A DNA stretch of 50,205 nt from Persephonella sp. (lineage in GTDB: Bacteria; Aquificota; Aquificia; Aquificales; Hydrogenothermaceae), in the NCBI GenBank assembly GCA_026987075.1, contig JALSNI010000025.1:1-50205 (forward strand), in the 5' to 3' direction. Made by a program: the position numbers and the translations under genes. The notes beneath the pieces are model-generated. The model did not search any database, was not told the DNA's origin, and saw nothing but the letters and a program-made list of their open reading frames with translations. Shown here one piece after another: positions 1 through 50,205 of this stretch (its first letter is position 1; each line of letters begins with the position of its first letter).

Positions 1-58
1 TAGAATCTGTAGTAGTAACCCTAATATCAGTTTTATTCTGCTGGCCAATATCTGCACC

Positions 59-1867
59 TTATTCAGACATAATCCTGTATAGTTTAACCAGTATGTCTGC
101 TATTTCTCTGGACATCTCAGCAAGGTCATTAATCATCTTCTGAGCTTCTTTATACTTTCCTTCTTCTTGAAGTTTTATAGCTTCTATACCTGTTTGATGG
201 AATTTGGCATGAACTTTTTCAAGCCTGTCTAAAAGATTAACAGCTTCTCCTCCTAACTTGTTAATCTTTGCAATTCCTTCAGTGTATAACCACTTTCCTA
301 AATTACACTGGGTGTGGTCTGGTGGAACAAAGCTACCTTTTCCTTCCATAACTTGAATAATATCCTCCACAAATTTTGCGTGCTCAAGTATCCTTGTGAG
401 AAGTTCAAATGCTTCACCTTTGTGGAGTTCTCTGAAGAGTTCCCATACTTCCTCACCACTTCTTACAGTATTAAGGGCTATGTTATCTAAGTCTATAGCT
501 ATGTCTAATATGTCATCTACAGCAGAAGTTAGAGAAGAAGCATTCTCTGCCACTGTTTTTGCCATTTCTGACTGTTCTTCTGTTGATTTTGTTTGTCTTT
601 TTATCATCTCAGTGATTTTCTTGTTTGCCTCCATTATGTTGTCAAATATTTTGTCTATCTCTTCAGAGTATTCTGCTCCTTCATTTATTATGTCTCTAAC
701 ATTTGAAACTTCTGACTCTGTTTTTTCCATCTCTTCCATTATAGAAGTTACTACATCCCTTATCTCGTTTGCACTTTTTGATGTTTTTTCTGCAAGCTTT
801 CTCACTTCATCAGCAACAACGGCAAATCCCCTTCCCACCTCACCTGCTCTAGCAGCTTCTATAGCAGCATTTAAAGCAAGTAGGTTGGTCTGTTCTGTTA
901 TCTCTAATATAACGTCTAATATGTGCTCTATACCAGATATTCTTTTTTTCAGCTCTGAAGTGGAGTCTGTCAGTCTTGTTATAACGTTTACAGACTGCTT
1001 TATGTTAGAAACAGATTTGTTTATCGCTTCAGCTCCCTGACTTACTAAATTGTTTATGTCATCCTGTGTTTTCTGAACCTCAAGAATAGACTTTGTAAGT
1101 TCTTCTGTGGCATGACTAATGTTGTTAACAGAGTCAACAATATTTTCAAGATTTTTCTTAAAGCTACGCATCTCCTCTCTTATTTCATATGCACTAATAC
1201 CTATTAGAGAGTTTTCATAAAGGGTCATGGCAAGTCTGGGAGATGCTGTATGCAGTATTCTATCTATGTTTCTTTCTGCTGTTACGTCTTTCCAGGTGGA
1301 AGCATATCCTACAATGTTACCGTTTCTATCTGTTACAGCAAATCTATAAGATTCAATCACATGATTTCCAACAATAATGTCAGCATTTTTCTTCACTTCT
1401 CCCGGCTTTAAGGACTTAAGCAGTTCTTTTATCCTGTCTGGGTCTTTGTGGAACCTGTGAATAGAAATACCTTCAGGATGTTCCCAATCAACGTGAAATC
1501 CATACACCCGATTTATGTCTTCTCCAAGCTCCCTTAATATTTCTTTACCCCTTCTATTTACAAAGATAAGCTCGTTTCCTGCTTTTCCTTCTTTAAATTC
1601 TGGGGAGGCTATAAAAACACCCTCCTCCTGTAAAAAGTCTAAAATTTTCCAGCTTTCTTCTACAGATTCAGAAATCTGGGAAACATTTGATTTAATCTCT
1701 TCTAATTTTTGCTGGGTTTCTTGAAACTGATTTTCTAACTCTTTTATCTTTGCTTCTTTTTCTTCTATAACTTTTTCAAGCTCTCGTATGTATTCCTCCT
1801 TCTTCTCAAGCTCGTCTTTCAGTTTGTCTACGACTTTGTAAACCTCTTTGCATCCGAACAGACCCAT
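59..1867 (-). CDS. soluble methyl-accepting chemotaxis protein with PAS-like and CZB domains
   Basis: Chemoreceptor of 602 residues. Seen: an N-terminal coiled coil (about residues 10-70), a PAS-like sensor region (about 75-200), a coiled-coil signalling domain with the family hairpin around [19 protein letters not shown], and a C-terminal chemoreceptor zinc-binding (CZB) domain with [11 protein letters not shown]. No hydrophobic segment or signal peptide is present, so it should act in the cytoplasm and bind CheA/CheW. CZB domains bind zinc and in characterised proteins respond to metal or hypochlorous acid; the PAS part may bind a small ligand or cofactor. It is the last gene of the chemotaxis operon seen here, 14 nt after cheY, with an AAGGAGG-type ribosome site before its ATG. 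The ligand is unknown. Confidence 0.93.
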
Positions 1868-1881
1868 CGTTGTCCTCCTTT

Positions 1882-2277
1882 TTATTTCTTCATTGCTGAG
1901 AAAATCTTCTCAATCTTTTCCTTTAGAACTTCAGCAGTAAAAGGTTTAACAATATAATTGTTAACTCCAGCTTTTATCGCTAAAAGAACATTTTCTTTCT
2001 TGGCTTCTGCTGTAACCATCAGAACAGGCAGTGATTTTAATTCAGGGTCCTTCCTTATCTCCTGAACAAGCTCTAAACCTGTCATGTTAGGCATATTCCA
2101 GTCAGTAATAACAAAATCGTATTTTTGAGATTTTAATTTCTGTAGAGCTACTTTACCATCTTCTGCTTCATCTATGTTTTTGAAGCCAAGCTGTTCCAAC
2201 AGTCCTTTTATAATCCTTCTCATAGTAGCCATATCATCTACAACAAGTATTTTTATTTCTCTGTCAGGTAATGCCAT
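1882..2277 (-). CDS. cheY: chemotaxis response regulator CheY
   Basis: Single receiver domain of 131 residues, the usual CheY length. The acidic pair is Asp14/Asp15, the phosphorylated Asp is Asp59 (in VITDWNMP), the switch Thr is in MVTAEA, and the conserved Lys is in IVKPF. It receives phosphate from CheA and binds the flagellar motor switch to change rotation. There is no output domain. It sits between cheV and the chemoreceptor in a tight minus-strand operon. Confidence 0.95.
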
Positions 2278-2291
2278 ACTATTCCTCCTTT

Positions 2292-3254
2292 TTATTTTTT
2301 AACTGCATACTTGTGGACTAATTTCAGAAGGTCAGGAGCATCAAATTTTACAAGGTGAGCATCTGCATTGACAAATTTAGCCTTGTCCACTGTAGCCTTA
2401 TCACTGAGAGAGGTATTTATTATAATAGGAATTTTAGACAGCTGGGGATGTTCCTTTATTTTTCTTGTAAAGGTTAAACCATCCATTCCCGGCATTTCTA
2501 TGTCTGAAACTATCAGCTGAACAAAATCTGTTATGTCTTTGCCTTCTGATTGGGCTTTCTGGAGAAGATTATTGAGTATGTCAAGGCCTTCTAAACCACT
2601 ACTTGCCTCTAACACTGTATGTCCGTCTCTCTCTAATATTCCTCTTATAATTTTTCTTGCCACTGGAGAGTCGTCCAATATAAGTATTGTAAACTGACCT
2701 TTTCTTTCTACTTCCTCTTCTGGAACTTCCTCTTCTATACCAAATATCTTTATCATTCCAAGTTCATCTAATATTCCTTCAAAATCAAGAAGAAGAAGAA
2801 GATTTCCACCTTCTATCTCAATAACTCCTACTATTTTACCACCTAATCTCTCTTCTATACTTGGAGGTGGCTTTTTTATGTCTGCCCATTTTATTCTTCT
2901 TATCCTTTTAGCTTCGTGAACCACTATTCCTACAATTTCCCTGAGAAATTCCATCACAATTATGTATTTACCTGCATTTTCCGGCTCTCTTATTTTCATC
3001 CATTTTGCCAAATTAACTATAGGAACTATCTCCCCCCTTATCTTTGCTATACCTTCTACCTCTGGAGGAGAACCGGGAGATTTCACTATGTTGTCAGGTT
3101 TTCTGGTTACTTCTCTAACCTTTGCAACGTTAACTCCTAATATCCACTCGTATGTATCTCCATTATCCAAAATCTCATACATCCTGAAGTCTACTATTTC
3201 TAACTCGTTAGCACCTGTCTCAAGAATTTTTGGTAATAAATCTTTTTTTGCCAT
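2292..3254 (-). CDS. cheV: chemotaxis coupling protein CheV (CheW-receiver fusion)
   Basis: 320 residues. The first half (about 15-170) is a CheW-like coupling domain, with the family stretch [18 protein letters not shown]. The second half (about 190-318) is a receiver domain with ILDDSP near its start and the phospho-acceptor Asp in [13 protein letters not shown]. CheV couples receptors to CheA and can act as a phosphate sink that tunes adaptation. It lies 15 nt after cheW. A separate CheW is encoded next to it, so both coupling proteins are present. Confidence 0.93.
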
Positions 3255-3269
3255 AAATAATCCTCCAGA

Positions 3270-3764
3270 TTACAGGTTTTCCTGCCTAAAAATCTTTTTT
3301 ATGTTTAACAGGGTTAAAAGCTCTTTTTTTCCTGTGCTGTCTTCTATCATAATTACTCCATCTATAAATTCTGGGTCAATTCCAATAGAATTCATAGGGG
3401 GAGGCTGTATATCTTCTGGGTTTATATTTATGGCTCCTTCTACTTTGTCAACGGAAATTCCTATGTGTCCTAATTCTGTTTCAACTACTACAATGAATGG
3501 ATTTTCTGTATTGTCCTCTCCACCTAAATTAAACATCCGCTTTAAGCTAACAACAGGTATAATGTTCCCTCTAAGGTTCATTACACCTAATATGTAATTT
3601 TTTGTTTTTGGAACAGAGGTTATCTCTATATCTTTTGTTATTTTCACTACATCTCTTATGTTTATTCCGATAAGCTCGTTATTCAAGTAAAAGGTTATTA
3701 ATCTCTCCTCAAAGGAAACTTCCTTTTCTATTTCTCTCATTCCAAGAACTTCTATTTCTGACAT
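3270..3764 (-). CDS. cheW: chemotaxis coupling protein CheW
   Basis: 164 residues, a single CheW domain. Seen: the two beta-barrel halves with YILGVMNLRGNIIPVVSLKRMF, typical of the family. CheW links CheA to receptor tips. The start ATG overlaps the cheA stop by one base (TAATG), which points to translational coupling with the kinase. The protein has about 20 residues ahead of the domain, and the ATG at 3764 is the first start after the cheA stop. Confidence 0.94.
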   Translation of the reverse strand: MSEIEVLGMREIEKEVSFEERLITFYLNNELIGINIRDVVKITKDIEITSVPKTKNYILGVMNLRGNIIPVVSLKRMFNLGGEDNTENPFIVVVETELGHIGISVDKVEGAININPEDIQPPPMNSIGIDPEFIDGVIMIEDSTGKKELLTLLNIKKIFRQENL

Positions 3765-5743
3765 TACAGCACCCCTACAAGTTGTGATTTTTTATCATTA
3801 ATTAAAGAGTTTGTGTCTACAATTAAAACTACCTTTCCATCTCCTGTTATGGTAGCCCCTGCAATCCCTTGAACATTTTCTAAAAGCTTACCTAACGGCT
3901 TTATAACGATTTCTTCTTCTCCAAATAGCTCTTCTATAGAAATTGCTATATTTTTCTCCCCTACTCTGACTATTACAATAAACTGTTTTTCATTTTCATC
4001 AGGCATATCAAAAAGTTCGTTGAGGCTAAATAAGAGATAAACTTCATCCCTTAGCATAAATGATTTAAACTGTCCTATACTTTTCACATTCTCAGGTTCA
4101 TATCTTACTATCTCAACAACAGAATACAGAGGAATTGCAAAGATTTTGTTGTTAGCTCCTACCATAAGCGTTCTTATAATGGCGACAGTTAAAGGCAGTT
4201 TCATTATGAATTTTGTTCCTTTTCCAAGCTCACTTTCTACTTCAATAGTTCCTCTAAGAGAATGTATTGTAGATGCCACAACATCCATACCTACCCCTCT
4301 ACCTGAAACGTCACTCACTTTATCTGCTGTAGAAAATCCCGGCATAAATAGAAGTTCATAGGCTTCTTTATCACTCATGTTTTCTGCCTGTTCTGGAGAT
4401 ATCAATCCTTTCTCTACAGCCTTTTTCTTGACTTTTTCTACATTAATTCCCCTTCCGTCGTCTTCTATAGCTATGATTATCCTGTCTCCTTCTTGAAATG
4501 CAGAAAGCTTTATAAGTCCAACTTCTGGCTTTCCTAACATAATTCTTTCTTCAGGTGGCTCAATACCGTGGTCTATTGCATTTCTAACAAGGTGAATTAG
4601 AGGGTCTTCTAACTTGTCCAATATTGACCTGTCTATTTCTGTATCTTCACCTTCCAACACAAGGTTTACCTTTTTATTTAACTTTTTAGCTAAATCCCTT
4701 ACTATCCTTGGAAACTTACTAAATATTTTCTTAACTGGTTGCATACGAAGTTTCATAACTGCATCTTGAAGGTCACTTACTGTTCGGCTCATACCTGTTA
4801 TTGAATCTAAAAGCTCTTCTATCGCTTCTGTATTTTCACAGGAAGTCTCAAGCCCTGAAGTAAGCTTAACTATCCTGTTTCTATCTAATACTAATTCCCC
4901 TACTAAGTTCATTAAAGTTTCTACCCTTTCAACATCTACTCTTATTACTTCTTCTTTCCTTTCTGATTTCTTTTTGGCAGGTTTACTTTGTTCTTTCTTG
5001 CTTTCCTCTGCTATCGGTTCTTTTTTTTCTGGCGTTTTTTCTTCCTCTTTTGTTTCGTCCTGAGATTTTGGTTTCTCCTCTTTAGGTTTTATAAAGTCTT
5101 TTACATCCTTTCCTTCTGCTATTATTTTTTCTAACTTTTCTATAACTTCAAGGGGGGGTCTCTCATCAGGAGGTAAAAGTATAAGTTCTTCTAATATCCC
5201 TGCAAGGTCTTTACCAGGGTACTGAAGGATAAGCTTTTTTATGTCCTCATCTACTCCTTCAACAAACTCTATGTCTTGAGTTTCAGAATCAGAATTTTTT
5301 CCTTCATTTTCTACAACAGGCTGTGCTTCTATAACTTCTCCTTGATTAAGTATCCTGGCTAACTTATCTATTATGTCCTTTACATCTTCTTCATCTGGTA
5401 TTTCATCACTTTCTTTTAACATCTCAATAGCTTCTTTCAGTTTATCAACACCTTCAAATATAACGTCCATCATTTCTGAAGTAAGTTTTAATTCATCATT
5501 ACGCAAAAGATTAAATATGTCTTCAATTTTATGGGCAATTTCTACTATTGAGGTAAGGCCTAAAAATCCTGCACCTCCCTTCAAGGTGTGCATTCCTCTG
5601 AATATACTATTTAACAGCTCTTTATCTTCTGGATTTGCCTCAAGGTCTATAAGTTCCTGGTCTAAATTTGATAAAATTTCATCTGCTTCTACAAGAAATT
5701 CCTCTAATATCTCTCTCATGTCATCTGAAAAATTCAACTTCAT
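3764..5743 (-). CDS. cheA: chemotaxis histidine kinase CheA
   Basis: About 659 residues. Domains in order: Hpt with phosphorylated His52 in RGMHTLKGGAGF; a linker rich in Glu/Lys (about 170-270); a dimerisation region starting near VETLMNLVGELVLDRNR; an HSP90-type ATPase domain with the N box NAIDHGIEPPEER and DDGRGI; and a C-terminal CheW-like regulatory domain. There is no obvious CheY-binding P2 domain of normal size. I chose the ATG at 5743 rather than the TTG at 5758 because GAGG lies about 8 bases before this ATG, and the TTG lies inside the same ribosome-binding stretch. It follows the cheZ-like gene by 21 nt and overlaps cheW. Confidence 0.95.
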   Translation of the reverse strand: MKLNFSDDMREILEEFLVEADEILSNLDQELIDLEANPEDKELLNSIFRGMHTLKGGAGFLGLTSIVEIAHKIEDIFNLLRNDELKLTSEMMDVIFEGVDKLKEAIEMLKESDEIPDEEDVKDIIDKLARILNQGEVIEAQPVVENEGKNSDSETQDIEFVEGVDEDIKKLILQYPGKDLAGILEELILLPPDERPPLEVIEKLEKIIAEGKDVKDFIKPKEEKPKSQDETKEEEKTPEKKEPIAEESKKEQSKPAKKKSERKEEVIRVDVERVETLMNLVGELVLDRNRIVKLTSGLETSCENTEAIEELLDSITGMSRTVSDLQDAVMKLRMQPVKKIFSKFPRIVRDLAKKLNKKVNLVLEGEDTEIDRSILDKLEDPLIHLVRNAIDHGIEPPEERIMLGKPEVGLIKLSAFQEGDRIIIAIEDDGRGINVEKVKKKAVEKGLISPEQAENMSDKEAYELLFMPGFSTADKVSDVSGRGVGMDVVASTIHSLRGTIEVESELGKGTKFIMKLPLTVAIIRTLMVGANNKIFAIPLYSVVEIVRYEPENVKSIGQFKSFMLRDEVYLLFSLNELFDMPDENEKQFIVIVRVGEKNIAISIEELFGEEEIVIKPLGKLLENVQGIAGATITGDGKVVLIVDTNSLINDKKSQLVGVL

Positions 5744-5764
5744 CTTTCTCAACCTCAAAAATTT

Positions 5765-6289
5765 TTATAAACCAAATTTTTTCAAGATGTCATCTACGTC
5801 GTCCTGGGTAACTTCCTTTTTCCACTCTAACTCTTCCAATCTTTCTTTTAGCTCTTCTTTTCTTTCCTGAGACTGCTCTTCCTGTATGCCAAACAGCAGG
5901 ATTATTTTCAGAATTTCTTTCTCCACATCTGAAATAAAATTAGAAATTTTGTGTAATCTCTGGGACATAATATCCTGAAACTCTAATAATGTAAGGGTAT
6001 TTGTTAATATGTCTATCCCTTCTTTTAAATCTTTTTCTAACTCTTTTCTCAAATTTTCGTCCTGAATCTTCTGTAATTTCTCTATAGTGCCACTTAGCAT
6101 AGAGCTTATTTTTATTATATTGTCTATCACTTTTTTGGTTGCTTCTTCACTTTCCTTTATTGCTAACTTCAAATGAGTGTTAACATTTTTAAACCCTTCT
6201 TTTTTAGAGCTTAAATTTTCAATGTCCTTTTTGTATTCCTCTACTAAATTTATCAGTTTTTTTACTTCCTGAAAGAGACCCTCTTCCAT
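5765..6289 (-). CDS. cheZ: CheZ-like chemotaxis phosphatase
   Basis: 174 residues, almost all predicted helix and coiled coil. Two CheZ hallmarks are visible: a helix segment LLEFQDIMSQRLHKI (compare the CheZ catalytic FQDLTGQ, which supplies the Asp and Gln that dephosphorylate CheY) and a C-terminal tail DDVDDILKKFGL like the CheY-binding tail of CheZ (DDLLDSLGF). Its place as first gene of the che operon supports the call. It is shorter than enterobacterial CheZ (about 214 residues) and otherwise divergent. AAAGGAGG precedes the start. CheZ is best known in proteobacteria, so a distant relative is also possible. Confidence 0.8.
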   Translation of the reverse strand: MEEGLFQEVKKLINLVEEYKKDIENLSSKKEGFKNVNTHLKLAIKESEEATKKVIDNIIKISSMLSGTIEKLQKIQDENLRKELEKDLKEGIDILTNTLTLLEFQDIMSQRLHKISNFISDVEKEILKIILLFGIQEEQSQERKEELKERLEELEWKKEVTQDDVDDILKKFGL

Positions 6290-6412
6290 CTTTAACCTCC
6301 TTTATTTTATTTTCGTAAAAGGCAAGCAAAAATTAAGTTTAATAATAATTATAAGCTAATATTAATAATAATATAACTGGGAGAAATTTTTATTGACATA
6401 AAACATTTTTTA

Positions 6413-6440
6413 TGGACAAAACCGTTTATCAGAGTATAAT
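6413..6440 (+). promoter_or_regulatory. sigma-70 type promoter for the FlgN-like gene
   Basis: TGGACA (6413-6418), a 16-base spacer, then a perfect TATAAT (6435-6440). It ends 21 bases before the ATG at 6462. A separate TTGACA at 6393 is too far from this -10 box to pair with it. Confidence 0.6.
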
Positions 6441-6461
6441 CATAAATATGAGGTGATAACC

Positions 6462-6815
6462 ATGGAAAATTTAGATGTATTATTAGACAAACTTATAGAA
6501 CTGCTAAAGGAAGAAAAACAGCTGTTAGTTACTTCTATCAAAGATGGAACCCTTGCAGAAAGGCTGATGACAGTAATTGACAACAAAAAGGAAATACTTT
6601 TTAAAATCTCGCAGTTTTCACAGGAAGATTTAGAAAAGTTTGAAGAAAAGTTACTTCAGATAAAACAGCTAAGTGACATCAATCTTAATCTTGCTGCTAA
6701 TAATCTGCAGTTTATAGATGAGTTGTTCAGTGCTATTTTTGAAGAGCCCCAAAAATACGACCAGTCTGGGGCTGTAAAACAAAATCAAAAAGGGCTGTTT
6801 AACAAAAAGATTTAA
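6462..6815 (+). CDS. small coiled-coil protein, FlgN-like flagellar chaperone
   Basis: 117 residues, helical throughout, rich in Leu/Lys/Glu/Gln, with an Asn-rich C-terminal helix (DINLNLAANNLQFIDELF) like FlgN, the export chaperone for hook-filament junction proteins. The call rests on size, composition, this motif and the adjacent chemotaxis operon, so it is tentative. The ATG at 6462 is preferred over the in-frame GTG at 6453 because AGGTGA lies five bases before the ATG. The 3' end overlaps the convergent antiporter gene by four bases. Confidence 0.5.
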   Translation: MENLDVLLDKLIELLKEEKQLLVTSIKDGTLAERLMTVIDNKKEILFKISQFSQEDLEKFEEKLLQIKQLSDINLNLAANNLQFIDELFSAIFEEPQKYDQSGAVKQNQKGLFNKKI

Positions 6816-8146
6816 ACTCCAAAAACTGTGTATTTCAGCCACAGAAGGCCTAAAGCAACAATCACAGTAACTACAGTAACAGGTGTTCCCTGCTTTATAA
6901 AGTCAAAGAACTTTATAGGATAACCTTCTCTCTCTGCCAAACCTGCTGCAACAACATTTGCTGAAGCTCCTATGATTGTCAGATTCCCCCCAAGACATGC
7001 TCCAAGAGCCAGTGCCCACCAGAGAGGCTCAACGTTAAAAGATGCTGTCTTCCCAAGGTCTATCAGAACATAAGACATTGCCATAGTAAATGGTATGTTA
7101 TCAACTATACCGGAAATAAATGCAGAAAGTCCTCCCAATATCAAAATACCTGAGATAGGGTCTGTTATCACTCCTGCAACCATATGGGCAGCATCTTCAA
7201 AAACTCCAGAATGCTCCAATCCTCCAATAACAACGAACAGTCCAAGGAAGAACATCAGCGTTGTCCACTCTACCCTTTCAAATATCTTTTCTGGATTTTC
7301 CCTTGACCAGAGCATAAGGACAGAAGCCATAAACAGTGCTATTGTCCCAGCTTCAAGATGAAGGACGTGGTGAAGGAAAAACAAAATAATTGTTATTCCA
7401 AAAACTATCAGTCCCTTTCTCATCAAAACCACGTCATACTCTATCTTCTGACCTTCCATTATCTCCTGAAGTTTTTTCTCATCTGTTACCTTTGTCTCCA
7501 GGTGTCCCTGCATCTTCATCATCCCGATAAATACTGCCGTTCCTATTATATGAGTTATAACAACAATAGGAGCAATATTGACAATAAAATCCATAAAGGT
7601 AAATCCACCAAGTGAACCTATAATGATGTTTGGAGGGTCCCCTATCAGTGTTGCTGTTCCTCCTATGTTTGATGCTAAAACTGTTGCAATAATATAAGGA
7701 ACAGGCTTTAGCTTAAGTTTTGACGTTATAGATATAAGTATAGGTATCATAAATAAAACAGTTGTCACATTATCCAGAAAAGCGGATAAAACAGCTGTAA
7801 GCATAGTAAAGGTCAGGATTATTTTAAAAGGGTCTCCCTTCGTAAATCTAAGAGCTACATAGGAGAGAATAGAGAAAAATCCACTTTCTATCAGAACTGA
7901 AACAATAACCATCATTCCAATAAGAAGGAACATTGTGTTGTGGTCTATTGCTTCCCATGCACCTTCAGGAGTAACAACACCTAAAAATATAGCAAGTGTT
8001 CCTCCAAGGAGTGCAGCAGGAACTCTGTGGAAAAATTTCTCAAGAATAATCATTGTGTAAGTTCCAACAAACAGCAGGATAGAAATCCAGTAAAGATGTT
8101 CTTTTGCTCCTAAACCTATCATCCCAAGTATTGTTTGATGTTCCAC
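6812..8146 (-). CDS. ArsB/NhaD-family ion transporter (probable sodium/proton antiporter)
   Basis: 444 residues with about 11-12 hydrophobic membrane segments. Family marks of the ion transporter superfamily are present in both halves: AFLDNVTTVLFMIPI with NIGGTATLIGDPPNIIIG in the first, and GIVDNIPFTMAMSYV with LGGNLTIIGASANV in the second. NhaD-type members exchange Na+ for H+; others carry arsenite or organic anions, and the substrate cannot be read from sequence. Translation starts at a GTG two bases after the stop of the upstream stress-protein gene, so the two are coupled. There is no arsR or arsA next to it, which favours the antiporter role. Confidence 0.85.
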   Translation of the reverse strand: MEHQTILGMIGLGAKEHLYWISILLFVGTYTMIILEKFFHRVPAALLGGTLAIFLGVVTPEGAWEAIDHNTMFLLIGMMVIVSVLIESGFFSILSYVALRFTKGDPFKIILTFTMLTAVLSAFLDNVTTVLFMIPILISITSKLKLKPVPYIIATVLASNIGGTATLIGDPPNIIIGSLGGFTFMDFIVNIAPIVVITHIIGTAVFIGMMKMQGHLETKVTDEKKLQEIMEGQKIEYDVVLMRKGLIVFGITIILFFLHHVLHLEAGTIALFMASVLMLWSRENPEKIFERVEWTTLMFFLGLFVVIGGLEHSGVFEDAAHMVAGVITDPISGILILGGLSAFISGIVDNIPFTMAMSYVLIDLGKTASFNVEPLWWALALGACLGGNLTIIGASANVVAAGLAEREGYPIKFFDFIKQGTPVTVVTVIVALGLLWLKYTVFGV

Positions 8147-8148
8147 CC

Positions 8149-8931
8149 TTACTCTCCTTCTTTGTCTTTGAATATTCCAACAGAGATTTCTGAATTTTCT
8201 ATATAAGATTCTTTATCTTCAATGTTTTCATTAATAAGTAAAAGGTCGTATTTTTTCTTTCTGGCGTAATAAGGAATTTCTTTTTTGGGGTCTCCTTTAA
8301 GAATTAAAAACTCAATCTTTTCTCCTTTTAATGCTTTTGCTAACTTTGTCTTTACAGTTTCCACATATTCTTCTAACATTCCTACAAGTATCTGTTTTGC
8401 CTCTTCATCAGGGTGGGTTTTCTTTAGTCTATTTTCATAGAAAGACTCGTAAAAGGAAGTTACAAAATCAAACTTTACCCCTAACTTTTTAACAAAAAGG
8501 TAGGCTGAACTGATGAAATACTCTGTGGCAGTTTCTTTATCTACATTTATAAGAACACTGTTTATGCTGTCTGCATCTTCTTGAAGAAGGATTATGTCTA
8601 AATTTTCAAAATCTTTTACAAGTTTTTCTGTTGAAGTTATCCTGAAAATGTGCTCCAGTGGTGAGATTTTCTCCTGAGTGACAACAAGGAGGTCAGGCTT
8701 TTCTGCTTTTATTTCTTCTTTTGCCTCTCCAAAATCTAACTGATTTTTTAACTCATAACTGATATTTTCCTCTTCTACTTGCTTTTTTGCTTTTTCTTTT
8801 TCTTCTTCAGGAACATCAACAAACAGAAGCACTAACTTTTTATCTAATTTTTTGGCTATCTCTTTTACAACTTTAAGATTATTAAAATTTACCTTCTCTC
8901 TTTGTAAAAAAATTACAGTATTTACAGGCAT
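8149..8931 (-). CDS. universal stress protein-like protein
   Basis: 260 residues in what look like two UspA-type alpha/beta halves (about 1-115 and 120-250). Each has a hydrophobic strand followed by a long charged helix, and LLLINENIED near the end resembles a Usp core strand. The glycine-rich ATP-binding loop of ATP-binding Usp proteins is not evident. It is coupled to the antiporter downstream, and Usp domains often regulate such transporters. Its ribosome site (AGGGGA) sits inside a hairpin, described separately. Confidence 0.7.
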   Translation of the reverse strand: MPVNTVIFLQREKVNFNNLKVVKEIAKKLDKKLVLLFVDVPEEEKEKAKKQVEEENISYELKNQLDFGEAKEEIKAEKPDLLVVTQEKISPLEHIFRITSTEKLVKDFENLDIILLQEDADSINSVLINVDKETATEYFISSAYLFVKKLGVKFDFVTSFYESFYENRLKKTHPDEEAKQILVGMLEEYVETVKTKLAKALKGEKIEFLILKGDPKKEIPYYARKKKYDLLLINENIEDKESYIENSEISVGIFKDKEGE

Positions 8932-8938
8932 ATTAAAT

Positions 8939-8981
8939 CCCCTTCACTTCCATTTTTAATAATTTTCGGAAAGTGAAGGGG
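8939..8981 (-). promoter_or_regulatory. hairpin masking the ribosome site of the stress-protein/antiporter operon
   Basis: CCCCTTCACTT (8939-8949) and AAGTGAAGGGG (8971-8981) form a perfect 11-bp inverted repeat. In the minus-strand RNA it extends to about 13 bp with one G-U pair. The 3' arm contains AGGGG, the ribosome site of the gene starting at 8931. No U-run follows the stem, so it is a poor terminator and a better candidate for translational control. Confidence 0.6.
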
Positions 8982-8996
8982 AAAGTTTACACAAAA

Positions 8997-9866
8997 TTAA
9001 ACCTGACCGTATTTTCTTGCAAGTTCATATAGCCTTCTTATTCTCTCCTCTGTTGGAGGGTGAGTGGAGAACAAAGATGCAATTGCTGAACCTCTGAGAG
9101 GGTTTACTATCATCATATGGGCTGTTCCGGGGTTTACTTCCCTCTCTGCATATGGAGCAAGCTGCTGCGCTGACATCTCTAACTTTTCAAGGGCTTTTGC
9201 CAGTGAAAGGGGACATCTGCAAATCTCAGCTCCTGTTGCATCAGCTGCATACTCCCTTGACCTTGATATTGCCATCTGGACAAGCATTGCAGCAATGGGA
9301 GCAAGAATAAACAGGAGAAATGTCCCTATAAGACCACCTATACCGTTATCTTCTTCATCATTTCCACCAAACAGATTAGACCAGAAAGCCATCTCTGCAA
9401 GCATAGATATTGCACCGCCTATAGTTGCTGCAATTGAGGAAATCAGTATATCCCTATTTTTTATGTGGGCTATCTCGTGTGCCAGAACTCCTCTCAGCTC
9501 TTCTGGTGAAAGTATGTTCAAAATCCCAGAAGTTACAGCAACAACAGCATTTTGGGGATTTCTACCTGTTGCAAATGCGTTAGGTATGTCTATAGGTGCA
9601 AGGTAAACTTTTGGCTTTGGAATACCTGCATTTCTTGCAAGCTCTTCAACCATATCGTGAAGCCATGGTGCTTCTTCATACGAGATTTCTCTTGCATTAT
9701 ACATCTTTAACGCCATCTTGTCTGAGAACCAGTAGGCAAAGAAATTCATAGCCATAGCAAACACAAAGGCTATAACCATCCCTGTCTGCCCACCTAATAT
9801 CTTACCTACCACAAGGAACAGCCCTGTCAACACTCCAAGCAACAGAACTGTTTTAATCGTATGCAT
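8997..9866 (-). CDS. htpX: membrane zinc metalloprotease HtpX
   Basis: 289 residues, the usual HtpX length. Two hydrophobic segments lie at the N terminus (about 5-20 and 28-46), then the M48 zinc motif HEIAH (residues 130-134), two further membrane segments (about 148-200), and the downstream zinc-ligand helix with [14 protein letters not shown]. HtpX degrades misfolded inner-membrane proteins with its active site facing the cytoplasm. GGGAGG precedes the ATG. It is divergent from the tmRNA gene, putting two protein-quality functions back to back. Confidence 0.95.
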
Positions 9867-9952
9867 GCCGCTAACTACCTCCCTTATTTTTGAACTGATA
9901 TATTAGTGTCTATTTGTGAAATTTCAGTGAACTATATCATATTTGGTTAGAC

Positions 9953-9980
9953 TTGACATAATCTATCTGCGTTATAAATT
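9953..9980 (+). promoter_or_regulatory. probable tmRNA promoter
   Basis: A perfect TTGACA (9953-9958) is followed by AT-rich candidates for the -10 box: TATAAA at 9973 (14-base spacer) or TAAATT at 9975 (16-base spacer). Either lies 20-25 bases before the mature 5' end at 10000, so a short leader would be trimmed by RNase P. The -10 choice is uncertain. Confidence 0.5.
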
Positions 9981-9999
9981 TATATAGCTAATTGAATAT

Positions 10000-10351
10000 G
10001 GGGGCGATACGGGTTCGACGGGAACGGTTACGCCGGGTAAGCAGGCCGGAGAAGGATACTCCGTAAAAAACCAAACAACAACAATTCCCGAACGCGAAAT
10101 CGCTCTCGCTGCTTAATTAACGCAGCGACGTCCTCCTGAGCTTGCCCGTGGGCTTGGGAAGGGCGTAAGACACACGGGATAGGAAGATGCTGACCGCCCT
10201 GTAGGCATCTTCCGAAAACTTACAGGGCTGGCCTGCAGATACCCTGCCTGTGGGGTCGCTGCAGGCGAGAGGACAAACACAGGCTGAGCCTGGAGAAAGC
10301 CCGAGCAACGGCCGTTCTCGGACGGGGGTTCGATTCCCCCCGCCTCCACCA
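10000..10351 (+). ncRNA. ssrA: transfer-messenger RNA (tmRNA)
   Basis: The 5' end GGGGGCG pairs fully with CGCCTCC at the 3' end, which is followed by encoded ACCA. The T arm GGGGGTTCGATTCCCCC is present near 10325-10340. The tag reading frame ends in ...GCT CTC GCT GCT TAA; if it resumes at the GTA at 10063 the tag reads VKNQTTTIPEREIALAA, with the stop at 10114. The exact resume codon is inferred; the REIALAA end is directly readable. tmRNA frees stalled ribosomes and tags the products for proteolysis. It is a one-piece tmRNA, not the permuted kind. Apparent protein frames on the minus strand here are shadows of its GC-rich stems. Confidence 0.97.
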
Positions 10352-10615
10352 AAAGAAAAATCAAAATAAAATCTCAAAAACAAACAGCAAGTTTTTCTTT
10401 GAAAATCTCATCTCAACTGTATGTGTTATATAATGCTGGCAAAAGACAAAAATATTAGAAAAATTTAGAACTTTCACAATTTTAATACAAACCAGAATAT
10501 TTTTTAGCAAGAAAGTTAGTAATATGAACATACAAAATTTCAGAACCATAACAATTTAACAAACTTGATTACTTCACAAAATCTGATAGATTTATAGTCA
10601 AAGAGGAAAAATAAA
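10352..10615. other. AT-rich intergenic stretch after tmRNA
   Basis: No gene, tRNA or strong terminator is seen. A ribosome-site-like AAGAGG at 10601-10606 lies nine bases before an ATG at 10616; this belongs to the small gene discussed next. I looked for a second copy of the tmRNA 3' end, as left by integrative elements, and found none. Confidence 0.5.
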
Positions 10616-10665
10616 ATGATAAAGTTAATTTTAATAAAGAGGCTTTAGAACACGGCTACATAAAC

Positions 10666-10908
10666 TTGTATACAAATGATAATATAGAAGTAGATGAAAA
10701 TTTCTCTAATGAAATATTAGCAAAAGTTCCTTGTTATGATTTATCGATATCTTCTAAAAGGGAATTAATAGAGCTTGAATGTGATATTGAAGATTTAGAC
10801 AAAATAGATACTCAGCTTTTTTTAGGAAAATACGAATTGGAAGGACAAATTTATGAGTTTATGGACACAGTTAAGTTTATAAAAAACTTTCTTAAAAAGA
10901 ATAACTAA
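10666..10908 (+). CDS. small acidic protein of unknown function, 5' end probably frameshifted
   Basis: I do not recognise this protein. As written it starts at a TTG at 10666 with no ribosome site and has 80 residues. The same frame stays open back to 10615 and reads as credible protein (NKEALEHGYINLYTND), while the only well-placed start, the ATG at 10616 with AAGAGG nine bases upstream, is in another frame. One extra base just after that ATG would give a continuous protein of about 97 residues, so a one-base deletion, real or artefactual, is likely. The C terminus (DTVKFIKNFLKK) resembles that of the next gene (DTVKIAKANLQK). Confidence 0.55.
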   Translation: MYTNDNIEVDENFSNEILAKVPCYDLSISSKRELIELECDIEDLDKIDTQLFLGKYELEGQIYEFMDTVKFIKNFLKKNN

Positions 10909-11193
10909 ATGAAAGTCAAAGAGTTAAAGAAACTTTTGAAGAATTATGGAGTAGAATTAAAGTATTTTGATATAGAAGAAGGAGAAGAAGCTAATTTAAT
11001 GTTTTTATACAGGAAAGAACTGGAAGAAAACAAACATCTTTTATCTTCTGAAGATTTAGACCTTTTACATCAGTATGACCTTAAGGCTGTAGAACTTTAC
11101 GAAAAGTATAAAAACTATGACACGGAAGCTGTAGAATGGCTAAAAGATACAGTTAAAATAGCAAAAGCAAATCTACAAAAACAAGTTAAATAG
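10909..11193 (+). CDS. small acidic helical protein of unknown function
   Basis: 94 residues, rich in Glu/Leu/Lys, predicted mainly helical, with no signal peptide or membrane segment. I do not recognise it. Its ATG follows the stop of the preceding small gene with no gap, so the two are probably co-translated. The C-terminal EWLKDTVKIAKANLQK is similar to the C terminus of its neighbour, so they may be diverged paralogues. Confidence 0.65.
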   Translation: MKVKELKKLLKNYGVELKYFDIEEGEEANLMFLYRKELEENKHLLSSEDLDLLHQYDLKAVELYEKYKNYDTEAVEWLKDTVKIAKANLQKQVK

Positions 11194-11199
11194 ATAAGT

Positions 11200-11466
11200 T
11201 TAATAAGCTCTTTTTTTAGCCTTCCTTTCTCTGCAGTAATCCCTGATTGTGAGTATTGTCGGAGCTGCAATGAACGTAAAAATCATGCCGGCAATAAACC
11301 CAGGAGTTTCTTTCTCCTCTTTCATGGCAACCGCAATAAGAAAGAGAATAAGCACAATGGCACCTACTGTATTAATTACAAATTTAACGGCCTTCCTTCC
11401 CCCTATAAAGTAAGCGATACCTAATATCAGGAAGATTACAGTAAGTATCTCCATACAGATAATCAT
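11200..11466 (-). CDS. small membrane protein of unknown function
   Basis: 88 residues with three hydrophobic segments (about 5-22, 30-48 and 55-72) and a basic C-terminal tail (RERKAKKRAY), which by the positive-inside rule should be cytoplasmic. An in-frame second ATG four codons in is an alternative start. It lies 27 nt after lpxD and probably ends that operon. No family recognised. Confidence 0.6.
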   Translation of the reverse strand: MIICMEILTVIFLILGIAYFIGGRKAVKFVINTVGAIVLILFLIAVAMKEEKETPGFIAGMIFTFIAAPTILTIRDYCRERKAKKRAY

Positions 11467-11493
11467 AAAGGGATTTTGTAATCTGTCAATAAA

Positions 11494-12471
11494 TCACTTT
11501 AGCTTTTTGATAATCTCTGGGAGTTTATAAAGATAAAACATCACTTTTTTCCATTTTGACCATTCTATTGCCTGAAGACCAGAACCGTAAACCTTCCCAG
11601 CTTCAAGATTTTTACCAACTCCTGACTTTGCAGTAACGATAACATTATCACCAATTGTTATGTGGTCAGCCACTCCTACCTGTCCTGCTAAAATAACATT
11701 TTTACCAATTTTACAGCTTCCTGCTATTCCTACCTGTGAAACAATAATACTGTTTTCCCCTACCTCACAGTTATGGGCTATCATTACCAGATTGTCTATT
11801 TTTGTTCCTTTTTTGATGACTGTTTCATCTACCATAGCCCTGTCTATTGTTGTGTTTGCTCCTATTTCTACGTCATCTTCAATTATCACTTTCCCTACAT
11901 GTTTTATCTTTTTGTGTTTTCCATTTTCCTGATAATAACCAAAGCCGTCTGCTCCTATAACGCAGCCAGAATGGATAATAACATTTTTGCCTATAACTGC
12001 ATCCCTGTATATAACAACATTTGGATATATAACTGTGTTGTCCTTAATTACCGTATTTTTTCCAATGTAGCAGTTTGGGTATATTTTGACAGAGCTTCCT
12101 ATTTTTACTCCTTCTTCTATTACTGTGAACTCTCCTATGTAAACATTCTCTCCAATTTCCACATTTTCTGATATTGATGCTTTCTTGGATATACCTGATT
12201 TTTCTTCTTCAGGATAAAAGATATCAATTAGCCTGTAAAAGGCTGTCTGGGGGTTATCAACTATTATCTGGGGAATCTCTAAATCAAGTTTTTCCTTAGT
12301 TAAAACCGCAGAGGCATTTATCTGCAGGTCTTTAAGATACTTTTTGTCTGCTACAAATGTTATTTCTCCTTTTTTCGCTTTGTTTATACTTTTTAAACCC
12401 CTTATCTCAATGTCTTCTCTCAGGTTTACAAGCTGTCCATTTAACAGCTGTGCTATCTGTGATAGTTTCAT
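11494..12471 (-). CDS. lpxD: UDP-3-O-(hydroxyacyl)glucosamine N-acyltransferase LpxD
   Basis: 325 residues. Third step of lipid A synthesis: it adds the second hydroxyacyl chain from acyl-ACP to the glucosamine nitrogen. Seen: an N-terminal uridine-binding region (1-100) and then a long left-handed beta-helix of hexapeptide repeats (about 100-300), including the catalytic-loop region [14 protein letters not shown] and [22 protein letters not shown]. The start overlaps the skp stop by four bases (ATGA). The order bamA-skp-lpxD is the same as in many Gram-negative bacteria. It implies a lipopolysaccharide-bearing outer membrane. Confidence 0.96.
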
Positions 12472-12974
12472 TTTTGTTCCCTGTCATACATCTTTAGAAT
12501 TTCATCTGTTATATCAATGGCCTTATCGTAATAAACAACGCCTCCTATTGCTCCACCTATAAAAACCATATCTATGTTGTGCTTTTTTGCATACTCTTCT
12601 GTAATCCTTTTTATATCTAATATCAGCTCTCTTTCTGCTTTAGCTTTCATCTGTGAAAGCTCTTTTTCTGCTTCTTGCTGTATTTTAGCACCTTCCTCTT
12701 TTAGTTTTGTCAGTTCTTCTTTTTTCTTTTTTTTAGCTTCTTCACTGAGAACAGGACTTTCTAACTGTTTTTCTATCTGTGAAATCTGCTTATCAATGTT
12801 ATCTAATTTGCTTTGATAGTATTTTACCTTTTCCTGTATCTCTGACTTTAGTTTTTTTCCTTTTTTTGAGGTATTCATTATTTTCTGGACATCAACATAA
12901 GCTATATTTTCGGCCGCTGCAAAACTCACCAGACCTATCAGTAAAACAAAAAACAGCATTACCTTTTTCATCAT
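12468..12974 (-). CDS. skp: periplasmic chaperone Skp/OmpH
   Basis: 168 residues. Signal peptide (about 1-21, cleaved near FAAA), then [11 protein letters not shown], a long charged coiled coil (about 40-115) that forms the tentacle of Skp trimers, and a C-terminal core with [11 protein letters not shown]. Skp holds unfolded outer-membrane proteins before the BAM complex takes them. GGAGG lies just before the ATG. It sits ten bases after bamA. Confidence 0.93.
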
Positions 12975-12983
12975 TTCCTCCGT

Positions 12984-15326
12984 TTAGAAAAATGTTCCAA
13001 GTACAAATCCTATCCTTGAACTTCCAACTCCAGAAGGTGGATTTAACACTTTCCCATAGTATATATCAATAGGAGCCATTGGTGTAACTATCTTAAGACC
13101 TACTCCAACAGAGTAAAACATGTTTTTAAAGGGATTTCCACTATTGAAACCTTTACCCATATCGGTAAATATGTATCCCCATAAAAATCTCTCTGCTATA
13201 GGGTGGGATGCCTGAAAGTTAAATACTATCTGCTGTTTTGCTCCTATTGGGTCAAGGTTTTTGTCGTATGGCCCTGCCATACCGTAATCAAATCCCCTTA
13301 TGGAAAAGTCTCCACCTACGAAGAAATACTCATCTAACGGTATTTTGTCATTCATTTTTTCTACTATACCGTATCTGCCTTTAAAAGATAAAACCCAGTC
13401 TGTGTAGAACAGTTTATCTGGGATAAATTTAGAATAACTGAAACTTGTTTTATAAAAACCTCTCGTTCCGTAACCAACCTTAAATGTAATACTGAAATTA
13501 CTACCCCTTGTTGGAAGTATAGGATTGTCAACGTCAGACCTTGTAAAGTTCAAAAATGTTGATACAAGGCTGTAAGAACCTGCCTGGTCTTTTATCCTCT
13601 GGGGAGCATCTACTGTAATATCTTTGTATTTTCCTCTTTCTATTGTTATTCCTGTTCCTGCTCTCCAGTATTCTGATATTTCCCACGACAGAGTTGGAGA
13701 AAATCCCTGTTTTACAGAAACAAATGTTGTGTAATCAACATATCTGTCGTAAAGACTGAATCCAAGATTAACCGGTTTGTAAAATGCCCATCTGTGAAGG
13801 TATGAAATCTCATTGTTCCTGTAAGTTGAACCTACTGTGAATGATATACTGGCTGTATCTCCTGTTCCCATAAAGTTTCCTTTTCTAAGAGAAAGGAAGA
13901 AAGAAAGTCCTGTAAGCTGGCTGTACCCGGCACCTACAGATATCTGACCGGTGAATCTCTCCTGAACCTTTACGTCAACATCTATTTTGTTCTCTTCTTT
14001 AACGTGGGGGTCAAACCCTACCATATCGTAATAACCAAGACCGTAAAGTCTTGATTGAGACCTGAATAAATCCTGTCTTCTGAAAAGGTCTCCTGGAGCG
14101 AATCTCAGCTCTCTTCTTATAACGTAATCCCTTGATTCGTAGTTTCCTGAAATATCTATCTTGTCAACATAAAATATCTCTCCTGGCTGTATGTCGTAAA
14201 TAACTTTTACAGTTTTTGACTTTTTGTCTAAAACTTTTTCCACATACACCATAGCAAATATAAAGCCAAGGTCTGTATATTTGTTTAATATCTCTTCTTT
14301 CAGTCTGTCAATAATTTCTCCGTTAAAATAATTACCAGCTTTCAGGTCATCTTTGAACTTCTGGATTAATTCATCGTTGGTATAATACCTGTTATTTTTG
14401 AATTCAACTTTTGAAAGTTTATATCTTGCTCCTTCTTTTATTTTTATTGTTATGTAATACTCTTCCCCATTCTTTAGCTCAATCTCTGGTTTTTCAACCA
14501 CAACATCAAAAAATCCTTTTTTCAAATATAGCTCTCTGATTTTTTCTATATCTTCAAGTAGCTGTTCTTTTCTCAATCTTGGATGAAATCTCAGTTTCCA
14601 GATTGAACGTTCTTTGGTCTCCATAACATCTTTAATCTCATCTTCGTCTATCTGTTTGTTTCCGACTATTCTTATTTCCTTTACATATGCCCTTTTTCCT
14701 TCTTCTATCTTAAACACAAGGGTATTACCTTTGAAATAGTAGGATACTTTTACATTATAAAAGCCCTCTTTTTCATACTTTTCCTTTATGGCTTTTATCA
14801 TTTTGTTTATTTCGTCTATAGAAAATACTCTGCCTAAACCTTTCCTTATTGATGCAAGTTTTTCTGTCAGCTCTGGTCCAATAGTTGAAAAAGGAAGTGC
14901 CATTCCCGATTCCACTCTTTTCTGCGTCTGCACTCCAAGAACCTGCATAAGGTCTTCATCTGAAATTTCATCATTTCCTTCAAACTCTATTTTCTGAACA
15001 ACAGGCAATTCTTTGAATACAAAGATTAAGTCTATTCCATTCTCTGTATATCTGGTATAAGCCTCTACATCGCGGAAGTAACCTAACTTATAAAGGTCTC
15101 TCAGTATGTTAACAATGTTGTCTCTAACAACAACAGAGCCTTTACCAATGTTTATTACAGGGTATATAAGTTGAGGAGACACATATTTTAGACCTTTTAT
15201 CTCTATCTTTCTCAGTCTGTAGATTTTTTTTATCTCTTCTGATATCTTCCCTGCTTTTATCTGGGGCTTTTCCTGTGAGTGGGAAGGTAAAGAAAATAAA
15301 AGAATGAATAGAAATAACAGGGGCAT
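12984..15326 (-). CDS. bamA: outer-membrane protein assembly factor BamA
   Basis: 780 residues from the ATG at 15326, which begins a clear signal peptide (MPLLFLFILLFSLPSHSQ). The frame is open for 94 more codons upstream, but that part is the shadow of the clpC 3' end and was rejected. Five POTRA-like domains occupy about residues 30-430 (RKIEIKGLKYVS, VQKIEFEGNDEIS, VKEIRIVGNKQID, LSKVEFKNNRYYT, VDKIDISGNYESR), followed by a 16-strand barrel region with the conserved loop-6 motif SIRGFDYG. It folds and inserts outer-membrane proteins. The ribosome site and start codon lie in a hairpin described separately. Confidence 0.96.
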   Translation of the reverse strand: MPLLFLFILLFSLPSHSQEKPQIKAGKISEEIKKIYRLRKIEIKGLKYVSPQLIYPVINIGKGSVVVRDNIVNILRDLYKLGYFRDVEAYTRYTENGIDLIFVFKELPVVQKIEFEGNDEISDEDLMQVLGVQTQKRVESGMALPFSTIGPELTEKLASIRKGLGRVFSIDEINKMIKAIKEKYEKEGFYNVKVSYYFKGNTLVFKIEEGKRAYVKEIRIVGNKQIDEDEIKDVMETKERSIWKLRFHPRLRKEQLLEDIEKIRELYLKKGFFDVVVEKPEIELKNGEEYYITIKIKEGARYKLSKVEFKNNRYYTNDELIQKFKDDLKAGNYFNGEIIDRLKEEILNKYTDLGFIFAMVYVEKVLDKKSKTVKVIYDIQPGEIFYVDKIDISGNYESRDYVIRRELRFAPGDLFRRQDLFRSQSRLYGLGYYDMVGFDPHVKEENKIDVDVKVQERFTGQISVGAGYSQLTGLSFFLSLRKGNFMGTGDTASISFTVGSTYRNNEISYLHRWAFYKPVNLGFSLYDRYVDYTTFVSVKQGFSPTLSWEISEYWRAGTGITIERGKYKDITVDAPQRIKDQAGSYSLVSTFLNFTRSDVDNPILPTRGSNFSITFKVGYGTRGFYKTSFSYSKFIPDKLFYTDWVLSFKGRYGIVEKMNDKIPLDEYFFVGGDFSIRGFDYGMAGPYDKNLDPIGAKQQIVFNFQASHPIAERFLWGYIFTDMGKGFNSGNPFKNMFYSVGVGLKIVTPMAPIDIYYGKVLNPPSGVGSSRIGFVLGTFF

Positions 15327-15335
15327 AAAGCCCCT
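15319..15335 (-). promoter_or_regulatory. hairpin spanning the bamA ribosome site and start codon
   Basis: The minus-strand RNA reads AGGGGC, loop UUUAU, GCCCCU: a perfect 6-bp GC-rich stem. The 5' arm holds the only ribosome site for bamA (AAGGGG), and the AUG lies in the loop and first base of the 3' arm. It starts eight bases after the clpC stop. It may modulate bamA translation or act as a weak attenuator; no strong U-run follows. Confidence 0.5.
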
Positions 15336-15343
15336 TAGCAGAT

Positions 15344-17794
15344 TTATGTTGCTGCCACTTCTTTCTTTCTGACTGCTTTTTCTGATTTTGGTTTTTTCAC
15401 CTTTATTCCCACTGTTCCACCTTTTTTCACCACTACTTCTGCTACTGAACCAGATGGAAGTTTCCCTTTCAGTATCTCCTCTGCTAACAGGTCTTCCACA
15501 AGTGATTGTAAAGCTCTCTTTATAGACCTTGCTCCAAACTCTGGTTTGAACTCTCTTTCTATCAGATAGTCCACAAATTTTCTGGACAGTTTTACAGTAA
15601 TTCCCCATTCTTTCAGCCTTTTGTTTATCTCCTTAAGTTGTATATCAATTATACCTTTCATTACTTCTTTGTCCAATGGCTTGAACACGATAATATCATC
15701 AAGTCTGTTAAGGAATTCTGGACTGAAATGTTTTTTAACTTGCTGGAGAACATTTTTCTTCATCTCTTCATAATCAAGCATTCCTGACTTTTGCTCAAAT
15801 CCTAATCTTCCAGATTCAAGTATAAGTCTTGCTCCAAGGTTTGACGTCATGATGATTATTGTGTTGCTAAAATCTACAACCCTTCCGAAAGAGTCTGTAA
15901 GTCTTCCGTCGTCAAATATCTGGAGGAATATGTTAAACACATCTGGATGCGCCTTTTCAATCTCATCAAACAGTATCACAGAGTAAGGTCTTCTCCTTAC
16001 TGCTTCCGTAAGCTGACCTCCCTCTTCGTATCCAACATATCCAGGAGGTGCCCCAACAAGTCTTGATACTGTGTGCTTCTCCATATATTCGGACATATCA
16101 AATCTTATAAGAGCATCTTCTGTTCCAAATAGATACTCAGCAAGAGCTTTGGCTGTTTCTGTTTTACCAACACCTGTTGGACCTAAGAACATGAATACTC
16201 CTATTGGTCTGTGGGTTCCTTTAAGTCCAACACTGTTTCTTCTGATAGCTTTTGATATTGCTTCTATTGCTTCATTCTGGTCTACAACCCTCTTATGGAG
16301 CTCCTCTTCTATATGGAGTAGTTTTTCTGCCTGTGATTCTGTTAGCCTTACTACAGGAATACCTGTCCATTTTGCAACCACAAGTGCTATATCTTCATCT
16401 TTTACCTTTGGTTTTCTTACCTTTTTCTTTTCTTTCCACTCTGCCTTCAATGTTTCAAATTTTGCTCTCAGTTTTAGCTCTTCATCTCTCAGTTTAGCAG
16501 CTTTTTCAAAATCCTGCTCCTTAGCTGCTTCTGCTTTTTCTTCCTCTATCTTTCTTATTCTCTCTTCTATTTTCTTCAGTTTTGGAGGAAGCTGCATTTC
16601 TCTAATCCTTACCCATGCCCCAGCTTCATCTATCAGGTCTATTGCCTTATCTGGCAGCTGTCTGTCTGTGATGTATTTTACAGAGTAATCTACAGCTTTT
16701 TCTATTGCTGATTTTGTGTAAACAACTTCGTGAAACTCCTCAAACTTTTTCTTCAGCCCCATAAGTATTTTTACTGTATCTTCTGGTGTTGGTGGTTCCA
16801 CTAAAACAGGCTGAAATCTTCTCTCTAATGCTCCGTCTTTTTCTATGTACTTTCTGTACTCATCTATTGTTGTTGCTCCTATTACCTGTATCTCTCCCCT
16901 TGCAAGAGCGGGCTTTAGCATGTTTGATGCATCTATTGAGCCTTCTGCTGCCCCTGCCCCAACAAGAGTGTGAAGCTCATCAATAAACAGAATTATGTAT
17001 GGTGCTTTTTCAAGCTCTTTCAGTATGTTTTTCAGTCTTTCTTCAAACTGCCCCCTGTATTTTGTTCCTGCAACTAAAGCTGCAAGGTCTAAAGCAACAA
17101 TCCTTTTAGACTGGAGAGGCTCTGGAACCTCTTTGTTTGCTATTCTCTGGGCAAGTCCTTCAACTATGGAAGTTTTACCTACTCCCGGCTCACCTATTAA
17201 AACAGGGTTGTTTTTTCTTCTTCTTGATAGTATCTGTATAACTCTATCTATCTCTTTGTCTCTTCCAATAACAGGGTCTAACTTTCCTTCTCTTGCAAGT
17301 GCTGTAAGGTCTCTTGAAAATCTGTCTATGTTAGGAGTAGGAACCTGTTTTACCTGTTCCTGTGGAGGAATTTCTCCTAATATCTGGAGTATCTCTTTTC
17401 TGATGGAATACTCATCTATTCCAAATCCCCTTAATACTCTTCCTCCTAATCCTGTCTTTTCTCTAACAATACCGATGAGCAGATGCTCAGGTCCAACAAA
17501 CTGATGGTGTAGTATCCTTGCCTCTTCTACTGCAAACTCTAAAACCCTCTTTGCATCAGGGGCAAATAACACTTCTCCAGTATGGCTACCGTGAACCATC
17601 TGTGATGTAAGAGTTCTTTTTACTTTGTCAATGGTCAGTCCAAATCTTGAGAGAACTAAAACAGGAATGTCCTCTTCCTCTATTAATGAGAGGAGAAGAT
17701 GTTCACTTCCCAGATAGTTGCTTCTGTATTCCAAAGCCTTTTCTCTTGCATTCAGTATTACTTTTCTTGCTCTTTCTGTAAACTTCTCAAACAT
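15344..17794 (-). CDS. clpC: Clp protease ATPase subunit ClpC
   Basis: 816 residues. Domains in order: double Clp-N domain (1-140), first AAA+ module with Walker A GEPGVGKT (201-208), a middle region with a UVR-type helix pair ([18 protein letters not shown]), second AAA+ module with Walker [10 protein letters not shown], and a small C-terminal D2 domain. The loop RLGFEQKSG contains the (L/V)GF tripeptide used to dock on ClpP, so this is an unfoldase of the ClpC type rather than ClpB. It degrades damaged or tagged proteins with ClpP (not encoded here). AGAGGTG precedes the ATG. Confidence 0.95.
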
Positions 17795-17830
17795 ATCTAA
17801 ACACCTCTATTTTTTTCTTAAAATTCCTGT

Positions 17831-17859
17831 TTAATATATACATAAATCAAATTTTTCAA
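17831..17859 (-). promoter_or_regulatory. promoter for clpC and the downstream envelope genes
   Basis: On the minus strand TTGAAA (17859-17854), a 17-base spacer, then TATTAA (17836-17831). The -35 box overlaps the end of the lolD reading frame. It would drive clpC and, by close spacing, bamA, skp, lpxD and the small membrane gene. Confidence 0.5.
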
Positions 17860-18524
17860 GACTGCACCATCCCATCTTTTAGATAAACTATTCTACTGCA
17901 ATATCCTGCCACTTCACTGTCGTGGGTTGCAATGACCATAGTCACATTATTCTTTTCGTTCAGTTCCTTTAAAAGATTCATAACTACCTCTGTATTCCTG
18001 CTATCCAGGTTACCTGTTGGCTCATCTGCAAGTATTATATCAGGATTATTCACAACAGCCCTTGCTATTGCCACCCTCTGCTGCTCTCCCCCTGAAAGCT
18101 GTGAAGGTTTATGGTTTAGCCTATCTTTCAGTCCTAATCTTTCAAGTATCCTTTCGGCTTTTTCCCTTGCTTTTTCCTTACTATAAATTTGGACAGGAAT
18201 CATTACATTTTCAAGTGCAGTAAATTCTGGGAGAAGATAATGAAACTGGAATACAAACCCTATATGCTTATTTCTAAAGCGTGCAAGACTTTTTTCTTTC
18301 AGTGAAAATATGTCCTGACCATTTACCAATACCTTTCCTTCTGTTGGAACATCAATACCTCCCAAAATGTGAAGAAGTGTGCTTTTCCCTGAACCAGAGG
18401 GACCCATAAGGGCAACCATTTCTCCCTTTTTTATAGACAGGTCAATCCCTTTTAGTGCTTCAATGTAGGAGCCTTCTAAGAAGTAATGCTTTATGAGATT
18501 TTGTGTCTTTATAACCTCACTCAT
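17856..18524 (-). CDS. lolD: lipoprotein-releasing ABC transporter ATPase LolD
   Basis: 222 residues from the ATG at 18524 (MSEVIKTQNL). The frame extends further upstream only through the lolC shadow. Walker A GPSGSGKST (residues 41-49), the signature LSGGEQQR, Walker B IILADEPTGNLD and the switch His in VIATHD are all intact. It powers extraction of lipoproteins from the inner membrane. The start overlaps the lolC stop by eight bases, with GAGG about ten bases upstream. MacB-type exporters share this ATPase family, but the adjacent LolC-type permease settles the call. Confidence 0.92.
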   Translation of the reverse strand: MSEVIKTQNLIKHYFLEGSYIEALKGIDLSIKKGEMVALMGPSGSGKSTLLHILGGIDVPTEGKVLVNGQDIFSLKEKSLARFRNKHIGFVFQFHYLLPEFTALENVMIPVQIYSKEKAREKAERILERLGLKDRLNHKPSQLSGGEQQRVAIARAVVNNPDIILADEPTGNLDSRNTEVVMNLLKELNEKNNVTMVIATHDSEVAGYCSRIVYLKDGMVQS

Positions 18525-19728
18525 ATCTGAGAACCTCAGCTGGAACATCTTTTGAGGCAAAGTATGCTGGAATGATAGAAGAGGCAAAGCATATCAGAAG
18601 CGATGATATGAAAACAGATAACATATCAAAAAGTGATGTTTTTAAAGGAAGATAATCAATCATGTAGACTTCTGGATTTAGTTTTACAAGATGGTATGTA
18701 TCTGTGATATATATAATTCCAGCTCCGATTAATGTCCCTGATAATGTTCCTGCTATGCCAATAAGCATACCCTGCCACAGAAATACTTTCAGTATGAAAC
18801 TACTGTCTGCTCCAACTGTTTTTAGTATCGCTATATCTTTTCTTTTTTCCCTTGCTTTTGTTATAAGCAGACTTGATACATTAAATGAGGCAACCAACAC
18901 TATCAGGGCAATAACTAAAAACATGGCAAGTTTCTCAAGCTGCAGAGCCTGAAAGAGGCTTTTATTCAGGTCTGTCCACGAACGAATAATGTAAGGATAT
19001 GATATATATTTTGACAGCTCTTTTTTTACCAAATCTGCTCTGTAAGGGTCTTTTAGCTTCAGCTGAATTCCGGTAACGCTGTCTCCCATATCAAAAAACT
19101 TCTGAGCTTCTTTTAGCTTCATCTGAACAAAAGTTGAATCATACTCATACATACCAAACTCAACAATACCCCCAACATATACTTTTTTTACCTTTGGTAA
19201 AAAACCTAATGGTGTTTTCCTTCCAAACGGAGACATTAGATTAAAAGAATCCCCAACCCACAAATCAAGTGCTGCTGCAACATCCTTTCCAATCAGGACA
19301 TAATTTGGTTTTTTTAAGCTGTCGTAACTTCCTGCTATAACTTTTTCATTTAACTTCATAATATTTTTATCTTTATCAGGGTTAACACCTCTAATGTTTA
19401 CAGACTTTACATTTCCTCCCTTGGATGCTAAAGCCTGAGAAAAAATAAAGGGCTGATAAGCAACAATCTCTTTATTATCAGCAAAATATTCATAAAGGGT
19501 TTTGTATTCAGTAAACTTACCTGTTATCTTAAATATCACAATGTGGGGGGAGGTTTCTAAAATCTTCTCCTTCAGCCCCCACTGAAACCCACTCATTACA
19601 GCAAGGGTTATCAAAAGGGCTGAAACACCTACAGTAATGCCAACGAAGGATATAACAGTCATAAAGGAAAGAGCTTTTGACCTGAGAGAGAGTAAATATT
19701 TTAAAGCAATCTGAACTGTTAGAGGCAT
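18517..19728 (-). CDS. lolC: lipoprotein-releasing ABC transporter permease LolC/LolE
   Basis: 403 residues. One membrane segment lies near the N terminus (about 20-48), then a large periplasmic domain (about 50-265), then three membrane segments (about 275-400) with the conserved ILKTVGADSSFILKVFLWQGMLIG. It starts with the family sequence VQIALKYLLSLRSKA. With LolD it releases outer-membrane lipoproteins to LolA. Only one permease gene is present in this operon, so it may work as a homodimer, as reported for LolF-like proteins in other bacteria. Confidence 0.92.
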   Translation of the reverse strand: MPLTVQIALKYLLSLRSKALSFMTVISFVGITVGVSALLITLAVMSGFQWGLKEKILETSPHIVIFKITGKFTEYKTLYEYFADNKEIVAYQPFIFSQALASKGGNVKSVNIRGVNPDKDKNIMKLNEKVIAGSYDSLKKPNYVLIGKDVAAALDLWVGDSFNLMSPFGRKTPLGFLPKVKKVYVGGIVEFGMYEYDSTFVQMKLKEAQKFFDMGDSVTGIQLKLKDPYRADLVKKELSKYISYPYIIRSWTDLNKSLFQALQLEKLAMFLVIALIVLVASFNVSSLLITKAREKRKDIAILKTVGADSSFILKVFLWQGMLIGIAGTLSGTLIGAGIIYITDTYHLVKLNPEVYMIDYLPLKTSLFDMLSVFISSLLICFASSIIPAYFASKDVPAEVLRYE

Positions 19729-19806
19729 CTATCTCCTTTCAAAAATATAATGACTAAAACTATTATCGTATAAAATATTTAAATAAACAAACTTCAGGAG
19801 CTGAAG

Positions 19807-20988
19807 ATGATTATAGGAACGCCTCTATCCCACAATGCAACAAAGATACTTCTTCTTGGAAGTGGAGAGTTAGGAAAAGAGTTTACGATAGAAGCCTTGA
19901 GACTTGGTATTGAGGTAATAGCTGTTGACAGCTATGAAAATGCCCCTGCCCAGCAGGTTGCCCAGCGTTCTTACGTGATAGATATGAAAAATGGTGAGCA
20001 GATTAAAAATATTGTCTACAGAGAAAAGCCTGACTTTATTGTTCCAGAGATTGAGGCCATAGATACGCTGATGCTACTTGAACTTGAAAAAGAAGGCTTT
20101 AATGTTGTACCTTCTGCAAAGGCAACAAATTACACGATGAACAGGATAGGAATAAGGAGACTTGCTGCTGAAGAGGTAGGATTGAAGACCTCTGCATACA
20201 GATTTGCTTCAGACATAGAAAGTTATAAAAAAGCCATCAAAGAGATAGGACTTCCTGCTGTTGTAAAACCTGTTATGAGCTCCTCCGGTAAGGGACAGAG
20301 CATAGTCAGAGAAGAAAGTCAGATTGAAAAAGCGTGGTTCTATGCTCAGGAGAATGCAAGGGGAAAAGGTGGAGAGGTAATTATTGAGGAATTTATTGAT
20401 TTTGACTTTGAGATAACACTACTTACAGTGAGAACAAAAAATCAGGGAACACTGTTTTGCGAACCTATCGGACACATTCAGGTAGACGGAGATTACCATG
20501 AAAGCTGGCAACCTCAACCTATGAGCCCTGTCGCACTTGAAAAGGCAAAGGATATTGCAAAAAAGATAACAGATGCTTTGGGGGGATACGGTATTTTTGG
20601 GTGTGAGCTGTTTGTAAAAGGAGATGAAGTTTATTTTAATGAAATATCTCCAAGACCTCACGATACAGGAATGGTCACTATGATTTCACAGAATATGTCA
20701 GAGTTTGAGATACATCTCAGGGCTATATTGGGACTTCCTATAGATATAAAGATGATTGCTCCTGCAGGAGCATCTTACTGTTTCCACGCATCTGACTGGG
20801 GAGTGGCGCCTTCATACGAAGGCTTAGAAAAAGCCCTCTCTATCCCTGACACAAAAATAAGAATATTTGGTAAACCTACAACAAGACCTAAAAGAAGAAT
20901 GGGAGTAGCCCTTGCCACTGGTCAGACGATTGAAGAAGCAAGGGAAAAAGCTAAAAAGGCTGCCCAGTTTATAAAGGTGATAGAATGA
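19807..20988 (+). CDS. purT: formate-dependent phosphoribosylglycinamide formyltransferase PurT
   Basis: 393 residues, ATP-grasp enzyme: formate + GAR + ATP gives FGAR in purine synthesis, without folate. Seen: N-terminal [13 protein letters not shown], central [14 protein letters not shown] (ATP-binding loop), [11 protein letters not shown], and the metal-binding [21 protein letters not shown] lies about nine bases before the ATG. It is followed by a small membrane protein with a four-base overlap. purH lies 0.8 kb away on the other strand. Confidence 0.96.
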
Positions 20989-21368
20989 AAAAAGGATTAT
21001 TCCTTGTTGCTATCTTAATAATTGCTGGCTTTCTGCTATTCTGGGTTTATAGATTATTCTTATCTCCAGAAAGAATTAATATCATTGGTAGAACCATAGA
21101 AACAACAATCGGCTTTGACAACGGTGTAGTGGAGTTTTACAGCGGTGGTGTTCTGGTAAAAAGATTTCTAAAGGTGGAAAAACTTACAACAGCCAAAGGC
21201 ACTTATGAAAAGCAGACAAGACCTTACAGATTTGGTTATGGTTACATAGATAAGAACTTAGATGGAGTTTTAAACAAAGATGAAAAAAAGTTAGGGAAGG
21301 TTTATTTTGAGATACCTTCCCCAAGGGATTACATATATTACGATGCAAAGGTCATTCCAGAAGAGTAA
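20985..21368 (+). CDS. small membrane-anchored protein with a single EF-hand-like loop
   Basis: 127 residues. One N-terminal hydrophobic anchor (about 4-22), then an extracytoplasmic domain with many beta-prone stretches. Residues 89-100 ([12 protein letters not shown]) match the EF-hand calcium loop at positions 1, 3, 5, 6, 9 and 12. Otherwise I do not recognise it. The ATG overlaps the purT stop (ATGA), yet a functional link to purine synthesis is not obvious. The end abuts the convergent lipoprotein gene with no gap. Confidence 0.6.
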
Positions 21369-21725
21369 TTATTTCATGTATTTCCTGAACAGAGCATTTC
21401 TCTCATCAAGACATCTGTTTATCTCATCAAGGACTTTTTGTTTACACTCGTCCTCATCAAAGCAAAAACCATTATCCTGATACTCTTTTAGCATATCCCA
21501 CATCACCTGTCCTTCACACTGTTTCCACACCTTCCTGTAATCTTTACCTTCAGCAGTTTTTAGACATTTTTCCATTCGGGAGACATAATTTCTGCATTCT
21601 TTCTTAACCTTCAGGGTTTCCTGCTTTTTTGTTTCTGTTGTTTTAACCGAGTTTTGAGAAGAAACTGCACAGCCAACTCCCCATAAAAAAGCAACACCCA
21701 AAAATAAAAGCAGTAATTTTCTCAT
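21369..21725 (-). CDS. small Cys-rich lipoprotein of unknown function
   Basis: 118 residues. Signal peptide with a lipobox (FLWGVGCAVSS), so the mature protein should be a lipid-anchored Cys19 form. The mature part is charged and helical with five further Cys residues, in pairs spaced like CXnC helical hairpins (KECRNYVSRMEKCLK, GFCFDEDECKQKVLDEINRC). No family recognised. The Cys spacing suggests disulfides formed in the periplasm. Confidence 0.65.
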   Translation of the reverse strand: MRKLLLLFLGVAFLWGVGCAVSSQNSVKTTETKKQETLKVKKECRNYVSRMEKCLKTAEGKDYRKVWKQCEGQVMWDMLKEYQDNGFCFDEDECKQKVLDEINRCLDERNALFRKYMK

Positions 21726-21797
21726 ATCACACCCCAGTTAGTTTTTACTTACCAAACTAAAAGCATTCACAATAAAAAACATTAATCTAAATCAATT

Positions 21798-23345
21798 TTA
21801 ATGTTTAAAATGTCTCATCCCTGTGAATATCATGGCTATGCCGTGCTCGTTCGCCGCCTGAATTACTTCAGGGTCTCTTATAGACCCTCCCGGCTGTATA
21901 ACAGCCTTTATTCCGTGTTTTGCTGCTTCGTCAATGCTGTCTCTGAACGGAAAAAAGGCTTCCGAAGCAAGAACAGCTCCTTCGAGGGAAAGACCAAACT
22001 CTTTTGCCTTTTTTACTGCTGTTTCAAGACTGTCAACTCTTGAGGTCTGGCCGGGACCAATGCCAACAGTAGCTTTATTCTTTGCTATTACTACAGAGTT
22101 TGACTTGACGTGCTTTACTACCTTCCACGCAAACAAAAGGTCTTCCACTTCTTCAGGTGTTGGCTCCCTTTCTGTAACGACCTTCCATTCTTCATAAAGC
22201 CTCAGGTCTCTATCCTGAATAAGCATTCCCCCTGATATTCTTCTAAAATCTGAACCTTCAGGAAGTGTATTGAAATTTTTCACCTTTACAAGTCTGAGAT
22301 TTTTCTTTTTCCCTGTCAGATATTCAAATGCATCTTCCTCAAAATCTGGAGCTACTATAACCTCAAGGAAAATCTCAGTGAGAAGTCTGGCCGTTTCAAT
22401 GTTTACAGCTTTATTAAATGCAACAATTCCGCCAAAAGCAGATTTTGGGTCTCTTGAAAGGGCTTCCTTATAAGCCTCAGGCTGGCTTTCCCTGACTGCT
22501 ACACCACAGGGATTGTTATGCTTTACAATCACACAGGCAGGAGCATCAAACTCCTTTACAAGATTAACAGCTGCTTCAACATCTAAATAGTTGTTATAGG
22601 ACATCTCCTTGCCGTGTAAAACCTCACTTTCTGCCACAGAAAAGCCGTCACTTTCAACAGGAGAAACATACAAAGATGCTTCCTGATGGGGATTTTCTCC
22701 GTATCTGAGCTTTGATTTTTTCCTTAAGGGAACAGAAAGCTCGTCAGGAAATTTCTCATTTATGCCAAACTTTTCATTTAAAACAGCAGATATGATACTG
22801 TCGTAAAGGGCAGTATGTCTGAAGGCTTTCAGGGCAAGCTTTCTTCTCGTCTGGAGGTCTGTCTCTCCTTTTTCCTTTAGCATTGATACAACATAACTGT
22901 AATCTTCAGGGTCTACAATAACAGTAACAAACTTATGATTTTTGGCAGAAGCCCTGACCATTGCAGGACCTCCAATATCAATGTTCTCAATTATCTCATC
23001 TAAGTCTGCTCCTTTTCTGACTGTTTCCTCAAAGGGATAAAGATTTATAGCAACAATATCTATAGGAACTATTCCAAGCTCTTCTAACTGCTTTATATAT
23101 TCAGGATTATCCCTGACAGCCAAAAGCCCTCCGTGGATTTTTGGATGGAGTGTTTTTACCCTTCCACCCATAATCTCAGGAAATCCTGTAACTTCTGAAA
23201 CTTCAATAACAGAGATACCATTTTCCCTTAAAACTTTAGCTGTTCCTGAAGATGAAACTATTTCATAACCTAAATCCTGAAGCTCTTTAGCAAACTCAAC
23301 AACACCTGTTTTGTCAGAAACTGAAATGAGAGCTCTTTTTTTCAT
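21798..23345 (-). CDS. purH: bifunctional AICAR transformylase / IMP cyclohydrolase PurH
   Basis: 515 residues, full length. The N-terminal MGS-like IMP cyclohydrolase domain (1-190) starts KRALISVSDKTGVVEFAKEL and carries TLHPKIHGG. The C-terminal AICAR transformylase domain has CVIVKHNNPCGVA (the catalytic Lys-His), SAFGGIVAFN, IGPGQTSRVD and PGGSIRD. It catalyses the last two steps of IMP synthesis. A small membrane gene precedes it by 15 nt on the same strand. Confidence 0.97.
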   Translation of the reverse strand: MKKRALISVSDKTGVVEFAKELQDLGYEIVSSSGTAKVLRENGISVIEVSEVTGFPEIMGGRVKTLHPKIHGGLLAVRDNPEYIKQLEELGIVPIDIVAINLYPFEETVRKGADLDEIIENIDIGGPAMVRASAKNHKFVTVIVDPEDYSYVVSMLKEKGETDLQTRRKLALKAFRHTALYDSIISAVLNEKFGINEKFPDELSVPLRKKSKLRYGENPHQEASLYVSPVESDGFSVAESEVLHGKEMSYNNYLDVEAAVNLVKEFDAPACVIVKHNNPCGVAVRESQPEAYKEALSRDPKSAFGGIVAFNKAVNIETARLLTEIFLEVIVAPDFEEDAFEYLTGKKKNLRLVKVKNFNTLPEGSDFRRISGGMLIQDRDLRLYEEWKVVTEREPTPEEVEDLLFAWKVVKHVKSNSVVIAKNKATVGIGPGQTSRVDSLETAVKKAKEFGLSLEGAVLASEAFFPFRDSIDEAAKHGIKAVIQPGGSIRDPEVIQAANEHGIAMIFTGMRHFKH

Positions 23346-23360
23346 TTTTCCTCCTTCTGA

Positions 23361-23567
23361 TTATTTTTTAAAGAAAAAGTAGTAAATCAAAAATGCAGAA
23401 AATAGCCCCATAGAAACGATACCAACTTCTGCAACAAGTAAAAATGAGTTATCTAACTTTAGCAGAAATTTATCAAACAAAAATGCTAAAAAAGGAAGGA
23501 ACATAAGTCCAGTTAATATGAGAATAACAATAAATGGATTTTTCCTTTTTTTTTCCATTCTCTCCAT
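23361..23567 (-). CDS. small membrane protein of unknown function
   Basis: 68 residues. A basic N terminus (MERMEKKRKNP) is followed by two hydrophobic segments (about 12-32 and 42-65) and a Lys-Lys end. No family recognised. It lies just upstream of purH on the same strand. Confidence 0.5.
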   Translation of the reverse strand: MERMEKKRKNPFIVILILTGLMFLPFLAFLFDKFLLKLDNSFLLVAEVGIVSMGLFSAFLIYYFFFKK

Positions 23568-23620
23568 CCAACCTCTCTTTATTGTAAAATAATGTTGTCA
23601 AAATATTGCAGGAGGTATCA

Positions 23621-24634
23621 ATGAAACATTATAACATTGCAATACTGGGAGCAACAGGGGCAGTTGGACAGACTATGCTCAGAGTGTTAGAAGAGAGAAA
23701 CTTTCCTGTTAATGAAATCAGATTGCTTGCATCTGAGAAATCAGCAGGAAAAGAGCTTGAGTATATGGGATTAAAATACAAGGTTCAGGCTGTTTCTCCT
23801 GAAGCATTTGAAGGAATAGATATTGCCCTTTTTTCAGCTGGAGGTTCAAGGAGTAAGCAGTGGGCACCTATTGCAGTAGAAAAAGGAGCAGTAGTCATAG
23901 ACAACAGCTCTGCATTTAGAATGGATGATGACGTTCCATTAGTTGTTCCTGAGGTAAATCCAGAAGATGTAAAGTGGCACAAAGGGATAATAGCAAATCC
24001 CAACTGCTCAACAATACAGATGGTCGTTGCTCTGTATCCTATACACAGGGAAAAAAAGATAAAAAGAGTAATAGTTTCCACATATCAGGCTGTATCCGGA
24101 GCAGGGGCTACAGCAATAAAAGACCTTGAGGAAGAGACAAGAGCTTACTTTGAAGGAAAATACTACTATCCAGAAGCCCTACCTAATCACATAGCCTTTA
24201 ATGTTATTCCCCACATTGACGTATTTTTAGATAACGATTACACAAAAGAAGAGATGAAAATGTTTAACGAAACAAGAAAGATTATGCATGCTCCAGACAT
24301 CAGAGTATCAGCTACATGTGCAAGAGTTCCTGTATTTTACGGACACAGCGAAGCTGTGACTATAGAAACAGAGCAGCCTATCACCCCTGATGAAGCAAGG
24401 GAGATACTAAAAAATGCTCCTGGTGTTATAGTAGAAGACGACCCTTCAAACAATGTATATCCGATGCCTATTGAAGTAGCCGGCAGGGATGAAGTTTTTG
24501 TAGGAAGAATCAGAAAAGACCTTGCCTTTGAAAACGGTCTGTCTATGTGGGTTGTTGCAGATAACCTAAGGAAAGGAGCTGCAACAAATGCTGTCCAGAT
24601 AGCAGAGCTTCTTATTGAATACAGACTTGTATAA
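23621..24634 (+). CDS. asd: aspartate-semialdehyde dehydrogenase
   Basis: 337 residues. It reduces aspartyl phosphate with NADPH to aspartate semialdehyde for lysine, threonine and methionine synthesis and for the peptidoglycan precursor diaminopimelate. Seen: NADP-binding IAILGATGAVGQTM, active-site Cys in IIANPNCSTIQMV, SYQAVSGAGA-like STYQAVSGAG, and RVPVFYGHSEAV with the conserved Arg/His. The ATG at 23621 is preferred over the TTG at 23606 because GGAGGT lies four bases before it. Confidence 0.96.
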   Translation: MKHYNIAILGATGAVGQTMLRVLEERNFPVNEIRLLASEKSAGKELEYMGLKYKVQAVSPEAFEGIDIALFSAGGSRSKQWAPIAVEKGAVVIDNSSAFRMDDDVPLVVPEVNPEDVKWHKGIIANPNCSTIQMVVALYPIHREKKIKRVIVSTYQAVSGAGATAIKDLEEETRAYFEGKYYYPEALPNHIAFNVIPHIDVFLDNDYTKEEMKMFNETRKIMHAPDIRVSATCARVPVFYGHSEAVTIETEQPITPDEAREILKNAPGVIVEDDPSNNVYPMPIEVAGRDEVFVGRIRKDLAFENGLSMWVVADNLRKGAATNAVQIAELLIEYRLV

Positions 24635-24699
24635 AAGTATAAAAAATATATTATAATAATCATACATAATCCCAGCGTAGGGGGAAAGGGAGTTTTCTT

Positions 24700-25389
24700 A
24701 TGAAAATGAAAACAGGTTATATCTTTATAGTTTTAAGCATTCTAATAATTTTCCCTGATGTTTCCTTCTCTTCAGAAAAACCCCACACAATACATGAGCT
24801 TAAAGAAAGATTAAAAAAGAAAGAGAAAAAACCAGCTATTAATCAAGCAGTTGCTGAAGGAAACTTAAAAAAAATAAAACAGCTGCTGAAAGAAGGTGCA
24901 AACATAAACAGTAAAGATGCTATTGGATGGACGCCTCTTCACGAAGCAGCAAATTTAGGAAATGTTGAGATTGTTGAATTTCTGATAAAAAATGGGGCAG
25001 ATGTTAATGCAAAAGATTATCAATGGGAAACACCTTTGCACATAGCAGCCGCAGCAGGAAACCTCCAGACAATAAAAGTTCTCCTTAAATATGGGGCAGA
25101 CATAAACGCAAAAACTCAAAAAGGTTCCACTCCACTACACTACGCAGCAAGGAACGGACATCCGGAAGTTGTCAGGTATCTAATTAAACACGGAGCAGAA
25201 ATAAATGCCCAAGATGAAGACGGGGACACCCCCCTCCATGAAGCAGTATTTTGGGGAAGAAAAGATGTGGCTAAAGTTCTTATAGAAATGGGTGCAGACC
25301 CAAACATAAAAGATAAATATGGATTCAAGCCTGAAGATTATACTCAGGATCCTGAATTTTTAAAAATACTCAGACAGGGAGGGAGATGA
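24700..25389 (+). CDS. exported ankyrin-repeat protein (first of three)
   Basis: 229 residues. Signal peptide (about 1-25, MKMKTGYIFIVLSILIIFPDVSFSS), a charged linker, then about five ankyrin repeats (about 48-215) with the canonical TPLHEAANLGNVEIVEFLIKN pattern split over each 33 residues. Ankyrin repeats bind other proteins; the partner is unknown. There is no other domain. AAAGGGAG precedes the ATG, and the next gene overlaps the stop by four bases. The repeats are close to the consensus, with little decay. Confidence 0.88.
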   Translation: MKMKTGYIFIVLSILIIFPDVSFSSEKPHTIHELKERLKKKEKKPAINQAVAEGNLKKIKQLLKEGANINSKDAIGWTPLHEAANLGNVEIVEFLIKNGADVNAKDYQWETPLHIAAAAGNLQTIKVLLKYGADINAKTQKGSTPLHYAARNGHPEVVRYLIKHGAEINAQDEDGDTPLHEAVFWGRKDVAKVLIEMGADPNIKDKYGFKPEDYTQDPEFLKILRQGGR

Positions 25390-26186
25390 TTTTACGTTAT
25401 GTTTTTGCAGTTTTCATTATATTACCATTAGTTTCCTTTTTACCAACTATTCCTGAAACAACAGTAAACACGAGAGGTGTATGTGAAACAAGGGAAAAGC
25501 TAAACAGAAAACTATTTGAAGCCATTCAATCAGGAAATGAAGAAAAGGTTATACAGCTAATAGAAAAAGGAGCTGACGTTAATGCAAGAGACAAGAACAA
25601 CTACACACCTCTTTTAAGGGCTGTATCTACAGGAAATATCAAAATAGTAAAAATACTCGTTGAGTATGGTGCAGACATTAATACAAAAGAGAAATTTTTT
25701 GGTTATACGCCTATACATATAGCAGCAATGAAAGGTTATACCGACATTCTCATTTTTCTAATAAAACAAGGAGCAAACATAAATGTTAAAGACAAATACG
25801 GAGACACACCATTACATCTTGCAGCCCTTGAAGGACATGAAGACATTGTAAAAATACTTATAGAGCACGGTGCAGACGTTAATTCACTGAATGCCCGCAG
25901 ATGGACTCCCCTTCACAAAGCTGCTTTGACAGGTAAGATAAACGTGGCAAAAATACTTATAGAACATGGGGCAGATGTTAATGCATGTGGAAGATCTAAA
26001 GAAACTCCACTGCACCTTGCTGTTTTAAGAAAACAAAAAAAAATGATACTATTTTTGATAAAACACGGGGCTAATATAAATGCAAAAGACATAAGGAGAA
26101 GAACACCACTTGATTATGCTAAAACAGAAGAGATAAAAATACTGTTAAAAAAGTTAGGAGGAAAAAAGGGAAGTGAAATCTTTTGA
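25386..26186 (+). CDS. exported ankyrin-repeat protein (second of three)
   Basis: 266 residues. Hydrophobic N-terminal signal (about 1-20), a lone Cys near residue 33, then six to seven ankyrin repeats (about 43-255). The last four repeats, ending RRRTPLDYAKTEEIKILLKKL, closely match the last four of the next gene, which points to duplication. It is co-translated with the first ankyrin gene (ATGA overlap). Partner and role unknown. Confidence 0.88.
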   Translation: MILRYVFAVFIILPLVSFLPTIPETTVNTRGVCETREKLNRKLFEAIQSGNEEKVIQLIEKGADVNARDKNNYTPLLRAVSTGNIKIVKILVEYGADINTKEKFFGYTPIHIAAMKGYTDILIFLIKQGANINVKDKYGDTPLHLAALEGHEDIVKILIEHGADVNSLNARRWTPLHKAALTGKINVAKILIEHGADVNACGRSKETPLHLAVLRKQKKMILFLIKHGANINAKDIRRRTPLDYAKTEEIKILLKKLGGKKGSEIF

Positions 26187-26202
26187 CAGAAAGGAGGATA
26201 CA

Positions 26203-27555
26203 ATGGGAAGAAAGCTTTTACCAATAATTGCCATCATCAGTGTCTTTATACTAATAAATGACTCTTTTGGGAAGACAAAACCTGAACTCAATAAAGAATT
26301 AACAGAAGCCATAACTCAAGAAGACGTTCAAAAGATTAGATCTTTAATAAAACAAGGAGCAGGTGTTAATATAAAGAACATATTGGGAAATTCTCCTCTA
26401 CACATAGCAGCTATTAAAGGAGAAATTCAACTGGTAAAAGAACTTGTCAAAGCAGGAGCAGACGTTAACGCAAAAAATTTAGAGGGGTGGACACCTCTCC
26501 ACGAAGCTGCATTTCTTGGCTTTGAAGAAATAGTTAAGTATCTTGTTGAACATGGAGCTGAAGTTAATGCTAAAAATGGGAGTGGAGACACACCGCTACA
26601 TCTTGCTGCTATGGGTGGACATCCTAACGTAGTAGAAATTTTGTTAGAGGCAGGAGCAAACATTGATGCTCAAAACAGTGATGGATTAACTCCTTTACAT
26701 TTTGCTGCGATGAGGGGAGAGTATGAAGTTGCGAAAATCCTTCTCAGCCAGGGAGCTAATCCAAACATAAAGGACAAAGACGGGGAAATTCCTCTGCACA
26801 AGGCAGTTACCCAGAGAAAGTTTGAACTGGTAAAACTCTTGATAGAAAAAGGTTCTTACATTAATGCGAGAAATAACAGAGGAAAAACACCTCTACTCAT
26901 AGCACTATCAGGGGTTGATACAAAAGTAGTGAGATATTTAATACAGAAAGGAGCAGACGTAAATGCATCAGATAATGATGGATGGACACCATTACACGAA
27001 GCAACATTCAGAGGAAATGTAAATATTGTGAAACTCCTGATTGATAAAAATGCAAACGTAAATGCAAGGGATAACAGATACGGAGATTATATTCTTCACA
27101 TTTCCGCAAGAAATGGAGATGCAGAAATAGCAAAACTTCTTATCAGATATGGTGCAAAAGTAAACGTGAAAGACAATTACGGAGACACCCCCCTACACAT
27201 TGCAGCTCTGGAAGGACATCTAAAAGTAGCTCAGGTTTTAATAGAAAACGGTGCAGATGTTAATGCAAAAAACAACAAAGGATGGACACCCCTTTTTAAA
27301 GCTGCAATGGCTGGAAAGGTAGATGTGGCAAAATTACTGATAAAAAATGGGGCAGAAATTAATGTAAAAGGAAAATATAAGGAAACACCTCTTCATCTTG
27401 CTGTGTTAAGGAAACAAACGGCAATGGTAAAGTTTTTGGTTGAAAATGGAGCTGACGTAAATGCAAAGGATTTAAGAGGAAGAACACCCCTTGATTATGC
27501 AAAGGTAGAAGAAATTAAAAAAATTCTACTTAAAGCAAAAGCAAAACATATATAA
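26203..27555 (+). CDS. exported ankyrin-repeat protein (third of three)
   Basis: 450 residues from the ATG at 26203, chosen because AAAGGAGG lies just before it and it opens a good signal peptide (MGRKLLPIIAIISVFILIN). About twelve ankyrin repeats fill residues 35-445, and there is no other domain. The C-terminal four-repeat block and the ending RGRTPLDYAKVEEIKKILLK match the second ankyrin protein. The operon ends at the hairpin directly after the stop. It should form a long curved solenoid in the periplasm or outside the cell. Confidence 0.88.
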   Translation: MGRKLLPIIAIISVFILINDSFGKTKPELNKELTEAITQEDVQKIRSLIKQGAGVNIKNILGNSPLHIAAIKGEIQLVKELVKAGADVNAKNLEGWTPLHEAAFLGFEEIVKYLVEHGAEVNAKNGSGDTPLHLAAMGGHPNVVEILLEAGANIDAQNSDGLTPLHFAAMRGEYEVAKILLSQGANPNIKDKDGEIPLHKAVTQRKFELVKLLIEKGSYINARNNRGKTPLLIALSGVDTKVVRYLIQKGADVNASDNDGWTPLHEATFRGNVNIVKLLIDKNANVNARDNRYGDYILHISARNGDAEIAKLLIRYGAKVNVKDNYGDTPLHIAALEGHLKVAQVLIENGADVNAKNNKGWTPLFKAAMAGKVDVAKLLIKNGAEINVKGKYKETPLHLAVLRKQTAMVKFLVENGADVNAKDLRGRTPLDYAKVEEIKKILLKAKAKHI

Positions 27556-27578
27556 GAGGGGAATTACCCCTCTTTTTT
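27554..27578. terminator. bidirectional terminator between the ankyrin operon and the nuclease-family gene
   Basis: AAGAGGGG (27554-27561), loop AATTA, CCCCTCTT (27567-27574), then a T run. The 8-bp stem overlaps the stops of both convergent genes (27555 plus strand, 27564 minus strand). Confidence 0.85.
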
Positions 27579-28112
27579 ATCCTCTGGGTTTAAGGCAAAA
27601 TCTTCAGGTTTTATGTTTTCAAGCATCTTTCTAAATTCTTCTAACTCCTTATCAACAGGCTTTTCTGCTTCTTCTTCTTTCTTTTCAGATGATTTTTCCC
27701 TGCTTTCTAAGATTTCTTTCATGCTTACCTTCTGCACTACATTTTCTTCAACATATATAGGAGCACCAAATCTAAGAGCTATATTTATAGCATCACTTGG
27801 TCTTGCATCTATCTTTATCTCATCTCCATCTTTCTCTACAACAATTTCTGCAATGTAAGCATTATCTTTCTTATCAACAACTGCAACATATTTGACCACT
27901 CCTCCAAGAACTTCAATAATATTTTTCATCAGGTCATAAGTTAGAGGCCTTGGCGTTTCCACTCCACTTTGATTAAGTATTATTCCTTCTGCTTCTGCAA
28001 CTCCTATCCATATAGGAAATATCTCATCTTCATTCTCTATGTTTGCAAGCATAACTATTGGTGAACCTGTTAAAGAATCCAGTCCTATATTTTTAACTTT
28101 TACTTCTATCAT
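27564..28112 (-). CDS. bifunctional nuclease-family (DUF151) protein
   Basis: 182 residues. The BFN domain covers about 1-135, with PIVMLANIENEDEIFPIWIGVAEAEGI (written here in part) and the signature DARPSDAINIALR. The C-terminal 45 residues are a charged, low-complexity tail (SREKSSEKKEEEAEKPVDK). Proteins of this family have reported DNase/RNase activity in plants; in bacteria the role is unclear. The ATG is preceded by AAGGAGG. The family call is firm but the activity is not. Confidence 0.88.
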   Translation of the reverse strand: MIEVKVKNIGLDSLTGSPIVMLANIENEDEIFPIWIGVAEAEGIILNQSGVETPRPLTYDLMKNIIEVLGGVVKYVAVVDKKDNAYIAEIVVEKDGDEIKIDARPSDAINIALRFGAPIYVEENVVQKVSMKEILESREKSSEKKEEEAEKPVDKELEEFRKMLENIKPEDFALNPEDKKEG

Positions 28113-28202
28113 CGTTCTCCTCCTTAAAATTTTATAATTATAATGTTAAATTTTCTAAATGATATATTATAAATTATCAAAAAAATTTCAAGAGGTTAAT
28201 GG

Positions 28203-28230
28203 TTGCTAAATAAACAAATTTCTATATAAT
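28203..28230 (+). promoter_or_regulatory. promoter for the DUF2203 gene
   Basis: TTGCTA (28203-28208), a 16-base spacer, then a perfect TATAAT (28225-28230), 32 bases before the ATG at 28263. Confidence 0.6.
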
Positions 28231-28262
28231 TGTTTAATGAGTTCTTTTTTTTGGAGGAAGTT

Positions 28263-28682
28263 ATGAAGTATTTTAGTCTTTCTGAAGCAAACAGCATACT
28301 GCCTCAGATAAAACTATTAGTAGATGAAATAAAAGAAAAGAGAGAAAAATTATACAGGGTTATAGACTCCTATGAAGATGAGATTGAAAATCAAAATGAC
28401 GAATTGGAAGTAATGTATTTAAAAACAGAAATAAACGAGATAAATCACGAAATTAATGAGCTTATTGACATCATAGAAAGTTTTGGAGCATATGTCAAAG
28501 GGGTTGACCCATTTTTAGTAGACTTTCCATCCCTTCACAACGGAGAAGAGATTTTTCTCTGCTGGAGAGAGGGAGAAACTCACATTGAATACTGGCACAG
28601 AGTATCAGAAGGATTTGCAGGGAGAAAACATGTATCCCTGCTAAAAGAAAAGTCTGGAGAAAAAAACAGAACAGGTATTTAA
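28263..28682 (+). CDS. DUF2203 family protein
   Basis: 139 residues. Begins YFSLSEANSILPQIKLLVDEI, the usual opening of DUF2203 proteins, with a central helical region and the family end region GVDPFLVDFPSLHNGEEIFLCWREGE (in part), then a His/Tyr-Trp-rich motif EYWHR. Function unknown. The ATG at 28263 is chosen because GGAGGAAG lies just before it and the -10 box ends at 28230, ruling out the longer frame. It ends four bases into the convergent dxs gene. Confidence 0.85.
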   Translation: MKYFSLSEANSILPQIKLLVDEIKEKREKLYRVIDSYEDEIENQNDELEVMYLKTEINEINHEINELIDIIESFGAYVKGVDPFLVDFPSLHNGEEIFLCWREGETHIEYWHRVSEGFAGRKHVSLLKEKSGEKNRTGI

Positions 28683-30574
28683 CCGACTACCTTATAGCTG
28701 CGCTGAGTAATAAACTCTTTTATACGCTCACTCATCTGAACGGGCATCAGTCCAAGCTCTTCTTCCAACTGCTGGATTTTACCGTGCTGGATAAACCTGT
28801 CTGGTATTCCAAACCTTAAAAGTTCATTGGAAAATCTGTTGTCCATTATGTATTCAGCAACAGCAGAACCAAAGCCTCCATTTAATGCTCCATCTTCCAT
28901 TGTAACGACATAATGGTGCTCTTTTAGAAGCTGATTAAGTAGCTTATTATCAAAAGGTCTAATAAATCTGGCATTTATAATTGTCGGCTTGATACCATAT
29001 TTTTTAAGCTCTTTTTCAGTTTCTACCGCTTTTTGAACATACTTTCCAACAGCTAATATAACAATCTCTTTACCTTCCTTTATAACTTCCCAGCTTCCTA
29101 TTGGGATTTTTTCAAATCCTTCACTTTTATCACCTATTGCCGAACCTCTTGGATATCTGATAGCAAAAACTCTATCTGAGTATAAAGCTGTATAAAGTAA
29201 GTTTCTAAGCTCCTGCTGGTCTTTCGGAGCAGAAATCACAATGTCTGGGATAGCTCTCAAAAATGATATGTCATAAATACCGTGATGTGTTGGACCGTCT
29301 TCACCAACAAGTCCTGCCCTGTCTATTGCTATAACAACAGGAAGTCCCTGAAGAGCAATGTCGTGAATAACCTGGTCGTAACCCCTCTGTAGGAAAGTTG
29401 AGTAGTAGGAAAGAACAGGCTTCATACCTTCTGCTGATAGGCCTGCAGCAAATGTTGCAGCATGCTGTTCTGCTATGCCCACATCAAAAAATCTGTCAGG
29501 AAATCTATCTGCAAACTCTGTAAGACCAGAGCCTTCTTTCATAGCGGGAGTTATTGCTACTATGCGGCTGTCTTTTTCCGCAAGCTCAACGAGAGCTTGC
29601 CCGAAAACTTTGCTCCACGAAGGAGGAGTTCCTACCTTTTTGATAGGTGTCCCTGTTATCTTATCAAAAGGAGATATGCCGTGAAACGGTGTTGGATTTT
29701 GCTCAGCTGGTTTATAACCTTTGCCTTTTTGGGTGAGGACATGAACAATAATTGGACCTCTCATTTTTTTGACATTTTCCAGTGTCTTCTCAAGTTCTGA
29801 TAAGTTATGTCCATCTATTGTTCCAACATAAGTAAATCCAAGCTCTTCAAATATTACTCCCGGAGCAAACAGCCCTTTAACATACTCTTCAAATTTCCTT
29901 GCTAACTTTGCCCCTGATTCACCAAACACCTTTTTTATAATCTCTTTCAGTGTCTGTCTTGATTTTTGAAACACCTCATTTGTTATTATTCTGTTAAAGT
30001 ATGTGTAAAGAGCCCCAACATTTGGTGATATGGACATCTGATTGTCGTTCAGAATAACGATAAATTTATCAGGGTCAAGCCAGCCTGCATGATTAAGTCC
30101 TTCAAATGCCTGACCAGCAGTCATAGCACCATCACCAATAACTGCAACAGTCCAGCTGTCTTTTTTCTGTAGGTCTTTTGCCTTTCTCATACCAAGGGCT
30201 GCAGATATGGAAGTACTGCTGTGTCCTGCTCCAAAATGGTCATATCTGCTTTCTTTCCTTTTTAAAAACCCGGAAATTCCTTTATACTGACGAAGTGTCC
30301 TAAACTGCTCCTTTCTACCTGTCAGTATCTTCCACGAGTATGCCTGATGTCCTATATCCCACACAATTCTATCTGTTTCAGGGTCAAATACTTTAAGCAG
30401 TGCAACAGTCAGCTCAACAACACCAAGGGAAGGACCAATATGCCCACCATTTTTTGAGGTTACGTCTATGATGTAATCTCTTATCTCTTCTATAAGAGTG
30501 TTAATCTCTTCTTCAGAAAGTTTGTTCAGGTCTTTATAATCATTTATTCTGTTTAAAACTGTGTAGTTTTTCAT
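28679..30574 (-). CDS. dxs: 1-deoxy-D-xylulose-5-phosphate synthase
   Basis: 631 residues, full length. Thiamine diphosphate enzyme joining pyruvate and glyceraldehyde 3-phosphate, the first step of the MEP isoprenoid pathway. Seen: GHIGPSLGVVELTVAL, VWDIGHQAYSWKILTGRK, the ThDP motif GDGAMTAGQAFEGLN...NDN, the central DVGIAEQHAATFAAGLS with its catalytic Glu, and RAGLVGEDGPTHHG. It is the only MEP-pathway gene in the window and is transcribed alone toward the DUF2203 gene. Confidence 0.97.
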   Translation of the reverse strand: MKNYTVLNRINDYKDLNKLSEEEINTLIEEIRDYIIDVTSKNGGHIGPSLGVVELTVALLKVFDPETDRIVWDIGHQAYSWKILTGRKEQFRTLRQYKGISGFLKRKESRYDHFGAGHSSTSISAALGMRKAKDLQKKDSWTVAVIGDGAMTAGQAFEGLNHAGWLDPDKFIVILNDNQMSISPNVGALYTYFNRIITNEVFQKSRQTLKEIIKKVFGESGAKLARKFEEYVKGLFAPGVIFEELGFTYVGTIDGHNLSELEKTLENVKKMRGPIIVHVLTQKGKGYKPAEQNPTPFHGISPFDKITGTPIKKVGTPPSWSKVFGQALVELAEKDSRIVAITPAMKEGSGLTEFADRFPDRFFDVGIAEQHAATFAAGLSAEGMKPVLSYYSTFLQRGYDQVIHDIALQGLPVVIAIDRAGLVGEDGPTHHGIYDISFLRAIPDIVISAPKDQQELRNLLYTALYSDRVFAIRYPRGSAIGDKSEGFEKIPIGSWEVIKEGKEIVILAVGKYVQKAVETEKELKKYGIKPTIINARFIRPFDNKLLNQLLKEHHYVVTMEDGALNGGFGSAVAEYIMDNRFSNELLRFGIPDRFIQHGKIQQLEEELGLMPVQMSERIKEFITQRSYKVVG

Positions 30575-30651
30575 CTTTACACCACATCTAAGGTTTTAGC
30601 ATTATAATTTTTTGCTAAAATATATAATAAACCAACAGAGGTAAACTTTCA

Positions 30652-31281
30652 TTGGATAAATCTATTCTGGAAAAGATAAAATTCAACTCAGAAGGACTTG
30701 TTCCTGTGATTACGCAGAGTTATTACACTGGAAAAGTTCTTATGCAGGCTTATGCCAACAGGGAAGCAATAGAAAAAACTATAGAAACAGGATTTGCCAC
30801 TTATTACTCCCGTTCAAGAAAACAGCTCTGGGTAAAGGGGGAAACTTCAGGAAATAAACAGAAGGTTGTCAAGATAAAGATAGATTGCGACGGGGACAGT
30901 ATCCTGTATCTTGTAAAAGATTACGGCGTTGCCTGCCATACAGGAGAAGAAAGCTGTTTTTACAGAAACATTGAGATGAAAAAAGAAGAAAAACCTGACC
31001 CATACGAAATTTTCCATGCTCTGTATCAAAAACTAACCCAAAGAAAAATAGAAAGACCGGAAGGCTCTTACGTTGCCTCCCTGTTCGAAAAAGGCTCTGA
31101 CAAAATTATCCAGAAGGTAGGAGAAGAAGCTATAGAAACAGTAATAGCCCTAAAAAATAAAAGCAGAGAAGAAATCATATACGAAGCCTCAGACCTGATA
31201 TTCCATCTGATTGTTGCCCTTGTTGATGCAGGAGTAAAAATTGAAGAGTTGCAGGAAGAGCTTTTGGGAAGATACAAATGA
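30652..31281 (+). CDS. hisI: bifunctional phosphoribosyl-AMP cyclohydrolase / phosphoribosyl-ATP pyrophosphatase HisIE
   Basis: 209 residues. The HisI domain (1-110) shows AYANREAIEKTIETG, ATYYSRSRKQLWVKGETSGN and the metal-binding DCDGDSILYLV...GVACHTGEESCF. The HisE domain (115-209) shows GSYVASLFEKGSDKIIQKVGEEAIETV (in part) and YEASDLIFHLIVAL. It does steps 2 and 3 of histidine synthesis. The start is a TTG at 30652, supported by AGAGGTA nine bases upstream and by the absence of another start in the HisI N terminus. The arsC-like gene overlaps its stop by four bases. Confidence 0.95.
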   Translation: MDKSILEKIKFNSEGLVPVITQSYYTGKVLMQAYANREAIEKTIETGFATYYSRSRKQLWVKGETSGNKQKVVKIKIDCDGDSILYLVKDYGVACHTGEESCFYRNIEMKKEEKPDPYEIFHALYQKLTQRKIERPEGSYVASLFEKGSDKIIQKVGEEAIETVIALKNKSREEIIYEASDLIFHLIVALVDAGVKIEELQEELLGRYK

Positions 31282-31697
31282 TAAAAATAGGATTTATCTG
31301 TACTGGAAATTCAGCAAGAAGCCAGATTGCAGAAGGCTTTGGAAAATACTACGTAGAAAAATTTGGCAAAGATATAGAAGTTTACTCTGCAGGTTCAAAT
31401 CCATCTAAATACGTTCATCCCTTAGCTATCAAAGTGATGAAAGAAAAAGGAATTGACATATCACATCACAAATCAAAATCTTTAGAGGAAATACCTTTGA
31501 ATGAGCTTGATTACGTCATAACCCTCTGCGGAGATGCCGCTGAAAACTGCCCAGTGGTTCCACATGCAAATACACAGCACTGGGGACTGCCAGACCCTGC
31601 AAAAGCAAAAGGCACTGAAGAAGAAAAAATTAAAGTATTCAGAGATATAAGAGACATTATTGAAGAAAAAGTAAAAAACCTGATAAAGAACATTTAA
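31278..31697 (+). CDS. arsC: arsenate reductase of the thioredoxin-coupled LMW phosphatase type
   Basis: 139 residues. The low-molecular-weight phosphatase P-loop CTGNSARS has Cys8 and Arg14. Cys84 and Cys91 in TLCGDAAENC sit where the two shuttle cysteines of the thioredoxin-dependent ArsC lie, so all three redox Cys are present. This supports arsenate reduction rather than plain tyrosine-phosphatase activity. The last part has the LPDPAKAKG loop with the catalytic Asp. It is coupled to hisIE (ATGA) and not next to an arsenic operon. A peroxiredoxin gene follows. Confidence 0.87.
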   Translation: MIKIGFICTGNSARSQIAEGFGKYYVEKFGKDIEVYSAGSNPSKYVHPLAIKVMKEKGIDISHHKSKSLEEIPLNELDYVITLCGDAAENCPVVPHANTQHWGLPDPAKAKGTEEEKIKVFRDIRDIIEEKVKNLIKNI

Positions 31698-31744
31698 CAC
31701 TCACAGGTTCAGTTATATTATTGTTAAAAAAAGGAGGGTTGAAA

Positions 31745-32233
31745 ATGCCACTAAACGAAGGAGATAAAGCACCAGAGTTTTGTTTGGAAGGCCTGACACC
31801 AGAAGGAGAAGAAAAAAATATATGTCTAAAAGACCTGCTCTCTGAAGGAAAATACCTGATACTGTATTTTTACCCAAAAGACAACACTCCCGGATGCACA
31901 ACAGAAGCCTGTGATTTCAGGGATAATCTAAATGTTCTATCAGCAAAGGCAGTTGTTGCAGGAGTAAGCCCAGACAGTATAAACAGCCACAGAAAATTTA
32001 AAGAAAAGTATAATCTAAACTTCTATCTTCTTTCAGACCCAGATAAAAAGGTTTTAGAAGCATATGACGCATATGGCGAAAAAAAGATGTATGGTAAAGT
32101 AACAAAAGGAGTTATCAGGTCAACATACATCATAGCTCCAGATGGAACTATTGTAAAAAAATGGAAGAATGTAAAAGCAAAAGGACACGTGGCCAAAGTT
32201 GTTGAAGAGTTAGAGAAACTGACACAAAGTTAA
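31745..32233 (+). CDS. bcp: thiol peroxidase of the Bcp/PrxQ type
   Basis: 162 residues. Peroxidatic Cys51 and resolving Cys56 lie in NTPGCTTEACDFRD, the atypical two-Cys pattern of Bcp. It reduces H2O2 and organic peroxides with thioredoxin as donor. The ATG at 31745 follows AGGAGGG by six bases; an in-frame TTG at 31721 is rejected for lack of a ribosome site. Its neighbour is another thioredoxin-coupled enzyme (ArsC type). Confidence 0.93.
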   Translation: MPLNEGDKAPEFCLEGLTPEGEEKNICLKDLLSEGKYLILYFYPKDNTPGCTTEACDFRDNLNVLSAKAVVAGVSPDSINSHRKFKEKYNLNFYLLSDPDKKVLEAYDAYGEKKMYGKVTKGVIRSTYIIAPDGTIVKKWKNVKAKGHVAKVVEELEKLTQS

Positions 32234-32526
32234 CTCAGATTCAGTCTAAACTTTGAATTTTTCCTTCAGTAGATTAGAATTATCAGGGGTTTGTCAACCC
32301 CTGAAATCTGGTAATTTTTGAGACTCAGTTTCACAGGTTAAAATAGCAAAAATTGGGATTTTAACCTTATGTATCAGCGATTTGTCAATCTCCAGAGTTT
32401 TCTGCAGGATTGGAGGTTGACAGAAAATTAACTTCATTTGACAGCTATATGGTTTTTTTGTATATTTAAACTCAGCAAGTAATAACAACGGTTTCTTGAC
32501 AGCAGAATAGGAAGCGGTTTTAAGGG
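32234..32526 (+). promoter_or_regulatory. CRISPR leader region
   Basis: About 290 AT-rich bases between bcp and the first repeat, with no credible gene. It holds an inverted repeat (TCAGGGGTT, loop TGTC, AACCCCTGA; 32283-32304) that may terminate bcp, three plus-strand TTGACA hexamers (32417, 32438, 32496) and two on the minus strand (32292, 32383). Its position upstream of the first intact repeat, with the decayed repeat at the far end, marks it as the leader. Confidence 0.65.
32438..32466 (+). promoter_or_regulatory. CRISPR array promoter
   Basis: Perfect TTGACA (32438-32443), a 17-base spacer, then TATATT (32461-32466), about 60 bases before the first repeat and reading into the array. 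Confidence 0.65.
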
Positions 32527-32823
32527 GTTTTAGCGTACCTATGAGGAATTGAAACACGTATGGACCTTTCCACCTCTGTGCAACGTTTGCGTCTGGGTTT
32601 TAGCGTACCTATGAGGAATTGAAACTAGATTGAACTGCTTTTTTAATCTCCTCTGGTATTTTGTGGTTTTAGCGTACCTATGAGGAATTGAAACATGTCC
32701 CTCCAGAGGAATGTTAAAGGTATTTACTAGTTTTAGCGTACCTATGAGGAATTGAAACACGACATCTACATGGAAGAGCACAAATTTTTGATAGTTTTTA
32801 GCGTGCCTATGAGGAATTGAAAC
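32527..32823 (+). CRISPR. CRISPR array, five repeats and four spacers
   Basis: 29-base repeats begin GTTTTAGCGTACC and end GAGGAATTGAAAC. Copies: 32527-32555, 32597-32625, 32666-32694, 32730-32758 (all identical) and 32795-32823 (decayed: an extra T at the start and GCGTGCC instead of GCGTACC). Spacers are 41, 40, 35 and 36 bases. The ATTGAAAC end is the usual 3' handle of type I-B and type III repeats, so the array is transcribed left to right and the decayed copy is the leader-distal end. No cas gene is in this window. Confidence 0.95.
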
Positions 32824-32829
32824 GAGAAA

Positions 32830-32858
32830 TAGCCCTAAAAGGGCTAAGATTTTATTTA
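32830..32858 (+). terminator. terminator after the CRISPR array
   Basis: TAGCCCT (32830-32836), loop AAA, AGGGCTA (32840-32846), then a T-rich run. It is seven bases after the last repeat and can also serve the convergent thioredoxin-fold gene. Confidence 0.7.
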
Positions 32859-33808
32859 TTTCTGAGCATTTGTATCATTTTATACAAAGCTTCTGTTGAA
32901 ATTACACCATGTACAGCTATTCCTTCAGGAAAAATAATTACAGGAGTTCCTTGTAAATTTACAGATTTAGAAAACCTCTTATGCTCTTCTAAAATTTTAG
33001 CTCCTTTTTCATTTTCTTGACTTAACTTTTCCAACTCTGAACTGTTTTTATTACTCACCGCCTCAAAACTTTTCTCTAAAAGCCTTTTTCTTTTTTCCAT
33101 ATCAGATTGGGTGACTATATTTTCGGCAATTCCTTTTGCGTATTTATGGAAAGGTAGTGGGAACAATATAACTTCAAACTTAACATTTTTGTCTTTATTT
33201 ATAATCTCTTTAATACTTTTGTGAAGTTTAAGACAAAAAGAACATTCCGGGTCAGATATTATGTAGACAGTATATTTTGCATCTGGATTCCCATATATTA
33301 TTGTTCCTTCTTTAGGAACATTCTTTAATTCAACTAATTTAAGTTGAGATATATTTATACCTAAAACTTTTTTTAGCTCTTGGAGATTTTTTCCCTTTAA
33401 TAACTTTTTTAATTTTTCCATTTTTTCATTTTCAGCTTTTATCCGGTAATTGACTATAGTCTCTCTAGTTAAATCCTTTTTTGAGTTTAAATCTAACATA
33501 CTACCTGTAATTACATACTGGAATTTACAATCCATATAAACTACTGCATATCTCTCTCCAGACTTAATAATAACTTTGTATAAAGTACTTATTGGAGATT
33601 TTTCAACCTCTACAACATCAAAATTAGTACCAAACACTGATAAATACATTTTTATTTTTGATTTATCTATTTTTTCAGCAGGTAAACAGACAGATTTTTC
33701 AGATGTATCTGCTTCTGCTTTACCTTTAGGATTTCCATTAGAAGAATTCATAACAGATAAAAATAAAGATAATACTAATACGGTAGTTAAAACCTTTTTT
33801 AACCTCAT
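32852..33808 (-). CDS. periplasmic DsbC/DsbG-like thioredoxin-fold protein
   Basis: 318 residues. Signal peptide (about 1-23), an N-terminal region of about 130 residues that could be a dimerisation or adaptor domain, a helical linker, and a thioredoxin fold with active-site CSFC (Cys189, Cys192) after IISDPE and the cis-Pro motif QGTPVIIFPEG. This is the pattern of disulfide isomerases and of thiol-disulfide oxidoreductases. It may help fold Cys-rich exported proteins such as the two Cys-rich lipoproteins in this window. It is separated from the array only by the terminator. Confidence 0.82.
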   Translation of the reverse strand: MRLKKVLTTVLVLSLFLSVMNSSNGNPKGKAEADTSEKSVCLPAEKIDKSKIKMYLSVFGTNFDVVEVEKSPISTLYKVIIKSGERYAVVYMDCKFQYVITGSMLDLNSKKDLTRETIVNYRIKAENEKMEKLKKLLKGKNLQELKKVLGINISQLKLVELKNVPKEGTIIYGNPDAKYTVYIISDPECSFCLKLHKSIKEIINKDKNVKFEVILFPLPFHKYAKGIAENIVTQSDMEKRKRLLEKSFEAVSNKNSSELEKLSQENEKGAKILEEHKRFSKSVNLQGTPVIIFPEGIAVHGVISTEALYKMIQMLRNK

Positions 33809-34025
33809 AAAAAACTCCTCTTAAGTTAAGTTTTAATTAGTTATTTTACCTAATACTTGGCTTACGCACAAAGATGTTAGGTATATAAAAAAAGTAAAAA
33901 TTAGCCCTATTTTTTGCCAGTTATAACCCCTTTTGAATTATTATATAAAAATATCAATTATATCTCTTTTCACTTTCCTCAAAGCACCTTAAATTAATTA
34001 CAAATTACAAAAATAGGAAAGTTTA
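33809..34025. other. AT-rich intergenic region
   Basis: Divergent spacer between the DsbC-like gene and the recombinase gene. No gene, clear repeat or strong promoter pair is seen; an AGGAAAG ribosome site lies at its right end before the ATG at 34026. Confidence 0.4.
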
Positions 34026-35024
34026 ATGTTTTTCCTGAGCAAGAATGGTTATTTTAAAGTCAAAAAAGAAGAAGTTTCAGAGGATTTGTCAAACATCTTC
34101 TACAGAACCGAATATACTGCAGACGCAGATTACTACTACATAAAAGCAAATGACCTTACTTTAGAAAAATTAGAAAAAAATTTTGATAAACATATCATAG
34201 ACCACAGCTGTTATCTTTACAGATTAAAAGAAAAACTAAAAAACTCTAATCTATCTATCAATACCCAGAAAACTTACTTTTCCATTAATTTGAATTTTAT
34301 AAAAACGGTCAATAAGACACCAGACAGCATTACAGAAAATGACATAACACGTTATTTATCAATACTAAAAAGGAGGAAAAAAAGTTCCAACACACTAACA
34401 GTAAATTACAGTGCCTTAAGATTTTTTTATGAAATTGTTTTGAACAAAATAAGCTTTCAAAGTATAAAAAGACCAGTAGCAACCACATCTCCTTCAGGAA
34501 CGCTTTCACGCTTAGAAATGTATAAACTGCTAAACTCTATTAAAAATCCAAAACATAAACTCTTATTAGAAATCACATACGGTTGCGGTCTAAAATTAAA
34601 CGAAGTTATCAAACTACGGCTTACAGACATAAATCTCCAAGACAGCAGTATAAAAGTAAGAGGTCACTCTCCAAGAACAATCAAAATCAGCCCAATTCTA
34701 AAAAAGAAAATAAAAGAATTTCTAAACCATACCAACAATACAAAATTTCTGTTTTTCTCCGTAAAGAAAAATGGTAAACATATCTCAGAAAGAACAGCAG
34801 AAAAAATTTTTAAAAATGCTCTAAAGAAAGCAAACATAAACAGAAAACTTTCCTTTAAATCTTTAAGAGACAGTTTTACAGTTCATATGTTAGAAAAAAA
34901 TGTTAAAAAAGAAGAACTGGCAAAAGTATTGGGAATAAATATAACCCAGTTTAACTCAAAGTATCATATATTCCTTGAAAATGAAGTTCATTTACCAGAC
35001 CTTCTTTCCTTTGAAGATATTTAA
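34026..35024 (+). CDS. tyrosine recombinase-like protein with degenerate active site
   Basis: 332 residues. It has an N-terminal SAM-like core-binding domain (about 65-145: NTQKTYFSINLNFI...ITENDITRYLSIL) and a C-terminal catalytic-fold domain (about 160-320). Of the family's catalytic residues, the first Arg is Lys190 (GLKLNE for GLRxSE), the His of HxxR is Lys278 (FKSLRDSF) with Arg281 kept, the second His position is Ile304 (LGIN for LGH), and Tyr313 is kept (SKYHIF). An extra 60-residue N-terminal part is not recognised. It probably binds DNA, but normal cleavage activity is doubtful. It is Lys/Asn-rich. Confidence 0.8.
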   Translation: MFFLSKNGYFKVKKEEVSEDLSNIFYRTEYTADADYYYIKANDLTLEKLEKNFDKHIIDHSCYLYRLKEKLKNSNLSINTQKTYFSINLNFIKTVNKTPDSITENDITRYLSILKRRKKSSNTLTVNYSALRFFYEIVLNKISFQSIKRPVATTSPSGTLSRLEMYKLLNSIKNPKHKLLLEITYGCGLKLNEVIKLRLTDINLQDSSIKVRGHSPRTIKISPILKKKIKEFLNHTNNTKFLFFSVKKNGKHISERTAEKIFKNALKKANINRKLSFKSLRDSFTVHMLEKNVKKEELAKVLGINITQFNSKYHIFLENEVHLPDLLSFEDI

Positions 35025-35102
35025 ATTTCGTTTAATACAAAAACAGAAAATATTGCTGCTAAATCCCTGCCTCTCAACTTAGAAAAAAAAGGAGGTTCAG
35101 GG

Positions 35103-37160
35103 ATGCGACATCTAATTACTCTTTTAATCTTCATGTTTTACTTGGGAGTATCTTTTGCAGATGAAGACCCTATTATGAAAAAAAGATTAATCTCAAACCT
35201 TGAGATTGTGTTGGGAGACGCTTCTAAGGATACACTGTCAATATATGATCTCAGAGGAAGAAGGTTAATCGCTGGTATATCTGTTAAGATAGCTCCAAAA
35301 TACAACCGTAAAGACGAAGTAGGCGCTGGTAATGTATTGGGAAACTATAGAGATGAAATTGTGGTCGGTTTCGGTAAAGAGAGAAAAGAGAAAAAATCCT
35401 TTAGAGGAAAGATAGTTATTTACTCACCAAGAGACTTTCATATCATAAGAAGTTTTAACATTGGATTTAGTGGATACGACGACCTTACTGTTGGAAATGT
35501 TATCCCGGACAAAAATGGTTATGACGAAATCATAATTGGCAGTGCTTATAGAGACACTCTAGAAGTTTATAACTCTGCAGGAAGGAAACTTGCCAGTGCT
35601 AACGTTGAATACCAGAGGTACGACAGGATAGCTTCTGGTGATGTGGATGGTGACGGAATCAACGAGATTTTGTTAGGTGATGCTTCCAGAGACAGCATAA
35701 GGATTTTTAAGTTTTCTAATGGTGCATTGGTAGAAGTATCTTCATTCCTAACAGAGAAACCTTTCAGCCGTGAAGATGACGTGGGAGCTGGTGATGTAGA
35801 TGGTGACGGTATTGATGAAATTATTTTCTTTGAGAATCCCAATACTATTAGAATTTACGACTTTCAGGGAGGAGAAAAATATTTATCAAAAACAGTTAAA
35901 TACGGCAAGTACTCCCATGTTTCTGTTGGAGACCTCAACTCAGATGGAAAAGCAGAAATTGTTATAGCTAATGCAAAAGATGACCTTATTCATGTGTATG
36001 ATATGAATGGAACAGAGCTTGGAAGAATAAACGCTGGAATTGAAAGGTACGACAGAATAGCCCTTGTAGATTACTATGGGGATTCATTGGTAGTAGGGAA
36101 ACCAAGGGGGCCAATACCTGTAACAATTAAAAATCAGGTCATAGCAGTGTTAAGCGAACCTCCAAAAGAAAAAAGCCTTTTTGGAAATCCAGAAAAATCA
36201 GGAGGTATATTTTACAGCTCTTACAAAAATCAGCAACAGCAGACAACACAGCAAACAGTGACTGCAATATCAAGCTTTACATTTTCTGCAGGTCTGCAAG
36301 CCCAGGTAGGAAGCTTGAGCATAGGAGGGGCAAAAATGTCCCTGAAATACCAACTTAGCAGATATTCTGAAAGAACCAGAGGTACAACTTTGCAAACCAC
36401 CATAGGTCAAAATATGATAGCAGATAACTATGAAGATAGACTATTTGCCATAACATCTACTTATCATCTGTATGAATATCCAATTATCAGTCCCAGAAAC
36501 TTAGCTGTAAAAAATGGAAAACAGCAGTATGTACTTGTTTCTGTTCCCGTCTCTCTCCAGACAAACACTATAGGTATTTACAAATCAAACACACATATTA
36601 ACGGATATGTTGCCACATATCCAGAAACAAAAAGAAAACTGTACCATTACTCACGGGACAATCAGATTGCAGAATGGGTGGTGGACATAACATGTACAGG
36701 AACAGAAGGATACTTCGCCCAAAAAAACGGAACAGTTAACATCTCGAAAACAAAAACAACCCATGAAATCAGTATCGGATTTACAGCAGGTGGAGGTCTG
36801 CCAGGAATAGCAAAAGTAAAGGAAAGTTTCAAAGGGAACTATTCAAACACCAAAATCAGCACTTACAAAGTGGCATTTGAAGAAACGACAAATATAAGTT
36901 TCAAATACGAAGGACAATTCCCTGGCTGTGGAGACCCTAATAAACATTACAAAATAGGAGCAGTTTTGTATTACGACAGCGTAGACGGACATCTGATATT
37001 AGATTACTATGTTCCACAAAAGGGCAGTTACTACAAAAAACCATCAGTAAAGATACCTGCTAAACCTCTCTTGCTTGATAAAAATGGAAGACTGTTACTT
37101 CAAAAGATACAGATCAGAAAAATCAAAATCAGACCAGAACTGCTCAAACGCCATTTCTAA
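35103..37160 (+). CDS. exported FG-GAP/VCBS-repeat protein with unrecognised C-terminal domain
   Basis: 685 residues. Signal peptide (1-19, cleaved near SFAD), then a repeat region (about 32-345) that looks like a beta-propeller. Calcium-type motifs in it include GDVDGDGINEI (179-189), GDVDGDGIDEI (230-240) and GDLNSDGKAEI (276-286), with weaker copies before and after. The C-terminal half (about 370-670) is rich in Ser/Thr/Tyr and beta-prone, with a lone pair of Cys (VDITCTGTEG and PGCGDP), and I do not recognise it. AAAGGAGG lies before the ATG. It is likely at the cell surface or secreted. Its neighbours give no clear partner. Confidence 0.78.
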   Translation: MRHLITLLIFMFYLGVSFADEDPIMKKRLISNLEIVLGDASKDTLSIYDLRGRRLIAGISVKIAPKYNRKDEVGAGNVLGNYRDEIVVGFGKERKEKKSFRGKIVIYSPRDFHIIRSFNIGFSGYDDLTVGNVIPDKNGYDEIIIGSAYRDTLEVYNSAGRKLASANVEYQRYDRIASGDVDGDGINEILLGDASRDSIRIFKFSNGALVEVSSFLTEKPFSREDDVGAGDVDGDGIDEIIFFENPNTIRIYDFQGGEKYLSKTVKYGKYSHVSVGDLNSDGKAEIVIANAKDDLIHVYDMNGTELGRINAGIERYDRIALVDYYGDSLVVGKPRGPIPVTIKNQVIAVLSEPPKEKSLFGNPEKSGGIFYSSYKNQQQQTTQQTVTAISSFTFSAGLQAQVGSLSIGGAKMSLKYQLSRYSERTRGTTLQTTIGQNMIADNYEDRLFAITSTYHLYEYPIISPRNLAVKNGKQQYVLVSVPVSLQTNTIGIYKSNTHINGYVATYPETKRKLYHYSRDNQIAEWVVDITCTGTEGYFAQKNGTVNISKTKTTHEISIGFTAGGGLPGIAKVKESFKGNYSNTKISTYKVAFEETTNISFKYEGQFPGCGDPNKHYKIGAVLYYDSVDGHLILDYYVPQKGSYYKKPSVKIPAKPLLLDKNGRLLLQKIQIRKIKIRPELLKRHF

Positions 37161-37165
37161 AATCT

Positions 37166-37184
37166 GGGGGGATTAATTCCCCCT
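37166..37184. terminator. bidirectional terminator between the VCBS gene and aat
   Basis: GGGGGA, loop TTAAT, TCCCCC in the 22-base gap between convergent stops. The stem is GC-rich; T-rich sequence is short on either side. Confidence 0.65.
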
Positions 37185-37854
37185 ACTTCCATTTTCCTGA
37201 CTTTGTAGGTTTTTTCAAAGACTGCCTGAGCCTATCTAAAAACTCTTTGCGAGATATTTCCACAGCTCCAAATCTTGCCATGTGAGGTGTTGACTGCTGA
37301 CAGTCTATCAGGTCAAAATTCCACTGTTTTAGTTTTTCAACCAGATACACAAAGGCAACCTTTGAAGCATCAGAAACAGTATGAAACATAGATTCCCCAA
37401 AAAACACACCTCCAAGAGAAACCCCGTAAAGCCCTCCAACAAGCTCTCCCTCTTTATACACTTCAACACTGTGGGCAAAACCAAGTCTGTGAAGCTCTGT
37501 ATATGCTTTTATCATCTCAGGTGTTATCCATGTGCCTGCCTGTCCCTTCCTTTTCACTGAAGCACACATATTTATTACCCTTTCAAAATCTGTATCAAAC
37601 TTTATCTCAAATATTTTTTTCTTCAAAATCTTTTTCAGACTTCTTGACACTCTTAGATTCTGTGGAAACAGAACCATCCTCGGGTCAGGAGACCACCACA
37701 AAACAGGCTCTCCTTCTGAATACCACGGAAATATACCTAAAGAATACGCAAAAATCAGTCTTTCTGGAGACAGGTCTCCTCCAACTGCAAGAGGATAATC
37801 TCCCGGAGCATTTTCAGGGTCAGGAAACCATATTTCGCTGTCTAACAGTATCAC
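37183..37854 (-). CDS. aat: leucyl/phenylalanyl-tRNA--protein transferase
   Basis: 223 residues, full length. It adds Leu or Phe from tRNA to proteins with N-terminal Arg or Lys, marking them for the Clp system (N-degron pathway). Seen: FPDPENAPGDYPLAVGGDLSPERLIFAYSLGIFPWYSEG (in part), WWSPDPRMVLFP, GTWITPEMIKAY, GLYGVSLGGVFFGESMF and IDCQQSTPHMARFGA. It is a core gene within the accessory stretch. ClpC is encoded in this window but the adaptor ClpS is not. Confidence 0.96.
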   Translation of the reverse strand: MILLDSEIWFPDPENAPGDYPLAVGGDLSPERLIFAYSLGIFPWYSEGEPVLWWSPDPRMVLFPQNLRVSRSLKKILKKKIFEIKFDTDFERVINMCASVKRKGQAGTWITPEMIKAYTELHRLGFAHSVEVYKEGELVGGLYGVSLGGVFFGESMFHTVSDASKVAFVYLVEKLKQWNFDLIDCQQSTPHMARFGAVEISRKEFLDRLRQSLKKPTKSGKWK

Positions 37855-37865
37855 TGATAATATCC

Positions 37866-38111
37866 CTATAAGAACTGATTAACTGCACTATTCCTCCCTG
37901 CCATAACCAATTCTTTTCCGTCTAAAAATTGTACTATATTAGCTTCCCTGATATATTCTTCCTTTTCGTTTAACTTTGAGATGTAAAAGCCTTTAGGTTT
38001 TCCTATCTTATTTTCCGCTTTACATATAAAAATTACAACAAGCTTTACAAAGCTTTCAAAGGATCCTACCCGATAAATTAGTTTAACTATATATAGTAGT
38101 TTAATGCAGTC
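37866..38111 (-). pseudogene. remnant of a protein-coding gene without a start
   Basis: On the minus strand an open frame of 81 codons runs to a TAG at 37866 and reads as normal protein in its last 65 codons (for example NKIGKPKGFYISKLNEKEE and NIVQFLDGKELVMAGRN). It has no ATG near its 5' end; an in-frame TAA lies at 38112-38114. It looks like the 3' end of a lost gene. I do not recognise the family. The rest of the 37855-38265 gap is AT-rich with no other gene. Confidence 0.45.
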
Positions 38112-38236
38112 TTATATCCTTATGCCTTATATATTTAGCAACTGTTAAAGGCTTAGCTCATTTCCAAACAAAAATAACTTATGGTTGAAATTTGAATTTT
38201 ATTTTTACTTTACAATAAAATTTAATTTTTGAATAA

Positions 38237-38252
38237 GGGGTCTAAATCCCCC
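38237..38252 (-). terminator. weak hairpin after the large helicase gene
   Basis: GGGG (38237-38240) and CCCCC (38248-38252) flank a short AT loop 14 bases after the helicase stop, and A/T-rich sequence follows. Short stem, so tentative. Confidence 0.4.
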
Positions 38253-38265
38253 ATATAAATACAAA

Positions 38266-41200
38266 CTATCTGAGGCTAAGAGCTTTTGAAGCTAAGATTC
38301 TTTGAAGTTTTCCAGCGTAAAACTGATTTGTAGGGTGTAAAAGACATATAGGACAAACAGTATCAGGAGAACAAATGCATTCATCTGCTATCTTTTTGGC
38401 TTCTTCTAAAACTTTCTCAAAATTTTCGTAAATTTCTTCTATAAAGCCAGCTCCAGCAGGAACACTGTCGTATAAAATTAAGTTAAAATCTTCCCTATTT
38501 CCATTTAGTCTTATCATCCCATTTATGTCTTCTCTTTTTATATCAAGAGCAGAAGATGCTCCTTCAAGAATTGCATATAACAACGATAGATAAACTGAAA
38601 ACGGATCTCCTTTAGCTTTATCTATTAACTCTAGCTTTATTCTTAAAGGAGGATGGATAAATAAAATATCTGTATAAAATCTATATCCTAGATTAACAAA
38701 TTTATTCTCTAAATTTTCTTTTCTTATGTGGTTTTGGCTATACATGCCAAAAGAAATTCCTCTCTTAAGGTCTACTCTTCGACTATCTGATGTGTTTAAT
38801 GTAACAATAGTTCCTCTATTATATGCTGATAATACAAATCCTTTCTTTTCTTTAGGTTCTTTAAATCTGTCTCCTTTTGATGAAAAGAACGACTGCCTGC
38901 GACTTAAATTAATAGGTTTAAAATCTCTATCCATATCTCCTACAGGGATAAAAAGTTTTTGACCTTTTGAAAGTCTTTCAACTTCGCTATAGGTCCTAGA
39001 ATTTAATATACTTTTAACATCTTGTTTGCTTTTAACATTCAATAAGCTGAAAAGATTTCTTGTTTCAAATCCTCTTGGAACTAAATATCTATCTTTTATG
39101 AAATTTTGGGTTTTTTTACAAACTGGACACTCTTCATATTCTAAAGGAGATCTTGAATCTGAAAAATAAAGACAGTTCCTACAGTAAAAATAATGATACA
39201 GTTCTGAACTTTCTTCTATAGGACCTAATCCCTTTAGTATTTTAACATTTGTAGCCATCACCATCTTACCAGCTACTATGACTCTTTCTCCCGGTGCATA
39301 TTCTCCAATAGCGAGATCCAGTCCTCTATCAAGCTGAACTACTGAAGAAAAGCTCCTTTCTTTCCCTCCATGAAGTTTAATTTTTGCACCTTTAACTTCC
39401 AAAGATGCTATGTCAACAGGAAATCCGTATTTAGGTATAAATACTTTTCTGCTGAAAAAGGTTATTATATCTTGGCTGTAAATTTCATTTAGATTTTCTT
39501 CATAAATTTTAACGAGGTCTTCTAAAAAAGATTTTCTTTTGTTTTCTTCATCAGATAGACCTTTTCTCCTTAATTTTTTCTTTAAATCTGCTAATTCATA
39601 TTCAAGCCCATCAATAGCATCATTTATCTCTTTAATTTCCTCTTCAAGCTCTTTATGTATTTTCTCCAAAAGTGCTTTACTATTGCCGTCTTCTATACTT
39701 GGTATTTTCCCGTCCCACCACTGCCATGTATCTACTCCAAATTCAGAGCTTAAAGTATGATCATTTAAAATTTTCTTTAACTCGTTTTTTATATTTTCTG
39801 GATGTGAATCTACATAAGATTTAAACTTATTGAAATGATCAATAAAATCCGAAATTTTGATTCTATCATAATCAGCAAAATTGTTTCTTAAATAATGAGA
39901 AAGTACTACCGCATTGAAGTGCCTTAATATAATTCTTTTATTGTTATCCTTTATGATCGGAGGTTTTATTTCTCCTTTTATCATCCTTAATGGATTTTCA
40001 AATACCTTTAAATCATGCGGTCTATTTAACGCGTAAGAAACTATTAATGCTGCGGATTTTGAACTCCTTCCTGCTCTTCCTGCTCTTTGAACATAGTTAT
40101 CAGGTCTTAGAGGAATATTATGCATATACACAACCTGTAGATCTCCCAGGTTGACCCCAAGCTCAAAAGTGGTACTACAGCTTAGAATATTTATCTTCCC
40201 TTCCGAAAAATCGTCTTGGACAATTTTCCCGTATTCCGTGGATAATTGAGCTGTATGTTCTTCAACTCTCACTTTCTTTTTTAAAGCATCTTTACAGTTT
40301 AAATTTCTAAATAATCTTAATAAGTACACAGCTTTAGGAATTTCCTGATTACTTACTTTTTTTAAGGTACCGCTACATTTATCCTGAGGACATGTACCTT
40401 TTAAATTCCAAGGAGTTACTTTCCTGCAGGTATCGCATCTGTAAACTTCATCTACTTTACTTACAAACCATGTATCAAACACTTTTGGTTCATCTAAAAA
40501 GTATCCTCTTTCTGGGTCAAAAACGAATAGAGTTCCCAGTCTATTTTCTATAAATGCCGGAAATATCTGCTTTAAAATTTCCTTTAACTCATCATCAGTT
40601 AAGCTATTTCCAGATTTATCATTTAAAGTTTTCTTTAAAAGCCTAAAAACATATCCTGTTCTTTCAGGTACCCATATATCAATCCCTAAGTGTTCTCCCG
40701 TCCTCCTTGTAGTTGGAGGAGTTCCTTCTTCCCATATACTTCTTGCAAAACCGGTAAAAAGATTATGAAAATTATTTGTAACTTTGTATTTTCTAATGTA
40801 TCCATAGATATAATAAATAAAATTTTTTAATTCTTCATTGCTGAAATAATTTTTTAAATCTGTCTCTTTCAATTCCTTTAATAATGCCTCTTCTATACTT
40901 TTGTCTAACCTGTATTTTACTAAACCTGTACTTTCAAATGCTTCCTCTTTAAAAAACATAAAATCCTTTAATATTTCAAGCTTAAATCTTTTTATTTCCT
41001 CTTCTTTGTCAGCTTCTGTAGGTTTTTTACTGAAACCGCTCAGTACACAACTTTTACAATTTTCTGCAAGTGTTTTTAATAAAATATCTTTTTCACTTTC
41101 TGCAATTTGATTGTACATAATCTGGTCAGTCCATCTTTCGTTGTAGAACTTCTGAAAAAATGGAGCAAAAAATGCAGCATCTCTTCTGCTGTCAGAAAAA

Positions 41201-43140
41201 ATTATGATTTTTCTTTCTTTAGGAAATTCTGAAACATCTACTAAATCTTTATATACAGATTCTAAAGAAACAGCCTGTGGATACTCATCAGGCGGAGTAA
41301 AGAAACTCACCCATCTACCTTTCTTATAATGTTTTCCGGCAATACCACAAGATGGACATTTGTTAGGCTGGTTATATGGACTGTCTTCCGGTATTAATTC
41401 ATAAGCATAGAAGGGTTTATCTGTACCTTCAGATAAAGGTTTGATAATACCTGTTTTTGGGTCAAAATCAATTTCTCTTCCGTCTCTACCTATTTTAAAG
41501 TCTATGTCATTATCTTTCTTAATAGGTATTTTAGAAATGTATATGTAAGACCTTCTTACTTCCATTTCGAGTCTAAATGGATCCTCTAAAAGCTCAGGTT
41601 CTATATCAATATATAGATTCCCATCAGATTTTCTCTTTTTGTAACCTGTAATAAACATTTCACCACAGTTTTTACAAGTAGTTAGTTGATAGACCTTTCT
41701 ATTTTCATGCTCTAATTTTTTTTGGAAAAATACTTCTCCTATTTCTCCACTGTCTTCTATTGTTCCAAAAATACCTTCTAAAGACCTGATAAAAATGTGG
41801 AATTTCACATCTAACAGCCTTATTTCATTCCCTTTTCTTTTTTTCTTTGCTTTGTATAAAAGGTCTATAAATGCTAAAAGTTGCTCTTCGTCTAAAAGTG
41901 GAGTGTATTTTGTAGAAACTGCAGTTATAAAATCTTCTAAAGGAACTACTTTTTCTGTTTTTAAATATTCTCTTATAAGCCTATATCCTTGATAGTTTTT
42001 AAAAAATGCAAAAAGCATTTCTTCTTTTGTTCCTGCTCTGTAAAGTTCACTAATAGATTTCAACCCTAAAAGATAATTTTTAAAATCCATATCGCTTAGT
42101 TCATAGTATTTATTCAGTATTTCTATGAAGTCTAAAGAGTTGTACCAAAGAGTAGCAGTAGGATCATCTATTTCTATATCTTCTCTGTAAACAGGTAAAA
42201 TAACATCTTCTTTTTTAAATTCCTCTCCAAATAATCTTGACGCAAAATCAGCAGATTTTTCTAAATCTTCTTCTGTTCCTCTTCCCATTGTAGCACTTGC
42301 ACCTATGCAAAGAGGCTTTTCTTTAAAAGCATTAATCTTTAATCTTCTTAATAGATACCCTACTTCTGTACCTTTTGCCCCGTCGTAGATGTGAACCTCG
42401 TCAAGTACTATAAATTTCCACCGTCCTCCATGGAATAAAGGAGTATCTTTAGGTCTTAAAAGTAAAAATTCAAGCATAGAATAGTTTGTAATCAGAATAT
42501 CAGGTATTTCCTCAAGAATTTCCTCTCTTGTTATAAGTTCCTCAGGACACGCCTTTTTTAGGTTACTGTACTCTTTTTTACTCATCCAATCTTTTGTATA
42601 TGGAGTATCACCTGTATATCTTCCAAAAGTTATTCCTGTGCCAGATAAAGTATCTCTTAGCTCTTGAAGCTGGTCATTGACAAGAGCATTCATAGGATAG
42701 AGAAAAATCGCTTTAACTCCTTTTGTATCTATTCCTTTGGCATTTAACTGGTCTTTTAGCTTAAGTATGTAGTCAAATACGGGAATTAAAAAAGCTTTTG
42801 TCTTACCCGAAGCTGTTCCTGTAGAGATTAAAGTATTTCTATTATTTTTTACTACATTTAATATTACATCCTCCTGGTGCTGTCTAAGATGTAAATCTGG
42901 ATATATATCTTTTAGTTTTGGATGTAAAATTCCATCCTCAACTAACTGCTCTACAGTTTTTCCTTTTTCGTACTCTAAGGATAACTGGAGGTATGGACCT
43001 TTCACATATCTTGACGGGTCTTTAGCTTTAAATATCTTATCATTTAAATCTTTATACCTTGTTTCCCAAAAGGTCTCTAGATAACCAACATAAACATCCT
43101 GCAAATTTTTGTAAACAGTTAAAGGATTTAATACTTTCAT
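38266..43140 (-). CDS. large superfamily-2 helicase with Zn-ribbons and C-terminal DUF1998-like domain
   Basis: 1624 residues. Helicase motifs: I GTASGKT (108-114), Ia LYPMNALVNDQ (148-158), NYSMLEFLLLRP, II DEVH (247-250), III SAT (282-284). After a long insertion comes a segment with FSDSRRDAAFFAPFF, then V STTFELGVNLG and VI QRAGRAGR. Cys pairs form likely zinc ribbons: CKNCGEMF, CPSCGIAG, CDTCRKV...CPQDKCSG, and CRNC...CPVCKK. The C terminus (DSVPAGAGFIEEIYENF...CICSPDTVCPICL) is the DUF1998 Cys motif. This architecture occurs in MrfA-type repair helicases and in DISARM, Dpd and Druantia defence proteins. Its ATG overlaps the stop of the upstream 644-residue gene by four bases. Confidence 0.88.
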   Translation of the reverse strand: MKVLNPLTVYKNLQDVYVGYLETFWETRYKDLNDKIFKAKDPSRYVKGPYLQLSLEYEKGKTVEQLVEDGILHPKLKDIYPDLHLRQHQEDVILNVVKNNRNTLISTGTASGKTKAFLIPVFDYILKLKDQLNAKGIDTKGVKAIFLYPMNALVNDQLQELRDTLSGTGITFGRYTGDTPYTKDWMSKKEYSNLKKACPEELITREEILEEIPDILITNYSMLEFLLLRPKDTPLFHGGRWKFIVLDEVHIYDGAKGTEVGYLLRRLKINAFKEKPLCIGASATMGRGTEEDLEKSADFASRLFGEEFKKEDVILPVYREDIEIDDPTATLWYNSLDFIEILNKYYELSDMDFKNYLLGLKSISELYRAGTKEEMLFAFFKNYQGYRLIREYLKTEKVVPLEDFITAVSTKYTPLLDEEQLLAFIDLLYKAKKKRKGNEIRLLDVKFHIFIRSLEGIFGTIEDSGEIGEVFFQKKLEHENRKVYQLTTCKNCGEMFITGYKKRKSDGNLYIDIEPELLEDPFRLEMEVRRSYIYISKIPIKKDNDIDFKIGRDGREIDFDPKTGIIKPLSEGTDKPFYAYELIPEDSPYNQPNKCPSCGIAGKHYKKGRWVSFFTPPDEYPQAVSLESVYKDLVDVSEFPKERKIIIFSDSRRDAAFFAPFFQKFYNERWTDQIMYNQIAESEKDILLKTLAENCKSCVLSGFSKKPTEADKEEEIKRFKLEILKDFMFFKEEAFESTGLVKYRLDKSIEEALLKELKETDLKNYFSNEELKNFIYYIYGYIRKYKVTNNFHNLFTGFARSIWEEGTPPTTRRTGEHLGIDIWVPERTGYVFRLLKKTLNDKSGNSLTDDELKEILKQIFPAFIENRLGTLFVFDPERGYFLDEPKVFDTWFVSKVDEVYRCDTCRKVTPWNLKGTCPQDKCSGTLKKVSNQEIPKAVYLLRLFRNLNCKDALKKKVRVEEHTAQLSTEYGKIVQDDFSEGKINILSCSTTFELGVNLGDLQVVYMHNIPLRPDNYVQRAGRAGRSSKSAALIVSYALNRPHDLKVFENPLRMIKGEIKPPIIKDNNKRIILRHFNAVVLSHYLRNNFADYDRIKISDFIDHFNKFKSYVDSHPENIKNELKKILNDHTLSSEFGVDTWQWWDGKIPSIEDGNSKALLEKIHKELEEEIKEINDAIDGLEYELADLKKKLRRKGLSDEENKRKSFLEDLVKIYEENLNEIYSQDIITFFSRKVFIPKYGFPVDIASLEVKGAKIKLHGGKERSFSSVVQLDRGLDLAIGEYAPGERVIVAGKMVMATNVKILKGLGPIEESSELYHYFYCRNCLYFSDSRSPLEYEECPVCKKTQNFIKDRYLVPRGFETRNLFSLLNVKSKQDVKSILNSRTYSEVERLSKGQKLFIPVGDMDRDFKPINLSRRQSFFSSKGDRFKEPKEKKGFVLSAYNRGTIVTLNTSDSRRVDLKRGISFGMYSQNHIRKENLENKFVNLGYRFYTDILFIHPPLRIKLELIDKAKGDPFSVYLSLLYAILEGASSALDIKREDINGMIRLNGNREDFNLILYDSVPAGAGFIEEIYENFEKVLEEAKKIADECICSPDTVCPICLLHPTNQFYAGKLQRILASKALSLR

Positions 43141-45071
43141 TTTTTATCCTCCAAATAAAAATATCTATTTAGTAGTGCCCCGAACTCACGACTATTTAAT
43201 AGTTTTCTTGCAGTTTCATTATGGCAGTATCTTCCTTTATTCAGAAATTCTTCAAGCTCTTTAAGTAATTTCTTTGGTTCTACATTTTCTTTAATGTTCA
43301 ATATTTTTTTTAGAAAAAAAAATAAAGTTCTTTCTATTCTTAGATTTATTGGAAGATTTTGTTTTAATTTAAACCTTGGAAGATTGTATTTATAAACCAC
43401 TCCTATGCAATAGTGCATTGCTACTTCTCTAAATTTTTTAAAGGGACATATATTTTTATCTTTTCCTTCTAAAAATATGCAGTCTATTGGAATCTTTTCG
43501 CGAGGAAGATACAAGCAAACTTTTATAGGAAATACCAAATACTTTAAGTACGGAGATAAATCTATATTTATTTGCCCACTCTTTCTTACTTCAAATGTAA
43601 CTATAAAAAATCCACAATTATTAAATAGTTTTACATAAGTTTTATCTACAATTTCGCTATTTTTTATATTTACTTTCAGTATATTTTCTTCTATTTTTGT
43701 TTTTTCTTTATCTATATAGACAATTTCTACTTTAAACCTACCAAAAGACTCTTCTATAATCTCTCCCATTTTGTATATTTTATTTTTATATTTTATATGG
43801 AAGTTCCCCAAAAGACGTGGTTTCTCTTTACAAACATAAATGACTTTTTCTTTAGAATAAACTTGAAATTTTTCAGATTCAGACAGCGATTCCTTAGATC
43901 TATTAACCGTATAGTTTAATATATATTTACCTTCTTCTGAAAATTCATTTTTTTTCATTAAATCATTACTATCATAAACTTCCTCAGAAGGAGTAATTAA
44001 AGTTAAAGTTAAAAACTCCTGTCTATGAAAATCAATTTTTATTTTGTTATAGAAGACAACACCTTCTTTATATAGAGGTTTTAAGTATGGGATTTTTTCT
44101 CCTTGTATATTTATATATTTAGATATATTTTCCTTATATACATATAGTCTATAATTTTTTATCTCTTCATTGTTTAATGGATAGTTAAAAACCTCATATA
44201 TTAGGTAAGGAGGATCTTCATATCTTATAAAGTTGTAGTTGTCGTCTAATGAAGTTCTAACATCATTTTTAAGTACTATATAATAAGGCTGTTTTGTGAG
44301 AACTATTTCCTTTTTTTCTTGGTTAAAAAGCGGTTTTATTCTTTTTCCTTCTGCATCAAAAAAAGCCATCTCTTTTCCAGATCTCTTCAAGGAATCGCAA
44401 ATAGTAATTTTGCTGTTTTCTATACTAAGACATTTTCTTTTTTGTCCTTTTAATTCTTCTTTCTTCCTTTTGAAATTTACGACTATCTTCCCAAACCAAT
44501 CCGGGAAGCTGTAAACATCTAACTCCTCGTTCCATATTTCAAATATCTCTTTTATAATATCTTTAAATTTTGGAATAAGAGCTTTTTGGTATAAAGCATA
44601 ATCTATAACGTGCGTTCCTAACGTTTCAAAATTAAAATAGTTTTGTAAGGTTTCTTTATTAAAGGTATCTATGTCTTCTAAATTGCCGTTTAGCTCCTTA
44701 TAAAGTTTGTAAACGACATTTAAATAATTCTCGGCATAAGGCTTAGGTATAAAAACATGTATCAATATAAGTTCGATATCTCTGTAAGCTTCTTTATTAA
44801 CTCTGGTAATAGGATAAAAAAGTCCGTAATTTTTTAGAATTTTTTTTAAAGAGTTCATGTATTTATTTGTGTCACTAATTTTTGGTTCCTGACTCCATAT
44901 TGCATGATTTTGATAATTTAGTCCTCTGTATAAAAGAACTAAGAATCTCTTGTAATCAGAATATATATTTTTTAAATTTTTTAATTCTTCTTCATACTGT
45001 TCAATGTCCACCCAAAATTTTGGTAAATCCCAAGCTAGTTTTATTTCTTTTCCTTTGATGCCTTCAGTCAT
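43137..45071 (-). CDS. protein of unknown function, partner of the helicase
   Basis: 644 residues from the ATG at 45071; a TTG four codons earlier is less likely because GGGGGG lies five bases before the ATG. I do not recognise it. It has no signal peptide, membrane segment or known motif. The N-terminal 200 residues look helical (Tyr/Lys/Leu-rich), residues about 215-520 look beta-rich with many short strands, and the end is helical again. Cys and His are scattered, including CPFKKFREVAMHYC. Overlaps at both ends (eight bases with the restored PLD frame, four with the helicase) show it is part of one operon. Confidence 0.75.
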   Translation of the reverse strand: MTEGIKGKEIKLAWDLPKFWVDIEQYEEELKNLKNIYSDYKRFLVLLYRGLNYQNHAIWSQEPKISDTNKYMNSLKKILKNYGLFYPITRVNKEAYRDIELILIHVFIPKPYAENYLNVVYKLYKELNGNLEDIDTFNKETLQNYFNFETLGTHVIDYALYQKALIPKFKDIIKEIFEIWNEELDVYSFPDWFGKIVVNFKRKKEELKGQKRKCLSIENSKITICDSLKRSGKEMAFFDAEGKRIKPLFNQEKKEIVLTKQPYYIVLKNDVRTSLDDNYNFIRYEDPPYLIYEVFNYPLNNEEIKNYRLYVYKENISKYINIQGEKIPYLKPLYKEGVVFYNKIKIDFHRQEFLTLTLITPSEEVYDSNDLMKKNEFSEEGKYILNYTVNRSKESLSESEKFQVYSKEKVIYVCKEKPRLLGNFHIKYKNKIYKMGEIIEESFGRFKVEIVYIDKEKTKIEENILKVNIKNSEIVDKTYVKLFNNCGFFIVTFEVRKSGQINIDLSPYLKYLVFPIKVCLYLPREKIPIDCIFLEGKDKNICPFKKFREVAMHYCIGVVYKYNLPRFKLKQNLPINLRIERTLFFFLKKILNIKENVEPKKLLKELEEFLNKGRYCHNETARKLLNSREFGALLNRYFYLEDKK

Positions 45072-45540
45072 AAAACCCCCCAAATTTCGTTAAATATATC
45101 TATAATTGTTTTAATTTTTTTATCTTTTTCTTCTATTAAGACAGCTAAAACTCTATGTTTTTAAATAAAGCGTTTTGAGTTATGTTGTGCGACCCTATTA
45201 TTGCTTCCTTATCATCAAATATTATGAATTTTGCATGCAAACTGCTTCCTTCTATATCGTAAACTTTAAAATAAAAATTGTTTGGAAAATCTTTTTTTAA
45301 AGAGTAAGTTTTCCTTTTTATCCGAGAAAATCCTTCTTTATCTACAACCAACTTAACTTCTAAATTTTTTGAATTTGAAAGTCTACCTTCTAGCTGCTTA
45401 AAAAACATCTCATCGTGCACTACATAAGAAACTATTTTTATTGACTTTTGTGCTTCTTTTATCCTTCTATATAATTCTTGGACATATAAAGAAGCCTCTT
45501 CAGGAAAATTTGTATCATTACAGCTTAATAGAATTTTCAT
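45064..45540 (-). pseudogene. phospholipase D-like protein, frameshifted near the 3' end as given
   Basis: As written, the frame from the ATG at 45540 stops at 45145 after 131 residues. It carries a PLD/nuclease motif: His102, Lys104 and Asp109 in LHAKFIIFDD, then GSHN (116-119). After ...NALFKNIEF the frame ends at TTTTAG; one more T would give continuing sequence ...AVLIEEKDKKIKTIIDIFNEIW and a stop at 45064, overlapping the next gene by eight bases (ATGACTGA). This overlap is what an intact operon gene would show, so the break at 45147-45150 is recent or a sequencing error. A single HKD motif implies it works as a dimer. GGGGGAGG precedes the ATG. Confidence 0.75.
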
Positions 45541-45558
45541 GCTGTTCCTCCCCCTTAA

Positions 45559-45825
45559 TTAATAATTTTTCGAAGAAATTTTACAATTTCTTAATATTTT
45601 ATACTTTATCTGAAAACTTAACTTCAGCTCTTTTACCAAATTAGATTTGCTTCTACCAAGAGTTTTGGCAAGCTTTTTTAGTTCTTTGTTTTTAGATATA
45701 TAATTCAATAAATTTACAGAAACAAAACTCTTTGTAATAATTAACCTTAGTTTCCTATTCAAAAAAATTAAAGATAAAAAAAGAGCAACAAAATAACAGT
45801 AAAAAGCCAATGGAAGAAAAAACAA
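45559..45825 (-). CDS. small ribbon-helix-helix-like protein, 5' end uncertain
   Basis: 88 residues as read from 45825, but the first 26 are hydrophobic and may not belong. Residues about 33-65 (KSFVSVNL then ELKKLAKTLGRSKSNLVKEL) resemble a ribbon-helix-helix DNA-binding fold: a short strand, a helix, then GRSKSNLV as in CopG/Arc-type regulators. It ends 18 bases before the PLD gene on the same strand, the right place for an operon regulator. The real start is unclear and it may be truncated by the transposase debris on its 5' side. Low-complexity sequence makes this tentative. Confidence 0.4.
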   Translation of the reverse strand: MFFLPLAFYCYFVALFLSLIFLNRKLRLIITKSFVSVNLLNYISKNKELKKLAKTLGRSKSNLVKELKLSFQIKYKILRNCKISSKNY

Positions 45826-46265
45826 TGACGTATAAAATAATTTTCATGATTGTAAATGAGGTATTAAAAATGATTGAACATAAGCACAAAACAAACAAAA
45901 ATTCTCTGATAGTAAGATTAATTACTCTTTTAGTATTTGCCTCTACTTTTAGAAAAAGAGAAATAAAATCCTTAATAAAAGAATCCAAAGAAAGCTATAG
46001 TAATATGTTTCCTTATGTACCACAACTATCTGCAATTGTAAAAAAGTAAAGAAATCAAAAAATTAGTAAAACTTTCAGTTTATTGGTAATAAATCTATTA
46101 TCAAACAAAGAGTCAACAATAGCCATCCTTGATACTAAACCAATTTCCATTTATGAGCTAATGAGTATAAAAAGGACACAAAAATTAGGAAAATATATAA
46201 GGATAACAATGAAAATAAAGAACAATTTGGATATAAACTCAGTGTTAAATAATAGATATATTTAA
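45810..46265 (+). pseudogene. transposase-like remnant in two frames
   Basis: Two plus-strand frames follow each other: 45810-46049 (MTYKIIFMIVNEVLKMIEHKH..., ending SAIVKK) and 46083-46265 (containing TIAILDTKPISIYELMSIKR). The second has an Asp in a hydrophobic-DTKP context like the first catalytic Asp of DDE transposases, and the first resembles the helical N terminus of such proteins. The pieces are interrupted by stops and end early. I cannot assign an IS family and see no clear terminal inverted repeats. Confidence 0.4.
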
Positions 46266-46287
46266 ACAACCAATATCATTCAACATA

Positions 46288-46481
46288 ATGCCTGCTTTAA
46301 GATACGATATAAATGCGTTGAAACAGTTACAAAAAGCAAAGACGAATGAAAAAGATAATTGACTTACTGCTTTTAGCAATAACAGTAGACCTATGCTTTT
46401 GAACAATGCTTTGAGCTTGCAGTCAGTAACGACAGAATAAATTTTCTCTTGCTTCGCTCAATAGTAGTAATTAGCAAGTAA
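46288..46481 (+). pseudogene. further coding debris of unknown origin
   Basis: Short fragments in shifting frames: a 24-residue piece from the ATG at 46288 (MPALRYDINALKQLQK...), an overlapping hydrophobic piece from 46346, and a stop-bounded frame 46392-46481 reading YAFEQCFELAVSNDRINFLL. They read as protein rather than random sequence but none is complete. Together with the preceding remnant they fill the 1-kb gap between the PLD-side genes and the Cys-rich lipoprotein. The last 100 bases (46482-46578) hold nothing I can identify. Confidence 0.35.
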
Positions 46482-46578
46482 TTCAAATTGGCTAAAAATT
46501 TTGTACAGATACGATACAACCCTTGCTCAAAATTTAAACAGCTATTAAGATTAATAAAAACAAAACTTAAGGGCAAAT

Positions 46579-47166
46579 ATGTTCAGAATTATAGTCTTGA
46601 TGTTCATTATATTTATAACAGCCTGCTCACCTAAATATAAGATAGAAAAGATTTACCACCCTCCTTCTGATAAAAACTGTCTGAGGGAATGTGATAGAGA
46701 GTTTAACACCTGTCAAAGTAGCTGTCAGAAAAGTTACCAGCAGTGTCTGAAAGACTCAATAAGCAGAGCTAAAAGTATATATGATAGATTGGAAAGGGAA
46801 TACCAGACAAAACTTGACAGATATTACAGAAATTACGACAGATACCTGAAAGAGTTAGATGCTTACAATAAACAGCTCAGCACATACAGGAAAGACTATC
46901 AGTTCTATGCAAAAATCTGCTCCCAGTATAAAGACAGGGAAGCCTGCCAGAGAAAAGACTATCTAAAGAAAAAAATCAAATCTATTGAATACCAGAAGCC
47001 CAACCCTCCCCAAAAACCTTCAAAGATAGATTTCGAAACAGTACTGAAAAAAGAAAGACAGGCATGTTCCTGTGATTGTGGATGTAGAGAGCTTTATGAT
47101 GCCTGCTATCAGGGATGCGGAGGCAGGGTAGAGATTAGAAAGGTATGCATAGAACACTGCGACTAA
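46579..47166 (+). CDS. Cys-rich, Tyr-rich lipoprotein of unknown function
   Basis: 195 residues. Signal peptide with lipobox IFITAC (Cys16), so it should be lipid-anchored. The mature part has a Cys-rich block (CLRECDREFNTCQSSCQKSYQQC), a long Tyr/Lys/Gln-rich coiled coil (about 70-150), then a second Cys-rich block (CSCDCGCRELYDACYQGCGG, ending VCIEHCD). About 16 Cys after the lipobox suggest many disulfides or metal binding. No family recognised. It converges on metH with a four-base overlap. Confidence 0.72.
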   Translation: MFRIIVLMFIIFITACSPKYKIEKIYHPPSDKNCLRECDREFNTCQSSCQKSYQQCLKDSISRAKSIYDRLEREYQTKLDRYYRNYDRYLKELDAYNKQLSTYRKDYQFYAKICSQYKDREACQRKDYLKKKIKSIEYQKPNPPQKPSKIDFETVLKKERQACSCDCGCRELYDACYQGCGGRVEIRKVCIEHCD

Positions 47167-50100
47167 ACTGCAAAATATGTTGCCTCCGGATGATAAACAA
47201 CGATGGCATCTGTTGACTGTTCAGGAACAATAAGGAAGTTTTCTGTAAGGTGTATTCCAAACTCTTCAGGTTTTAGCAGAGAAAATATTTTTTCGTTGAG
47301 CTGAAGGTCTGGACAGGCTGGATAACCGGGAGAGTATCTTGCCCCCTGATATTTTCTGATTTGCCAGTTGACGTCCTCAAGGCTTTCCCCTTCCCCTTTT
47401 GCTATACCAAGTTCTATTCTTATCTGTTTGTGAACAATCTCAGCAAGGGCTTCAGCAAGCTCAACACCAAGACCGTGTATAAGGTGATATTCTTTGTATT
47501 TACCTTCTTTAAACAGCTGATTTTCATACTCTGAAAGTCTGCTTCCTGCAGAAACTACTGTAAAGGCAACAACATCGTGTCTGTCTGGATGAAAGTAATC
47601 CGCTATGCATCTGTAAGGAGGTTTTGATGAGCGGGGAAAGTTCATTACAAGCTCTGCTGTTCCTATTATGTTTTCTAATGGTTCTATGTTCACATCACTT
47701 TCTGACTTCCAGCCCTGAGTTTCAGGGAATATAATAAGAGAGCACTCCCTGTTTTCCTCTTCTTCTGACGGAAAGTCTGAACGGCAAGGCCAGTATCCGT
47801 ATATTATTACCGGCTGGAACAGATTTTCTTTTATGAGAAGATTTTTGAGCCTTTCAAATGTGGGAATTATCTCTTCTTTTTTCAGTTTTTCATACTCTTC
47901 ACGGCTTTTATTTCCTCTACTGTATCCCCATGCCCTTTTAAACAGTCCTCCTTTGTTTATCCATTCAAATGCAAGCTCCTGTATGTATCTGTACAGCTTT
48001 TTATCGTCCATTTCAGGATGTATCCATACCTTTCTTCCCCAAAATGGTGGCGTAGGAACAGGAATATTTCTGTCTGGCATTTTTATCTGTGATATAGGAG
48101 GAATGTTTATTTTTTCTTCAACTGCTGTTTCTGTTATTTCTTCTTCATCTTTATGTCCCAGATCTGTGTCTAAAGGAGAGTTCCCGTCCCATTTTTCTAT
48201 CCTTGTCATTGCTTCTATTCCATCAAAGGCATCTCTGCAGTAAAAAACAGGTCCGTCATAAACAGGTCTGCAAAACTCATCAACAAACTTTTTGTTCAGT
48301 GCAGCTCCTCCAAGAAGAACAGGAACTTTTATCCCTCTCTTTTTCATCTCTTCTAAATTGTTCTTCATCTCCAAAGTAGACTTTACAAGAAGTCCGCTCA
48401 TACCAATAGCATCAGCATTGTGTTCCTCATAGGCTTTTATAAAGTCTTCCAACTCAACCTTTATCCCTATGTTTACCACTTTAAAGCCGTTATTTGTCAG
48501 AATAATGTCAACGAGATTTTTCCCAACATCGTGGACGTCTCCCTTTACTGTTCCCAGTATAAGTGTTGCCTGTTTGTCCTTTTTCTTTTTAGGCAAATAC
48601 TGGTTTAGATAGTCAACAGCAGATTTCATCGCCTCTGCAGATTGGAGGACAAACGGCAGCTGCATCTTTCCTTCACCAAACAGGTCTCCTACCACTTTCA
48701 TAGCATCAATAAGAATTTCGTTTATTATCTTTTCCGGCGGTATTGTGTGCCGTGCTTCTTCCACTGCTTTTATCAGTTTTTCTTTTTCTCCATCTATGAG
48801 CAGTCTTTTTATCTTTTCTTCTATAGGCAGTTTTGAAAGCTGGTCATCCTGCTGCGGCGTGTCTTTTCCTTTTTTGTTTGAAAAATGCTGTATAAACTTA
48901 AACAGCGGGTCTTCTCCATTCTCCCACACATTAAACAGCAAGTTTTCACACACTTTTCTATCTTCTTCTGAGATTTTGTGGTAGGGAATGAGATGTTTTG
49001 GATTAACTATAGCCATAGTCAAACCAGCCTGAACACAGTGGTGAAGGAAAACAGAGTTTAGATACTTCCTTGCTGATGCTTCAAGACCAAAGGACACATT
49101 GGATATTCCTAAAACAAATCCAACCTCTGGATGTCTTTCTCTTATCTCCTTTATAGCTTCTATTGTCTGAACAGCAGCGTCCCTGTATTCTTCATCCCCT
49201 GAACCTACTGTAAATGTTAGAACATCAAACACTAAGTCTTCAGGATTAAGGCCGTGCTTTTCTGTCGCAAGCTTATACATTCTTTCGGCAACTTCCACTT
49301 TTCTCTCTTTTGTTTTTGCCATTCCTTTTTCATCTATTGTCAGAAGAACAACAGCGCTCCCAAATCGTTTTGCAAGCTGACATATTCTGTTAAACTTTTC
49401 TTCTCCATCTTCAAGGTTTGCAGAATTTAGGATAGGTTTTCCTCCTATCAGCTTGAGGGCTTCTTCCAGTGTTTTAGGCTGTGTTGAATCTGGCATAAGG
49501 GGAACAGGTATCTTCTCGTTAAAACGGCTGATAACAGCCTTCATATCCTTAATCTCGTCCCTTCCTGCAAAGTTTACTGAAACATCAAGGGCATGTGAAC
49601 CTGCCTTAACCTGTTCCTGAGCAATAGACAAAATAGCATCGTAATCTTCAGCAAGGAGCAGTTCTCTAAACTTTTTTGAGCCTGTGGCATTTGTTCTTTC
49701 TCCAACTAAAAATGGCGGAGGCTGTTGTTTAAGGGGCTGGATACCATAAAGGGAAGCAAGAGCTCTTGGCTGTTTTCCCTTAGGTGGTTTTGGTTTTTTC
49801 CCTTTTACTTTTTCTGCTAAGGCTTTTATGTGGGCAGGTGTTGTTCCACAGCAACCTCCAACAATGGCGACACCGTCAAACTGTAAAAACCTGCTCTCTT
49901 TTTCTGCAAACTCTTCCGCTCCCATAGGGTAGTATGTATGTCCACCTCTGTTTTCTGGAAGTCCTGCATTTGAATGGATAGATATAGGTCTGCCCCATAC
50001 TTGAGAAAGGGTTTTCAGATGTTTCTCTATCTGGTCTGGACCTGTTCCACAGTTAAAGCCTAAAGAAAGCACGTCAAATGGTTCCATTATGACTGCTAAT

Positions 50101-50205
50101 GTCTGAACATCTGTTCCAATCAGCATTGTTCCTGTAAGCTCAATGGTTGCCGATACCATAACAGGTATTTCTTTTCCTGCTTCTTTAGAAGCGTCCTGCA
50201 CTGCA
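47163..50205 (-). CDS. metH: cobalamin-dependent methionine synthase, 5' end outside the window
   Basis: At least 1012 residues; the frame is open to the window edge, so the first part is missing. Domains seen: the end of the homocysteine-binding domain with its zinc Cys residues (FNCGTG and GGCCGTTPAHI); the folate-binding domain (RTNATGSKKFRELL, ANLEDGEEKFN); the cobalamin cap; the B12-binding domain with DVHDVGKN and GMSGLLVKS; and the C-terminal activation domain that binds SAM, with RYSPGYPACPDL. It methylates homocysteine using methyl-tetrahydrofolate. The presence of the activation domain marks the full MetH type rather than a short archaeal or split form. Any riboswitch would lie outside the window. 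Confidence 0.96.
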   Translation of the reverse strand, partial: AVQDASKEAGKEIPVMVSATIELTGTMLIGTDVQTLAVIMEPFDVLSLGFNCGTGPDQIEKHLKTLSQVWGRPISIHSNAGLPENRGGHTYYPMGAEEFAEKESRFLQFDGVAIVGGCCGTTPAHIKALAEKVKGKKPKPPKGKQPRALASLYGIQPLKQQPPPFLVGERTNATGSKKFRELLLAEDYDAILSIAQEQVKAGSHALDVSVNFAGRDEIKDMKAVISRFNEKIPVPLMPDSTQPKTLEEALKLIGGKPILNSANLEDGEEKFNRICQLAKRFGSAVVLLTIDEKGMAKTKERKVEVAERMYKLATEKHGLNPEDLVFDVLTFTVGSGDEEYRDAAVQTIEAIKEIRERHPEVGFVLGISNVSFGLEASARKYLNSVFLHHCVQAGLTMAIVNPKHLIPYHKISEEDRKVCENLLFNVWENGEDPLFKFIQHFSNKKGKDTPQQDDQLSKLPIEEKIKRLLIDGEKEKLIKAVEEARHTIPPEKIINEILIDAMKVVGDLFGEGKMQLPFVLQSAEAMKSAVDYLNQYLPKKKKDKQATLILGTVKGDVHDVGKNLVDIILTNNGFKVVNIGIKVELEDFIKAYEEHNADAIGMSGLLVKSTLEMKNNLEEMKKRGIKVPVLLGGAALNKKFVDEFCRPVYDGPVFYCRDAFDGIEAMTRIEKWDGNSPLDTDLGHKDEEEITETAVEEKINIPPISQIKMPDRNIPVPTPPFWGRKVWIHPEMDDKKLYRYIQELAFEWINKGGLFKRAWGYSRGNKSREEYEKLKKEEIIPTFERLKNLLIKENLFQPVIIYGYWPCRSDFPSEEEENRECSLIIFPETQGWKSESDVNIEPLENIIGTAELVMNFPRSSKPPYRCIADYFHPDRHDVVAFTVVSAGSRLSEYENQLFKEGKYKEYHLIHGLGVELAEALAEIVHKQIRIELGIAKGEGESLEDVNWQIRKYQGARYSPGYPACPDLQLNEKIFSLLKPEEFGIHLTENFLIVPEQSTDAIVVYHPEATYFAV

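What the first reader, a model, noticed from the sequence alone, without database searches (positions are those of the whole stretch)
38266..45540. Candidate anti-phage operon: PLD-like protein, unknown 644-residue protein, DUF1998 helicase
Seen: three genes on one strand with stop/start overlaps, encoding a single-HKD phospholipase-D-like protein, an unrecognised protein and a 1624-residue SF2 helicase with several Zn ribbons and a DUF1998-type end. Known: helicase/DUF1998 plus PLD proteins occur in DISARM (DrmA, DrmB, DrmC), in the Dpd cluster (late genes include a DUF1998 helicase and a PLD-like protein) and helicase-DUF1998 in Druantia (DruE). Inferred: here helicase and DUF1998 are one protein, there is no methylase and no deazapurine-insertion gene, and the middle protein matches nothing I know, so this may be a compact stand-alone relative. 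A CRISPR array, a recombinase and transposase debris within about 14 kb fit a defence island.
Basis: partly seen in the sequence, partly recalled or inferred. Interest (0 to 1): 0.88.

Follow-up and report, generated by a model that had tools for sequence, protein, structure and literature searches.

The report
Mobile Druantia-like defence gene pair
A recently inserted block of DNA in a heat-loving bacterium carries a large helicase of the Druantia anti-virus family paired with a fast-changing protein of a new family, plus a small nuclease gene that is broken here; it is probably a new variant of a known kind of phage defence.

Summary
A 1624-aa YprA/DUF1998 helicase (38266-43140, -) and a 644-aa protein (43137-45071, -) overlap by ATGA. 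The PLD gene (45145-45540) is frameshifted: an extra TT cuts it to 131 aa, so its stop/start overlap exists only in the intact relative L015.

The core is the middle protein plus the helicase; it occurs without PLD in two other Aquificota loci. The helicase is DruE-family (PADLOC DruE1, 528 bits) but branches outside the DruE1, DruE3 and ARMADA clades, with a Ruminococcus phage helicase that also has an upstream partner. It has no C-terminal nuclease. The middle protein matches no Pfam, PADLOC or PDB family, DruH included.

The genes lie in an 8.66-kb insertion absent from the same site in a closely related genome, and are rare in the phylum (4 of 136 genomes). Relatives lie beside DruA, a PARIS-like gene, or inside hsdM.

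Best reading: a Druantia-like two-component defence module: middle protein as probable sensor (DruH role, not a detectable DruH), helicase as effector, PLD as accessory nuclease. New variant of a known kind; activity untested.

The parts
37854..46513 (.). Inserted segment (about 8.66 kb) between the leucyl/phenylalanyl-tRNA transferase gene and a 195-aa lipoprotein-like gene
   Evidence: Window 33921-37853 and 46514-50205 match G081 (L096 2585-6516 and 6550-10241) at 97.3% and 99.2%; G081 has 33 bp between the two ends
38266..43140 (-). DruE-like SF2 helicase, 1624 aa, with DUF1998/MZB end and no C-terminal nuclease domain
   Evidence: Pfam DEAD, Helicase_C, MZB; PADLOC DruE1 528 bits, DruE3 469 bits; trees
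42799..42822 (-). Walker A motif (TGTASGKT, residues 107-114)
   Evidence: invariant apart from one A/G position in A1
42391..42402 (-). Walker B / DExH box (residues 247-250)
   Evidence: invariant D, E and H in A1
40066..40089 (-). Motif VI QRAGRAGR (residues 1018-1025)
   Evidence: invariant in A1
38341..38577 (-). MZB/DUF1998 zinc domain (residues 1522-1600), four invariant Cys
   Evidence: Pfam PF09369 6.8e-12; Cys 1588, 1590, 1596, 1599 invariant
43137..45071 (-). Partner protein, 644 aa, new family; putative infection sensor
   Evidence: no Pfam or PADLOC match, no PDB match; homologues next to a DruE-like helicase in L015, L011, L012 and a truncated L014
44697..44768 (-). N-terminal conserved segment of the partner (residues 102-125)
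   Evidence: core of the hhalign match to the Ruminococcus phage partner, score 35.6; 0 of 379 shuffles reach it
43152..44071 (-). C-terminal half of the partner: tract that differs sharply between two otherwise near-identical loci
   Evidence: 133/920 differences inside against 143/5886 outside, Fisher p 3e-46; dS 0.38-0.47 against 0.03-0.12 in the N-terminal half
45145..45540 (-). PLD-family nuclease ORF (one HKD motif), cut to 131 aa by a frameshift; accessory gene
   Evidence: PLDc_2 8.8e-15; short DrmC-type profile PDLC02614 68.5 bits, 85 bits for the intact L015 copy
45147..45150 (-). Site of the extra TT that breaks the PLD frame
   Evidence: GAGTTTTAGC here, GAGTTAGC in L015
45739..46345 (.). 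Remnant of a transposase gene inside the insertion
   Evidence: 74% identical to the IS transposase gene of L015

Best explanation
This is a horizontally acquired, Druantia-like two-component defence module. The 644-aa protein is the probable infection sensor and occupies the gene position and role that DruH has in Druantia III. The 1624-aa DruE-like YprA helicase is the effector motor: it loads on single-stranded or branched DNA of the invader and unwinds or remodels it, blocking replication. Because this helicase lacks the C-terminal nuclease of Escherichia coli DruE, a separate PLD-family nuclease is an optional accessory in this lineage; in the window it is frameshifted, so the pair probably acts alone or with host nucleases. 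Shown here: gene order, family of the helicase, its intact motifs, absence of a fused nuclease, mobility, patchy distribution, purifying selection. Inferred: defence function, sensor and effector roles, DNA target.
For: DruE profiles are the best matches by a wide margin (528 bits against 89 for DpdJ and 73 for DrmA). In the tree the helicase lies on the Druantia side of a 100/100 split from ARMADA. The gene order partner-helicase with overlap equals DruH-DruE (L028). There is an empty site in a closely related genome. Partner homologues are in 4 of 136 phylum genomes and DruE-like helicases in 5 of 136. L011 has a DruA gene abutting the pair (Pfam 1.3e-68), while DruA is in only 5 of 136 genomes. 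An AriAB/PARIS-like gene is near L015. The pair in G018 lies within a split hsdM. A phage carries such a pair. dN/dS is 0.25 for both core genes. The partner diverges faster than the helicase (28-31% against 44-46% identity), as reported for DruH against DruE (PMC13192584). A nuclease-less DruE with DruH defends against phages in Mycolicibacterium smegmatis (PMC13316683).
Against: No phage assay exists for this lineage. The partner has no detectable sequence relation to DruH, and its structure model failed (pLDDT 30.5), so the sensor role rests on position and evolution only. G068, which holds the closest relative, has 7% contamination. The tree places the clade with 92/93 support, and its root is assumed.
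Confidence: 0.68

Rival explanations
1. It is an ordinary Druantia type III system whose DruH has shortened and diverged beyond recognition.
For: Same two-gene order and overlap; DruH is itself very divergent; nuclease-less type III DruE proteins exist (M. smegmatis, PMC13316683; Azotobacter L067, 1705 aa); PMC12458937 mentions a distinct Druantia III-like branch that most often lacks a nuclease.
Against: No PADLOC DruH model matches at E up to 1, whereas a divergent DruH of Chryseobacterium does at 8.5e-39. hhalign of the partner profile with E. coli DruH is at noise (score 16.5). The helicase is outside the DruE3 clade (100/100). The partner lacks the N-terminal GGLP segment shared by the four DruH proteins read here.
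Confidence: 0.2
2. It is a DNA-repair operon of the MrfAB/YprAB type.
For: YprA-family helicases include the repair helicase MrfA, and the PDB search finds YprA at 1.3e-18.
Against: No MrfB exonuclease gene beside it; present in few genomes, on an insertion absent from a near relative; DruE-type profile and extra zinc modules.
Confidence: 0.06
3. It is a compact DISARM, Dpd, BRIGADE or ARMADA relative, with PLD as a core nuclease.
For: A short DrmC-like PLD is present in two loci; BRIGADE and Dpd also have PLD proteins without the four-helix bundle (PMC12458937).
Against: Helicase and DUF1998 fused; no methylase, BrxHII-like or deazapurine gene in the insertion; PLD absent from L011 and L012 and broken here; tree separates it from ARMADA at 100/100. 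BRIGADE references were not available for the tree.
Confidence: 0.06

Closest known systems
Druantia type III (DruH-DruE)
   Same: Two genes in the same order with overlapping or touching ends; DruE-family DUF1998 helicase; upstream partner that evolves faster than the helicase; carried by mobile elements
   Different: Partner 644 aa against about 1000-1130 aa and no detectable DruH similarity; helicase outside the DruE3 clade; no fused PLD domains
Druantia type I (DruABCDE)
   Same: Best PADLOC profile is DruE1; one relative (L011) has DruA next to the pair
   Different: No DruA-D in the window; DruE1 score 528 bits against 1566-1891 for genuine DruE1 proteins
Druantia type IV (PADLOC: DruE, DruF, DruL)
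   Same: DruE plus an unannotated protein (PMC8565338)
   Different: No PADLOC Druantia model other than DruE matches any of the three proteins here
DISARM (DrmABC)
   Same: YprA-type helicase, DUF1998 module, PLD protein
   Different: Helicase and DUF1998 in one protein; PLD too short to hold the N-terminal bundle; no methylase
ARMADA types I and II
   Same: YprA helicase of the same wider lineage
   Different: No BrxHII-like helicase or PglX methylase; no Vsr domain; different clade
Two-gene pair of Ruminococcus phage NatCom_28274 (L021)
   Same: Overlapping partner and nuclease-less DruE-like helicase; related N-terminal segment of the partner
   Different: Partner 916 aa, only that segment detectably similar; no PLD; carried by a phage

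Membership tests
Druantia (any type) | DruE-family YprA helicase with DUF1998 | tested here: met
   PADLOC DruE1 2.2e-158 and MZB 6.8e-12; Druantia side of the tree
Druantia (any type) | Anti-phage activity | not testable with these tools
   needs plaque assays
Druantia type I | DruA, DruB, DruC, DruD beside DruE | tested here: not met
   no PADLOC Druantia match besides DruE; no DruA in the genome
Druantia type III | DruH upstream of DruE | tested here: not met
   no DruH model matches at E up to 1; hhalign at noise
Druantia type III | Helicase groups with DruE3 | tested here: not met
   DruE3 clade 100/100 excludes it
Druantia type III | Partner-helicase two-gene order with overlap | tested here: met
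   ATGA overlap at 43137-43140; same order in L015, L011, L012; sensor role not shown
Druantia types II and IV | DruF with DruM/DruG or DruL | tested here: not met
   no PADLOC match for the middle protein at E up to 1
DISARM | Separate DrmA helicase and DrmB DUF1998 proteins | tested here: not met
   one 1624-aa protein carries both
DISARM | DrmC-like PLD protein | tested here: inconclusive
   short DrmC profile matches but the protein is truncated here and absent from two relatives
DISARM | Associated DNA methylase | tested here: not met
   none among the ORFs of the insertion
ARMADA | BrxHII-like helicase and PglX methylase in the operon | tested here: not met
   none in the insertion
ARMADA | Helicase in ARMADA clade with C-terminal Vsr | tested here: not met
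   100/100 split; protein ends just after the MZB domain
Dpd / BRIGADE | Deazapurine synthesis and insertion genes | tested here: not met
   none in the insertion; the whole genome was not searched for dpdA
Dpd / BRIGADE | Helicase groups with DpdJ or BRIGADE helicases | tested here: inconclusive
   DpdJ scores 89 bits only; no BRIGADE reference in the tree
MrfAB repair | MrfB exonuclease neighbour and wide conservation | tested here: not met
   no such neighbour; DruE-type helicase in 5 of 136 genomes

The most novel reading that the evidence does not exclude
The pair founds a separate Druantia type in which an unrelated sensor family has replaced DruH, and the sensor's C-terminal half is an exchangeable specificity cassette: two loci with 97% identical helicases differ by a sharp 0.9-kb tract covering only that half. 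The nuclease is a detachable PLD gene.
Probability: 0.3. Interest if true: 0.65.

Novelty: new variant of a known kind. Interest (0 to 1): 0.45.

Why it matters
If true, Druantia-type helicases work with more than one kind of sensor, and sensor replacement is part of how this defence family diversified. The pair is small and without a fused nuclease, so it is a clean case for testing whether helicase action alone stops phages. The near-identical loci with different C-terminal halves of the partner offer a ready-made natural swap for testing which part recognises the phage.

Tried and rejected

Scans of viral contigs with the partner or the phage proteins found no relatives; the helicase profile found four more distant ones. 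Plasmids hold no partner homologue. The genome-contig scan found only the 88% relative.

The G005 hit (L008) was weak (E 0.006), overlapped a 2-isopropylmalate synthase-like ORF, did not recur with the profile and was dropped.

PLD was compared with the C-terminal parts of eight DruE-type helicases: no similarity, so there is no sequence support for the idea that it is a split-off DruE nuclease.

Positive selection on the partner was considered and not supported: dN/dS equals that of the helicase (0.25); the excess difference is a block of high dS, which fits exchange of a segment.

Programmed frameshifting in PLD was considered and judged unlikely: the site is no slippery heptamer and the relative simply lacks the two extra T.

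Searching other phyla by genome handle was not possible.

Full report
**What is there.** On the minus strand the window encodes a 1624-aa helicase (38266-43140), a 644-aa protein (43137-45071, ATG start) and a 131-aa PLD ORF (45145-45540). The helicase carries DEAD, Helicase_C and MZB/DUF1998 domains. Walker A, DExH, SAT and QRAGRAGR motifs and sixteen Cys in four clusters are conserved among four relatives. It ends about 24 residues after the MZB domain, so no nuclease is fused. The 644-aa protein matches nothing in Pfam or PADLOC, and its family profile matches nothing in the PDB.

**Correction to the PLD gene.** The window PLD ORF stops 73 bp before the 644-aa gene. The relative in G068 (L015) reads GAGTTAGC where the window reads GAGTTTTAGC. 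The extra TT removes the last part of the PLD domain; the HKD motif remains. In L015 the intact 160-aa PLD overlaps the middle gene. Whether the break is real or an assembly error cannot be told without reads.

**The core is two genes.** Searches of 136 Aquificota genomes with the middle protein found it in four: the window genome, G068 (two copies), G071 (fragment) and G127. L015 has PLD, middle and helicase. L011 (G068, second copy) and L012 (G127) have middle and helicase only. A DruE-profile search found one more system (G018, L052) with a different 767-aa upstream partner, and an ARMADA-I-like system in G071 with a methylase gene. PLD is therefore an accessory.

**It is a recent insertion.** In sister genome G081 the flanking genes are adjacent: window 33921-37853 and 46514-50205 match at 97.3% and 99.2%, with 33 bp between them in G081. 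The inserted segment is 37854-46513. In the other genomes of the genus where both flanking genes fall on one contig they are also side by side or under 1 kb apart. The CRISPR array and the integrase-like gene at 34026-35024 are in G081 too and so belong to the older chromosome. A decayed transposase gene (45739-46345) lies inside the insertion. No clear terminal repeats were found at its ends.

**Company of relatives.** L011: a DruA gene (Pfam DruA 1.3e-68) abuts the helicase, and a Cas4-like protein and an SF1-type helicase follow on the other side. DruA occurs in only 5 of 136 genomes, so the adjacency is notable. L015: an AriAB/PARIS-like gene lies about 1.5 kb from PLD. L052: the pair lies between two halves of hsdM, with a 14-nt inverted repeat near the junctions. 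L021: a Ruminococcus phage carries an overlapping 916-aa protein and 1558-aa helicase.

**Family of the helicase.** PADLOC ranks DruE1 (528 bits) and DruE3 (469) far above DpdJ (89), DrmA (73) and BrxH (68), but genuine DruE1 proteins score 1566-1891. Trees of 25 and 28 helicases agree: ARMADA splits off at 100/100; DruE1 and DruE3 are separate clades at 100/100; the window helicase, L015, L011 and L012 form a clade at 100/100, grouped with L052 and L021 at 92/93. Rooting at ARMADA is an assumption taken from PMC12458937. That preprint mentions a distinct Druantia III-like branch that most often has no nuclease; this clade may belong to it, which could not be tested.

**The partner.** It is not DruH by sequence. 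A profile comparison with about 100 ORFs near other helicases ranked the phage partner first among those shown (score about 35.6 over an N-terminal segment); none of 379 shuffles of that protein reached it, the highest being 28. The two are probably related, though the nominal hhalign probability is low (14.7%). The partner evolves faster than the helicase (28-31% against 44-46% identity). Between window and L015 the first half of the partner, the helicase and PLD differ by about 2%, while nucleotides 1000-1920 of the partner gene differ by 14% (p 3e-46). dN/dS is 0.25 for both genes, so this is best read as exchange of a gene segment, not as adaptive point change.

**How it most likely works.** In E. 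coli Druantia III, DruH is the likely sensor and DruE loads on 3' single-stranded DNA and cuts through C-terminal PLD domains (PMC13192584, PMC12458937). In M. smegmatis a nuclease-less DruE (1667 aa) with DruH blocks phage DNA circularisation and replication, and is triggered by a tail protein (PMC13316683). By analogy the 644-aa protein senses infection and licenses the helicase, which acts on invader DNA; PLD, where intact, adds cutting. All functional steps are inferred. Alternatives (divergent DruH, repair operon, DISARM/Dpd/ARMADA relative) are weighed in their own sections.

**Verdict.** A real, mobile, Druantia-like defence module with a new partner family and a broken accessory PLD: a new variant of a known kind.

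Noticed in passing
L011 3984-15893 (G068:C320): DruA, the partner-helicase pair, a Cas4-like/RecB-type protein and an SF1-type helicase lie together; may be a larger defence island.
   Followed up: partly
L052 5135-13918 (G018:C3): A partner-helicase pair lies between two halves of an hsdM gene, with an inverted repeat GCCGCCAAGCGAAA near the two junctions, which suggests a mobile element.
   Followed up: partly
L053 249-10852 (G071:C181): ARMADA-I-like set in Aquificota: large methylase, two small ORFs and a YprA helicase with a Vsr-like end.
   Followed up: partly
L021 4254-11677: A Ruminococcus phage carries a two-gene DruE-like system between its endolysin and replication genes.
   Followed up: partly
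window 32527-32823: CRISPR array has 5 repeats here; the corresponding stretch in sister genome G081 (L096 about 871-2248) holds many more.
   Followed up: no
window 10924-11191: A 268-bp stretch is 81% identical to sequence next to the CRISPR array in G081 (L096 2298-2561).
   Followed up: no
window 10000-10351: tmRNA found by Rfam (188.8 bits) but not by ARAGORN.
   Followed up: no
window 24700-27555: Three successive ORFs rich in 33-residue repeats that look like ankyrin repeats (99-bp DNA period).
   Followed up: no
window 35103-37160: 685-aa protein with FG-GAP repeats beside the integrase-like gene, conserved in G081.
   Followed up: no
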